This document shows positions 1-46,993 of a stretch of 46,993 bases of DNA, piece by piece. Each line of letters begins with the position of its first letter. Positions within the stretch are counted from its first letter, which is position 1. The translations under genes and the position numbers were made by a program. This DNA is from Chloroflexota bacterium (GTDB lineage Bacteria; Chloroflexota; Dehalococcoidia; Lucifugimonadales; VXLM01): NCBI GenBank assembly GCA_026713145.1, contig JAPOPA010000121.1, forward strand, positions 1 to 46,993, read 5' to 3'. Below the pieces are notes generated by a model. That model did not search any database. It was not told where the DNA came from and was given only the letters and a program-made list of their open reading frames with translations.

Positions 1-1154
1 GGATTCTCGTCGTGGACGACGAGCCGGATCTTGAGCCGCTGATAAAACTGCGAATGAGGCGCAAGATCCGGTCCGGCGTTTACAGCTTCGAATTCGCTGA
101 GAACGGTGTCGAGGCGCTTGAAATTCTGAAGCAGCACCAGGACATCGACATGGTTGTCACGGACATCAGCATGCCGCAGATGGACGGCCTCACGCTCCTC
201 GAGCAAATCCCCGGTGTCGCCGGCGACGATCTGCGGTGCGTCGTGGTATCGGCTTTCGGCGACATGAAGAACATCCGCACGGCGATGAACCGCGGGGCCT
301 TCGACTTCATCACCAAGCCCGTCGACTTCGATGACCTCAACGTAACGATAGAACGCACGCTCGAGCACCTCGAAGAGTGGCGGGAGGCGGTCGCGGCACG
401 GGACAAGCTCGTCGCGATCCAGAACGAACTCCAGCTGGCAAGCAGCACGCAGCAGTCCATTCTCCCGAAGGTGTTTCCGAAGGCTTCGGGCTACCAGGTG
501 TTTGGGCACATGGAGCCCGCCCGCAACGTTGGCGGCGACTTCTATGACGTCATTCGCCTGCAGGACAACCGCGTTGGCCTGGCGATCGCGGACGTCTCGG
601 ACAAGGGAGTGCCGGCAGCGCTGTTCATGATGTCCAGCCGCACGCTGCTAAAGGGAGCGGCGATCGGGACGAGCGATCCCGGTGACGCGCTTGATGAAGT
701 CAATTCTTTGCTCTATGAAGAAAACGAGACGTTGATGTTCGTCACGGTGCTCTACTCGATCTACGATCCGGCGACGGGCAGTCTGACCTACTCGAGCGCC
801 GGGCACGACGCGCCGTTGCTCGTGCGGCCCGACGGGAGCACGGAACTGCTGCCACTCACCAACGGAGTTGCGCTTGGGGTCGCGCCGGACGTCGAGTTTT
901 CAAGCCACACTGTGCAACTGGAACCCGGCGACGCCGTTGTACTCTATACGGACGGAGTGACGGAAGCGATAAATACCAGGGGGGAACAGTTCGGCGTTGA
1001 GCGTTTGCAGGAGGTTTTCGCCGCCAGTCCTCCGAAGAACGCCGAGCAGGCCGCCAAGGAGACGTTCGAGGCGGTGAGAGAGTTCGTCGACGAAGCTCAG
1101 CAGTTCGACGACATCACCTGTTTAGTGCTCTATCGGGGTGACGGAGTTTCCTAA
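1..1154 (+). CDS. Response regulator with PP2C-type (RsbU/SpoIIE) phosphatase output, 5' partial
   Basis: The reading frame is open to the window edge and encodes ILVVDDEPD, so the true start lies upstream; the GTG at 12 is the V of the acidic pocket. The first ~120 residues form a receiver domain: DDE near the N-terminus, phospho-acceptor Asp in VVTDISMPQMDG, and conserved Lys in ITKPVDF. A short helical linker follows. From about residue 165 to the end is a SpoIIE/PP2C serine phosphatase domain with metal-binding GGDFYD, ADVSDKG and YTDGVTEA motifs. In this family a histidine kinase phosphorylates the receiver, and the phosphatase acts on an anti-sigma-factor antagonist or similar target. 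The partner is not visible here. Confidence 0.93.
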   Translation, partial: ILVVDDEPDLEPLIKLRMRRKIRSGVYSFEFAENGVEALEILKQHQDIDMVVTDISMPQMDGLTLLEQIPGVAGDDLRCVVVSAFGDMKNIRTAMNRGAFDFITKPVDFDDLNVTIERTLEHLEEWREAVAARDKLVAIQNELQLASSTQQSILPKVFPKASGYQVFGHMEPARNVGGDFYDVIRLQDNRVGLAIADVSDKGVPAALFMMSSRTLLKGAAIGTSDPGDALDEVNSLLYEENETLMFVTVLYSIYDPATGSLTYSSAGHDAPLLVRPDGSTELLPLTNGVALGVAPDVEFSSHTVQLEPGDAVVLYTDGVTEAINTRGEQFGVERLQEVFAASPPKNAEQAAKETFEAVREFVDEAQQFDDITCLVLYRGDGVS

Positions 1155-1194
1155 TTCCGAAACTGTCTGTAGACTATTAGGTAAGGAGAGGTAA

Positions 1195-1638
1195 ATGCGA
1201 TTCGGAATGATTGTTTTATTGGTCTTTTCTGCAGCGGCAGCAGTGATTGTCGCGGCGTCGGCTGCGTCGGCCGATAACCACGGCGGCGATGGGACTTACG
1301 GATGCTTCCTCAATAACGGGGAGGTGTTCTGGGACGGCTACGCGCACCCTGCCGTATTTGGCAGCGGTCCAAGTGTGGGCCCCAGTCCCGGTCTCGGTCT
1401 GGCGATGATCGCCGGGCCCGACTGCGATCAATTCCCTTCACACCCCGACTATGCGGACGATCGCGTGTGGAGTCCGGAATACGTGCGAGCAACTCCGACG
1501 CCACTGCCCACTGCAACGCCTACGCCCACTCCCACTCCCACTCCGGTGCCCACTCCGGAACCTGATGACGGCGTACCAGCACAGCCTTTCTGCTTCTGGA
1601 ACGATGAGGAAACGGTGTTGTGGTGCTACGGCCAGTAG
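1195..1638 (+). CDS. Secreted Pro/Thr-rich small protein of unknown function
   Basis: 147 residues. The N-terminus is a clear Sec signal peptide (basic start, hydrophobic core, AASA-like cleavage region near residue 25). The mature part has one Cys-containing segment (GCFLNNGEVFWDGY), a central linker of TPTP repeats at about residues 100-122, and a second segment (FCFWNDEETVLWCYG) that resembles the first. AAGGAGAGGT lies just before the ATG, supporting this start. It begins 40 bp after the phosphatase stop, so co-transcription is possible. No family is recognised; a periplasmic or surface protein with a flexible linker is the most that can be said. Confidence 0.7.
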   Translation: MRFGMIVLLVFSAAAAVIVAASAASADNHGGDGTYGCFLNNGEVFWDGYAHPAVFGSGPSVGPSPGLGLAMIAGPDCDQFPSHPDYADDRVWSPEYVRATPTPLPTATPTPTPTPTPVPTPEPDDGVPAQPFCFWNDEETVLWCYGQ

Positions 1639-1666
1639 GTCATTGACCAGCGGTCAACCGAATATT

Positions 1667-1741
1667 GGGTCGCAGTTGGAAATCTCGGGCGGAGGCTGCT
1701 AACCGGCGGCTTCCGCAGTTAGAGATTTAGGACTGCGACCC
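1667..1741. repeat. Nested palindrome between convergent genes
   Basis: Three stacked inverted repeats share one centre. Outer arms GGGTCGCAGT (1667-1676) and ACTGCGACCC (1732-1741) are perfect; middle arms AAATCTC (1680-1686) and GAGATTT (1722-1728) are perfect; inner arms GCGGAGGC (1689-1696) and GCTTCCGC (1709-1716) pair with one G-U. Symmetric 3-nt internal loops separate the outer and middle stems. It lies between the convergent secreted-protein and dapA genes. A bidirectional terminator, a structured RNA or a palindromic mobile repeat are all possible; the T-run is weak. Confidence 0.55.
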
Positions 1742-1747
1742 TCGTTT

Positions 1748-2644
1748 CTACTCGACCGGCAGATCGACCCGGTACATGTCCATCACCGGGTCGAATTTGG
1801 CCTTGAAGTCCTCGTCAGGCGGCGCCATCGGCAGGCGTGTCGGCCCCGCATCGAACCCCGCGCGGTTGACGGCGTACTTGATCGGTACCGGATTCGTCAC
1901 CCAGAAAAGCGCTTTGAAGATCGGAAGCATTCGCAGGTGCTCCCTGGCGGCGCTTTCAAGCTCCCCTTCGAGGATTAGCCCCATCATCGTCTTGATCTGG
2001 TCTCCCATGATGTTTCCGGCTACGCTGACGATCCCGTAGCCCCCCACGCACATCACGGAGAACGTCTCGTCGTCGTTTCCCGACCACACCAGGAACCCGT
2101 CCGGCGCGCCGTCGACGATCCTGGCGATCTGCACGGGGTCGCTAGACGCCTCTTTCACGCCGACGATATTGTCTATCTCGGCGAGCCGCAGCGTCGTGGA
2201 ATCGTCCATGTTGAGGGAGGTCCGGGACGGAACGTTGTACAACATGCACGGCAGCGAGGTCGCCTCGGCGATCGCCTTGAAGTGCTGGTACAGCCCTTCC
2301 TGCTGAGGCTTGTTGTAGGCGGGCACGGTTAGCAGGAACCCGTCGACGCCGAGCTTCTCAGCCTCCTGGGTCAGCTCGACCGACTTGCGGTGGTTGTTGT
2401 CGGTGGTCCCGGCGATGATCGCAGCGTCGGGGCCGACGGCCTCCTTGACCTCGGCGAACAGGCGCAGCTTCTCTTCGTCGGACATCGAGGGGGACTCCCC
2501 CGTCGTGCCGCCGATAACCAGTCCGTCGTTGCCTGAAGCGATGAGGCCCTGAGCGAGCTTTCGCGCCTGGTCGTAGGCGATCTCGCCGTCCTCAGTCATG
2601 GGCGTGATCATAGCGGTGAGCAGTCGTCCGATATCTGCCGGCAT
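1748..2644 (-). CDS. dapA: 4-hydroxy-tetrahydrodipicolinate synthase
   Basis: Condenses pyruvate with aspartate semialdehyde, the first committed step of the diaminopimelate/lysine pathway, in the cytoplasm. The 298-residue length is normal for this TIM-barrel aldolase family. GGTTGES (residues 45-51) is the pyruvate-binding loop, Tyr136 in LYNVPSRT is the expected proton relay, and Lys164 in GVKEASSD is the expected Schiff-base lysine. GGAGGGG precedes the ATG. It starts one base after the asd stop codon, so the two consecutive enzymes are an operon. Other members of this superfamily (N-acetylneuraminate lyase, KDG aldolase) share these residues, but the asd neighbour favours DapA. Confidence 0.93.
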   Translation of the reverse strand: MPADIGRLLTAMITPMTEDGEIAYDQARKLAQGLIASGNDGLVIGGTTGESPSMSDEEKLRLFAEVKEAVGPDAAIIAGTTDNNHRKSVELTQEAEKLGVDGFLLTVPAYNKPQQEGLYQHFKAIAEATSLPCMLYNVPSRTSLNMDDSTTLRLAEIDNIVGVKEASSDPVQIARIVDGAPDGFLVWSGNDDETFSVMCVGGYGIVSVAGNIMGDQIKTMMGLILEGELESAAREHLRMLPIFKALFWVTNPVPIKYAVNRAGFDAGPTRLPMAPPDEDFKAKFDPVMDMYRVDLPVE

Positions 2645-2645
2645 C

Positions 2646-3680
2646 TTAACCCCTCCTTGCCGAGGTATTCAGCAAGCCCCGACTCATCATTTCCTCTGCG
2701 ATCTGGATTCCGTTCAGGGCAGCGCCCTTGCGAAGGTTGTCCGTAACGAGCCACATGGCGACGCCGCGGGGATTCGACACGTCCTGACGGATTCTGCCCA
2801 CGAACACGTCGTCCTCTCCCTCCGCATCGACGGGCATAGGGTAACGGTTCATGGTCGGGTCGTCCACCACGGTCAGGCCGGGGACGTCGGACAGCACCTC
2901 TCGGACTTCGCCGGGGCCCATCGGCTCCCCGAAGTCTATGTGCACGGCCTCGCTGTGGCCGACCATCACGGGCACCCGCACGCACGTGGCCGAGATCTGG
3001 AGACCCGGCTCGTGGAGTATCTTGCGGGTCTCGTTCACCATCTTCATCTCTTCGGTGGTGTAGCCGTTGTCCTCGAAGGTCTCCACGTGGGGGAGCACGT
3101 TGAAGGCAATCTGATGGGGGTATTCACTCGGCTCGACCGGGTCGTTGTCAAGGACGGCGACGGACTGGTCGCGCAGCTCCTCCACCGCGGCGGCGCCGGT
3201 CCCCGAGACCGACTGGTACGTGCTCACGACCACCCGCTCGATGGAGTTGACTCCCAACAGCGGCTTGAGCGTCATTGCCAAGGGGGCGGTGGAGCAGTTC
3301 GGGACGGACACGATGCCGTTGTGCGACTCAAGGTCGTCACCATTAATCTCGGGTATCACGAGGGGAACGTTGGGATCCATGCGGAAGGCCGAGCTTTTGT
3401 CCACGACGGACGCACCGTTCTCAACGGCAAGCGGGCCGATCTCCCGGCTAATGCCGCTGCCAGCGCACACGAATACGAGGTCCACGTCGCCGAGTAGCTC
3501 CGGGGTCGCCTCCTCGACCGTGCGTTCCTCGCCCAGCACCGTCAGCCTCTTGCCCCAAGACCGCTCGGACGCGCACAGACGCACCTGGGTCGCGGGGAAG
3601 TCCCGCTCTTCGAGTATGGAGAGAAAGGCCGAGCCCACCGCACCGGTCGCTCCGATCACCGCAATTCGACAGCCGTCCAT
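2646..3680 (-). CDS. asd: Aspartate-semialdehyde dehydrogenase
   Basis: NADPH-dependent reduction of aspartyl phosphate to aspartate semialdehyde, feeding lysine, threonine and methionine synthesis. Residues 5-20 hold the Rossmann motif GATGAVGS; Cys129 in VPNCSTAPL is the catalytic thiol; the His in MVGHSEAVHIDF is the second catalytic residue. The open frame extends upstream to 3722, but the ATG at 3680 is preceded directly by GGGAGGAG and begins at the expected MDGCRIAVIG N-terminus, giving a normal length of 344 residues. dapA follows immediately, so the gene product makes the substrate of the next enzyme. Confidence 0.94.
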   Translation of the reverse strand: MDGCRIAVIGATGAVGSAFLSILEERDFPATQVRLCASERSWGKRLTVLGEERTVEEATPELLGDVDLVFVCAGSGISREIGPLAVENGASVVDKSSAFRMDPNVPLVIPEINGDDLESHNGIVSVPNCSTAPLAMTLKPLLGVNSIERVVVSTYQSVSGTGAAAVEELRDQSVAVLDNDPVEPSEYPHQIAFNVLPHVETFEDNGYTTEEMKMVNETRKILHEPGLQISATCVRVPVMVGHSEAVHIDFGEPMGPGEVREVLSDVPGLTVVDDPTMNRYPMPVDAEGEDDVFVGRIRQDVSNPRGVAMWLVTDNLRKGAALNGIQIAEEMMSRGLLNTSARRG

Positions 3681-3773
3681 AGCTCCTCCCGTCCGTCGCA
3701 ACACCGAAAATGATACCGTCAATACGGTGGCGATTCCAGCTTTACGGCGGACGGGCGGGGCGAGAGCGGGGCC

Positions 3774-4385
3774 CTACAGCCGTCCCAGCATCTCTCGCTT
3801 CTTGGCCTCGAACTCTTCGTCGCTGATGACGCCCTTCTGATTGAGATCGCTGAGACGCTCCAGCGACGTGTAGACGTCCTTCGACTCGTCCTCGCGGTTC
3901 TTGAGGTCGCCAACGACCCGCTTGCCGCGTTCCAGGGCCTCGTCGTATCGTCTCGTGGCGGAGGCGAGGTCAATGTCGACCAAGTTGCCACCCGTCTCAT
4001 AGTGACGTTTCGCGACCTGGCCGACGGCGAAGGTCGACGCTCCCGACAGTACCGACATGGACGCACCGCCGACCAAGGTACCGACACCGGGCACCGCCTT
4101 GATGAACGATGCCCCGACCCGCGCGAACGTGCCACCGGTCAGTGCCGCTACGAACGTCTTTCCCATATTCTCGGTGAAGTCGGATTCGTATGCTTCCGCG
4201 AGTTGCTTGAGCATGTCGACCTGTATGGCGGACACGGCCAGCACGTCAAAAATGGGGACGGGAATCAGACCCGCGCCCATGCTCCACAGCGTATGGCTGT
4301 GGATAATCCTGTCGGCCCTCTTGCTCCGGTCTATGTTCAACTCTCGGGGTTCACTTGCCGGTTCATCTTGCGCCGTCTGTGTCAT
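3774..4385 (-). CDS. DUF697-like membrane-associated protein with C-terminal SHOCT domain
   Basis: About 203 residues. The central part (residues ~20-120) has the DUF697 pattern: HTLWSMGAGLIPVPIFDVLAVSAIQVDMLKQL, then Gly/Ala-rich hydrophobic helices able to enter a membrane. The last ~30 residues (LSDLNQKGVISDEEFEAKKREMLGRL) are a SHOCT short C-terminal domain, usually an oligomerisation tail. Three in-frame ATGs are possible. The one at 4385 has GAGGAGG six bases upstream and is preferred; the ATG at 4400 overlaps that ribosome site. Function unknown. The 36-bp repeat at 4433 lies in its upstream region. Confidence 0.75.
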   Translation of the reverse strand: MTQTAQDEPASEPRELNIDRSKRADRIIHSHTLWSMGAGLIPVPIFDVLAVSAIQVDMLKQLAEAYESDFTENMGKTFVAALTGGTFARVGASFIKAVPGVGTLVGGASMSVLSGASTFAVGQVAKRHYETGGNLVDIDLASATRRYDEALERGKRVVGDLKNREDESKDVYTSLERLSDLNQKGVISDEEFEAKKREMLGRL

Positions 4386-4432
4386 CATGCGCCTCCTCAT
4401 GTGGTGGCATCAATGTAACCGAGCTTATGGGA

Positions 4433-4468
4433 ATTGGTAATCACACGATCGTGTGATTTTTCTGGCGA
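4433..4468. repeat. 36-bp direct repeat, copy 1, with palindromic core
   Basis: Identical base for base to 6218-6253 and in the same orientation. It contains the 18-bp palindrome ATCACACGATCGTGTGAT followed by a T-run, which could also fold as an 8-bp hairpin with a GATC loop. Together the copies bracket a 1.75-kb patch with an intron fragment and duplicated small genes. It may be a terminator, a regulator site or the trace of an insertion. Confidence 0.8.
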
Positions 4469-4531
4469 GTTAGCGTCGCCCCACTGTCCGCAGCGGTGAA
4501 AGCGGAAATGCATAGGATGCTGAAACTCCCT

Positions 4532-4837
4532 CTATGGTTTCGGAGGGTTGATGGTATCCGCGCCGGTATCCAGCCGAGCATCAAGGGTGGCAGGCAGCGC
4601 TTCCAGTTCCGGGTGGTCCAGGATGGCTTTGATGATGCGGTCGATTTTCGCCAGTGACATGCCGTCCACGGTCTCTGCGGTGATGCCCTTGGTCGTAGCC
4701 CCCTGGTTTGAGTAGATGCGACCGTAGGCCCGCAAGTACAAGTTCCGGTTGTAAAGCAGCCGATAGATGTTCTCCAGCGGCAATCCTCGTTCTCCGCGTT
4801 TGCTGATGTCGTTCAGTACAGTTTCGGCGTCTTGCAT
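4532..4837 (-). pseudogene. Group II intron reverse transcriptase, N-terminal fragment
   Basis: The first ~75 residues of this 101-codon frame match the N-terminus of group II intron reverse transcriptase/maturases: NIYRLLYNRNLYLRAYGRIY, then NQGATTKGITAETVDGMSLAKID. In the family the next segment holds the basic RT motifs, and the whole protein is about 400-600 residues. Here the similarity stops after IIKAI, unrelated residues follow, and the frame closes. No YADD catalytic motif is present anywhere nearby. It is therefore a 5' remnant of a retroelement and not an active enzyme. GGGAGG lies upstream of the ATG, so a short peptide could still be made. Confidence 0.72.
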
Positions 4838-4990
4838 TGTGCAAACCTCCCTGTCGTATTCCGTCTAAAACCACCTGCCCTCCTTCGCCTTGTACCGGGC
4901 TTTCCCCGGCTCGGACTGCTACGAGGGCTCCGTTGCCATAGGGGTCTCCCCCCGTAGGCCATGCCGCGTTCCGTTGACTTCGGGGTTGGG
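4838..4990 (-). other. Group II intron-like 5' leader preceding the RT fragment
   Basis: Read on the minus strand, this noncoding stretch shows the pattern usual upstream of group II intron ORFs: ATGGCCTACGGGGGGAGACC, then CCTCGTAGCAGTCCGAG, then AAGGCGAAGGAGGGCAGGT. It joins directly to the RT fragment, which supports the retroelement reading. A diverged second copy lies at about 5350-5470 without an RT behind it. No intron 3' end (domain V) was seen. Confidence 0.5.
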
Positions 4991-5347
4991 CATTGCTAGT
5001 CTCCGCAGACAATCCCAGAGGGAGTAGCAGGAGTGGAGATTTCGACTGACCTATTAAAGGTCATTATCTTGTTGCCGCCTGCCTTGGTTGTGGGCCTCGC
5101 AGCCTACCGGTTGTACTTGGAATACCGGAAATGGGAGGCGAAGCGGTGGGCCGAGAACATGGTCAGAATGTCTGACCGTATCCTCCTGTCTGACATCACA
5201 GCATTGGCGAAAGCGAATTCGCCGTTGTTCGCGGACGCCATAGCCCTGTATTGCGCTCAGTTGGAACAAGGGCGCAACCCCGACGACTAGGCCGGGTTCC
5301 AGTAGAGATTGAGCTTCTTCCCGTTCAGTCGTTCGACATAGGTCGTT
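4872..5347. repeat. Tandem duplication, unit 1
   Basis: About 476 bp, repeated immediately at 5350-5831. Each unit has the intron-leader-like segment followed by a small plus-strand gene. The last ~55 bp of the two units, from the stop codon through CATAGGTCGTT, are identical or nearly so, while the 5' part of the gene has diverged. Confidence 0.8.
5033..5290 (+). CDS. Small single-pass membrane protein, paralogue A
   Basis: 85 residues from a GTG start with GGAGT just upstream. Residues ~7-28 are hydrophobic (LLKVIILLPPALVVGLAAYRLYL), followed by a basic stretch (EYRKWEAKR), as in an N-terminal membrane anchor with a cytoplasmic tail. The C-terminal 45 residues (ENMVRMSDRILLSDITALAK through LEQGRNPDD) are almost unchanged in the second copy at 5511. 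Differences between copies keep the frame and the hydrophobic character, which argues for a translated gene. No family is recognised. The overlap with retroelement leader sequence leaves some doubt. Confidence 0.45.
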   Translation: MEISTDLLKVIILLPPALVVGLAAYRLYLEYRKWEAKRWAENMVRMSDRILLSDITALAKANSPLFADAIALYCAQLEQGRNPDD

Positions 5348-5349
5348 GA

Positions 5350-5831
5350 CACTTGCCCTCCTTCGCCATGTGCCGGGCTTTCCCCGGCTCGGACTACTAC
5401 GAGGACCCCGTGACCATAGGGGTCTCCCCCCGTAGGTCATCCCGCGTTCCGTTGACTTTGGGGATTGGGCTCTACTAGTCTCCACAGACAGTCCCAGAGG
5501 GAGTATCAGGATGGAGTTTTCGCTCTCGACTGACCTATTGAAGGTCATTGCCTGGTTGCCGCCTATTTTCGTTGTGGCCGTTTTGGCCCACCGGTTTTTC
5601 TTGGAACACCGGCAAAGGAAGGCGACGCGTAGGGCCGAGAACATGGTCAGAATGTCTAACTGTATCCTCCTGTCTGACATCACAGCATTGGCGAAATCGA
5701 ATTCGCCGTTGTTCGCGGACGCCATAGCCCTCTATTGCGCTCAGTTGGAACAAGGGCGCAACCCCGACGACTAGGCCGGGTTCCAGTAGAGATTGAGCTT
5801 CTTCCCGTTCAGTCGTTCGACATAGGTCGTT
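5350..5831. repeat. Tandem duplication, unit 2
   Basis: Second copy of 4872-5347, in the same orientation. It keeps the leader-like segment (ACTACGAGGACCCCGTGACC region) and a complete small gene, but the RT fragment is absent because unit 1 lies where it would be. The in-gene length difference is six bases, so the frame is kept. Confidence 0.8.
5511..5774 (+). CDS. Small single-pass membrane protein, paralogue B
   Basis: 87 residues from an ATG with GAGGGAG upstream. It has the same plan as the protein at 5033: hydrophobic segment at residues ~8-30 (LLKVIAWLPPIFVVAVLAHRFFL), basic linker (EHRQRKATRR), and the conserved tail ENMVRMSNCILLSDITALAKSNSPLF through NPDD. The N-terminal half has drifted with mostly conservative changes, while the tail is nearly identical. 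No recognised function. Confidence 0.45.
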   Translation: MEFSLSTDLLKVIAWLPPIFVVAVLAHRFFLEHRQRKATRRAENMVRMSNCILLSDITALAKSNSPLFADAIALYCAQLEQGRNPDD

Positions 5832-6217
5832 CTAGCGCGACTGTAGGTGCCCCGTTCGTCCCCTTGAATTGACCGCATTGGTCATCGTCCACTCATCGGA
5901 AGTGCGTCGGCCCCCTACTGAAGCCGATGCAATCAGTGGCGCCGGGTTGCAAGCGTTCTACCGGCGGGGATCCAGAATCACCACTGGGATCTGGGGGTCA
6001 GGCAGTTTAGCTTTCACCGTATCGTGCGGGCCTTGCGGAACCAGCCCTACAACGCTTTCGGGCTGTAGCCGCTTTACCGACATGCTGTTGTCCCCCTAAG
6101 CTTTCGCTTCGAGGTAGGTCGGTTGACCCAAGAACTTTCCCCGAGTTCTTCCTAGCTGAGCTAGGTATCCTATGCTGCGTGACGCGGCGCACCATCCATG
6201 AAGACATGGGTGGAAGC
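5832..6217. other. Gene-free stretch inside the repeat-bracketed patch
   Basis: No convincing gene was found in these 386 bp. A 41-codon minus-strand frame (5958-6083) exists but has no family match or paralogue. Small inverted repeats such as GCTTTCGGGC/GCCCGAAAGC are the only structure seen. Confidence 0.4.
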
Positions 6218-6253
6218 ATTGGTAATCACACGATCGTGTGATTTTTCTGGCGA
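6218..6253. repeat. 36-bp direct repeat, copy 2, with palindromic core
   Basis: Identical and co-oriented with 4433-4468, including the ATCACACGATCGTGTGAT palindrome and the following T-run. It closes the scarred patch, some 190 bp upstream of the COG4091 gene. Confidence 0.8.
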
Positions 6254-6444
6254 ATGAACTGTAATACAACTGGAAGGCCGTGCCCTTCGGGAAGTTCTGC
6301 CATACCCTCCAAGCCAAACGGGTTCCCACCTCACGGTGCGCTGCTCCCTGTGATCACGCTTGCGGAGGCAGGTGAAACGTGCTGAAATACGCCGCTGTGA
6401 CGTAGATGGGGAAGGAAACACCTTAAGGGAGGTACGCGAGAACG

Positions 6445-7779
6445 ATGCGACAGCAACTTATGGCCCTGGAGGCAGAGGGGACTCCGATTCGGGTGGCCGT
6501 GATCGGGTGCGGGCGGTTCGGGTCGATGGTGATATCGCAGCTTGCGCAGGCTCCCGGCATGGAGGCGTCCATCGCCTGCGATCTTGATGTCCGTCGCGCG
6601 TCCGATGCGATTGCGCACGAGCGCAGGCCGCGCATCAGGCCAGTCAAGACCAACGACTTGGGCGAGGCCAACGATGCCCTCAACAAGGGGAGTCGTGTCG
6701 CAACTGACGATTCGAGCGTCGCGATTCAGGCCGAGGTGGACGTGGTAGTCGATGCCACGGGCAACCCGGACATCGCGGCCAAGCACGCCTACGAAGCCAT
6801 CATGGCGGGCAAGCACGTGGTCATGGTATCCGTCGAGGCCGACGTACTCGTGGGCCCCATCCTCAAGGACATGGCAGACCGCGCTGGCGTTGTGTACACG
6901 GCGGCCTATGGCGACCAGCCGGCGATCATCGAGGAGCTGGTCGACTGGGCTGTGAGCATGGGGTTCGACGTCGTCGCGGCGGGCAAGGGCACGAAGCACC
7001 GGGACGACTTCCGGTACCTCACCCCAGACCAGGCGCTCATCGAGTACGGCATGACGCCCGAGCAGATCGAGCGCAGCAATCTCAATCCCCGCATGTACAA
7101 CTCCTTCCTAGACACCACGAAGTCTTCCATCGAGATGTGCGCCGTGGCGAACATGACGGGACTCGTGCCGGACGTGCCGGGGATGCACTTCCCGTCGGCG
7201 AGCGTCGACGACATTCCCCGCCTGCTCATTCCCGCGGAGGACGGCGGCATCCTGAACCGGCAGGGAGTCGTGGAGATCGTGAGCTGTCTCGACGGCGAGG
7301 GGAATGACATTCCGGGCCACCTGCGTTGGGGCGTCTTCGTCGTCATTACCAGCCGGAGCGAGTACCTGCGCCAGTGCATGAAGGACTACGGCATGGCGAT
7401 GGACCCGACGGGCAAGTATGCCGTCATGTACCGGCCTTATCACCTCATCGGCATGGAGACGCCCGTCTCGATAGCGAAGGCGGTCCTCTATGGAGAGGCC
7501 ACCGGAGCACCACAGGGAAGGGTGTGCGAGGTCGTCGCCACAGCTAAGAAAGACCTCGCCGCCGGTGAAGTCCTCGACGGCGAGGGTGGCTACACCGTGC
7601 ACGGCTCCATCGTCGAGGCTCAGCAGGCCGACGACGAGGGACTGGCTCCCATTGGTCTGTGCCACGGGGCCAAGGTCTTGCGACCGGTCGAAAGGGGCAA
7701 AATGCTTGGCGTCGCGGACGTACAACTGCCGGAGGGCGGATTCGCCGCTCACCTTCGGGCCGTGCAGAACGCCGTATGA
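6445..7779 (+). CDS. COG4091-type NAD(P)-dependent oxidoreductase with C-terminal SAF domain
   Basis: 444 residues. A Rossmann fold begins at about residue 15 (RVAVIGCGRFGSMV), followed by the homoserine-dehydrogenase-like core with VVVDATGNPDIAAKHA and GKHVVMVSVEADVLVGP. The C-terminal ~100 residues (VVATAKKDLAAGEVLDGEGG and onward) form a SAF domain. Proteins of this type are often called predicted homoserine dehydrogenases, but they lack the usual C-terminal homoserine region and probably act on a different sugar acid or hydroxy acid. Substrate cannot be told from sequence. GGGAGG lies about 12 bases upstream of the ATG. The gene stands alone on this strand between the scarred patch and ileS. 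Confidence 0.82.
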   Translation: MRQQLMALEAEGTPIRVAVIGCGRFGSMVISQLAQAPGMEASIACDLDVRRASDAIAHERRPRIRPVKTNDLGEANDALNKGSRVATDDSSVAIQAEVDVVVDATGNPDIAAKHAYEAIMAGKHVVMVSVEADVLVGPILKDMADRAGVVYTAAYGDQPAIIEELVDWAVSMGFDVVAAGKGTKHRDDFRYLTPDQALIEYGMTPEQIERSNLNPRMYNSFLDTTKSSIEMCAVANMTGLVPDVPGMHFPSASVDDIPRLLIPAEDGGILNRQGVVEIVSCLDGEGNDIPGHLRWGVFVVITSRSEYLRQCMKDYGMAMDPTGKYAVMYRPYHLIGMETPVSIAKAVLYGEATGAPQGRVCEVVATAKKDLAAGEVLDGEGGYTVHGSIVEAQQADDEGLAPIGLCHGAKVLRPVERGKMLGVADVQLPEGGFAAHLRAVQNAV

Positions 7780-7831
7780 GGGGCTAGTACCGGTTCCCTA
7801 TGATTTTGGCAGCTTCCTCAAATGCCCTTAC

Positions 7832-7881
7832 CCCCGTATCGAGTACGGGGCAGGCACTAGCCCTCTCCCACGACGGGAGAG
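7832..7881. repeat. Two adjacent strong hairpins in the ileS upstream region
   Basis: CCCCGTA/TACGGGG (7832-7838 with 7844-7850) and CTCTCCC/GGGAGAG (7863-7869 with 7875-7881), each with a 5-nt loop. No T-run follows either, so simple terminators are unlikely. They may be a palindromic repeat element or part of a structured leader. The rest of 7780-8067 holds no gene. Confidence 0.5.
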
Positions 7882-8067
7882 TGGGTACGCGCCTCTCAAT
7901 TCGAGTGTCATATCCAAATGGGAACGGGGCTAACCCGCACCCATTCGGGGCGTCATCACCTTCGTAAAGGTAGATTTCCGTCCGTACTCCGACCGAAAAT
8001 GGGTAGATTGTGCGGGTCCACATGCCCGTCGGCCCAATGAAGCGACAGAAGCGAGGAGGAACGTAAA

Positions 8068-11000
8068 GTGTTCAGGCCGGTGCCGTCGAAGATCGATTTC
8101 GTCCAAATGGAGAAGGACCTGCTCGCGTGGTGGGACGAGTGCGGCATCGTCGAGAAGTACCTCATTCGCAATGACGGTTCCGGCAAGCGGTTCTCCTTCG
8201 TGGACGGCCCGATTACGGCCAACAACCCGATGGGCGTTCACCACGCATGGGGGAGGACGTACAAGGACCTGTTCCAGCGCTACAAGACGATGCAGGGTTT
8301 CGAGCAGCGCTACCAGAACGGCTTCGATGGGCAGGGCCTGTGGATCGAGGTCAACGTCGAGAAAGATCTCGGCATGACCTCCAAGACCGACATCGAGGAC
8401 TATGGCGTCGATAAGTTCGTCGAGCTATGCAAGGAACGAGTCCGGCGGTTCGCGGACGTTCAGACGAAGCAGTCGATCCGGCTGGGCTACTGGATGGACT
8501 GGGACGACTCGTACCACACGATGTCGGACGAGAACAACTACACCATCTGGCACTTCCTCAAGGTATGCCACGAGAAGGGGTACATCTACGAGGGGCGCGA
8601 CGTGATGCCGTGGTGTCCCCGGTGCGGCACCGGCATCTCTCATCACGAGATCGTGACCGAGGGCTACAAGGACATCACCCATCCGAGCGTGTACGTCCGC
8701 TTCCCGCTGGTCGACCGCCCCGGCGAGTCACTCCTCATATGGACGACGACGCCGTGGACGCTGACTTCGAACGTGGCGGTGGCGGCCCATCCGGACCTGA
8801 CGTACGTCAAGGTCAAGGTGAAAGGCACGGGCCCTGACGGGGGGGACGAGACGCTCTATTTGGTCAAGGGCCGTCTGGAGGCGTTGAAGGCCGACTACGA
8901 GGTCATCGAGGAGATCAAGGGCAGTGCCTTGGAGGGACTCCGATATCACGGGCCGTTCGACGAGCTTCCGGCGCAGGAGGGCGTTGAGCACAGGGTCATA
9001 TTGTGGGACGAGGTCAGCGAGAGCGACGGTACGGGCCTTGTACACAGTGCGCCTGGGGCGGGTGAGGAAGACTACGCCCTCAGCAAGGAGTACGACCTTC
9101 CTGCCATCGCGCCGCTGGACGAGTTCGGCAAGTTCGTGGACGGATTCGGCGAGTTGACGGGCCTGAGCGTTTTCGAGGTGGCGAGGCCGATCCATCGGAG
9201 CCTCCGTGAGAAGGGCAGGCTCTACCGGCTGGACCAGATCACTCACCGATACCCCGTCTGCTGGCGCTGCGACACGGAGCTGGTGTTCCGGCTGGTGGAT
9301 GAGTGGTTCATCTCGATGGACGAGTTGCGGCACGATATCGCCGAGGTGACCAAGAAGATCACTTGGATTCCCGAATTCGGGATGGGGCGTGAGCTCGACT
9401 GGCTCAGGAACATGGACGACTGGATGATCTCCAAGAAGCGCTACTATGGTCTCGCCTTACCTATATATAAGTGCGCGGACTGTGGACATTTCGAGGTCAT
9501 TGGCAGCGAGGTGGAGTTAGAGGAGCGCGCCGTCGAGGGCTGGGACAAGTTTGAAGGCCACTCGCCGCATCGACCGTGGATCGACGAGGTGAAGATAGCG
9601 TGCGAAGAGTGCGGCGCGACCGTCTCGCGGATCAAGGACGTGGGCAATCCCTGGCTCGACGCCGGGATAGTCACCTTCTCCACTCTGGGCTACCGAAACG
9701 ATAAGGACTATTGGAGGAAGTGGTTCCCGGCAGACCTCATCTCGGAGAGCTTCCCCGGGCAGTTCCGCAACTGGTTCTACTCGCTCCTAACCATGAGCAC
9801 CGCGCTTGAGAACACGGAGCCGTTCCTAGCCAACTTCACCTACGCCACGCTCCTGGACGAGAAGGGCGAGGAGATGCACAAGAGCAAGGGCAACGCCATC
9901 GAGTTCGAGGAGGGCGCGGACAAGATGGGCGTCGACGCCATGCGCTGGATGTACAGCGGTACCAACCCGGCATCCAACCTGCTGTTCGGGTTCGGGCGGG
10001 CGGACGACACGCGCCGGAGGATGCTCATCCCCTTGTGGAACGTGTACTCGTTCTTCACGACGTACGCCAACATCGACGGCTATACGCCGGACACGCCCGC
10101 GCCTCCCGTGGGGGAGCGCGCGGAACTCGACCGATGGATCATCTCGGAGTTGAATGAGCTCATCCGGACGGCGACTGCCTCTCTGGACCGGTACGATCCC
10201 CAGACGGCAGTGCGGGAGATGGACGAGTTCGTCGAGCGGCTGTCCAACTGGTACGTGCGACGGAGCAGGCGACGGTTCTGGAAGTCGGAGGTGGACACAG
10301 ACAAGGTGGCGGCGTTCGCCACGCTCCACGAGTGCCTGACGACGCTCGTGAAGCTCATGGCGCCGTTCGTGCCCTTCGTGACGGAGGAGATTTACCAGAA
10401 CATCGGGCGTAACGGAGGGAGCGAGAGCGTCCATCTTGAGGACTGGCCGATCGCGGACGAGTCGCTGATCGACACGCGGCTCGACGACGCGACGCGGCTT
10501 GCGATGCGGCTTTCCAGCCTGGGGCGCGCGGCGCGCAGCAAGGCGGGGATCAAGGTCCGGCAGCCAGTGGCAAAGGTCGCATTCAAGTTAAGGACGGACG
10601 CGGAGAGTGACCTGCTCGAACAGGTAGCGCCGCAGGTCAGAGACGAGTTGAACGCAAAAGAGATCAGCGTACTCGACGACGTCTCGACCGTCGCCAACCT
10701 GGAGATCAAGCCGAACTTCCAGTTGCTCGGGCCGAAGTACGGGAGAGACGTTGGACAGGTGGTCGGGGCGATATCCAAGGCCGAGCCGTCCGAGGTTTTT
10801 CGTATAGTGTCGGCAAACCAGCAGGTCGAGCTTGGTGAGTATACGTTGGAGCCGGACGAGATCGTGGTGAGCGCCACCGACAAGGAGGGGTTCTCGGTCA
10901 TAGCCGAGCAGGGGTACTCGGCCGCCGTCACGACGGAGATCTCGGCGGAGCTCGAGTTGGAGGGTCGGGCCCGCGAACTCGTGCACCAGATCCAGAACAT

Positions 11001-11217
11001 GCGACGCGACGCGGGATTTGACATCGCGGACAGGATTACCACCTACTACACCGGCGACTCCGGCATCGACGAAGTAATCGCCGCACACGAAGGCTACATC
11101 CGCCAGGAAACGCTCTCGGACGACCTCATCAAGAGCGCGCCGCCGGAGGAGGCCCATGCCTCGTCCCACCGGATAAACGGGTTGGATGCGGCACTGGGCG
11201 TTGTTGTGAACGAGTAA
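8068..11217 (+). CDS. ileS: Isoleucine--tRNA ligase, GXHH-motif type
   Basis: Charges tRNA-Ile with isoleucine, with editing of valine, in the cytoplasm. 1049 residues, as in the long eukaryote-like IleRS2 class. The HIGH-type motif reads G56-V57-H58-H59 (in PMGVHHAWG), so the first and third residues are swapped relative to HXGH. The KMSKS-type loop is MHKSK at 603-607. The CP1 editing domain lies between (LIWTTTPWTLTSNVAVAAHP and following), with Cys pairs at WCPRCG, WRCD, CADCG and CEECG. Anticodon-binding helices follow (FVERLSNWYVRRSRRRFW). The GTG start at 8068 follows GAGGAGG. The 3' end is partly duplicated at 14514, ahead of the second solute-binding gene. Confidence 0.95.
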   Translation: MFRPVPSKIDFVQMEKDLLAWWDECGIVEKYLIRNDGSGKRFSFVDGPITANNPMGVHHAWGRTYKDLFQRYKTMQGFEQRYQNGFDGQGLWIEVNVEKDLGMTSKTDIEDYGVDKFVELCKERVRRFADVQTKQSIRLGYWMDWDDSYHTMSDENNYTIWHFLKVCHEKGYIYEGRDVMPWCPRCGTGISHHEIVTEGYKDITHPSVYVRFPLVDRPGESLLIWTTTPWTLTSNVAVAAHPDLTYVKVKVKGTGPDGGDETLYLVKGRLEALKADYEVIEEIKGSALEGLRYHGPFDELPAQEGVEHRVILWDEVSESDGTGLVHSAPGAGEEDYALSKEYDLPAIAPLDEFGKFVDGFGELTGLSVFEVARPIHRSLREKGRLYRLDQITHRYPVCWRCDTELVFRLVDEWFISMDELRHDIAEVTKKITWIPEFGMGRELDWLRNMDDWMISKKRYYGLALPIYKCADCGHFEVIGSEVELEERAVEGWDKFEGHSPHRPWIDEVKIACEECGATVSRIKDVGNPWLDAGIVTFSTLGYRNDKDYWRKWFPADLISESFPGQFRNWFYSLLTMSTALENTEPFLANFTYATLLDEKGEEMHKSKGNAIEFEEGADKMGVDAMRWMYSGTNPASNLLFGFGRADDTRRRMLIPLWNVYSFFTTYANIDGYTPDTPAPPVGERAELDRWIISELNELIRTATASLDRYDPQTAVREMDEFVERLSNWYVRRSRRRFWKSEVDTDKVAAFATLHECLTTLVKLMAPFVPFVTEEIYQNIGRNGGSESVHLEDWPIADESLIDTRLDDATRLAMRLSSLGRAARSKAGIKVRQPVAKVAFKLRTDAESDLLEQVAPQVRDELNAKEISVLDDVSTVANLEIKPNFQLLGPKYGRDVGQVVGAISKAEPSEVFRIVSANQQVELGEYTLEPDEIVVSATDKEGFSVIAEQGYSAAVTTEISAELELEGRARELVHQIQNMRRDAGFDIADRITTYYTGDSGIDEVIAAHEGYIRQETLSDDLIKSAPPEEAHASSHRINGLDAALGVVVNE

Positions 11218-11310
11218 GGCAGGCGACCCTCGTGGGGTACCCGCCGTAGACGCTTTTGTAGCTAACTGAGTTCAGAGCGCTTGACATTCAACGGGAAGAT
11301 ATGCTTAAGT
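11185..11310 (+). repeat. Duplicated leader, copy 1 (ileS 3' end plus promoter region)
   Basis: Begins inside the last codons of ileS (shared GTTGTTGTGAACGAGT) and continues through AACTGAGTTCAGAG to GGGAAGATATG. A diverged copy sits at 14514-14640 upstream of the second solute-binding gene. Shared order and spacing show the two genes arose by tandem duplication. Confidence 0.72.
11281..11310 (+). promoter_or_regulatory. Candidate promoter of the first solute-binding gene
   Basis: A consensus TTGACA at 11281-11286 is conserved in the copy upstream of the paralogue at 14610-14615, as are GGGAAGATATG and the preceding ACTGAGTTCAGAG. A -10 at 17-bp spacing is poor (CTTAAG here, TTGTAG in the paralogue). 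Conservation suggests a regulatory role, but the exact start is uncertain. Confidence 0.4.
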
Positions 11311-11440
11311 GCGGTGCACCCGTTGGATGGGGAGGACGATTCAGGCGATTTCGAAGGGAGCATAGTGCGGATCCGGCTTATCGTTGGAAGAGAGACAGTA
11401 AGGAACGGAATAGTCAGTGAATTCGAGAGGAGGATTCATT

Positions 11441-14296
11441 ATGGGTACTAGATCACTAAGGATAGGGTTGGCGGCGTTGTTTGCGTCGATATTGGTGTTG
11501 GCGCTTGCTGCAGCATGCGGCAGCAGTGACGATGACACTGCACCTGCCGCCGCCCCAACAGTGGACGTGGCCAAATTAATTCAGGACGCCGTGAACGCAC
11601 AAGGTACTAGTGCGTCAGGCGACATCGAAGCAGCAGTTGCTGCCGCGCTGGCGGGCCAGGAGGGCCTCACTCGTGCGGACGTAGAGGCCATCGTCAACAA
11701 CGCCACGGCCGGCGGTCTCTCTGCCGCCGACGTGCAGCGGATCGTCGACCAGTCGGTCAGTGGCATCCCCGTCCCTGAGTTCGACACCAGCCAACTGAGC
11801 TCGCTGGTTCAGTCCGCAGTTGCCGCGTCAGCGCCTGAGGGCATTGATGTCTCCGAGATCAATCGAATGGTCCAGGCTGCGGTGGGCGCCGCCCAGGCCG
11901 GCGCGGTCACTCGCGGCGACTTGGAAGCACTTGTCACGAAGTCCATCCAGGACGCGGCAGCGGACGCGCTTACCGCAGACCAGGTGCAGGCGATTGTTTC
12001 AGCGTCCCTTGAGGCCACCAACCAGGCGATTGACGAAGCAGCAATGGCGGCCATGGACGCCGGTAAGGCGGCCCAGGAAGCGGGAATGGCGGCCATGGAA
12101 GCGGCCGATCTCGCCAAGGAAGCCAAGGCAGCCCAGGAAGCCATGATGATAGAAGAGGAAACCGGCTATATGGCCGAGAGGATAAACGCCGGTTCATTCG
12201 GCCGTGCATTCCACATCATCACCGGCACGTCCAACGAGAACTTCACGCAGGTGCCGTATAAAGAGTCTCCCATGTCCGCAGCCGCCGTGGCAGCGGGCAC
12301 GATTCTGCCGGTCGATGAGCGCCTCCCGAATTGGGAGAACGTCTTCATCCTCCCTCCGGGTGACGAGATCGGAGTATACGGCGGAAGCCTGAGAACGACC
12401 CGAGCGGGCAACATCACCCAGACCGACATGGGCATGGGTTACGGCCTTGAGATGTCCCCGGACGGCCTCCTGCTCGTACCGAGCATGTTCCGAGTGTTCG
12501 AGTCCAATGAGTCTGGCGACGAGTTCACGTTCAAGATGCGAAACGGCGCCCGCTGGTCGGACGGATATCCCCACACCATGGAGGACATTCGGTTCGCTCT
12601 TGAAGACCTGATGCTCAACAAGGAGCTGATGCCGGGCCTTCCCGCAGTGCTCACGTCTCCGATTACCGGCAACGACATGAGGGTGCAGTTCATCGACGAC
12701 TCGACCTTCAAGGTCTTCTTCGACGACCCGAACTTCAGCTTCATGGAGTCGACGGCGATGAACATCTTCTCCGGCATCAAGGGATGCCCAAGGTGCTTCA
12801 TCTCGCCTTCTCACATTCAGAAGCGGTACCACATCAAGTTCAACAACGCCGAGATTCCGGCGATACTTGAGGCGAACAATCAGCCGAACTGGGTGAAGAA
12901 CTTCTCGTTCATCCGCAACGTTCGCGGATTCGAGGGTCCTCCGTCGGAGCCGGTACCGACCACCTACGACATCAACTACATCTACAGGGGAGATAACCAC
13001 TACAACCCTGTCTTCGGCGGTTTCTGGGCACGCAGTCAGCAGTCGGGCGCCGAATCCACCGAGTTTGAGCGCAACCACTACCACCCGTCCGTCGACCCTG
13101 AGGGCAACCAGCTTCCGTACATGGACGAGTGGATCGGTATCCGCACCGAGAGTCGAGAGGTCGGCATCTTCCGGACGATGAACGGTGAGAGCGACTGGTC
13201 TCGCTGGGACCTGGATACCAAGGAGATGCCTCTGTACCTTCAGAATTCCGTACAGGGCGACTACAGCGTGCTGAAGCACGACTCGCCTGACGGTGCAGAC
13301 TCCACGTTCATTAACAACCAGGAGTACGTGGACGATCCCGAGATCGGACAGCTGCTCCGCACCCGTGACTTCCGCATTGCCCTCTCCGTGGCATGGGACA
13401 GGAACGGCGCGAACCAGTCTCTGGCCTCCGGCCTGGGCACCCCTCAGAACATGGTGCCGCACCCCTCGACTCCGTACTTCCCGGGTGAGCACTGGAGGAC
13501 CCTGGACACAGACTACGATCTGAACCGCGCCAAGTCCCTCTTGACGAAGATGGGCTACACGGATGCTGACGGCGACGGCTTCGTCGACAGGAAGGACGGC
13601 TCCGGACCTCTCTCCATGTTCTTCCAGTCGAACTCGCACTACCCATTCGTGGAGTGGCTGCAGAGCGACTTCAAGGCCCTGGGAATCAAACTGGAGATTG
13701 CCGATCAGTCTTCGCGCGCCGGCAACACCAGCATCCCGCCGACCGAGTACTTCGAGTTCTTCTCCTCGACCGAGGGTGGAACGAACCCGTGGTCCAACGC
13801 ATGGAACCGCGTGGCCCCGACGACGAAGGACCCACAGGGTCCCGCAATCGGTCAGTACTACGCCACCCGTGGTGAAGAGGGTATGCCCCCGACGGGTCCC
13901 GACGCCGAGTACACCGACGTGTACGGCGCCATGGCCCCGGATGGAACCTATCCAGCCGACATCAGCGGCCACATGCTCAGGCTGCAAGAGTTGATCACAG
14001 AGGGATGGGTCGTCTCCTTGCTGTCGCCGAAACGCGTGGCGGCGGGGCAGGAACTCTTCCGGATTAACTCAGAGCAGAAGTACAAGATCGGCGGCGTCGC
14101 CTACGCCGGCCTGTTCCGGGCGCTCAAGCTCAAGCGCAACAACATGCGCAACGTGCCCAAGAACTGGTCGCCCGCAGGCGGTCATCCGGTCGAGTGGTTC
14201 TACTTCGAAGACGGTATCGACAACCTGAACAATCCCGGCAACCGGGCGAAGAAGTACCAGACGGTAAACTTCCTCGATCCCGCATACTGGGACTAG
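11441..14296 (+). CDS. ABC transporter solute-binding lipoprotein (SBP family 5) with Ala-rich N-terminal stalk
   Basis: 951 residues from the ATG at 11441, which AGGAGG precedes. The signal peptide ends in lipobox LAAAC (Cys26). Residues ~35-250 are an Ala/Val/Asp-rich, helix-forming extension with recurring units such as GLTRADVEAIV, GLSAADVQRIV and TRGDLEALV, likely a stalk or coiled coil. From about 290 the SBP_bac_5 fold begins, with the family pattern FKMRNGARWSDGYPHTMEDIRFALE. Family 5 proteins bind peptides, opines or nickel for ABC importers. No permease or ATPase is adjacent, so the ligand is unknown. The total is nearly double the family norm of ~550 residues. A paralogue follows at 14772. 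Confidence 0.88.
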   Translation: MGTRSLRIGLAALFASILVLALAAACGSSDDDTAPAAAPTVDVAKLIQDAVNAQGTSASGDIEAAVAAALAGQEGLTRADVEAIVNNATAGGLSAADVQRIVDQSVSGIPVPEFDTSQLSSLVQSAVAASAPEGIDVSEINRMVQAAVGAAQAGAVTRGDLEALVTKSIQDAAADALTADQVQAIVSASLEATNQAIDEAAMAAMDAGKAAQEAGMAAMEAADLAKEAKAAQEAMMIEEETGYMAERINAGSFGRAFHIITGTSNENFTQVPYKESPMSAAAVAAGTILPVDERLPNWENVFILPPGDEIGVYGGSLRTTRAGNITQTDMGMGYGLEMSPDGLLLVPSMFRVFESNESGDEFTFKMRNGARWSDGYPHTMEDIRFALEDLMLNKELMPGLPAVLTSPITGNDMRVQFIDDSTFKVFFDDPNFSFMESTAMNIFSGIKGCPRCFISPSHIQKRYHIKFNNAEIPAILEANNQPNWVKNFSFIRNVRGFEGPPSEPVPTTYDINYIYRGDNHYNPVFGGFWARSQQSGAESTEFERNHYHPSVDPEGNQLPYMDEWIGIRTESREVGIFRTMNGESDWSRWDLDTKEMPLYLQNSVQGDYSVLKHDSPDGADSTFINNQEYVDDPEIGQLLRTRDFRIALSVAWDRNGANQSLASGLGTPQNMVPHPSTPYFPGEHWRTLDTDYDLNRAKSLLTKMGYTDADGDGFVDRKDGSGPLSMFFQSNSHYPFVEWLQSDFKALGIKLEIADQSSRAGNTSIPPTEYFEFFSSTEGGTNPWSNAWNRVAPTTKDPQGPAIGQYYATRGEEGMPPTGPDAEYTDVYGAMAPDGTYPADISGHMLRLQELITEGWVVSLLSPKRVAAGQELFRINSEQKYKIGGVAYAGLFRALKLKRNNMRNVPKNWSPAGGHPVEWFYFEDGIDNLNNPGNRAKKYQTVNFLDPAYWD

Positions 14297-14342
14297 TCGG
14301 GACTAGACAGTCAGCGCTTGTAGACAAGCCTTGAACTGAACG

Positions 14343-14377
14343 AGTGGCCGGTCGCGATGCGACCGGCCACTTTCTTT
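14343..14377 (+). terminator. Rho-independent terminator
   Basis: Perfect 13-bp stem AGTGGCCGGTCGC / GCGACCGGCCACT with a GAT loop, followed by TTTCTTT, 46 bp past the stop of the first solute-binding gene. Confidence 0.9.
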
Positions 14378-14513
14378 GTCGGCGGGTGACGCGATCAGAA
14401 AGAAAGGACCTGCCACACCGGCGCTTCCGTCATCGCCGAGGTGATAGCCCGTCCTCGGCGGGTAGATCCACAGGGAGACGCTCTTGGACGACCCGGCCAG
14501 GAGCTCGCCGCAG

Positions 14514-14640
14514 GAGGCGGCCCTGGGGTTGTTGTGAACGAGTGAGGTAGGCGACACCTCGTCCGGTACCCGTAGCAGACGTTTTCGCTCTTAACTGAGT
14601 TCAGAGTGCTTGACAGTAAATGGGAAGATATGTTGTAGTT
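14514..14640 (+). repeat. Duplicated leader, copy 2, carrying a scar of the ileS 3' end
   Basis: Copy of 11185-11310. GTTGTTGTGAACGAGTGA still matches the last codons and stop of ileS (VVVNE stop) although no ileS is present here, then GAGGTAGGCGAC, AACTGAGTTCAGAG, TTGACA and GGGAAGATATG follow in the same order. The preceding 14378-14513 holds no gene that I can support. Confidence 0.72.
14610..14640 (+). promoter_or_regulatory. Candidate promoter of the second solute-binding gene
   Basis: TTGACA at 14610-14615 with a weak TTGTAG 17 bp downstream. It is conserved in context with the region before the first paralogue. Confidence 0.4.
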
Positions 14641-14771
14641 TTCTAAGTTCGTCTAAATCGGGGCGGGTCGTCTCGGCGATATACCCTGTCGAGTGAAGCG
14701 AAACCGTCCCAGCACGGATGGCGGAAGATCAGGATAGGTAAGGAAGTTTGGCAATTGTGAGGAGGAGTTTT

Positions 14772-17585
14772 ATGCGTAGTAGGATATTAGAGTTCAAGGT
14801 GCTGGCGCTGTTTGCGGCCAGCATCGCAATAGGTATTGCGTTTGCCTGTGGCAGCGACGAGCCAGATGCGCCGACACCCGTCCCTGCCGCGGACATCGCA
14901 GCTATGGTTAGGGACGCCGTCGCTGAGGGTCAGTCATCAAATGCTGACATACAGAAGTTGGTTGAAGACGCCGTAATGTCTGCCGGTCAAGGCGTTACCG
15001 CAGCCGAGCTCCAGAGCGCGTTGGAAGACGCGACGAAGGGCCAGTTGAGCGCGGCCGAGGTCCAGTCGATCGTCGACCGGTCGGTCAGCCAGCTACCAGT
15101 GCCTGAGCCTGCGACGATTGACTTTGGTCAGTTGCAGTCCCTGGTTGAGCAGTCGGTTGCGGCATCGGTCCCTGAGGGCGTCAGCGCCAGTGAAATCAGC
15201 AGGATGGTCGAGGCGGCAGTTGGATCCGTGCAGGCCGGAGCAGTCACACGCGGTGACCTTGAGGCCCTGGTCACGAAGTCCATCCAGGACGCGGCAGCCG
15301 ACCAGCTTTCCGCAGAGCAGGTGCAGGCGATCGTTGCTGCCTCGCTCGAGGCCACGAACAAGGCCATCGAGGAAGCTGCGATGGCAACCGAGGAGCTGCG
15401 AGAAGGGCAGTTGACGGCCGCCGACGTCCAGAATATCGTGGACGAATCGATCATGCAGCCCGAGGTTTGCAGGAACAAGGGCTATGAGGTTACCGACTGC
15501 CCACCGACGAGCCCGCATAATTGGAAGCCCGCCAGGCAGCAGGTGCCGGGCGAGGTCTGGGTGTTCCAGGACTATGACGGCCCGAAGCCGACGCAGTTCT
15601 TCGAGTCGCCCTACTCGTATCAGCTGGTACAGGAGGGCAAGATTCCCCCGCTGGAGGAGCGCCTGCCGGTTCCTGAGGACGTAGAGGTCCTCGCCGGGCC
15701 TGACGGCATCGGTGTGTATGGTGGGTACTACCGCCAGATCCAGACTCACAACTACATCGGTGAGTGGATCACGGCAAGCTGGAACCGCCGCGACTCGCTG
15801 GGAGGCCTCAAGTGGTTCCCGTGGGTCGGCAAGGGCTGGGAAGTCAGTGAAGACGGCCGTGTGTGGACGTTCACGAACCGCCGCGGTCTCAAGTGGTCGG
15901 ACGGCCATCCATTGGACATGGATTCGGTGGAGTTCGCGTGGGAACTTAACCTGACACCCGCGCTGTTTGGCGGGACGTTCCCGTTGTGGGCCAGTTCTCC
16001 CGTCACGCAGAACCCGCCGAAGTTCAATGTAGTGGACGACACAACGTGGACGCTGACCTACGACGACCCGATCTTCACGATCATGGAGTCGCGGGCGACG
16101 CCAAGCTCACTATGCGGCCCGAACCGTGTGTGCATGGTCAGCCACCCGAAGATGCAGAAGTACTATCCGCAGTACGCGGGACAGGCGGCCATCGACAAGC
16201 TCATCCAGGATGAGGGCCACGCCGACCTGACAGCGCTGCTGAACGATCGCTGGCACGTCTATTCAAACATCACGGAGATCCCGTGCGCCGCTCCGTTCTG
16301 CGCGCTGAGCGACAGTGAGTCGCTGACCGAGTGGGAGAAGAACCAGTACCACTGGTTCGTGGATCCCGAAGGGAACCAGATCCCCTACATGGACGGGGCA
16401 GTGATGCCGAAGCTGGAAAACCGGGACGTTATCGTGTTCCGCGCGATGGCCGGTGAAGAAGACGGACGAACTTCCACGTTCATCCCCGGCGAGCTTCCGC
16501 TGTACGTCTCAAACATGGTCAAGGGCGACTTCTCGATATTCCACTGGCCGAGCAGCGGTGGAGCCGACCTGAGCACGACGATGCAGCAGACCTACAACGA
16601 GGACCCGCGCATCGGTGAGCTCGTGAGGACGCAGGACTTCCGAATCGCTCTGTCACTCACGGTGGACAAGGAAGTGCTCAACGACCTCGTACTCTCGGGC
16701 ATTGGCGTGGTGCAGAACCGCGTACCGCGACCGAACAACCCGTACTACCCTGGCGACGAGTATCGGATGCTCCATATTCGGCAGGACGTCGACAAAGCGA
16801 ACCAGATGCTCGACGACTTGGGACTGTCGACGCGGGACGGTGACAACTTCCGGATGCATGCGGACGGTTCGGGCACGATCGAGATGCAGATCACGATTGG
16901 AACCAGCCCGAACCCCGCCGTTTCACAGGCTGCTGAGATTCTCAGGGCTGCCTGGGAAGACGTGGGCATAAAGACCAACATCGCCGCCGTTCAGCAGACG
17001 ACGCGTGACAGCCTCCAGACGACGGGCATTGCGCGCGACTACTCGGCCTACCAGTACAACCCGTGGATGGTCCAGTGGACGAGCCTCGCTCCCCTGACCC
17101 GGGGCGACCTTGCCGGCGAAATCGGCAAGTGGTATGCCAGCAAGGGTCAAGAGGGCATGGCGCCCACCGGCGGCGATCCCGCGTGGCTCCCGCTGGCAGG
17201 CGCAGATGAGTTCCCGGCGGACGCCGGCGGACTGCTCATGCGCCAGTCCGAGCTCTGGGTCGACGGACTCGGTTACAACAACCTGGACCCGAAGAGGGTA
17301 GAGGCAGGCAAGGAGATGTTTGCGACCAACGCCGACCAGCTTTGGGCGCTGAACTGCTGTGCATACTCGGGCGTGTTCCGAGGCATTTACCTCAGCAGGA
17401 ACAACTTCCGCAACAAGCCGATCACGCACGAGCGCGACCACAACGGTTTCAGCGCTTGGGCCCGCTTCTTCGAGGACGGGATCGACAACTACCACAACCC
17501 GGGCAACCGCTCGAATTACTGCTCGAGCTGGGCATTCATCCAGGGCGGCAGTCCTTACGACAGGTGCACGAAGAAGGTCTGGTAG
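14772..17585 (+). CDS. ABC transporter solute-binding lipoprotein (SBP family 5), paralogue 2
   Basis: 937 residues. The frame opens at a TTG at 14748, but the ATG at 14772 has GAGGAGGAG directly upstream and gives a proper lipoprotein signal ending in AFAC (Cys26). The N-terminal ~200-residue Ala-rich extension is strongly similar to that of the preceding gene (shared AGAVTRGDLEALVTKSIQDA block), then Cys-containing residues CRNKGYEVTDC mark the junction. The binding domain starts near residue 295 and keeps the family motif NRRGLKWSDGHPLDMDSVEFAWE. The stalk is better conserved between the two paralogues than the binding domains, suggesting a shared anchor with different ligands. No transporter partners are nearby. 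Confidence 0.88.
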   Translation: MRSRILEFKVLALFAASIAIGIAFACGSDEPDAPTPVPAADIAAMVRDAVAEGQSSNADIQKLVEDAVMSAGQGVTAAELQSALEDATKGQLSAAEVQSIVDRSVSQLPVPEPATIDFGQLQSLVEQSVAASVPEGVSASEISRMVEAAVGSVQAGAVTRGDLEALVTKSIQDAAADQLSAEQVQAIVAASLEATNKAIEEAAMATEELREGQLTAADVQNIVDESIMQPEVCRNKGYEVTDCPPTSPHNWKPARQQVPGEVWVFQDYDGPKPTQFFESPYSYQLVQEGKIPPLEERLPVPEDVEVLAGPDGIGVYGGYYRQIQTHNYIGEWITASWNRRDSLGGLKWFPWVGKGWEVSEDGRVWTFTNRRGLKWSDGHPLDMDSVEFAWELNLTPALFGGTFPLWASSPVTQNPPKFNVVDDTTWTLTYDDPIFTIMESRATPSSLCGPNRVCMVSHPKMQKYYPQYAGQAAIDKLIQDEGHADLTALLNDRWHVYSNITEIPCAAPFCALSDSESLTEWEKNQYHWFVDPEGNQIPYMDGAVMPKLENRDVIVFRAMAGEEDGRTSTFIPGELPLYVSNMVKGDFSIFHWPSSGGADLSTTMQQTYNEDPRIGELVRTQDFRIALSLTVDKEVLNDLVLSGIGVVQNRVPRPNNPYYPGDEYRMLHIRQDVDKANQMLDDLGLSTRDGDNFRMHADGSGTIEMQITIGTSPNPAVSQAAEILRAAWEDVGIKTNIAAVQQTTRDSLQTTGIARDYSAYQYNPWMVQWTSLAPLTRGDLAGEIGKWYASKGQEGMAPTGGDPAWLPLAGADEFPADAGGLLMRQSELWVDGLGYNNLDPKRVEAGKEMFATNADQLWALNCCAYSGVFRGIYLSRNNFRNKPITHERDHNGFSAWARFFEDGIDNYHNPGNRSNYCSSWAFIQGGSPYDRCTKKVW

Positions 17586-17619
17586 TGACGCAATCGTACA
17601 AAGGATAGGTAGCTAAGCC

Positions 17620-17655
17620 GACAGGCCCACCGGAATCCGGTGGGCCTGTCTCCGT
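17620..17655 (+). terminator. Probable terminator hairpin after the second solute-binding gene
   Basis: Perfect 14-bp stem GACAGGCCCACCGG / CCGGTGGGCCTGTC with an AAT loop, 34 bp past the stop. The T-run after it is weak (TCCGTT). Confidence 0.75.
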
Positions 17656-17724
17656 TAAGGGCCTGGCCGGCAACGCTATGCCGGGTCGAAATTGCAGGGG
17701 AAAACAGAGAGATCACACGCTCCG

Positions 17725-18870
17725 TCAGGTGCCCTCGATGAAGCCGGGCGGGGCGTCGGTCGCGTGGGTCATGTCGCCCGGTTCGTAGCGCGGGCCGTCG
17801 TAGATCACGCCTCCATATACGACCGTTTCAGGCAGGATGCGCTGCGTGCCGATGCGTTTCTCGTGCAGCACGTCGAAATACTCGAACCGGCCCTCGGCCA
17901 GCTCGCTGATCGTGACGTCGGCCTTCGCGCCGGGCTTGAGCGTGCCGATGGTACCCTGTTGACGAAGGGCCTTCGCAGGGACTGTCGTGGACATCTCGAT
18001 CACCTCGTCGAGCGAAAGGCCCAGCGCCAGCATCTTCGACATCGTCGTCGGCATATCGTATGTCGGACCGTCCACATTCATTCTGTGCACATCGGTGCTG
18101 ATCGTTGTTGGCTTGAGGCCCTTTTCGAGGGCGTACTCCATCGTGCGGAACGCAAACCCGCGGGCGCCGTGTCCGATGTCGAGATATACGCCTCGCTCAA
18201 CGGCGTCCCACACTGCTGGCCAGACCTCTCCCCGGTGGTCCCACAGGGGGTAGCGGAAGGAAGCGTGGAATGTGTGAGTGACGATGTCGCCGGGGTTCAT
18301 GTAGTCGAGGAGTTGCGGGATGGGCGCGCCGTAGGCTTCGGCCATGAGGATGCCGCCCGCGAAGTCCGCCGCCTCGCGTGCGAGTGGCAGCGTGACGTAG
18401 TGCTGTGAGTGGTGGTATTTCATGCCGATGAGCACGTCGTCGTACTGTTTGATGACGGACGCCGCCTCCTCGACCGTGGCAGGATCGGGCCCGTAGGGCA
18501 TGGGCATCCGGATCAGGGCGTATATCCGCGTTTTGGCCTCGGCGATGTCCGTCTCCCAGTAGTGCGGGAACTCGCTTGGCGTAGCGGTCCCGGCGTCGAG
18601 GACGGTCGTGCAACCGTACGCGAGGCTCGTCGTGTCGACATCGAGGCTCGGCAGCTTTGGGCTGGAGACGAAGTTGTGCGTGTGCAGGTCGATGAACCCC
18701 GGGGTCACGTGTTTGCCGGCGGGGTCGATCACCTTGTCGGCGTTCGCCTCGTTCAGTCCGACTCCCACCGCGGCGATCCTGTCACCGGAAATTGCCACGT
18801 CGGCGATGCCGTGCAGACCCTGGCTTGGATCAACAACGGTGCCGCGCCGAATCAGCAGGTCCCACCTCAT
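17725..18870 (-). CDS. Amidohydrolase/deacetylase-family metallohydrolase (dihydroorotase-like)
   Basis: 381 residues, amidohydrolase superfamily. The N-terminal beta-sandwich part (LLIRRGTVVDPSQGL) leads to metal-binding HxH in PGFIDLHTH (residues ~59-63). Further expected ligands are the Lys in IGMKYHHSQ, the His in THTFHA and IGHG, and the Asp in ISTDVH. The C-terminus has LKPGAKADVTI and TVVYGGVIYDGP, typical of the family. Members hydrolyse cyclic amides or N-acyl groups; dihydroorotase proper is unlikely without pyrimidine genes nearby. GAGGAGG precedes the ATG. It is the last of a minus-strand run of small-molecule enzymes that begins at 21972. Confidence 0.85.
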   Translation of the reverse strand: MRWDLLIRRGTVVDPSQGLHGIADVAISGDRIAAVGVGLNEANADKVIDPAGKHVTPGFIDLHTHNFVSSPKLPSLDVDTTSLAYGCTTVLDAGTATPSEFPHYWETDIAEAKTRIYALIRMPMPYGPDPATVEEAASVIKQYDDVLIGMKYHHSQHYVTLPLAREAADFAGGILMAEAYGAPIPQLLDYMNPGDIVTHTFHASFRYPLWDHRGEVWPAVWDAVERGVYLDIGHGARGFAFRTMEYALEKGLKPTTISTDVHRMNVDGPTYDMPTTMSKMLALGLSLDEVIEMSTTVPAKALRQQGTIGTLKPGAKADVTISELAEGRFEYFDVLHEKRIGTQRILPETVVYGGVIYDGPRYEPGDMTHATDAPPGFIEGT

Positions 18871-18943
18871 AATATGCGGCCTCCTCTGAAAGTTATTGGT
18901 CTTCGTATGGCGGAACGGCGTTCTTCATGTAGGAACGCAACGT

Positions 18944-19771
18944 TCATCCCCATGTGACCACACGTTTGTCGGTATCGGACATGGCGAAGAAGATGCCCTG
19001 CGTGATGCGGTTGCGCGGACCGTACATGGGGGCGATGTCGTGGAAAATCTCCGGGTGGAAGATGTACAGGTCGCCCTCCCGGGGGACGATCGTAGAGAGC
19101 GGCGAACCCTCTACCAGCGAGGGTGGGTATCCCGTCGCTCCATCCACCCTTCGAGCATCGTCGTCCGGCGTCCAGCGGCGTCTATAGACGTGAAGCTCCC
19201 CTCCCGACTCCGCCATCGGAAGACAGACGAGGGCCGAGAACTGCGTAGGGAACTGCGAGACCATCCAGCCCTTGAAGTATTCCATGGCGCTATCGCGGTG
19301 GAGGGCTGCGGAGTCGCCCTCGACGGCGATGCGTATGACGGCGTCGGAGTACCGCTCGCCGTGCTCTTCGGGGACGATAACCTCGCGGTCGGGGAGGAGT
19401 CTGCCGATCATCTCCCGCACCATGATTCTGGCATCGGGCAGACCGTCGTAGAGCCGCTCGAACTTGTCATCGGAGAGGCGGGACTCGCGGAAGAAGCCCT
19501 CCCGGTCACCGACGTACCGTCCAAGACCCGGCCCTATGTAGCGCAGCTCCAGCTTGTCGCCGCCGGTCGTGAAATACTGCTTCACATCGACCAGGCCGGT
19601 GGTGTCGGCCTCGATGCGACGGACGACTTCTTCGCAGTAATCGAGGGGATAGAATCCCCGTATGACCACTGCGGAATACTTGAGATCGGCCATCTGCTGG
19701 AGGATGTTCGGGTAGTCGCGCACGACGGCGTCCGGGGTGGTTACTACGATGTTCCAGGTGTCGTCAGTCAT
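18944..19771 (-). CDS. 2-oxoglutarate/Fe(II)-dependent oxygenase-like protein
   Basis: 275 residues from the ATG at 19771 (GGAGGG upstream; the frame extends to 19813 but without support). Residues of the facial triad are visible: His and Asp in ALHRDS, then a distal His in FHPEIFHDIAPM followed by Arg in NRITQGIFFAM, the expected 2-oxoglutarate ligand. The product would hydroxylate a small molecule using O2 and 2-oxoglutarate. The substrate is unknown. It lies 73 bp upstream of the amidohydrolase on the same strand, so the two may act in one catabolic route. A second, unrelated PhyH-type oxygenase lies at 29443. Confidence 0.75.
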   Translation of the reverse strand: MTDDTWNIVVTTPDAVVRDYPNILQQMADLKYSAVVIRGFYPLDYCEEVVRRIEADTTGLVDVKQYFTTGGDKLELRYIGPGLGRYVGDREGFFRESRLSDDKFERLYDGLPDARIMVREMIGRLLPDREVIVPEEHGERYSDAVIRIAVEGDSAALHRDSAMEYFKGWMVSQFPTQFSALVCLPMAESGGELHVYRRRWTPDDDARRVDGATGYPPSLVEGSPLSTIVPREGDLYIFHPEIFHDIAPMYGPRNRITQGIFFAMSDTDKRVVTWG

Positions 19772-19872
19772 TGGACGCCCTCCGCGCATTTGGCGCGACC
19801 ATCCTACACGCAACGGCGCGAATTTGCAGGTCTGAGAGAGGGGCTATAAAGGGGAGAAGGGCGAGCGGAGGG

Positions 19873-20433
19873 CTATCCGAGAGCCTCGTCGACCTGCAGG
19901 CGCAGGCCTTCCACGGCCAGGGACACGATCTCTTGTCCTCGAGTCACGACTCGCTCCTGGCCGTATCCATCGGCATGAGGCTCCGTGAAGACCGTGACCG
20001 TCTGGGCTTGGACATCGATCAGCCACGCTTCGGGGATTCCGGCCCTCCCGTAGAGGGGCATCTTTTCGTCACGGTCATAACGTAACGATGTGTCCGCGAC
20101 CTCGATCGTCAGTAGCACGTCGGCGGGCGTCGGGTGTTGGTTGCCGTAGTAGTCGCCTCGGTACCGCAGGACCGTTACGTCGGGCTGCGGCTCGTTGAAA
20201 TCGTCCAACCGTATTGGGTTCTGCACCCGAACGATTGCAAGTCCGGCAGGTAGCCGGCTCAATGCCGAGTTCAGCCGGTCTACGATGCTTGCATGAGGTG
20301 GATAAATAGGTGGCATTCTCTTGATCTCCCCGCCGACCAGTTCCACGCGGACGTCGGGGGGCAAGATTCCTACCTCACCCATGCGGTAATACTCTTCTGC
20401 TGTGAACCGGTATGTCTGTGGCGCTACAACCAT
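19873..20433 (-). CDS. Uma2-family (DUF820) putative endonuclease
   Basis: 186 residues with the Uma2 pattern: FTAEEYYRMGEVGIL, RVELVGGEIKRM, the catalytic-type PQPDVTVLR, then LLTIEVADTSLRYDRDEKMPLYGRAGIPEAWLID. This PD-(D/E)XK-like family is expanded in Chloroflexota and Cyanobacteria, usually as scattered single genes of unproven function. There is no ribosome site; instead a TATAAT lies six bases before the ATG, consistent with a leaderless message. Confidence 0.88.
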   Translation of the reverse strand: MVVAPQTYRFTAEEYYRMGEVGILPPDVRVELVGGEIKRMPPIYPPHASIVDRLNSALSRLPAGLAIVRVQNPIRLDDFNEPQPDVTVLRYRGDYYGNQHPTPADVLLTIEVADTSLRYDRDEKMPLYGRAGIPEAWLIDVQAQTVTVFTEPHADGYGQERVVTRGQEIVSLAVEGLRLQVDEALG

Positions 20434-20439
20434 AGGCCG

Positions 20440-20445
20440 ATTATA
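20440..20445 (-). promoter_or_regulatory. -10 box for a probably leaderless Uma2 transcript
   Basis: On the minus strand TATAAT is followed by CGGCCT and then the ATG at 20433. Transcription starting the usual six to seven bases after the box would begin at or next to the start codon. The -35 is weak. Confidence 0.4.
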
Positions 20446-20477
20446 CCATCCCGGATGAGTGGCGACGAAACTCCCGC

Positions 20478-21206
20478 CTACCGTCCCGCGCGCTCGACAA
20501 GAAGGTGGAAGAGGTTGTCGAAGTTTGGCGGGACCTCACGGGGGCGGTCGGGCCGGAACTGGACGCCGATGACGAGCGAATAGTCGGGGCTTTCGACCGC
20601 CTCGATGATCCCATCCTCGACGGCGTAAGCGGCGGTCATGAGGTCGGGGGACCGTTGCGCGTCTCGCATACCCATCCGATGGAGGCTGTTTACTCGCACG
20701 AAGCCGCCCGCGCCTACAATGGATGCCAGCTTGCTTCCAGGCGCGACGTAGATGTGGTGGCGGGCCGCTTTGTCGTCGTCGCCGTCGTGGTCGGTTACGG
20801 GCCGAGGCCCCTTGCCTCCCATGGCAATGTTGAGCGAGTGCATCCCGTCACCGACGGCGATGACCGGCAGATCGAAGTCGAGCACGGTGGGCAGGAGGCG
20901 GGTCATGGTGTCGTTGAGCACTAGAGACGCGCCGTTGTTGAAGTCGGCGGGGGCGTTCCCCAGCAGAAGCCCTCCTACGATACCAAGCTGATCGTGTCGC
21001 TCGATCGAGTCGGGCGTGATGAGGAGCGGTACGCCTCCGCAGCGGCTGATGAGGTCGCTATAGAGCCGACCATCGTCGTCGGAGCCGGCGGTAATGGCGA
21101 TTACGGGTTGATTGGGCAATGAAGGGCGAGAGTCACGTGGTTTCACCAATTGTACAGGAACTCTCGCGGCATGCGCCGCCGGCCTGTTCAGCAAGACCCA
21201 GCACAC
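20478..21206 (-). CDS. Class I glutamine amidotransferase-like (peptidase C26) protein lacking the catalytic triad
   Basis: The fold pattern matches gamma-glutamyl-GABA hydrolases: VIAITAGSDDDGRLYSDLISRCGGVPLLI at the start, GGLLLGNAPADF, and a nucleophile-elbow region. The key residues differ. PVIAVGDGMHSLN stands where family members have GICRGMQ, so Cys is Gly. QFRPD replaces QWHPE, so the catalytic His and Glu are Arg and Asp. It should therefore be inactive as a hydrolase and may bind ligand or a partner. The GTG at 21206 is the longest start; a GTG at 21146 is closer to the usual N-terminus. It follows the creatininase gene by 22 bp, likely in one operon. Confidence 0.7.
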   Translation of the reverse strand: MCWVLLNRPAAHAARVPVQLVKPRDSRPSLPNQPVIAITAGSDDDGRLYSDLISRCGGVPLLITPDSIERHDQLGIVGGLLLGNAPADFNNGASLVLNDTMTRLLPTVLDFDLPVIAVGDGMHSLNIAMGGKGPRPVTDHDGDDDKAARHHIYVAPGSKLASIVGAGGFVRVNSLHRMGMRDAQRSPDLMTAAYAVEDGIIEAVESPDYSLVIGVQFRPDRPREVPPNFDNLFHLLVERAGR

Positions 21207-21228
21207 CCAGCACCACGAACCTGGTTCT

Positions 21229-21972
21229 CTACCGCTTTGGGATGTTCAGGCTAGGCGTCGGACTCTCATCCGAATCGCCGGCGATCATGCCCTCTAGGAG
21301 CTCTACGACGCCGTCGATGGTCTTCTCTGTTAGTTGGCGCCCCTTGTCGGCGGTGGCGGCGGAGGCGCCTTCGTCCTCGGAGTGGGAGATGTCCTCGACT
21401 CGCACGTTCTCAGGGAAGAGGTGCATTGCCATGGACGTCTCAAACTCGCGGGCGTGGCTCGGGTAGCCAGGCTTGGACTGGATGGAGTTGACGATCTCGT
21501 GGGTCAGCACGTCCCAGTAGTTGTGGAACCGCAGATCGATGTCGCCGTGCTCGCGTTCGAAGAACATCTGCCACTGGCTCATCACGCCGTAGATCGGACG
21601 GCGGTTGCCCCCGTGCCCGTTGAGGATGAGGACCTTGCGGATGCCGTGTCGCATCAGCGTCTCCACGGTGTCGAAGACCACGGCGAGCCAAGTGCTCGGC
21701 TTGACCGTCAGGGTGCCGACGGAGTGCATGTGGTGCTCGGCGATACCCACGTTGATGGGGACGGCCAGGACGACCTGTGGGTAGAGGCGCTCGGCGGCCA
21801 TCTCGGCGACGCGGGAACTGCTCGCGATGTCCTGCTCGAAGGCGAGGTGTTCGAGGTGCTGCTCGATGCTCCCTGTCGCCACGACGGCGACGTCGAACTT
21901 ACCCTCCTCGCGGGCCAGCCGGAATTCGCGCCGCGTGAATTTTTGTAAACGGAACTCGTTGGGAAGGGCCAT
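21229..21972 (-). CDS. Creatininase-family metal-dependent amidohydrolase
   Basis: 247 residues. The metal ligands of the family are visible: Glu37 and His39 in TGSIEQHLEHLAFEQD (with Asp48), NGHGGN near residue 120, and HAREFETS. The family includes creatinine amidohydrolase, 2-amino-5-formylamino-6-ribosylaminopyrimidinone formamide hydrolase and MftE. There is no mycofactocin or riboflavin context here, so an amide-hydrolysing catabolic role is the safer statement. GGAGGAG precedes the ATG. It is the first gene of the minus-strand run including the C26-like pseudoenzyme. Confidence 0.86.
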   Translation of the reverse strand: MALPNEFRLQKFTRREFRLAREEGKFDVAVVATGSIEQHLEHLAFEQDIASSSRVAEMAAERLYPQVVLAVPINVGIAEHHMHSVGTLTVKPSTWLAVVFDTVETLMRHGIRKVLILNGHGGNRRPIYGVMSQWQMFFEREHGDIDLRFHNYWDVLTHEIVNSIQSKPGYPSHAREFETSMAMHLFPENVRVEDISHSEDEGASAATADKGRQLTEKTIDGVVELLEGMIAGDSDESPTPSLNIPKR

Positions 21973-22046
21973 GATTTCTCCTCCGCGAGGATGTTACGCC
22001 GAACTTTACATGGGAAGCACGGGGTTGGGAACCCCAAGAGCATCCG

Positions 22047-23423
22047 TCAAAGATTGTTGTCCAGTTTCTTGAGCTCGGCTTCAACTTTGTCTCTGTCGTG
22101 CCCAAGTTCAAGGGCCCTGTTGAGGTCTGAACGCGCATTCGACGCGTCGCCGAGCGATGAGTGGGCTAAGCCTCTGCCGAAGTATGCGGAGGGATCGTTC
22201 TCATCGAGACGGATGGCGGAGGCGTGATCTTCAATAGCCCTACCGTATTCGCCCTGCATGTAGTAAGCGAACCCCCGGTCAACGTACGTTTGCGGGTATT
22301 CGGGAGAATTGTCGATGGCGGAACTGTAGTCTTGAATTGCTTTGTCATATTCGCCCTGCATGTAGTAGGCGTTCCCCCGGTACCTATAGCCAGCAGTGTA
22401 ATCGGGAGATTTGTCGATTGCGGTGCTGTAGTCTTGAATTGCTTTATCATATTCGCCGATGTCGTAGTAGGCCCTGCCCCGGTTCCTATAGGCAACGTTG
22501 TACGGACGGATTGCGATTGCCTTGCCGTAGTCCTGAATGGCTCTCTCGTATTCGCCCTTTAGATAGTAGACACTCCCACGATTTCCGTACGCCCATCGGA
22601 AGTTGGGATTGAGGCTTATCGCCTTGTCAAAGTCCCGTAGCGCCTTGTCGTACTCCTCCGTCTCAATGAAAGCGGAGCCTCGAGAGTTATGGGCACTAAC
22701 CGAGTTAGGATCGAGGCGTATAGCAGCGTCCAAGTCGCGAATGGCAATGTCCAGCTCGCCGCTCTGGTAGTGCACGAATGAGCGACTGATAAGAGTCTCC
22801 GGATTGCCCGGGGCAAGTTCAATCACGGAGTTCAGATCCTGAAGACGCTTGTCGAATTCATGCAAACCGTTATATGCATACGCACGCTCAAGAAGTGCAT
22901 CCACGTCCTGGGAGTCGCGGCCGATTGACTCGGTGAGATGCTTGACTGCCGTGTCGTACTCCCGCACGGCCCTGTCCCTCTGCATCCAAAAGTCGTAGGC
23001 CTCTCCTCGACCAATGTAGGCGCTCGCGTTGGACGGATCGAGGTCGATGGCCTTTGTGAAGTCTGCAACCGCCTGTTCAAGTAAGCCTTCGTCTCCGCCG
23101 GCAGGGCCACTGTATGCATACAGGGACACGTAGGCGACTCCACGCTTGACGTAGGAGTCGACGTTGGTGGAGTCATTTCTGATTTGCTCGCTCAACGTCT
23201 CAATGTTCTTTTCCACCATCGATTCGAATCCGGCGGGATCCATCTCCCCCAGGTCCATGTAACCATCGACGTTTGAGGGCAAGTCTTCGAACGGGTCGGA
23301 GTCAGACGTGGACTTCGGCGCAGGGTCGTCGCCGCACGCGACTAAGACGGCGGCGAGTGCCAGGCTACAGAGCGTCGCTCGTGTCCACGGAGCAAGTATT
23401 TTTGGTAAAGCCAATTTCATCAT
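22047..23423 (-). CDS. TPR-repeat lipoprotein, array member 1
   Basis: 458 residues. The signal peptide ends in a lipobox (LVAC) followed by GDDPAPK. A linker precedes about ten tetratricopeptide repeats, many of the form EYDKAIQDYSTAID, spanning residue ~75 to near the end. TPR solenoids bind proteins or peptides; as a lipoprotein it would face the outside of the cytoplasmic membrane. Last and most diverged of five tandem paralogues on this strand. Its ATG overlaps the stop of the preceding member by four bases (ATGA), so translation is coupled. The tail ARSDLNRALELGHDRDKVEAEL is shared by the whole array. Confidence 0.88.
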   Translation of the reverse strand: MMKLALPKILAPWTRATLCSLALAAVLVACGDDPAPKSTSDSDPFEDLPSNVDGYMDLGEMDPAGFESMVEKNIETLSEQIRNDSTNVDSYVKRGVAYVSLYAYSGPAGGDEGLLEQAVADFTKAIDLDPSNASAYIGRGEAYDFWMQRDRAVREYDTAVKHLTESIGRDSQDVDALLERAYAYNGLHEFDKRLQDLNSVIELAPGNPETLISRSFVHYQSGELDIAIRDLDAAIRLDPNSVSAHNSRGSAFIETEEYDKALRDFDKAISLNPNFRWAYGNRGSVYYLKGEYERAIQDYGKAIAIRPYNVAYRNRGRAYYDIGEYDKAIQDYSTAIDKSPDYTAGYRYRGNAYYMQGEYDKAIQDYSSAIDNSPEYPQTYVDRGFAYYMQGEYGRAIEDHASAIRLDENDPSAYFGRGLAHSSLGDASNARSDLNRALELGHDRDKVEAELKKLDNNL

Positions 23424-24625
23424 CGGTCGTCGTCCAGCTTCTTGAGCTCAGCTTCAACTTCGTCCCGGTTGTATCCCAGTTCAAGGGCCTTGTTGAGGTC
23501 CGACCGCGCCTTCAAGGTGTCACCTAGAGACGAGTGGGCCAGTCCACGTTCAAAGTATATTTGAGGGTTGTTGGGAAGGCGATTGATAGCAAGGTCAAGA
23601 TCCTCAATCGCTCTGTCATATTCGCCTTTCAGGCGGAAGGTGCGTCCTCGATTGGCATAGGCAGCGATGTACGGCTCAATCTCGATTGCTTTGTCAAAGT
23701 CCTCGATGGCCTTGTCGTACTCACCCATTTCACCGTAGACACTTCCTCGATTGCCATACGCCAAACGATATTTCGGGTTCAGACTGATTGCCTTGTCGAG
23801 GTCTTCAATTGCCTTGTCATGTTGCCCGGCACGAGCGTATATGCTACCTCGAGTGTTGTATGAGTGGGCGAAGTTTGGATCGAGAAGAATGACCATGCCG
23901 AAGTCCTCGATCACCTTGTCGTCCTCCCGCTTTGCTAAGTAGGCAGACGCTCGAGCGAAATAGGCGAGCGAATTGCCGGGGTCGAGTCTGATCGCGGCGT
24001 CGAGGTCCTGAATGGCTTTATCGGGTTCACGGGTTAGTGAATAGACCTTCGCTCGATGAATGTATGCCTCAACATCGTTGGAATCGAGATAGATAGATTC
24101 GTTGAGGAGCTCCAGCGCCGTCCGGTAGTCCTCGTCGGCCTTCTCGCGCTCTTCGCCAAGGCCGTAAGCTCTGCCTCGACCGATGTAAGCCTTGACGTTG
24201 CTCGGGTCGAGGTCAATGGCACTCGTGAAGTCATCCACGGCTTGTTCAACAGCGTCTTCGTCCCGGTCAGGTGGCCTGCCGCTATAGACGTAGATGGCCG
24301 TGTAGACGGCTCCTCGCTTCACGTAGGCGTCGACGTTGGCGGAGTCTCTTGCGATCTCGTCACTCAACGTCTCAGCAGCCTTTTCGAACGTTAAGTCGCG
24401 ACCGGCGGGGTCCTCCTCGGCCAGACGCCTGTAGTCGTCAAAGCTAGAGGGCGTGGCCTGCGATAGCAGGGAAGTAGCAGTCGGCGTTGGGTCGTCGCCG
24501 CACGCGGCTAGCACCAATGCGAGTGCCAGGCTACACAGCGCCGCTTGGAGCCACATGGCCGAATTAGCGCACACGCTCCACGGAGCGAGTCTGGTTGGCC
24601 CCCTTTTGCGATAACCGTTAACCAT
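23420..24625 (-). CDS. TPR-repeat lipoprotein, array member 2
   Basis: 401 residues, signal peptide with VLAAC lipobox, then around eight TPRs (e.g. EYDKAIEDFDKAIE). Compared with members 3 and 4, whose start is MLAPWSV, the equivalent ATG here has become AGA, and the gene now starts 12 codons upstream (MVNGYRKRGPTR before LAPWSV). That start overlaps the stop of member 3 by eight bases. It is about 50 residues shorter than members 1, 4 and 5, apparently by loss of one or two repeats near the C-terminus. Confidence 0.87.
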   Translation of the reverse strand: MVNGYRKRGPTRLAPWSVCANSAMWLQAALCSLALALVLAACGDDPTPTATSLLSQATPSSFDDYRRLAEEDPAGRDLTFEKAAETLSDEIARDSANVDAYVKRGAVYTAIYVYSGRPPDRDEDAVEQAVDDFTSAIDLDPSNVKAYIGRGRAYGLGEEREKADEDYRTALELLNESIYLDSNDVEAYIHRAKVYSLTREPDKAIQDLDAAIRLDPGNSLAYFARASAYLAKREDDKVIEDFGMVILLDPNFAHSYNTRGSIYARAGQHDKAIEDLDKAISLNPKYRLAYGNRGSVYGEMGEYDKAIEDFDKAIEIEPYIAAYANRGRTFRLKGEYDRAIEDLDLAINRLPNNPQIYFERGLAHSSLGDTLKARSDLNKALELGYNRDEVEAELKKLDDDR

Positions 24626-25904
24626 TCTCTTCCAGTTTCTTGAGCTCGGCGAACGCGGCCTCTATTTCGTCCTTGTCGTACCCCAACTCGTGGGCCTTGT
24701 TGAAGTCCGACTGCGCCTTCAGCATATTCCCCTGCAACAAGTGGGCCCAACCCCGGCTGTAGTACGAATAGGCATTGTTATCGTCGAGGCCGATGGCGGT
24801 GTCGTAGTCTTCGATCGCCTTATTGTATTCACTCTTCATGTAGTAGGCGTACCCTCGGTCAACGTACGTCTGAGCGTGACCAGAATAGCTGCTGATGGCA
24901 TCATCAAAGTCCTCAATCGCTCTGCCGTATTCGCCTTTGAAAGAGTAGGCACGCCCTCTACCTGAATATGCAGCGGGGTACGGACGGATTTGGATGGCCT
25001 TATCAAAGTCCCGTATAGCCTTGTCGTATTCACCCATCTCGTTGTAGATATTTCCACGATTGCCTTACGCCCACCGAAAATTCGGACTCAGACTCATGAC
25101 TTTGTCGTAGTCTTGGAGGGCCTTGTCTAGTTCGCCTATTACGCGATACATGCCAGCTCGGTTGTTATAGGCGTGAACATGGTCTGGATCGAGAAGGATG
25201 GCCTTGTCATAATCTTCGATCGCCTTGCCATACTCGCCTTTCAGTGAATAGGAACGTGCGCGGGCGTAATGTATGTCGGGGTTGTCAGGATCGAGTTCAA
25301 GCGCAACATTGTAGTCTCGGATCGCATTCTCGTACTCCTCTTTGATCCTATAAACACTCGCCCGGTCTACGTACGCATCAACGTCTTTGGAATCGAGACC
25401 GATGGCTCGATTGAGGAGTTGAAGCGCCATGTCATAATCCTGGTTCGCTTGATCCGTCTGATTCCAACGATCGTAAGTCTCGCCTCGACCTATGTATGCG
25501 TCCACGTTGGCAGGATCAAGGTCGATGGCCTTAGCGAAGTCCTCAATCGGCTTTTCAAGTAAGCTCTCGTCACTGCCTCCACCACCACTATGATAGTGCT
25601 TGAGTGCGTAGGCGACTCCACGCTTCACGTAGAGATCGGCGTTGTTGGGGTCACGCTTAATGTCCACGCTCAACGCCTCAACAGCTTCTTCGACCATCGA
25701 CTCGCGTCCGGCGGGGTTCTCCTCGGCTAGACGGCCGTACTTTTCGAAGGTGGAGGGGAAGTCTTGCGACGGCGTGGCAACAAGCTCGGGTGTCGGCGCA
25801 GGGTCGTCGCCGCACGCGGCTAGCACCAATGCGAGTGCCAGGCTACACAGCGCCGCTCGCAACCACATGACCGAATCAGCGCACACACTCCACGGAGCTA
25901 GCAT
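24618..25904 (-). pseudogene. TPR-repeat lipoprotein, array member 3, interrupted by an in-frame stop
   Basis: Two frames in the same register make one gene. The 5' part (25065-25904, 279 residues) has the MLAPWSVCADSV signal peptide with LAAC lipobox and about six TPRs, and ends at FRWA. The 3' part (24618-25037) continues with MGEYDKAIRDFDKAIQ and three to four TPRs. Between them the paralogues read FRWAYGNRG, with TAC for Tyr; here the codon is TAA (25067-25065). One base change explains the break. The truncated lipoprotein may still be made, and the ATG at 25037 could restart translation without a signal peptide. A sequencing error is possible. Confidence 0.82.
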
Positions 25905-25929
25905 TGTTGGCCCCTCTATACGGTATCCG

Positions 25930-27270
25930 TCAACCGTTGTCTTCCAGTTTCTTGAGCTCGGCGAGCGCGGCCTCTATTTCGTCGATGTCGTACCCCAACT
26001 CAAGGGCCTTGTTGAAGTCTGTTCGCGCCTTCGACTCGTCGCCAAGTGACAAATTTGCCCAACCCCGGCTGTAGTGCGGATAGGCATCGTTCTCATCGAG
26101 ACTGATGGCGGCATCGTAGTCTTCGATCGCCTTATTGTATTCGCTGCTCATGTAGTAGGCGTCTCCTCGGTCAACGTAAGTTTGACGGTGACTGGGGTTG
26201 CGACTGATGGCAGTACTATAGTCGTCGATCGCCCTGTCATACTCACCTTTGTTGAAATAGGCCGCCGCTCGGCCCCTATAGGCAACAGTGTATGGACGGA
26301 TCGCGATGGCCCCGTCAAAGTCTTGAATGGCCCTGTCGTATTCCCCCAACGAAATGTAGACATCTCCTCGATTGCCGTACGCCCACCGAAAATTCGAATT
26401 CAGACGTATGACCGTTTCGTAGTCTGCAATTGCCTTGTCATATTCGTCCGCAAGAACATGCATAAACCCTCGCATGTTGTAAGCATGAACATGGTTTGGA
26501 TCGAGAAGGATGACCATGTCATAGTCTTCGATAGACTTGCCGTCCTCGCCCTTCTGTGCGTAGGCGTGTCCACGGATGTAAAAGGCTTCAGGGTTATCAG
26601 GGGCCAGCCTGATTGCTGCGTCGAGATCCTGGATTGCTTTATCAGGGTCACTCCTGAACCTATAGGCTTTCGCTCTAGCGATGTAAGTCTCCGCATCGTT
26701 GGAATTGGTGCCGATAGCTTCGCTGAGGAGTTGGATCGCCGTGTCGTACTCTTGTCTCGCTCTATCCAACTGCTTCCAACGATAGAAGGCATCCCCTCGA
26801 CCTATGTATGCGTTCGCGTTCGACGGATCGAGGTCGATGGCTTTCGCGAAGTCTGCCATCGCTTGTTCAATAAAGCCTTCGTCACTGTCCGGCCAACTGT
26901 AGTAGTACATGGCCGTGTATGCGACTCCTCGCCTCACGTAGGCGTCGACGTTCGTGGAGTCTCCCAGTATGTACTCGTTCAAAGTCTCAACAGCGTTTTC
27001 GATCATCGCCTCACGACCGGTGGGGTCCAGCTCGGCCAGGATAGTGTACTCAAAGGAGGTGGAGGGCAAGTCTCGCCAGAGTTGGGAAGCAGCGGTATGA
27101 GTAGCGGCTGCGGGTACCGGCGTGGCAGGCGCAGGAGTCGGAGGCAGGGGCTCGGGTGTCGGCGCAGGGTCGTCGCCACAGGCGGCTAGCACCAAGGCGA
27201 GCGCCAGGCTACACAGCGCCGCACTAAGCCATATGACCGAACTAGCGAACACGCTCCACGGAGCTAGCAT
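25930..27270 (-). CDS. TPR-repeat lipoprotein, array member 4
   Basis: 446 residues from the ATG at 27270 (GAGGGG seven bases upstream). The frame is open to 27480 but the extra N-terminus is out-of-family. The signal peptide ends in LAAC (Cys31); a Pro/Thr-rich linker (PTPEPLPPTPAPATPVP) then leads to about ten TPRs. The 25-bp spacer ahead of it (GGATACCGTATAGAGGGGCC) is the same as the one before member 3, showing that the duplicated unit was gene plus spacer. Confidence 0.9.
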   Translation of the reverse strand: MLAPWSVFASSVIWLSAALCSLALALVLAACGDDPAPTPEPLPPTPAPATPVPAAATHTAASQLWRDLPSTSFEYTILAELDPTGREAMIENAVETLNEYILGDSTNVDAYVRRGVAYTAMYYYSWPDSDEGFIEQAMADFAKAIDLDPSNANAYIGRGDAFYRWKQLDRARQEYDTAIQLLSEAIGTNSNDAETYIARAKAYRFRSDPDKAIQDLDAAIRLAPDNPEAFYIRGHAYAQKGEDGKSIEDYDMVILLDPNHVHAYNMRGFMHVLADEYDKAIADYETVIRLNSNFRWAYGNRGDVYISLGEYDRAIQDFDGAIAIRPYTVAYRGRAAAYFNKGEYDRAIDDYSTAISRNPSHRQTYVDRGDAYYMSSEYNKAIEDYDAAISLDENDAYPHYSRGWANLSLGDESKARTDFNKALELGYDIDEIEAALAELKKLEDNG

Positions 27271-27295
27271 TGTTGGCCCCTCTATACGGTATCCG

Positions 27296-28642
27296 TCATC
27301 CGTTCTCTTCCAGGCTCTTAACGGCGGCGAGCGCGTTTGCGATTTCGTTGCTGTCGTGCCCAAGGTCAAGGGCCTCGTTGAAGTCCCCCCGGGCCTTCGA
27401 CATATTTCCCTGTAACAAGTGGGCCCAACCCCGGCTGTAGTATGAATAGGCATTGTACTCGTCGAGTCCGATGGCGGCATTGTAGTCTTCTATTGCCCTG
27501 TCGTATTCATCCTTCATGAAGTAGGCATCCCCGCGGTCAACGAAAGTTTGAGGGTGATCAGGGAAACGGTCGATTGCGACATCATAGTCTTGAATCGCTT
27601 TGTCGTATTCTCCAATGCCGTGGTAGGCGTTCCCGCGATTTCTGTAGGCAACGCTATACGGACGAATTGAGATTGCCCTGCTGTAGTCTTGAATTGCGCT
27701 GTCATAGTCGCCCATTATGTGGTGAAGATTCCCACGATTGCCGTACGCCCAACGGAAGTTGGGATTGAGACCTATCGCCTTGTCAAAGTCACGTAGTGCC
27801 TTTTCGTGCTCTCCCACATCGATGTAATGGGACCCTCGCGCGTTGTAGGCAGTAACTGAGTAAGGATCGAAGCGTATGGTCGTGTCCAGGTCCCGAATGG
27901 CGGCGTCGATGTCGCCTTTCCACGAGTGTGCCAACGAGCGGCTGATGAGAGTCCAGGGATTGCCGGGGTCAAGTTCAATCGCGGCATCCAGGTCCTGGAT
28001 GACCTCGTCATACTCATCCATGCCACTATAGGCGTACGCCCGTTTGGCAAGTGCATCCGCGTTTCGGGAATCCCGACTCAGTGATTCGTCGATAAGTTTG
28101 ATTGCCGCCTCGTAGTCTTGGAATGCCTTGTCCATCTGGTTCCACTGGTCGTAGGCCTCTCCTCGACCAATGTAGGCACTCGCGTTGGACGGATCGCGGT
28201 TGATGGCCTTTGTGAAATCTTCAACCGCCTGCTCCAGCAGGCTATCCGCATCGGTCCGCAACACACTTGTGTATGCATACAAGATCACGCGGGCGGCTCC
28301 ACGCTTCACGTAGGCGTCGGGGGCGGAGGCGTCCTTCCCGATAGCCTCGTTCAAGGTCTCAATGTTCTCTTCGATCATCGACTCGAGACCGGCGGCGTCC
28401 TGTTCTACCAGGCGCGCGTAACCGTCTATGGTTGTGGGGAATGCTTGCCAGGGCTGGGAAGCAGGCTCAGGAGTGGCGGTTGGGGTAGCAGGTATGGGGG
28501 TGGCAGAGATGGGAGTGGGTGTTGGAGCCGGGGGCTGGGGCGTCGGTGTGGGGTCGTCGCCACAGGCGGCCAGCAAGGCGGCGAGGGCGAGGGAAGCCAG
28601 AGTTGCTGTGATGCCGAAGGCCTGTCCTAAGGCGAGTTGCAT
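27296..28642 (-). CDS. TPR-repeat lipoprotein, array member 5 (first in transcription order)
   Basis: 448 residues. Signal peptide MQLALGQAFGITATLASLAL ending in LAAC, then a long Pro/Thr linker (TPTPQPPAPTPTP and more, to residue ~65), then about ten TPRs ending in the shared tail ARGDFNEALDLGHDSNEIANAL. It begins nine bases after the stop of the unknown gene at 28652-29317, so that gene may head the operon. The ribosome site is weak. Confidence 0.9.
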   Translation of the reverse strand: MQLALGQAFGITATLASLALAALLAACGDDPTPTPQPPAPTPTPISATPIPATPTATPEPASQPWQAFPTTIDGYARLVEQDAAGLESMIEENIETLNEAIGKDASAPDAYVKRGAARVILYAYTSVLRTDADSLLEQAVEDFTKAINRDPSNASAYIGRGEAYDQWNQMDKAFQDYEAAIKLIDESLSRDSRNADALAKRAYAYSGMDEYDEVIQDLDAAIELDPGNPWTLISRSLAHSWKGDIDAAIRDLDTTIRFDPYSVTAYNARGSHYIDVGEHEKALRDFDKAIGLNPNFRWAYGNRGNLHHIMGDYDSAIQDYSRAISIRPYSVAYRNRGNAYHGIGEYDKAIQDYDVAIDRFPDHPQTFVDRGDAYFMKDEYDRAIEDYNAAIGLDEYNAYSYYSRGWAHLLQGNMSKARGDFNEALDLGHDSNEIANALAAVKSLEENG

Positions 28643-28651
28643 GGCTCGTAC

Positions 28652-29317
28652 TCAGGTTTTCTGACCCTGAAGGCGAGGGAGGGTAAAATTCACGTAGTTG
28701 TACTCGTCCAAGGCTTTGGCAAGAGTGTGTCTGCAACCTGTCAAGGACGCGATCGCGGTCTCGCGAGAATGACTTTCGTCTTGCTCCATGACCTCACAGA
28801 CGACTTGGTTGGCAAGGCTTTGCATCTTTCTGAGGAAGTCTGTGTACAAGATGTACTTGCCGCAACCGTACTTCTCAATTATGGCCGTATCCCACATGAC
28901 ATAGAGATCAGGATTAATGATGTGCAGGATCTTGGAAGGGCCGACCACCGCACTACCCCCCCCAGACTCCTTCAAAGTAGCGAAGCAACGCTTTATGAGG
29001 AACCTAGCGCTGTTGCCATCTATTCTTTCATCGAGGCATACATCCAATATCGTCTTGCCGCGTAGTTTCTCCAAATCGGGCTCAATCTTGATGAGGGAGC
29101 TATGGATATCTTCAAAACTTGCTCTCATGCGCGCGTTCCAGCCGTTCGCGAAACTCAGGAGAATCCAGGCTTCCTCGTGGCTTGGTCTGTCCGGGCTATC
29201 CCCTTTGCGACGCCTCGTGAATGCATCACGGTAGCAAGCTAAAGCCGTGGCGTAATCGATTCCGTAGCCATATGAATGGTACTTCTCGCAGGCCTTGCGA
29301 ATTGCCTGGTATAACAT
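28652..29317 (-). CDS. Conserved-looking protein of unknown function
   Basis: 221 residues from the ATG at 29317, with GGGAGGG upstream. The reading frame stays open to 29992, but that extension is antisense or off-frame sequence of the PhyH gene plus an intergenic repeat. No signal peptide or membrane segment. It has a basic N-terminal half (YRDAFTRRRKGDSPDRPSHEE), then LRGKTILDVCLDE and a striking block GPSKILHIINPDLYVMWDTAI followed by KYILYTDFLRKM. I do not recognise the family. Base composition is less GC-rich than its neighbours, which hints at transfer. Nine bases separate it from the TPR array. Confidence 0.65.
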   Translation of the reverse strand: MLYQAIRKACEKYHSYGYGIDYATALACYRDAFTRRRKGDSPDRPSHEEAWILLSFANGWNARMRASFEDIHSSLIKIEPDLEKLRGKTILDVCLDERIDGNSARFLIKRCFATLKESGGGSAVVGPSKILHIINPDLYVMWDTAIIEKYGCGKYILYTDFLRKMQSLANQVVCEVMEQDESHSRETAIASLTGCRHTLAKALDEYNYVNFTLPRLQGQKT

Positions 29318-29382
29318 TCTATTCACCCTCCCGATGTCGAGCTTGCGGGATGCCGCAGTCGGTCCGCTGGCGGGCTTTCTGG

Positions 29383-29402
29383 ATTCCGGCCTTCGCCGGA
29401 AT
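29383..29402. repeat. Short palindromic repeat (ATTCCGGC CTTC GCCGGAAT)
   Basis: Perfect 8-bp stem with a CTTC loop, embedded in CTGGATTCCGGCCTTCGCCG and followed by ATGACGG. This is the pattern of a very widespread bacterial intergenic repeat. It sits in the 125-bp gap between the PhyH and unknown genes. Confidence 0.7.
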
Positions 29403-29442
29403 GACGGTGTGGTTTCCCTATGCGGAGTGGTCGAGCCACCCC

Positions 29443-30282
29443 CTACTCGATGCCCTCGGGGATGCCGTATTGGCGTTCTAGGCGGTTGCCGGGCATGGGC
29501 CAGCCCTGGCCGCCGATGACATTGAACTTGTCGTGGCGGCCGCTGAGCCAGAGGAACATCTCGGCTGCGTCGAAGGAGTCGCGGAACTGCTGGCGGAACG
29601 ACGGGGCCTCGGTGATCCGCCAGTCGAAGTCGGTGATGTCGAAGTCGGGGTTGTGCTTCCACGCCGGGCCGGGCTGCGTGGTGCGAAAGTAGTTGTACTT
29701 GAGGTTGTGCCTCACGCCGCTGCCGGTCGACTTGCCGCGACGGTGCCAGATGTTGTAGGCGGTGATGACGATGGAACCGGCCGGGCACTCGGCGTACTTC
29801 GCGCCGTCGATACTGCCGTAGTGTCCCATCAGTGTGGACTGGGAGAACAGGTGGTGGGAGCCGGGAAGCACTTCCGTCGGGCCCATCTCGGCCGGGGTGT
29901 CCTGCGGATAGTAGAAGACCTGGAGGTAGTTGACCTGCGGCCCCCACTTGGAGCCGCCGTCGCGGTGCCACTCCTGCGCGGGCTGGGGACACTCGACCTT
30001 GTGGCTGCTCATGAGGATGGGCAGGCCGAAGTCCCTTCCCAGCAGGCAGCGGACGGCGCCCGCCGCATCCGGCTGGCAGATGACGTTCTCGACGAACCAG
30101 TCCTCATTGAGAATGTGGCTCGGCTCGTAGTCGACCGGGCCGGGGTTCGTCTCGATGAACTCGATTGTCCGCTCGTTGATCTCCTCCGAGACGACGCCGG
30201 GGAAAAGCAGGTAGCCGTTCTTGCAGAAATCGATGACGCCGAACTCGTCGAGGCTTGGGGGGCAGTCGTATATGCGTGACAT
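29443..30282 (-). CDS. Phytanoyl-CoA dioxygenase (PhyH)-family oxygenase
   Basis: 279 residues. Fe(II) ligands are visible as HRD in AQEWHRDGGSKWG and a distal His in AYNIWHRRGKS, with Arg in GVRHNLKYNYF as the likely 2-oxoglutarate ligand. The N-terminus FCKNGYLLFPGVVSEE is typical of PhyH proteins. It hydroxylates a small molecule; PhyH genes are multiplied in SAR202-type Chloroflexota and their substrates are mostly unknown. GGGAGG precedes the ATG. The gene starts four bases after the stop of the upstream small gene, so they form an operon. Confidence 0.87.
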   Translation of the reverse strand: MSRIYDCPPSLDEFGVIDFCKNGYLLFPGVVSEEINERTIEFIETNPGPVDYEPSHILNEDWFVENVICQPDAAGAVRCLLGRDFGLPILMSSHKVECPQPAQEWHRDGGSKWGPQVNYLQVFYYPQDTPAEMGPTEVLPGSHHLFSQSTLMGHYGSIDGAKYAECPAGSIVITAYNIWHRRGKSTGSGVRHNLKYNYFRTTQPGPAWKHNPDFDITDFDWRITEAPSFRQQFRDSFDAAEMFLWLSGRHDKFNVIGGQGWPMPGNRLERQYGIPEGIE

Positions 30283-30286
30283 GGGG

Positions 30287-30676
30287 TTAGACCTCCCTCA
30301 ACCGTTCGAGGATGAATTCACAGGCGAGGCCGTAGGAGCGGGACTCGTCCAGCAGCAGGGCCATCTCCGGGAACTTGATGATGCGCCAGCCGTCGTTGAC
30401 GGCCTCGAGCACGGTCTTGTACGGCCACTCCTCCGGGTCGCGGGGACCGTCCCACAACTTCCCGTTCTCCAGGATCTTCATACCGAGAACGGGGTAGTCG
30501 ATGGACGTGGAGCGCGTCTGAAGGTACAGCAGGTCCTGCCGTCGCTTGCGGCCACGACGCCCGCGCCGCCGGTCAATCGAGTCGAGGACGCCCTGCAGAC
30601 CCTCCTCGGTAAGCTCGCCCCGGCGAAGCTCCTCGATGCACCGTTCAACTTGCTCTCTGATGGATGCGTTGTTCAT
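30287..30676 (-). CDS. Small protein of unknown function upstream of PhyH
   Basis: 129 residues from the ATG at 30676 (GGGTGA upstream). No signal or membrane segment. An acidic helical N-terminus (IREQVERCIEELRRGELTEEGLQGVLDSI) is followed by a very basic stretch (RRRGRRGRKRRQD) and a globular C-terminal half (YPVLGMKILENGKLWDGP, WRIIKFPEM). No family recognised. The four-base spacing to PhyH suggests a linked role. Confidence 0.65.
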   Translation of the reverse strand: MNNASIREQVERCIEELRRGELTEEGLQGVLDSIDRRRGRRGRKRRQDLLYLQTRSTSIDYPVLGMKILENGKLWDGPRDPEEWPYKTVLEAVNDGWRIIKFPEMALLLDESRSYGLACEFILERLREV

Positions 30677-30731
30677 GTCATCACCCGACCTCGTCAGTTG
30701 CGCGGGATTGTACAACGGCCCCTACGGGAAG

Positions 30732-32177
30732 TCACCATTCCTCTTCCTTGTCCTCTTCTTCGCGCTGTCTGCGGATCGCTAACGTCGCGTCCCTGAGTCC
30801 TTGACGCAGGCGCCGGATCACTGAGCGGTCGGCGGGCACGTCGGCATAGATGGCGAGGTTGAATGACTCGGTTGAGGGGCGCACCACGTCGTCGGGGAAG
30901 GTGCCCTCGACCCGACCCTGGAACTCGGTCGGCGTGTCGTGCTTTCGGCGGGTGATGCCGTGTTCTTCGGCTGTGTCGAGCATATCGTAGTAGAGGCGGA
31001 ACGCGTCGACGATGCCCGGCGGGCCGTCCGGGACTCGATACCCCTTGCGCGGTGGCCGCTTCAGCACGTCCGGCACAAGGCGGAGCGCAAGCTTTGCAAC
31101 ATCCATGACGGGGTTTGCGTCCTGCGCCACGGAGTCGCGCTGTCCCTCCGTGCTGCGGGCTCGTCCGCGCAATACACGGCGGAACGCCTTTCCCAGCACG
31201 AGGACGACGATAGCCACGACTATGGCCACCAGCGCAAACTCGATGATCTGGAGGAGCAGCGTGATGCCCTCGGAGGCTGCCTCCTGCTCCTCCTGGAGGG
31301 TCTGCAGGAAACCCTGTATCTCCGGGTTGATCTCCTCCTCCGGGGGCTGTTCGCGCTCACCCTGGAACAGGTTCAAGAAGCTGATGAGCCAGCTCACGAT
31401 CACGTCGAAAAAGAAGGCGATGGGGGCTATGATGCCCCAGAGAATTCCCCGAAACAGGGCCTCCAACGCCACCGTTGCGGGCTTTGCGAGGAATGACAGG
31501 ACTCCGCGATTGATCAGCGCGATGAGCAGCCCAAACGTCGTGATCGCCGCGACCGTTGCGCCGATGGCCTTCAGCCAAGTGCGGTCGTCCGCCGAACGTC
31601 GTGATTCCTCCAGCAGGTGACCCGCGCTCAGCCCTATAAGCGATGAGCCGAAGAAGAGGAATACCATGGGGAAGGTGGAGAGACTTACGTCGGTGTTCAG
31701 GTCGAAGATCAGCGCGACGACGAGAACGACCATTCCCACGCGAAAGGTGAAGGCGAGGTCGTCCGTGGGAAACTCGTTGGAGGCGACGCGGGTGCCCCTC
31801 CACCACAGCAGGGCGCCGAGGATCGCGCCGAATACGCCGCGCGACGTGTACCCGCCGGCGGCGTCGTTGATGAGCCAATCGAGTGGCCACGCCGGGCGAA
31901 TCTGTCCCGGCTCGACGTGCAGCGCGACGGCTACGTACACGACCATTAGGCCCAGGACGGCCATGAGGGCATAGAGGACTTCGACATTTTCGCCCTTTCG
32001 GGGCGTCAATCGGCTCAAGAGGACGGACAGTCCCAGGACGCCGGCCACTCCGTACCACGACAACGGGCTCGAGTCGAAGTCGGCAAACGTGCCAATGATC
32101 CCCGCGAGCGCAAAGACCCAGGCGCTCTCGGCGACCACGTGGGCTGTGAGTACGACTCTATCCTGCCGCAGCGGCAT
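30732..32177 (-). CDS. Multi-pass membrane protein with C-terminal DUF4129 domain
   Basis: 481 residues from the ATG at 32177, which GGAGG precedes; the frame extends to 32297 inside the DUF58 gene but without support. The first ~260 residues hold about eight hydrophobic segments, with one more near residue 350 (IIEFALVAIVVAIVVLVLGK). The last ~110 residues (PPGIVDAFRLYYDMLDTAEEHGITRRKHDTP and on) match DUF4129, a cytoplasmic domain usually found with transglutaminase-like membrane proteins. The gene overlaps the DUF58 stop by 20 bp. DUF58-DUF4129 pairs commonly travel with MoxR ATPases; no MoxR or transglutaminase domain is seen here. Confidence 0.82.
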   Translation of the reverse strand: MPLRQDRVVLTAHVVAESAWVFALAGIIGTFADFDSSPLSWYGVAGVLGLSVLLSRLTPRKGENVEVLYALMAVLGLMVVYVAVALHVEPGQIRPAWPLDWLINDAAGGYTSRGVFGAILGALLWWRGTRVASNEFPTDDLAFTFRVGMVVLVVALIFDLNTDVSLSTFPMVFLFFGSSLIGLSAGHLLEESRRSADDRTWLKAIGATVAAITTFGLLIALINRGVLSFLAKPATVALEALFRGILWGIIAPIAFFFDVIVSWLISFLNLFQGEREQPPEEEINPEIQGFLQTLQEEQEAASEGITLLLQIIEFALVAIVVAIVVLVLGKAFRRVLRGRARSTEGQRDSVAQDANPVMDVAKLALRLVPDVLKRPPRKGYRVPDGPPGIVDAFRLYYDMLDTAEEHGITRRKHDTPTEFQGRVEGTFPDDVVRPSTESFNLAIYADVPADRSVIRRLRQGLRDATLAIRRQREEEDKEEEW

Positions 32178-33408
32178 ACTCAGCCTCCAACCTGTCGAGT
32201 CGTTCGCGGACGTTGTGGACCACCACGCCGGCCGCCAGAGGAGGGCACTCTTCCTCGCCCACGTAGATGACGACCATCCTGTGCCCGTGACGCTCAAGTT
32301 CGCCGATGACCTGAACGAACTCCGGGGGCATGAACGCCGTGACGATCACCAATGTCGATCCATAGGGGAACCGTCGGTAGTTCTGAGCCAGGTGCTCGTG
32401 CATGGGCCGTATAGCGTAGGCGCGGAGACCCGCCAGGGCAGCGAGAACCTCTGCGTACTGCTCGCGGCCGTGTCCGGGCGAGACGGTCATCATGCGATCG
32501 GTCCGTGTGGGCATGTCGTTGGAGAACAGGCCGATGGAGTGCTGACGCTCCGCGGAGTAGGAGGCGACCGACGCCGCGGCGGTGACGACCCTCTCGAGGT
32601 TTTCGCGGGCATAGGGGCCCCAGTGCGGGGCGGTCGTATCGACCGCAACGACGAGGAGGGCCATGAAGCTGGTGCTCGGCTCGTATCGCCGAACCTGCAG
32701 GCTCTGCGCTCGCGCGGTGGACTTCCAGTCGATGGTCTTCATCGGATCGCCGGCCCGGTAGTCACGGACGCCCATAGGTCTCGAAGGGTCGGTGAATATC
32801 TGCACCTGCCCCTTGACGTCGCCCATAGGCCGGTGCGCCGTCATGCCCAGCTCCTCAAGGGGGTAGACCCTGGGATAGACGAGCACGTGGCTCACGGTGT
32901 CGGTGCTCTTGCGGCTCCTCAGGAAGCCGAAGGGGTCGCCGCTCTGAATGCTCGCGGGGCCGATGGCGAACAGTCCCCGTTCCTCGCACCTGACGCGGTA
33001 TCGCCAGCGAATACGCTCGTACCACGCGAGGGAGGTCTGGTGCCGGAGGGCGGTCACCTTGGGCCGCACGTTGTCAGAGACATCGCCCGAGACCACTCGG
33101 AACTCGTCCGGCAGCTCATCCGCCACCCTGATCCAGGGCAGCGGCAGCGGCTTGCGGTTCATCAACGCGATGGTGAGTTCTATCTCCTCGCCCAGAAAGA
33201 CCCGGCTGTGCGGCAGGTGGCGCTCGTACTTCACGTCGTCAAGCGACAGGCGGTTCCAAGCCAGCGAGACGGCGCCGGAGACGACCCCCATGGCGCCGAA
33301 CGCGATCACGATTCCCTGCCCCATGAAGAAGCCGATGGCGATGACGATGGCGAAGAACCCGATCCAGAAATCGTGCCAGATTACCCCGGTATGGACGGTG
33401 CGCCGCAT
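32158..33408 (-). CDS. DUF58-family protein
   Basis: 416 residues. Two N-terminal hydrophobic segments (residues ~13-50), then a beta-rich region, then the DUF58 signature RDYRAGDPMKTIDWKSTAR at about residues 218-236, followed by a von Willebrand A-like fold (MALLVVAVDTTA, TLVIVTAFMPP). DUF58 proteins are usually partners of MoxR AAA+ ATPases in cell-envelope or metal-insertion systems. There is no clear ribosome site, but TATACT lies seven bases ahead of the ATG, so the message may be leaderless. Overlaps the DUF4129 gene and surely shares its transcript. Confidence 0.88.
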   Translation of the reverse strand: MRRTVHTGVIWHDFWIGFFAIVIAIGFFMGQGIVIAFGAMGVVSGAVSLAWNRLSLDDVKYERHLPHSRVFLGEEIELTIALMNRKPLPLPWIRVADELPDEFRVVSGDVSDNVRPKVTALRHQTSLAWYERIRWRYRVRCEERGLFAIGPASIQSGDPFGFLRSRKSTDTVSHVLVYPRVYPLEELGMTAHRPMGDVKGQVQIFTDPSRPMGVRDYRAGDPMKTIDWKSTARAQSLQVRRYEPSTSFMALLVVAVDTTAPHWGPYARENLERVVTAAASVASYSAERQHSIGLFSNDMPTRTDRMMTVSPGHGREQYAEVLAALAGLRAYAIRPMHEHLAQNYRRFPYGSTLVIVTAFMPPEFVQVIGELERHGHRMVVIYVGEEECPPLAAGVVVHNVRERLDRLEAEYAAAAG

Positions 33409-33415
33409 GGACTAC

Positions 33416-33421
33416 AGTATA
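33416..33421 (-). promoter_or_regulatory. -10 box for a probably leaderless DUF58 transcript
   Basis: TATACT on the minus strand, followed by GTAGTCC and the ATG at 33408. No ribosome-binding sequence lies between. The same arrangement is seen before the Uma2 gene. Confidence 0.35.
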
Positions 33422-33591
33422 GGCGAGATAGAGCGATTGTTGGAGAAAGCGCGGGCCCATAGCTCGGCGGCCTCTACGTTCTCCACCCTACGAAGTACGC
33501 TGCGGACGGTTATGTGATTTCCAGGCCGTCGATACGCTATAGTAGATGCAGGCGTCATGGGAGCCCCCGTCCCTCGCATCAAGGTGCAGCC

Positions 33592-33915
33592 GTGAGACAT
33601 CTCTTGAACTTCAGAACGCTGTTCGTCGCCCTGACGGTAGGGGCGCTGGTCTACGCGGTCCGTTCGGGGCAGCCGGTGGGCAGGTTCATCGGCATGCCTT
33701 ACGACTTCCGCGTTCCGACGGCCGACCGCTTCCGAGACCGGCTTTGGAACGAGGATGACGAACGCATCTTCACGCCGATGGTGTTCGGAGTGGGGTGGTC
33801 GATCAACTTCTTCCGAGTGGTCGAGAAGTTCCGGGCGGACAACGCCGTGGAGGACGACATAGGCGAAGGCGGTCTGTCCCAGGCATCCAGCACGGAGTCT
33901 CAACCCCTCCCATAG
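33592..33915 (+). CDS. DUF5808-like small membrane-anchored protein
   Basis: 107 residues from a GTG at 33592 (AAGGTG upstream). An N-terminal hydrophobic segment (LFVALTVGALVYAV) is followed by IGMPYDFRVPTADRFRDRLWNEDDERIFTPMVFGVGWSINFFRV, which matches the DUF5808 pattern (wnpdd-r-f-P and GvGw-iNf). Function unknown. It lies 12 bp before the tRNA gene and is the last chromosomal-type gene before the integrative element. Confidence 0.72.
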   Translation: MRHLLNFRTLFVALTVGALVYAVRSGQPVGRFIGMPYDFRVPTADRFRDRLWNEDDERIFTPMVFGVGWSINFFRVVEKFRADNAVEDDIGEGGLSQASSTESQPLP

Positions 33916-33927
33916 GCCGCAGGTCGT

Positions 33928-34001
33928 TGCCCGGTGGTGTAGTGGTAGCACGAAGGACTTTGAATCCTCAGACCCAGGTTCGAATCCTGGCCGGGCAGCC
34001 A
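33928..34001 (+). tRNA. tRNA-Gln (anticodon TTG), with encoded CCA
   Basis: Acceptor arms TGCCCGG (33928-33934) and CCGGGCA (33991-33997) pair fully, then G and CCA. The D arm (GTAGTGGTAGCAC), an anticodon loop CTTTGAA with TTG at 34-36, and the T arm CCAGG-TTCGAAT-CCTGG are all present. An integrase gene follows 115 bp downstream, so its 3' end is the likely attachment site. Confidence 0.96.
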
Positions 34002-34064
34002 TCCTACCCTTTAGAGGCGACCGATGCTTCGCCTTTTATATGTGAAAAGGTGTCCTTAGCCGTC

Positions 34065-34113
34065 TTGTAGCGTCCATGGCTGTGTGGTACAATCCGGTGT
34101 ACCACGTGGTACA
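34065..34113 (+). promoter_or_regulatory. Integrase promoter with palindromic operator
   Basis: TTGTAG (34065-34070), a 17-bp spacer and an extended -10 TGGTACAAT (34085-34093 region) form a good sigma-70 promoter. Immediately downstream is the perfect 16-bp palindrome TGTACCACGTGGTACA (34098-34113). The half-site GTGGTACA recurs at 34084-34091, exactly 22 bp (two turns) from the one in the palindrome. A repressor binding here would cover the transcription start. Confidence 0.6.
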
Positions 34114-34118
34114 GGGTG

Positions 34119-35303
34119 ATGGACATGCCTTTGACGGCGATGCAGGTTGAGAAAGCGAAACCTGGCCCCAAAACGCGGCGATTGCTGGACGAACGCGGCC
34201 TCTATCTGGTAGTCCGAACGACGGGCTCGAGGTCGTGGGTACAGCGCATCACGATTGACGGAGTCCGGACCGACATCGGGCTCGGTGGGTACCCTGACGT
34301 GCGGCTTCCTCGGGCGCGAAAGAGGAGCGCGGAGATACGAGAAGCAGTCGCCGATGGACGGGACCCACGGGTGGAGCGCCGTCAACCTAACCTCCCGACG
34401 TTCCGAGACGTGGCCGAGCAGTATATCTCGAAAAACGCTGTCCGTTGGAAGAACCCCAAGGAGTCCGTCAACTGGCGAGGGTGTCTAAATACCTACGCCT
34501 ACCCGGCATTTGGCAACACGCGGATTGACGGCATCACTCGCCGCGAGGTGTTGGACGTACTGCTGAAGATATGGTTTACCAAGCCTTCTATGGCACGGAA
34601 GCTGCGCCGACGAATTAGGGTGATTTTCGAGGCTGCCATAGCACTCGACGAGAAGTTTAACAGCAACCCCGCAGGGAAAGCGCTTGACGTCGTCCTTCCC
34701 GAGACGCCAGCAGTCAAGGCCCACTTCCGGGCACTGCCCTATCAGGACGTACCCGACACACTGGAGAAGATAGAAGCGTCGACCGCATCCCTATCTTCGA
34801 GGCTATGCTTCCGATTCCTGGTGCTGACGGCAGCACGGTCCGGTGAGGCGCGGGGCGCTCGGTGGGATGAGATTGACCTTGACTCCCGGAGGTGGACCAT
34901 CCCGGGTTCGCGCATGAAGGCTGGGCGCGAGCACCGGGTCCCGCTCTCGGATGCGGCCCTTGAAGTGGTGCGCCGTGCGAAAGCCCTAGACGAGAATTCC
35001 GGGTTAGTCTTCCCATCCCCGCTCAAGCCGGGGCGCGAGTTGTCCGACATGACCTTGACCAAGTTACTGCGGAACCTTGGCCTTGCGGACCGCGCGACCG
35101 TCCACGGATTTCGCACCGGCTTCAAGACGTGGTGCATGGAGACGGAGGGCATTGACTGGGATGTGGGAGAGGCGGCGTTGGCTCACACGCTCGGCAACTC
35201 GACCCAGGCGGCCTACGCCCGCTCCGACCTTTTCGAGAAGCGCCGGACGCTCATGGAGAGATGGGGGAGCTTTGCTGCGGATAGCTGCCTACAGGTAGAT
35301 TGA
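34119..35303 (+). CDS. int: P4-type tyrosine integrase
   Basis: About 394 residues. The N-terminal ~85 residues (LTAMQVEKAKPGPKTRRLLDERGLYLVV, IGLGGYPDVRLPRARKRS) are the DUF4102 arm-binding domain of P4-like integrases. A core-binding domain follows (TFRDVAEQYI...), then the catalytic domain with Arg in TAARSGEARG, HGFR in VHGFRTGFKTW, His in LAHTLGN, and nucleophile Tyr in AAYARSDLFEKR. The set is complete, so the enzyme should be active. It catalyses site-specific integration and excision, here presumably at tRNA-Gln. A GTG at 34116 is an alternative start. A strong terminator follows. Confidence 0.93.
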   Translation: MDMPLTAMQVEKAKPGPKTRRLLDERGLYLVVRTTGSRSWVQRITIDGVRTDIGLGGYPDVRLPRARKRSAEIREAVADGRDPRVERRQPNLPTFRDVAEQYISKNAVRWKNPKESVNWRGCLNTYAYPAFGNTRIDGITRREVLDVLLKIWFTKPSMARKLRRRIRVIFEAAIALDEKFNSNPAGKALDVVLPETPAVKAHFRALPYQDVPDTLEKIEASTASLSSRLCFRFLVLTAARSGEARGARWDEIDLDSRRWTIPGSRMKAGREHRVPLSDAALEVVRRAKALDENSGLVFPSPLKPGRELSDMTLTKLLRNLGLADRATVHGFRTGFKTWCMETEGIDWDVGEAALAHTLGNSTQAAYARSDLFEKRRTLMERWGSFAADSCLQVD

Positions 35304-35420
35304 CTCCCGGACGGGTTGCTTGGTAGACTAAAACTGTCCCGCCGAAAAGTCGAGGTTGGGGTAGTCGAGACTTCGACGGACCGCAACCTCCCCGAATTAG
35401 GCCTCTTGGCCTCTTTAGAG

Positions 35421-35466
35421 ACGGCCATGCAGAAAAGGTACATTCTGCATGGCCGTTTGTCTTTTT
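35421..35466 (+). terminator. Rho-independent terminator after the integrase
   Basis: Perfect 14-bp stem ACGGCCATGCAGAA / TTCTGCATGGCCGT with an 8-nt loop, then TTGTCTTTTT. It insulates int from the alpA-primase genes. Confidence 0.92.
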
Positions 35467-35539
35467 CCTTCCCGATGGCCCGCTAGGAAACGGCTCATGC
35501 TGGACTCAGCGGGCCTTTTGAATTACAGGGAGGTAAAGG

Positions 35540-35755
35540 TTGACCACTACACAGAAGAACGAACTCCTGACGTGCGACGAAGTTCTGGACATACTCAAGT
35601 GTGCCCGTTCCACCTTGTACGTTTTGATGGAAACTCAGGGATTTCCTCGCCCCATTAAATTCGGCACGGCGAACCGCTGGTTCAAGACTGAGGTCGACGC
35701 TTGGCTAGACCGCCAGGCAGCCGTCCGGAGCCACAGACTAACGTCCACTCGCTAA
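35540..35755 (+). CDS. AlpA-like helix-turn-helix regulator / excisionase
   Basis: 71 residues starting at TTG with AGGGAGG upstream. A winged MerR-type HTH is visible: LLTCDEVLDILKCARSTLYVLM, then GFPRPIKFGTANRWFKTEVDAWLDRQ. AlpA/excisionase proteins regulate integrase genes or direct excision in P4-like elements. Its place between int and the primase fits that role. Confidence 0.85.
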   Translation: MTTTQKNELLTCDEVLDILKCARSTLYVLMETQGFPRPIKFGTANRWFKTEVDAWLDRQAAVRSHRLTSTR

Positions 35756-36021
35756 ACCGCGCGGCCGAGGCCTCGGTTCGGTCGGCGCTGGCCGCCATCG
35801 ACGCCATCGATCGCGACGTGTGGATTTAGGTGGGCTTCGCCGTCTACTCCGGGTCGGGCAGGGGTACCAACTCTGTTGGCTCTTCGAGGGAGGGACTTGG
35901 CCCCTCACGAACGACGACGAACGCTTGACGCGAAATCCACGCTCGGCGACTGCCTTGACATTCGGTTCGCGGCGAATCCCCGAAGACCGAGTTGTAGGCG
36001 ATGTCTAAGGAGGATAGAAAC

Positions 36022-38973
36022 ATGGCACAGACATTTGAGGACTGGATCGACGCCCTGAACCTCAAGCCGCGCGGAAATAAGGCTGAGGCGCCCTGCCCGC
36101 TGTGCGGGGGAGACGACCGCTTCCGTGTCACTCGCGGCGATACGGTCCCCGTCTTACTCGCCTGCCGTTCTTGCCTTGACCTCCTGCAGGGAGAGGCGCG
36201 GGCCAAGCGCATCAAAGAGATCACCCGCGCCGTCTTCGGCGAAGCTGATACCCCGTCTGTCCGTTCCAGCAACGGCGTGCATCCCGCGAAGCCGGGAATC
36301 CAGATCGCGGACGCGGACACGCTCGACCGAGCCTACCGGATAGTCCTCGACCGGCTCACGCTCTCACAGCGCCACCGGGAGGACCTCCGCCGTCGTGGGC
36401 TGTCGGAGTCCTACACCCAACTCGCGCAGTACCGCACCCTCCCCGAAGGGCACGGGGACGCCATCGCGGGTGCATTGCTCGACGAACTCGGTGAGGATGC
36501 GCGGAAAGTCCCCGGCGTACATCCCGTAGAGCGCCGGTTCATCGCCTACCCCGGCCTCATCATTCCCGTCCGCGACGCACGGACTCGTATCGTCGCTCTG
36601 CGTGTCCGGAAAGATGAGGGCGATCCACGATACTCCTTCGTCTCCTCCGCCTCAGTCGAGCCGGGACCTGGGCCGGGAGCGCCCGCCCATGTGCCCGTGA
36701 TAAGACCCACGCCGGCGAAGAGGAAGAACTTGACACCCGGAGATGTGGTCGAGTACCACTCCACAGTCCGCGTCACCGAAGGGGAACTCAAGGCAGACGT
36801 TGCGACCGCCCTCAGCATCGAGCGCGAGGAACCCTCCTTGCTCACCATTGGGCTCAACGGCCCTTCGGCATTCGAGGCGGCGGTCCCAGCACTCAAGGCC
36901 CTGGAGACAGAGACGGTTATCGTCGCCCTTGACAGCGACGCGAGGGAGAAGCGTCCCGTCGCCGCAGCGCTCCGGCGCACCGTCGACGGCCTCCGCGAAT
37001 CCGAGTTCGCCGTAGAACTGGAGACTTGGGCGGGTGGCAGGGATGGTGCCAAGGGTATAGACGACGCCATCCTCGCGAAAGTCGAGATCACCAGGCATTC
37101 GGACGACACGGAAGACGGCCAGGTAGATGCGGAAGTTAAAAACATCGACAAGGTAGCGAAGCTAGCTCAACCGACACTGGAAGAGAAGCGGGAGGCCGAC
37201 GCACTGAAAACGCTCAAAGACGCCGTCCACTCCGATGACCGCGGCGAATGGAAAGAGCAGGCGGCGCAGGCGGCGCTCAGGCGGATCGTTCAGAGTGATG
37301 CGGCCCTCGAAAGGGCGCGGGCTATCGTCGAGGGCAGCCCGGTCAGCAACCGCGAGTTCGAGCGGAACGTGAAAGCGTTTAGGGGCGAAAGCGAAGAGAG
37401 GGCGGGGCAAGAGACTATGAGGTTTGAGGGACAGTATTATCACGATGTTGCGAAGGTCATTGGCAATCTCTCAAGGGCGGGACGTCTTATAGGCACAACG
37501 GACGGCATCGCCTACTACCATGTCGAGGAGACGGGAGAGCTTCTCCGCATCACAGGCACAGCGAAGCAACGTGACCTGGTCAGGCCGTTCTTGACCCTCT
37601 TGCACGATGAGTACGGGATCATTAGCAACCAGCCCATATGCCCTGCTCTGCTCGACACGCTGGACATTATGGCGATGCGTCCGCCCCTTTTTGAGATAAA
37701 GACCATCACAAAGCTCGACAGACCTAATCGGACGATGTACCTCGATATGGGCAATCATTCGGTCCTCAAAGTCTCGCGGACGGAGATTCGCGCAGGTCGG
37801 CAAGGCATGGACGACGTGTTCTTCGAGGAGAGCAAAATGTATGCTCCATGGGAGTATGTCGTCGCAACCGATGGCCTCGACGACCTCGACCGGCTTTCCA
37901 TGTGGTTCACTGAGGGAATGCAGATCGACGAGGAACTGCAGGGCATTCCGCGAGAATGCGCCCAGGTTATGTTCCTGACATACGTGCTCTCCCTGTTCTT
38001 CCACGACCTTCTGCGAACAAAGCCCATTGCGCTCACCGTCGGGCCATACAATTCCGGCAAAACTGAGACTTTCCTTAGAGTCCTACAGACCATCCTCGGC
38101 CCGGAGATGGCCGACCACCTCAAGACCGACACACCGAGCACAAGTGAGGCGTTCGACGTAGCTGGGTCGAATTTCGATTACGTCCTGATCGACAACGCTG
38201 ACAAATACGTGGACTGGTTTGCCCAGGCCCTCTCAACTGCCGCGACGGGCAAGGCGCGCATCGACCGGACGAAATACTCGGACAACGACGTAAGCACATT
38301 CCTCTCGCGGGCGTTCGTGATGATTAGCTCGCGGACCCCCTGGTTCCGGCAAGACGACGTAGCCTCCCGGTTGCTGATCTGGCATCTCAAGCGGATGCCG
38401 GCCACCGTAGGCGTCGATGAACAGGACCGATACGACGAGGTACTGCCGCGACGGAACGAGCTGATGTCTGCCGTCGCCAGAGTCATCCAGCGCGTTTTGC
38501 AGGGTCCCGACTACGAAAGCCTCGACGTGAAGCACGAGTCGCGCCTGCGGAACTGGATACGCCTGGCGACGTGGATCGGAGAAAGCTACGAACCCATCTT
38601 CCGTGACAGCTTGAACATGGCAATCGAGAACATCGTCCCACTCTTCCAGCAATTTACCTCGGAGGACTCCGACCTGCCCGAGCTCATCTCTGAATGGCTC
38701 ACCCAGTCGCCGTCTGGGTACTTGGAAGGGAAGGCGACGAACGAATACCGGGTGGTGACCACCGGCGAGCTTCGGAAGGAACTGGGCAACATCGCAAAGG
38801 ACAACAACGTGAAATTCCGGTGGAACACCATCAAGAGCTTCGGCCAGTACATGAACCAGCAGGAGGAATCGTTGAAGCTGCGGTTCCAGGTCCGCACAAA
38901 GGCTGACGGGTCTCAATTGAAGCCGCACGGAGAAAGCGGTACGCAGTGGAATTTCTCAAGAAAACCGGATTGA
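36022..38973 (+). CDS. Primase-helicase of an integrative element (zinc finger, toprim, AAA+ ATPase)
   Basis: 983 residues from the ATG at 36022; AAGGAGG eight bases upstream overlaps the earlier ATG at 36001, which is therefore less likely. An N-terminal primase zinc finger (CPLCGGDDRF near residue 26, then CRSC) is followed by a toprim-like region (EGELKADVATAL at ~253, VIVALDSDA at ~310). The C-terminal half is a helicase-type ATPase with Walker A GPYNSGKT at ~674 and Walker B VLIDNAD at ~720, then Arg-rich sensor segments (SRAFVMISSRTPWF). P4 alpha protein joins the same activities and starts replication at an iteron origin. Iteron-like repeats lie directly after this gene. Confidence 0.87.
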   Translation: MAQTFEDWIDALNLKPRGNKAEAPCPLCGGDDRFRVTRGDTVPVLLACRSCLDLLQGEARAKRIKEITRAVFGEADTPSVRSSNGVHPAKPGIQIADADTLDRAYRIVLDRLTLSQRHREDLRRRGLSESYTQLAQYRTLPEGHGDAIAGALLDELGEDARKVPGVHPVERRFIAYPGLIIPVRDARTRIVALRVRKDEGDPRYSFVSSASVEPGPGPGAPAHVPVIRPTPAKRKNLTPGDVVEYHSTVRVTEGELKADVATALSIEREEPSLLTIGLNGPSAFEAAVPALKALETETVIVALDSDAREKRPVAAALRRTVDGLRESEFAVELETWAGGRDGAKGIDDAILAKVEITRHSDDTEDGQVDAEVKNIDKVAKLAQPTLEEKREADALKTLKDAVHSDDRGEWKEQAAQAALRRIVQSDAALERARAIVEGSPVSNREFERNVKAFRGESEERAGQETMRFEGQYYHDVAKVIGNLSRAGRLIGTTDGIAYYHVEETGELLRITGTAKQRDLVRPFLTLLHDEYGIISNQPICPALLDTLDIMAMRPPLFEIKTITKLDRPNRTMYLDMGNHSVLKVSRTEIRAGRQGMDDVFFEESKMYAPWEYVVATDGLDDLDRLSMWFTEGMQIDEELQGIPRECAQVMFLTYVLSLFFHDLLRTKPIALTVGPYNSGKTETFLRVLQTILGPEMADHLKTDTPSTSEAFDVAGSNFDYVLIDNADKYVDWFAQALSTAATGKARIDRTKYSDNDVSTFLSRAFVMISSRTPWFRQDDVASRLLIWHLKRMPATVGVDEQDRYDEVLPRRNELMSAVARVIQRVLQGPDYESLDVKHESRLRNWIRLATWIGESYEPIFRDSLNMAIENIVPLFQQFTSEDSDLPELISEWLTQSPSGYLEGKATNEYRVVTTGELRKELGNIAKDNNVKFRWNTIKSFGQYMNQQEESLKLRFQVRTKADGSQLKPHGESGTQWNFSRKPD

Positions 38974-38990
38974 CGGGAAAAGAGTTTTTC

Positions 38991-39191
38991 ATCTGTCAGT
39001 CTGAAAAATGGGCCTGCAATCTCGTCGGAGCGCCTTTGCCATGCGGCTAGTGCAAACTGACAGATGCCTGCCAGATACCTGACAGATGGAGGGGTGAGAA
39101 ATTGGCAACCTGACAGAAGAATTCGATCTGTCAGTCTTCTGTCAGTGTAGGCGAATCGTAGCTGGAAAAGAGGAAAACTGACGGATGACAG
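38991..39191. repeat. Iteron-like array of CTGACAG / CTGTCAG: candidate replication origin
   Basis: CTGACAG occurs at 39057, 39079 and 39110, with a CTGCCAG variant at 39068; the inverse CTGTCAG occurs at 38993, 39128 and 39139; relaxed copies lie at 39178 (CTGACGG) and 39185 (ATGACAG). The units at 39057, 39068 and 39079 are spaced exactly 11 bp, as are 39128 and 39139, one helical turn. Most continue into AGATG or AGAAG. The array is noncoding and begins 18 bp after the primase-helicase stop, the classic position for an iteron origin or an autoregulatory site. The rest of the gap to 39532 holds no gene I can support. Confidence 0.68.
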
Positions 39192-39532
39192 AAGAAAAGA
39201 AGTTTCCTGAGAATGTTGGTCTGTTGGGTGAGCCTGTAGAGAGTAATTGAGACTGGCGACATGCGGGGTATCGGGTGGGGTCGCATCTACAGAAATGCGG
39301 TTCCTGCGGGATACACCACAATGCACCAGAACCGTGAGACCAAAGAACGTAATGAGACGAGGAACTGCATGAGCTCCCCCGGACCTGCAGCGACCTGAAC
39401 GCCGCCGAGTCCGGGTGTCGGACGCGGCGGGCCTATCGTCGCCTTCGTCGGTAGGCGGACATCGCCTACACCCTGTGAACGGCTGCTCATGTGACGAAGG
39501 GCAGGTCTAGGGTTGTAACCTAGGTGAGACTG

Positions 39533-39829
39533 TCATGAGCGGATGTGCCGCTTCTGCTGCGCCAAGCGAGCTAGCATCTCCGGTGTCAACGTCGTGGGCC
39601 TGGGCTTAGGCCGATCACCCTTGGGAAGACGTGCCACTTTGTCGCGGACGATCTCAGCTAAGGGCGGGAGCGCGTCGTCCTGTGTGACATTCCGATGAGT
39701 TTTGCCGGAGACAACACCATGGACGCAGGACCGACTCAACCCGAAAGCCTCGGCCAGAGAGACCACGCTGTAGCCGTTGTTGTGGTAGCGCCGCAGTTGT
39801 CGATCGGTGTCCGGATGGAGCTTTGCCAT
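39533..39829 (-). CDS. Small helix-turn-helix DNA-binding protein
   Basis: 98 residues, AGGAGG upstream of the ATG. Residues ~8-45 (TDRQLRRYHNNGYSVVSLAEAFGLSRSCVHGVVSGKTHRNV) form a resolvase/homeodomain-type HTH, here with a recognition helix SRSCVHGVVSG. The tail is basic and Pro-rich. Probably an element-encoded regulator; it points away from hsdM and towards the iteron array. Confidence 0.7.
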   Translation of the reverse strand: MAKLHPDTDRQLRRYHNNGYSVVSLAEAFGLSRSCVHGVVSGKTHRNVTQDDALPPLAEIVRDKVARLPKGDRPKPRPTTLTPEMLARLAQQKRHIRS

Positions 39830-39947
39830 AGCGTCCTCCTGTTGTACTCCTGCACGTAGGCTAGTCTGTCTTCAATGGCAGCTTGTCGGAGTCCGCTAGA
39901 TACAAATGCTGGCCCTTTAGAGAGATGAGGAGCGGAAACCCCGGATA

Positions 39948-40265
39948 TTATATATTAAGGGACTGAGAATTAGGCCCATTCGTGTGCGCATCGGCAGGGG
40001 GCGCCTGGTCTAGGTCGAGTGCCACCCTCTTGGCCTCGGCTCCACGCGGTGACCCCTCCTCGACTATGTTCAATATCCACGGGATGAAGAGGAAGTAGCG
40101 GGCCCTTGTCTGAATCGTGCTGGTACCGGGGAAGAGGGTGTCAGCAATCGTGTCGCGGATGGTGCCGATTCCCAGCTCGTCGAGCGTCCCGGGCTCGTTC
40201 AACGCCGACACAAGCTCCATGACTGAGCGGCGTTCGTGTTCGCTGCTGTCCAGCCAGCTTAGAGA
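39948..40265 (-). pseudogene. N-terminal fragment of a DUF6361-family gene
   Basis: The frame reads SLSWLDSSEHERRSVMELVSAL, then EPGTLDELGIGTIRDTIADTLFPGTSTIQTRARYFLFIPWILN, which is the conserved start of DUF6361 proteins (normally some 400 residues). Upstream the frame is closed by TGA at 40268-40266 with no start codon for the first residues. Downstream, similarity ends after about 75 codons, and the tail (QAPPADAHTNGPNSQSLNI) is unrelated. A start at the internal ATG (40220) could give a 90-residue product. It is best read as debris left at the edge of the defence cargo. Confidence 0.7.
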
Positions 40266-40298
40266 TCATCTCAAAATTATATGCGTTGGCAGAGAAAT

Positions 40299-40325
40299 GC
40301 CCTTCGACAGGCTCAGGGCGAACGT
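40299..40325. repeat. Widespread intergenic repeat (CCTTCGACAGGCTCAGGGCG)
   Basis: Imperfect hairpin GCCCT (40299-40303) with AGGGC (40315-40319), in a sequence seen in intergenic DNA of many bacterial genomes. It lies between the DUF6361 fragment and hsdM. The remainder of 40266-40554 holds no gene. Confidence 0.6.
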
Positions 40326-40554
40326 GTTTCAGTTGAGTATTTGCGTGGAGAAAACTCGCGGAAGTGCATTTTGAGATAGTTTCTTAGTGTTGAGGTGGAC
40401 ACCATAGACTTGGTACGTGCACCTTGTGACGGGCGTTGAGCAACCCCATGCAACGGGGGCACTGATTATCCCAGTGCGAACGTCGATACGCAATGTCAGG
40501 TCTTGTAGGTGGCAGCGTGATAGAGTTAGCCTATTCGCGGGAGGGATGTGGAGC

Positions 40555-42669
40555 ATGAGCAGCCTGAACATCAGCAACTTCATATGGGGCATCGCGGACG
40601 ACGTGCTGCGCGACGTATACGTGCGCGGCAAGTACCGCGATGTCATCCTGCCGATGACGGTCATCCGCCGCTTGGACGCCGTGCTGGAGCCGACCAAGCA
40701 AGCCGTGCTCGACATGAAGAAGAATCTCGACGCGGCCGGGGTTACGAACCAGGACGCTGCACTCCGCCAGGTGTCGGGCGAGGCCTTCTATAACACGTCG
40801 CCGTTCCGCCTTCGCGACCTTACCTACAGGGGCCAGCGGCAACGTTTGCGAGCCGACTTCGAGGCGTACCTCGACGGCTTCTCCTCCAACGTGCAGGAAG
40901 TCCTCGACAAGTTCCAGTTTCGCAACCAGATCCCGACACTGATCGAGGCCGATGCCCTCGGGTTCCTCATCGATAAGTTCCTCCACAACTCAGTGAACCT
41001 CAGTCCCAGGCCCGTCCTGAATGGGGACGGTTCCGTCCGCCTTGAGGGACTGGACAACCACTCGATGGGCACGATCTTCGAGGAGCTTATCCGGCGGTTC
41101 AACGAGACGAACAACGAGGAAGCCGGGGAGCACTTCACCCCGCGCGACGTGGTGCAGCTCATGGCGCACCTCATCTTCGAGCCGGTGGCCGATCAGATCG
41201 AGTCCAGCACTTACCTCGTCTACGACGGCGCATGCGGCACGGGCGGGATGCTGACGGTCGCCGAAGAGACGCTAACCGGGCTTGCCAGCGGGCACGACAA
41301 GGATGTGTCCGTCCACCTGTTCGGGCAGGAGGTAAACCCGGAGACCTACGCAATCAGCAAGGCCGACCTTATCCTCAAGGGCGAGGGCGACGAGGCGAAC
41401 AACATCGGGGTCGGCTCCACGCTGTCCAACGACTTCTTTCCCGGCAAAGAGTTCGACTTCATGCTCTCCAACCCGCCCTACGGCAAGTCGTGGAGGGCCG
41501 ACCTCGAACATATGGGAGGCAAGAGGGACCTGAAGGACCGTCGCTTCCTGATCGAGCACGACGACGACCCCGAATACAGCCTGGTCACCCGCTCCAGCGA
41601 TGGGCAGATGCTCTTCCTCGCCAACATGCTCAGCAAGATGAAGCAGGATACGGAGCTCGGCAGCCGCATAGCGGAAGTGCACAACGGCAGCTCCCTCTTC
41701 ACGGGCGACGCGGGGCAGGGCGAGAGCAATATCCGTCGCTGGATAATCGAGAACGACTGGCTTGAGGCCATCGTCGCCCTGCCGCTCAACATGTTCTACA
41801 ACACCGGCATTGCGACATACATCTGGGTGCTGAGCAACCGCAAGGCGGAGCACCGCCGCGGCAAGGTGCAGCTCATCGACGCAACGGAGTGGTACAAGCC
41901 GTTGCGCAAGAACCTCGGCAATAAGAACTGCGAGCTTGCCGACGTGGACATCCGCCGCATATGCGACGCCTTTCTCGCCTTCGAGGAGACCGAGCAGTCG
42001 AAGATATTCCCCAACGAGGCCTTCGGGTACCGCAAGGTCACGGTTGAGCGGCCACTGCGACTTATCGTTGACTTGTCGCCAGAGCGCCGCCAAAGCTTCC
42101 GCGACGCGTGCCAAGACGTGAAGGAGGAGCCGCTGGCGAATGTGGTTGACCGTGTGGAAGCCGAACTCGGCCCCGGTCCGCACCGCGACTTCAATCTATT
42201 CATGTCGGCGGTTGCGACGGACGCCTCCACGCACAGGATCAAGCTGACCGCCAAGCGCAAGACGCTACTCAAGACATCGCTGGCCAACCGAGACGAAACC
42301 GCCGAGCCCGTGATAAAGGTGGTCCACCGGACTGGAACGGTTGAGCCGGACCCGCTGCGCGGACTGTACGCGGCCACCGTCAACGGCAGGCCCGCAGTCG
42401 TCGAGTACGAGCCCGACACCGACCTCCGCGACACCGAGCAGGTGCCGCTCCTCGAAGAGGGGGGAGTCGAGGCGTTCCTCCGCCGAGAGGTGCTGCCCTA
42501 CGCGCCCGACGCGTGGTACCTGCCCTCCACCGTCAAGACCGGCTACGAGATTAGCTTCACTCGCTACTTCTATAAGCCCCAGCCGCTCCGCCCGCTGGAA
42601 GAGATACGGACCGACATCCTCGCCCTGGAGCGGGAGACGGAGGGGTTGCTGAGCGAGATCGTAGGGTAA
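40555..42669 (+). CDS. hsdM: Type I restriction-modification system, DNA methyltransferase subunit
   Basis: 704 residues from the ATG at 40555 (GGGAGGG upstream). HsdM N-terminal helical domain (ISNFIWGIADDVLRDVYVRGKYRDVILPMTVIRRLD) occupies residues ~5-150. The N6-adenine methyltransferase core has FTPRDVVQLM at ~192, the SAM motif DGACGTGGML at ~224 and the catalytic NPPY in SNPPYGKSW at ~306. The long C-terminal part ends in a coiled region (LALERETEGLLSEI). It needs HsdS for sequence recognition; the next hsdS is 3.7 kb away behind three inserted cassettes. No hsdR lies in the window. Confidence 0.95.
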   Translation: MSSLNISNFIWGIADDVLRDVYVRGKYRDVILPMTVIRRLDAVLEPTKQAVLDMKKNLDAAGVTNQDAALRQVSGEAFYNTSPFRLRDLTYRGQRQRLRADFEAYLDGFSSNVQEVLDKFQFRNQIPTLIEADALGFLIDKFLHNSVNLSPRPVLNGDGSVRLEGLDNHSMGTIFEELIRRFNETNNEEAGEHFTPRDVVQLMAHLIFEPVADQIESSTYLVYDGACGTGGMLTVAEETLTGLASGHDKDVSVHLFGQEVNPETYAISKADLILKGEGDEANNIGVGSTLSNDFFPGKEFDFMLSNPPYGKSWRADLEHMGGKRDLKDRRFLIEHDDDPEYSLVTRSSDGQMLFLANMLSKMKQDTELGSRIAEVHNGSSLFTGDAGQGESNIRRWIIENDWLEAIVALPLNMFYNTGIATYIWVLSNRKAEHRRGKVQLIDATEWYKPLRKNLGNKNCELADVDIRRICDAFLAFEETEQSKIFPNEAFGYRKVTVERPLRLIVDLSPERRQSFRDACQDVKEEPLANVVDRVEAELGPGPHRDFNLFMSAVATDASTHRIKLTAKRKTLLKTSLANRDETAEPVIKVVHRTGTVEPDPLRGLYAATVNGRPAVVEYEPDTDLRDTEQVPLLEEGGVEAFLRREVLPYAPDAWYLPSTVKTGYEISFTRYFYKPQPLRPLEEIRTDILALERETEGLLSEIVG

Positions 42670-42711
42670 GGCAGCCCTTGAAGCAACCGTAGCTTGGAGA
42701 AAAGGTAGCCT

Positions 42712-43098
42712 ATGCCTATCAACATATTCGTAAGTTTCGAGTTCGACAGGGACAATGACCTACGGAACAACTTCTACCGGCAGGCCGAAGAAGAAACCGA
42801 ACATCGGATTCGCGACTGTTCTCTCCATGAGTCTTACCCGGACGAATACTGGAAGAACAAAGCCAGGAACGCTATACGCCCATGCGATGTCGTAGTCGTC
42901 CTGATCGGCGAAGACACCCACAACGCTCAGGGCGTTATGGTGGAGACGGACATGGCCCGTAGCTTTGGTAAGCCCATCATCCAGGTCAGGCCACAGGGTA
43001 GGCCGTACCAGGGGCTGACCCGTCTCGGAGATCCGATCACATGGCGATGGAGCCGCATCAACGCCGTGCTGGATGAGATAGCGTCCGGGAGCCGATAA
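42712..43098 (+). CDS. TIR-like domain protein (DUF1863/ThsB-like), defence cassette gene 1
   Basis: 128 residues, a single TIR-like domain. It opens with the fold's first strand (INIFVSFEFDRDND), continues with CDVVVVLIGEDTHNAQGVMVETDMARSFGKPIIQVRP, and carries a Glu in the helix after the fourth strand where catalytic TIRs have theirs. The layout resembles ThsB of Thoeris, whose TIR makes a NAD-derived signal upon phage infection. AAAAGG lies upstream of the ATG. It is followed closely by a membrane protein and a second, different TIR protein, all on one strand, between hsdM and an hsdS fragment. Enzyme activity is inferred, not shown. Confidence 0.78.
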   Translation: MPINIFVSFEFDRDNDLRNNFYRQAEEETEHRIRDCSLHESYPDEYWKNKARNAIRPCDVVVVLIGEDTHNAQGVMVETDMARSFGKPIIQVRPQGRPYQGLTRLGDPITWRWSRINAVLDEIASGSR

Positions 43099-43134
43099 GC
43101 GAATTCCGACGACTGTTTGCAAGGGAGGTACGAA

Positions 43135-43572
43135 GTGGGCGAAGAATTGTCCCTAAATCACGACTCACCTGCCGTTCAGAAGCACCTTGAGATAACGCAG
43201 AACGTTATCACACGGATGGCGGAGAACAGCCGCTCCTGCAAAGTCTGGTGCGTAACACTCGTCTCCGCAGTCCTCGTCCTCGTAGCCCAAACGGAGAAAC
43301 CGGAATATTCCCTCATCGCTCTCATTCCTGCGGTCCTCTTCCTCATCCTCGATACCTACTACCTCACCTTGGAGCGAGGATTCCGCGAGTCGTACAACGC
43401 CTTCGTGCGGAAGTTGAACGGCGACGATCCCATGCTCGCCGACTTGTACAAGGTGGCACCGTCCGGCTCCGTGGCGGGACACTTCGGAGCGAGCCTAAAG
43501 TCCTTCTCTATCTGGACGTTCTACGTCACTTTGGTGGTAATGGTACTGGTGGTATGGGTCATACTTCGCTAG
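43135..43572 (+). CDS. Three-helix membrane protein between two TIR genes (possible effector)
   Basis: 145 residues from a GTG at 43135 with AAGGGAGG six bases upstream (a TTG at 43117 is the longer option). A helical N-terminus (PAVQKHLEITQNVITRMAENSR) leads to two adjacent membrane segments (VWCVTLVSAVLVLVAQT and YSLIALIPAVLFLILDTYYL), a ~45-residue soluble loop, and a third at the C-terminus (FYVTLVVMVLVVWVIL). Proteins of this general shape are found beside TIR genes in other bacteria, as I recall. In TIR signalling defence, membrane effectors act by disturbing the membrane. That role is inferred from position. Confidence 0.7.
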   Translation: MGEELSLNHDSPAVQKHLEITQNVITRMAENSRSCKVWCVTLVSAVLVLVAQTEKPEYSLIALIPAVLFLILDTYYLTLERGFRESYNAFVRKLNGDDPMLADLYKVAPSGSVAGHFGASLKSFSIWTFYVTLVVMVLVVWVILR

Positions 43573-43607
43573 GCGTAGTTATGTCCATGAACATGGGGAG
43601 GATGTCC

Positions 43608-44213
43608 ATGAGTAAGTTTTCTAGGCATAAAGTCTTCATCAGTTACCACCACGAGAAAGACCAGAAGTACGCCGACATGCTTCGTGCCCGATTGGCCGGC
43701 GACTTCGTAGACAAGTCAGTTCATGAAGAGGACATTGACGACCGCAACCTCAAGACGACCACAATTCGACAGAAGATTCGAGACGAATTTATAGCCGACG
43801 CTACGGTTTCGATTGTCCTGATAGGCCCTGAGACCTATACGAGAAAGCACGTGGACTGGGAAATTGGTTCGAGTCTGAGGAAGACTCGGAAGAACTCACG
43901 TTGCGGTCTGGTTGGCATCCTCCTTCCCAATCATCCTGACTACGCCAAGCAGAAGTTCAGCGAAAGACTGATACCACCGAGACTCTCAGCCAACGTCAAG
44001 GGCAATGACCCCTACGCCCAGATTTATCGCTGGCCAAAGAACAATCGAACTTCTCATATTCGTCAGTGGATAGAAGAAGCATTCCAACGACGAGACGGCA
44101 CACCGCCAAACAACGCCTTGAAGCCGTTTGCAAATAATCGAAAGCCAGTTGAGTTTCGTAAACGTATTCGCAAAACAGATAGAACTTTCCAAAGTCGCCG
44201 TCGCACCTTCTGA
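43608..44213 (+). CDS. TIR domain protein (DUF1863/ThsB-like), defence cassette gene 3
   Basis: 201 residues from the ATG at 43608 (GGGGAGG upstream; the frame is open further back through the membrane gene). A ThsB-like TIR domain occupies residues 1-130: KVFISYHHEKDQKYADMLRA, VDKSVHEEDIDD, VSIVLIGPETYTRKHVDWEIGSSL with the Glu of WEI as the probable catalytic residue, then GLVGILLPNHPDY. The last ~60 residues are strongly basic (FRKRIRKTDRTFQSRRRTF) and may bind nucleic acid. It differs greatly from the TIR protein at 42712, so the two are not a recent duplication. The hsdS fragment begins four bases after the stop. Confidence 0.85.
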   Translation: MSKFSRHKVFISYHHEKDQKYADMLRARLAGDFVDKSVHEEDIDDRNLKTTTIRQKIRDEFIADATVSIVLIGPETYTRKHVDWEIGSSLRKTRKNSRCGLVGILLPNHPDYAKQKFSERLIPPRLSANVKGNDPYAQIYRWPKNNRTSHIRQWIEEAFQRRDGTPPNNALKPFANNRKPVEFRKRIRKTDRTFQSRRRTF

Positions 44214-44217
44214 CGAC

Positions 44218-44283
44218 ATGCCCCACACCCTCCATCCCTACCCCGCCTACATCGACTGGCTCGGAGACGTGCCAGCACATTAG
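44218..44283 (+). pseudogene. hsdS 5'-end fragment 1 (cassette junction)
   Basis: ATG followed by codons for MPHTLHPYPAYIDWLGDVPAH and TAG. The intact hsdS at 46326 begins with PQPYPAYKPSGVEWLGDVPAHW. The match covers the first ~20 codons and stops exactly at the Trp codon, where TGG is TAG here. No target-recognition domain follows. It lies at the junction between the TIR cassette and the toxin-antitoxin pair. Confidence 0.85.
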
Positions 44284-44342
44284 CACGCGGGGACACTGCT
44301 ATACTGGCCATTGGAGCCAGAGACCGAAAGCGAGGTGACCTC

Positions 44343-44558
44343 ATGCCAAACTGGGACGATTGCGATGCGGTCGAGCGCCAACCCGACAAGGTGAGCGGCG
44401 CTTGGGTATTTCGCGGGACTCGTGTCCCCGTATCGGCGCTCTTCGAAAACCTCAGGGCCGGTGCATCCGTGGATGAGTTCCTTGACTGGTTCGAGGGCGT
44501 CGACGCCCGGCAGGTACAGGTCGTACTCGAACATGAGCTAAATTCGCTATCGGTTTGA
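44343..44558 (+). CDS. DUF433 antitoxin
   Basis: 71 residues, GAGGTG five bases before the ATG. DUF433 pattern with an N-terminal segment and a HTH (WVFRGTRVPVSALFENLRAGASVDEFLDWFEGV). Such proteins are antitoxins of the VapB45-type class that bind their own promoter. The toxin gene begins seven bases downstream. A TATACT at about 44298 could serve as a -10. Confidence 0.88.
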   Translation: MPNWDDCDAVERQPDKVSGAWVFRGTRVPVSALFENLRAGASVDEFLDWFEGVDARQVQVVLEHELNSLSV

Positions 44559-44565
44559 CAGGCGC

Positions 44566-44883
44566 ATGAGAATCCTGTTCGACCAAGGCACTCCCAGACC
44601 GCTTCGCACACATCTGACAGGTCACTCGGTAGATACCACCTTCCGGCTGGGATGGTCCCGGCTAAGCAACGGCGACCTGCTGGAAAGAGCCGAGGAACAG
44701 GGATACGAGTTCCTGATCACCACCGACCGGCAGATTCGAAATCAGCAGAATCTCGGCGGGAGAAAGCTGGCCATCCTCGTTCTGAGTACGACGGCTTGGC
44801 CCGATATACTCCTACGTGTCGATGACATTGTGACCGCCGTAAATGAGATCGGCGCAGGCGAATTCAGGGAGTTCCGTATTTGA
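44566..44883 (+). CDS. DUF5615 PIN-like toxin
   Basis: 105 residues. Matches DUF5615 (Mut7-C/PIN-like): MRILFDQGTPRPLRTHL with the first acidic site, then GWSRLSNGDLLERAEEQGYEFLITTDRQI with the Asp of TTDR, and KLAILVLSTTAWP. PIN-like toxins are RNases controlled by the cognate DUF433 protein just upstream. As a defence-linked toxin it could cause abortive infection or simply stabilise the element. Confidence 0.87.
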   Translation: MRILFDQGTPRPLRTHLTGHSVDTTFRLGWSRLSNGDLLERAEEQGYEFLITTDRQIRNQQNLGGRKLAILVLSTTAWPDILLRVDDIVTAVNEIGAGEFREFRI

Positions 44884-44899
44884 AATTCAAGCCGAAGTA

Positions 44900-44974
44900 A
44901 CCCCCACCCCCCAACCCTACCCCCCCTACAAGCCCGCCCACATCGACTGGCTCGGCGACGTGCCGGTGCAATAG
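44900..44974 (+). pseudogene. hsdS 5'-end fragment 2 (cassette junction)
   Basis: Codons for TPTPQPYPPYKPAHIDWLGD, then VPVQ and TAG. This aligns with both the intact hsdS start at 46326 and fragment 1 at 44218. ATCGACTGGCTCGG-GACGTGCC is shared with fragment 1 except for one base. No in-frame start codon remains. Again the homology ends at the position of the Trp codon after DVPAH. Confidence 0.83.
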
Positions 44975-45041
44975 GCTATGTGGTCGGGGTGTAGGCCACT
45001 CAGCAGCGCATAGTTAACTCTGAATTGTACACACCGCCTTG

Positions 45042-45080
45042 GGCCCTCTATACTATAGTGTACCTATAGTATAGAGGGCC
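45042..45080. promoter_or_regulatory. Perfect 17-bp inverted repeat upstream of fic: probable operator
   Basis: GGCCCTCTATACTATAG (45042-45058), loop TGTAC, CTATAGTATAGAGGGCC (45064-45080). It ends 30 bp before the fic ATG. It includes TATACT and TATAGT, so it can overlap a -10 box. A terminator is unlikely because no T-run follows. The winged-helix at the C-terminus of the Fic protein is a natural candidate to bind it. Confidence 0.65.
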
Positions 45081-45110
45081 TCAAACCCCATACATCGTGG
45101 TGGCTTTAGC

Positions 45111-46292
45111 ATGACTCGACGCTCAAACCATACCGTTGGACGGGCAGGACGATACATACGACAGCCAACCGGGTACTCAGCGTTTATTCCCAGCACTCTT
45201 CCACCCGAGCCACCGCTGTCACCTGGCGGTGAACTCCAAGCGGCCCTCTCACGAGCTGACCTTGCTCTGGGGCGCCTGGACGGTTCAGTCCAAACCCTCC
45301 CGAATCCGGAGATGTTTGTTCTCATGTATGTACGCAAGGAGGCCGTGCTCTCCAGTCAGATCGAAGGGACTCAGAGCTCACTGCAAGACCTGCTGGCCGC
45401 CGAGGCGCAGTTCTCTTCCCCGACACGACCACGCGACGTGGCCGAAGTCGTCAACTACGTCGACGCGATGAGGTATGGCTTGGAACGTTTGAGTGACCTG
45501 CCGGTCTCTATTCGCCTAATTCGGGAGATTCACCGTCGGTTGCTCCGCAATGTCCGAGGGTCCAACCTTACCCCGGGCGAGTTGCGGACCAGTCAGAATT
45601 GGATCGGCCCAGCAGGGTGCTCGATCGGTGAAGCTACGTTTGTTCCCCCTCCGCCTCACGTCGTGCCTGAAGCTCTAGGGGATCTCGAGCGCTTCCTCCA
45701 CATGCAGGATGATATGCCAGTGCTGTTCAAAGTCGGCCTCGCCCATGCTCAGTTCGAGACGGTTCACCCGTTCTTAGACGGTAACGGCCGCATGGGTCGG
45801 TTGATGATTACGTTCTTGCTGACCGAAAGAGAAATCCTTCAACGGCCTGTGCTCTACTTATCCCACTATTTCGCCCGGTACCGACAGGACTACTACGATC
45901 ACCTTCAGGCCGTGCGTGACAGAGGAGACTGGGAGGGTTGGATGCTCTTTTTTCTAAATGGCGTAATCGAAGTGAGCGCAGAGGCCACCGCGACCGCTCG
46001 GCGCATTCTTCTCCTCCGCGAAGACCATCGACGCTCCATCACCGATAACCTTGGTCGCGCCGCCGGCAATGGCCACCGAGTTCTCGAACGCCTCTACGAG
46101 CGCCCTATTGTCTCTGTAAACTCTGTGCGGACTCTAATTGGCACGACCTACCCTGCGGCGAACCAACTGGTCTCTCGGCTCGTCGAAGGTGGAATACTAC
46201 GTGAGATCACAGGACGCACTCGCAACAGGGTGTTTGCCTATCGTAGTTACATAGAACTGTTCGAGGACGCTGCCTCGGAAACCGTGGCCTAG
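45111..46292 (+). CDS. Fic-family AMP-transferase with built-in inhibitory helix and C-terminal winged helix
   Basis: 393 residues. The Fic active site HPFLDGNGRMGR starts at about residue 219, with catalytic His and phosphate-binding GNGR complete. An N-terminal inhibitory motif SSQIEG (residues 81-86; S-x-x-x-E-G) is of the class II self-inhibited type. The last ~90 residues (VSVNSVRTLIGTTYPAANQLVSRLVEGGILREITGRTR) form a winged helix. Such proteins AMPylate a target, often as a toxin. It is the third cassette between hsdM and hsdS and ends 33 bp before the hsdS start. Confidence 0.93.
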   Translation: MTRRSNHTVGRAGRYIRQPTGYSAFIPSTLPPEPPLSPGGELQAALSRADLALGRLDGSVQTLPNPEMFVLMYVRKEAVLSSQIEGTQSSLQDLLAAEAQFSSPTRPRDVAEVVNYVDAMRYGLERLSDLPVSIRLIREIHRRLLRNVRGSNLTPGELRTSQNWIGPAGCSIGEATFVPPPPHVVPEALGDLERFLHMQDDMPVLFKVGLAHAQFETVHPFLDGNGRMGRLMITFLLTEREILQRPVLYLSHYFARYRQDYYDHLQAVRDRGDWEGWMLFFLNGVIEVSAEATATARRILLLREDHRRSITDNLGRAAGNGHRVLERLYERPIVSVNSVRTLIGTTYPAANQLVSRLVEGGILREITGRTRNRVFAYRSYIELFEDAASETVA

Positions 46293-46325
46293 CCGGTTCC
46301 AGCTGCAAAAGCCGCCAAAGAATTG

Positions 46326-46993
46326 ATGAGCATGTCCCCCCAACCCTACCCCGCATACAAGCCCTCCGGCGTTGAGTGGCTCGGCGACGTCCCAGCGCAC
46401 TGGGAGTTTGTGCGACTGAAGAGACACTTGCTACTAAACGACTCAGGAGTGTGGGGAGACGACTTCGACAACCAAGGCACTGTAGTCCTACGTTCAACCG
46501 AACAGACAATTGACGGCGGATGGAGAATCTCGAATCCAGCGAAAATACTGTTGTCTCCGATAGAGCGTGACTCAGCGTTACTTGAAGCCAATGATCTCGT
46601 CTTGACCAAGTCAAGTGGTAGTACAGATCACATTGGAAAGACCAGTATTGTAACCCCTGAAATAGCTGCAATGAATTGTTGCTTCTCAAACTTCATGCAA
46701 CGAATCAGGTTAGATGCCCACGTGATTCCCTTACTGATTTGGTATATCTTCAACTCAAGCACAGGACGAGAGCAACTAAAGTTTCAATCAACAACAACGA
46801 CGGGATTAGGTAATCTCAACGGCAAGATCATCGGAAATTGTTACATCCCCCTCCCACCCCTCCCCGAACAGCGCGCCATCGTCCGCTACCTCGACCACGT
46901 CGACGACCGCATCCGCCGCTACATCAGCGCCAAGGAGAGGCTCATCGCCCTGCTGGAGGAGGAGCGGCAGGCCGTCATCCACCGCGCCGCCCC
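46326..46993 (+). CDS. hsdS: Type I restriction-modification system, specificity subunit, 3' partial
   Basis: Open to the window edge. It begins MSMSPQPYPAYKPSGVEWLG, then DVPAHWEFVRLKR, the conserved HsdS N-terminus. A first target-recognition domain follows (about residues 30-170), visibly more AT-rich than its flanks. Then comes the conserved spacer IPLPPLPEQRAIVRYLDHVD and a coiled helix with ISAKERLIALLEEERQAVIHRA. The second recognition domain lies outside. HsdS directs HsdM and HsdR to the target sequence. An ATG at 46332 is an alternative start. No frameshift is visible, so unlike the two upstream fragments this copy seems functional as far as it can be read. Confidence 0.93.
   Translation, partial: MSMSPQPYPAYKPSGVEWLGDVPAHWEFVRLKRHLLLNDSGVWGDDFDNQGTVVLRSTEQTIDGGWRISNPAKILLSPIERDSALLEANDLVLTKSSGSTDHIGKTSIVTPEIAAMNCCFSNFMQRIRLDAHVIPLLIWYIFNSSTGREQLKFQSTTTTGLGNLNGKIIGNCYIPLPPLPEQRAIVRYLDHVDDRIRRYISAKERLIALLEEERQAVIHRAA

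Follow-up and report, generated by a model that had tools for sequence, protein, structure and literature searches.

Five paralogous TPR lipoprotein genes lie in tandem on the minus strand at positions 22047-28642 of the window, the whole stretch of 46,993 nucleotides that was analyzed. The array probably represents an operon-like set of extracytoplasmic TPR binding scaffolds that is remodelled at conserved gene junctions. It is a clear bacterial example of tandem lipoproteins whose leaders, binding bodies and tails have had separate histories. The source genome (G000) was compared within a genus set of four genomes, the congeners including G001 and G003. The original prediction of five minus-strand tandem paralogues was borne out, and the members, named A to E in transcription order, were delimited together with the other features as follows.

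27296..28642, minus strand: member A; lipoprotein leader, long Pro/Thr linker, nine TPRs, a-type body, 'internal' tail
25930..27270, minus strand: member B; b-type body, nine TPRs, Pro/Thr linker, leader resembling those of C and D
24618..25904, minus strand: member C; frame of nine-TPR length broken by a single nonsense codon
23420..24625, minus strand: member D; d-type body, eight TPRs, one fewer than the D orthologues
22047..23423, minus strand: member E; a-type body with d-type tail, ten TPRs
27271..27295, minus strand: A-B spacer, 25 nt, with the G-rich ribosome-binding-like stretch AGAGGGGCC
25905..25929, minus strand: B-C spacer, 25 nt, with the same core sequence as the A-B spacer
25801..25857 in C and 24489..24545 in D, minus strand: identical 57-nt leader block over the lipobox codons
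25065..25067, minus strand: in-frame TAA in C, a Tyr codon in the nine other members (G000, G001, G003)
22296..22499, minus strand: in-frame TPR duplication in E, two adjoining 102-nt copies (one TPR), 80% identical
29443..30282, minus strand: upstream flank, PhyH-family dioxygenase (PF05721), syntenic in G001 and G003
21229..21972, minus strand: downstream flank, creatininase family (PF02633), syntenic in G001 and G003

The array repeats are far above chance and form families of five copies, 200-300 nt long and 62-77% identical. The lipobox (L-A/V-A-C) was judged by eye from the translations. As proposed, a lipoprotein signal is common to all members: LAAC or LVAC, followed by GDDP, is read in all five, and lipidation is predicted. 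Off-pattern lipoboxes are found in the middle member of G003 (PAAC) and the second member of G001 (FVAC). The CGDDP junction is present in the array members, but four of its nine occurrences genome-wide lie elsewhere, so that it is not array-specific. A Pro/Thr linker had been noted in some members; among the five, its long form is restricted to A and B. The TPRs number 9, 9, 9, 8 and 10 from A to E, within the range of 8-10 given before, and repeat number does change between copies, through a gap of 34 residues in D and an insertion of equal length in E. The tails are of two kinds, and the claim of one tail shared by all five was abandoned. The TAA inside C, which had been overlooked, is predicted to end the product after 279 residues (about five TPRs).

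The TPR assignment was confirmed by matches of A, B, D and E to PF00515 (197, 193, 173 and 205 bits, for a gathering cut-off of 27.8). The AlphaFold2 model of B consists of nine TPRs with a mean pLDDT of 87.4. Its nearest solved folds are the TPR domain of O-GlcNAc transferase and consensus TPR superhelices (Foldseek E-value 1.5e-15, TM-score 0.53 of the query); the likeness is that of the generic TPR fold, and the array proteins have no catalytic domain. Each product would be exported and lipid-anchored outside the cytoplasm, where the superhelix of 8-10 repeats may form a protein- or peptide-binding groove. The proteins most likely serve as a small set of different binding proteins outside the cytoplasm.

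At a single locus, the four genomes of the genus contain 5, 3, 2 and 0 array members, as counted in metagenome-type assemblies. The three- and two-member arrays of two congeners sit between the same creatininase and PhyH genes, and the fourth genome is without array. Adjoining same-strand lipoprotein paralogues thus vary in number between genomes (5, 3, 2). A comparison of close genomes had been proposed as a check; as the locus holds arrays of different sizes, the invariant array that would have spoken against the original prediction was not encountered.

A special case of the binding-scaffold model, in which the partner is named, is that the proteins are eukaryote-like repeat proteins through which the bacterium contacts an animal host, for example a sponge. 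This is possible, although the odds are tilted against it. Ankyrin matches number 13, 35 and 28 in the three array genomes and 0 in the genome without array, and elsewhere G000 encodes a lipoprotein with LRRs and a Pro/Thr linker. A study of sponge Chloroflexi discusses TPR, ANK and LRR proteins as features of these bacteria, with LRR in Caldilineae and SAR202 genomes, and such repeat proteins of symbionts are postulated to serve host contact (PMC6306507). The present proteins differ in being putative anchored lipoproteins in one operon-like array. The four genomes provide one contrast, which is confounded with genome size (3.2-3.8 versus 2.1 Mb).

TPR lipoproteins with the shape of NlpI, PilW or GltE are common, and the array could comprise housekeeping envelope-assembly proteins of this sort, scaffolding enzymes of the cell's own wall or appendages and duplicated without a role in variation. 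NlpI, PilW/Tgl, GltE and PrsT are lipid-anchored TPR scaffolds, as the array products are predicted to be, and sub-threshold NCBIfam matches were obtained. All equivalog models nevertheless remained far under their curated cut-offs. For A, B, D and E, the scores were 75, 71, 68 and 94 bits with NlpI (NF008391, cut-off 250), 91, 89, 100 and 109 with PilW (TIGR02521, cut-off 154), 134, 105, 75 and 111 with PrsT (TIGR02917, cut-off 312), and 119, 117, 118 and 125 with MamA (NF040959, cut-off 200); GltE (NF033758) and Tgl (NF033762) gave 41-78 and 52-89 bits, with a cut-off of 225 each. There is no adjoining envelope-assembly gene, array size is variable, and one of the four genomes of the genus dispenses with the array. 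NlpI, PilW/Tgl, GltE and PrsT are not known to form tandem arrays. The housekeeping reading is considered unlikely.

Returning to the model of remodelled binding scaffolds, the gene junctions were inspected. The spacer sequence GGATACCGTATAGAGGGGCC is identical ahead of B and of C, and is part of a 45-nt exact repeat. Duplicated spacers had been reported correctly. Starts that overlap the preceding stop, also reported, were found again: the start of D overlaps the stop of C by 8 nt, and that of E overlaps the stop of D by 4 nt (ATGA). In both genes the start at the usual place is lost and the start is shifted upstream onto the preceding stop, an arrangement that may lead to translational coupling. 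A scan for promoters and terminators returned three promoter-like and two terminator-like sites, numbers no higher than in shuffled sequence (3.9 and 8.1).

Several lines of evidence support the exchange of segments between array copies, as deduced from conflicting trees of leader, body and tail. The members of G003 (3a, 3b, 3d) and G001 (1a, 1d) are designated by the letter of their body type. In the body tree, E groups with A/3a/1a (support 100/100), and grouping with D/3d/1d is rejected. In the tail tree, E groups with D/3d/1d (98/96), and grouping with A/3a/1a is rejected (p-AU 0.006). One congener carries an a-type body beneath a b-type leader. The leader clade B/C/D/E has a support of 85/94, below the level at which the tree tool regards a clade as shown, and a leader grouping of D with 3d/1d is not rejected (p-AU 0.097). 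A PHI-like recombination test over ten rows gave p = 0.001. Maximum-chi breakpoints were determined for 13 triplets, with positions given as codon columns and the lipobox at columns 42-47. They fell at columns 40-52 in the tests of B, C and D, at column 68 for the first gene of G001 and at columns 454-458 for E. Most thus lie directly behind the lipobox, within the linker or close to the tail. The 57-nt block common to the leaders of C and D is further evidence of exchange. Two triplets with C as child yielded breakpoints within the body, at columns 362 (p = 0.003) and 414 (weak, p = 0.02), and one triplet, A against 3a and E, yielded none (p = 0.23). At codons of conserved residues, only one of eight pairs (C-D, Fisher p = 0.005) had significantly fewer changes in the leader than in the body, so that some of the leader likeness may reflect protein-level constraint.

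Homologous exchange between copies, concentrated behind the lipobox, within the linker and close to the tail, spreads leaders and junctions, generates chimeras such as E and the first gene of G001, and alters copy number, with unequal crossing-over as the probable route. Repeat number is altered inside genes as well, as in D and E. A bolder extension, to which we give little credence, is that junction and leader blocks are recombination tracts through which TPR bodies move between array positions that stay in place (the leader of the first gene, the internal leaders and the tail of the last gene), reshuffling the pairing of leaders with bodies, and the amounts made, within a species. If bodies do shuffle within populations, an uncultured lineage would have yielded a new system of variation.

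The original prediction attributed the array to one gene recently expanded in this lineage by unequal crossing-over of whole units. Segment exchange and variable array size agree with part of it, as do the duplicated leaders and spacers, the fewer copies in other genomes, and the dS values of B-C (0.70) and A-E (0.79), which fall inside the flanking-gene range. The recent age does not hold for the bodies. Over the ten paralogue pairs of G000, dS is 0.70-1.37, compared with 0.31-0.81 for flanking genes between species, and eight pairs exceed every flanking-gene value. Body types a, b and d are common to several species, with orthologues of A, B and D elsewhere in the genus; the A body is 80% identical in amino acids in G003 and 78% in G001. 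Grouping all five G000 bodies in one clade is rejected (lnL 348 lower, p-AU 0.0002). Because eight of the ten dS values exceed those of the flanks and three body types are common to species, the bodies are old, and by these estimates at least three body types predate the species split. Recent whole-unit expansion is rejected for the bodies on dS and on the tree tests, and is improbable as an account of the array. The features that look recent are the homogenised block of junction and leader, the loss of a TPR in D, the gain in E and the stop in C. Similar spacers and leaders can thus make an old array appear freshly duplicated.

The bodies diverge fast, under what the substitution ratios show to be weakened purifying selection: dN/dS of orthologues is 0.24-0.34, compared with 0.05-0.15 in seven flanking genes. 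Over all 45 pairs of array members it is 0.22-0.38, below 1 in every pair, with no sign of gene-wide positive selection. Drift-driven decay of the array, suggested by this elevated ratio, the nonsense codon in C, the start shifts in D and E and the loss of copies, is improbable, since a full open frame is kept by nine of the ten members in the three array genomes, three orthologue pairs show a conserved TPR core (48/279 changes in the core versus 107/354 outside it) and dN/dS lies far under 1.

The proposal of a surface-exposed, variable binding family, with selection on the concave faces, was upheld in part and remains plausible. In five G000 paralogue pairs, concave ligand positions were changed more often than others (170/276 versus 289/585, p = 0.002). 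An excess in three pooled orthologue pairs (66/167 versus 107/354, p = 0.02) was driven by D-3d (30/51 versus 35/108, p = 0.0005). It was absent from A-3a (12/58 versus 26/123), B-3b (24/58 versus 46/123), 3a-1a (6/58 versus 10/123) and 3d-1d (1/58 versus 10/123). As concave positions are variable in TPRs in general (PMC1261162), even the observed excess is weak support.

The organisation of the array is already known in kind from tandem paralogous lipoprotein clusters. The lpl cluster of the S. aureus vSa-alpha island likewise consists of same-orientation tandem paralogous lipoproteins, and its variable and conserved segments are thought to permit gene shuffling and tandem duplication (PMC4470592). 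The conserved block of lpl lies inside the gene, between variable 5' and 3' portions, whereas in the present array conservation is in the junction and leader and variation in the body. The lpl proteins form an unrelated family without TPRs, and no island or host role is evident for the present array. Membership of the lpl family was rejected, as Pfam returned TPR and unrelated weak families only, among all 23 families for D and the 25 listed of 27, 27 and 28 for A, B and E. No published account of this array was found in open-licence PMC text.

Of 276 relatives in the public genome collection, the best 80 proved to be generic TPR proteins with 23-44% identity, a set from which near relatives are possibly missing. 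At a threshold of 1e-50, 22 of 197 genomes of the order gave a match; outside G000, G001 and G003 the best reached 3.4e-66 and the matches were partial, with at most eight candidates scored per genome. Another genome of the order, G069, contains a different array of four long TPR genes without evident signal peptide, so that the genus is not alone in having TPR genes in tandem.

Five paralogous genes lie in a row on the minus strand of the window (contig G000:C101; the genome, G000, comprises 3.46 Mb in 398 contigs), bounded by PhyH-family dioxygenase and creatininase-family genes. They are lettered in transcription order:

28642-27296, minus strand, member A, first
27270-25930, minus strand, member B, second
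25904-24618, minus strand, member C, third
24625-23420, minus strand, member D, fourth
23423-22047, minus strand, member E, fifth

As originally predicted, all five products have a lipoprotein leader with the CGDDP junction (ending L-A/V-A-C-G-D-D-P), followed by a linker, a TPR domain and a helical tail. Only A and B have a long, Pro/Thr-rich linker; that of C, D and E is short. In the AlphaFold2 model of B (mean pLDDT 87.4), computed from an alignment of nine members, the nine TPRs are accompanied by an extra hairpin at the N-terminus and by a capping helix. Repeat number does change between copies, as had been noticed: D has exactly one 34-residue repeat fewer than A, B, C and its own orthologues, and E has one more, arising from a 102-nt in-frame duplication with copies 80% identical. 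The five predicted genes are there, but C is broken by an in-frame TAA at codon 280 (25065-25067), a Tyr codon in the nine other members from three genomes. The remainder of the frame is intact. The stop may be genuine, a recent nonsense mutation after which a lipoprotein of five TPRs is left, or it may come from an error in sequencing or assembly.

In most members, a G-rich ribosome-binding-like stretch and the start codon lie within a 23–25-nt spacer. At this place the start codon is altered in D, and both elements are gone in E. An upstream ATG now starts each of the two genes, confirming the overlaps with the preceding stop (8 nt for D, 4 nt for E). Since the usual starts were lost, the overlaps look derived; we infer translational coupling there.

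The genus was sampled with four genomes. Members with the same flanking genes as in G000 were found in G003 (locus L029) and G001 (locus L030):

L029 13532-12201, 3b, b-type
L029 12175-10817, 3a, a-type
L029 10793-9519, 3d, d-type
L030 10148-8790, 1a, a-type body
L030 8765-7488, 1d, d-type

No array was found in G002, where the nearest TPR match has an E-value of 2.7e-34 and the homologues of PhyH (76% identical) and creatininase (75%) are on separate contigs with other neighbours. With five, three, two and no members in G000, G003, G001 and G002, array presence, size and member order all vary within one genus.

Amino-acid identity is 80% for A-3a, 78% for A-1a, 64% for B-3b, 66% for D-3d and 68% for D-1d, whereas seven flanking genes compared between these genomes reach 85–95%. 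The dS between G000 paralogues ranges from 0.70 (B-C) to 1.37 (A-D), and that of the flanks against G001 and G003 from 0.31 to 0.81. It is above every flank value in eight of the ten paralogue pairs. The recent expansion that had been proposed therefore does not hold for the bodies, which are old and have orthologues elsewhere; A-E (0.79) and B-C, being within the flank range, may be younger duplications. The array also evolves fast: orthologue dN/dS is 0.24–0.34 there versus 0.05–0.15 in the flanks. The change is either relaxed or diversifying, and no array orthologue comparison gave a value above 1.

Successive codon segments yield conflicting trees, in support of exchange between the copies. 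In the body tree, E clusters with A/3a/1a and D with 3d/1d (both 100/100); placing E with D/3d/1d is 76 log units worse, and grouping the five G000 members 348 worse. In the tail tree, E clusters with D/3d/1d (98/96); the alternative, E alongside A/3a/1a, is rejected at p-AU 0.006. For the leader tree, p-AU is 0.0014 for B with 3b (rejected), 0.023 for 1a with 3a and A (disfavoured) and 0.097 for D with 3d/1d (not rejected). A four-gamete PHI-like test found compatibility to be clustered (p 0.001 with ten rows, 0.008 with the five G000 rows). By the maximum-chi method, the tests of B and of D and two of those of C place breakpoints at codon columns 40–52, the lipobox occupying columns 42–47 of that alignment. 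Other breakpoints are at column 68, within the linker, for the first gene of G001, at columns 454–458 for E, and inside the body of C at columns 362 (p 0.003) and 414 (p 0.02).

The PhyH end, spacer and leader of G001's first gene resemble those of the first (b-type) gene of G003, and its body that of the second (a-type) gene. This is what an unequal crossing-over removing one gene is expected to produce; the proposed mechanism fits to that extent, although the event may have run in either direction. A stretch of 57 bases over the lipobox is identical between C and D, yet their bodies differ (67% at the nucleotide level, dS 1.05). Junctions A|B and B|C have 45 identical bases in common, in agreement with the duplicated spacers reported earlier. 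A point against exchange is that, at conserved-residue codons, the leader is significantly less changed than the body only in C-D, one of eight pairs tested; constraint may thus account for some of the leader likeness. The possible pattern of leaders bound to their position and bodies moving between them is the aspect of the array that deserves further testing.

The closest organisation is that of the S. aureus lpl cluster (PMC4470592), whose conserved and variable parts are placed differently and whose protein family is unrelated. G069, from another family of the same order, has a row of four long TPR genes that are close to the consensus and show no evident lipoprotein signal (L155 735-12333).

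A, B, D and E score well below the cut-off of curated models of known TPR lipoproteins, and the folds that match are TPR superhelices of a generic kind. Magliery and Regan (PMC1261162) defined seven concave positions; among paralogues and in D-3d these change more than the other exposed positions do, but not in the other orthologue pairs. Extracytoplasmic binding scaffolds of diverging specificity are the reading that we somewhat favour. Because ankyrin matches number 13, 35 and 28 in the three array-bearing genomes versus 0 in the array-less one, a putative host-contact role is suggested. PMC6306507 discusses TPR, ankyrin and LRR proteins in sponge Chloroflexi; by its gene content, G000 is probably a SAR202-like Chloroflexota. 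In G001, one of the genomes with the TPR array, many ankyrin matches cluster on one strand at about 29–55 kb of G001:C108, likely marking a tandem array of ankyrin genes.

In G000, a piece of about 800 bases (28652-29442) separates PhyH from member A; it contains an open frame that ends at 28652, without Pfam, NCBIfam or PADLOC match. This piece is missing at the matching place in G001 and G003, the array there almost touching PhyH. It includes one copy (29381-29405) of a dispersed palindrome, GGATTCCNGCNTTCGCNGGAATGAC, which occurs 42 times in the genome, 14 times exactly and otherwise with one mismatch (control 0). An orphan 101-residue frame elsewhere in G000 (L031 5597-5902, G000:C355) adjoins a 937-residue LRR lipoprotein with a Pro/Thr linker. 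Its final part matches the array-family tail (65% to E), and it is probably a displaced fragment of the family. Further along the window, a tRNA-Gln, which in both G001 and G003 also lies past the same flank, is followed by what looks, from its gene content, like an integrated defence island (33928-46993):

34116-35303, tyrosine integrase, after tRNA-Gln
within 33928-46993, primase-like protein
40417-42669, type I methyltransferase
43117-44213, ThsB-like TIR protein and small membrane partner (PADLOC candidate PDC-M50A/B)
45111-46292, Fic protein
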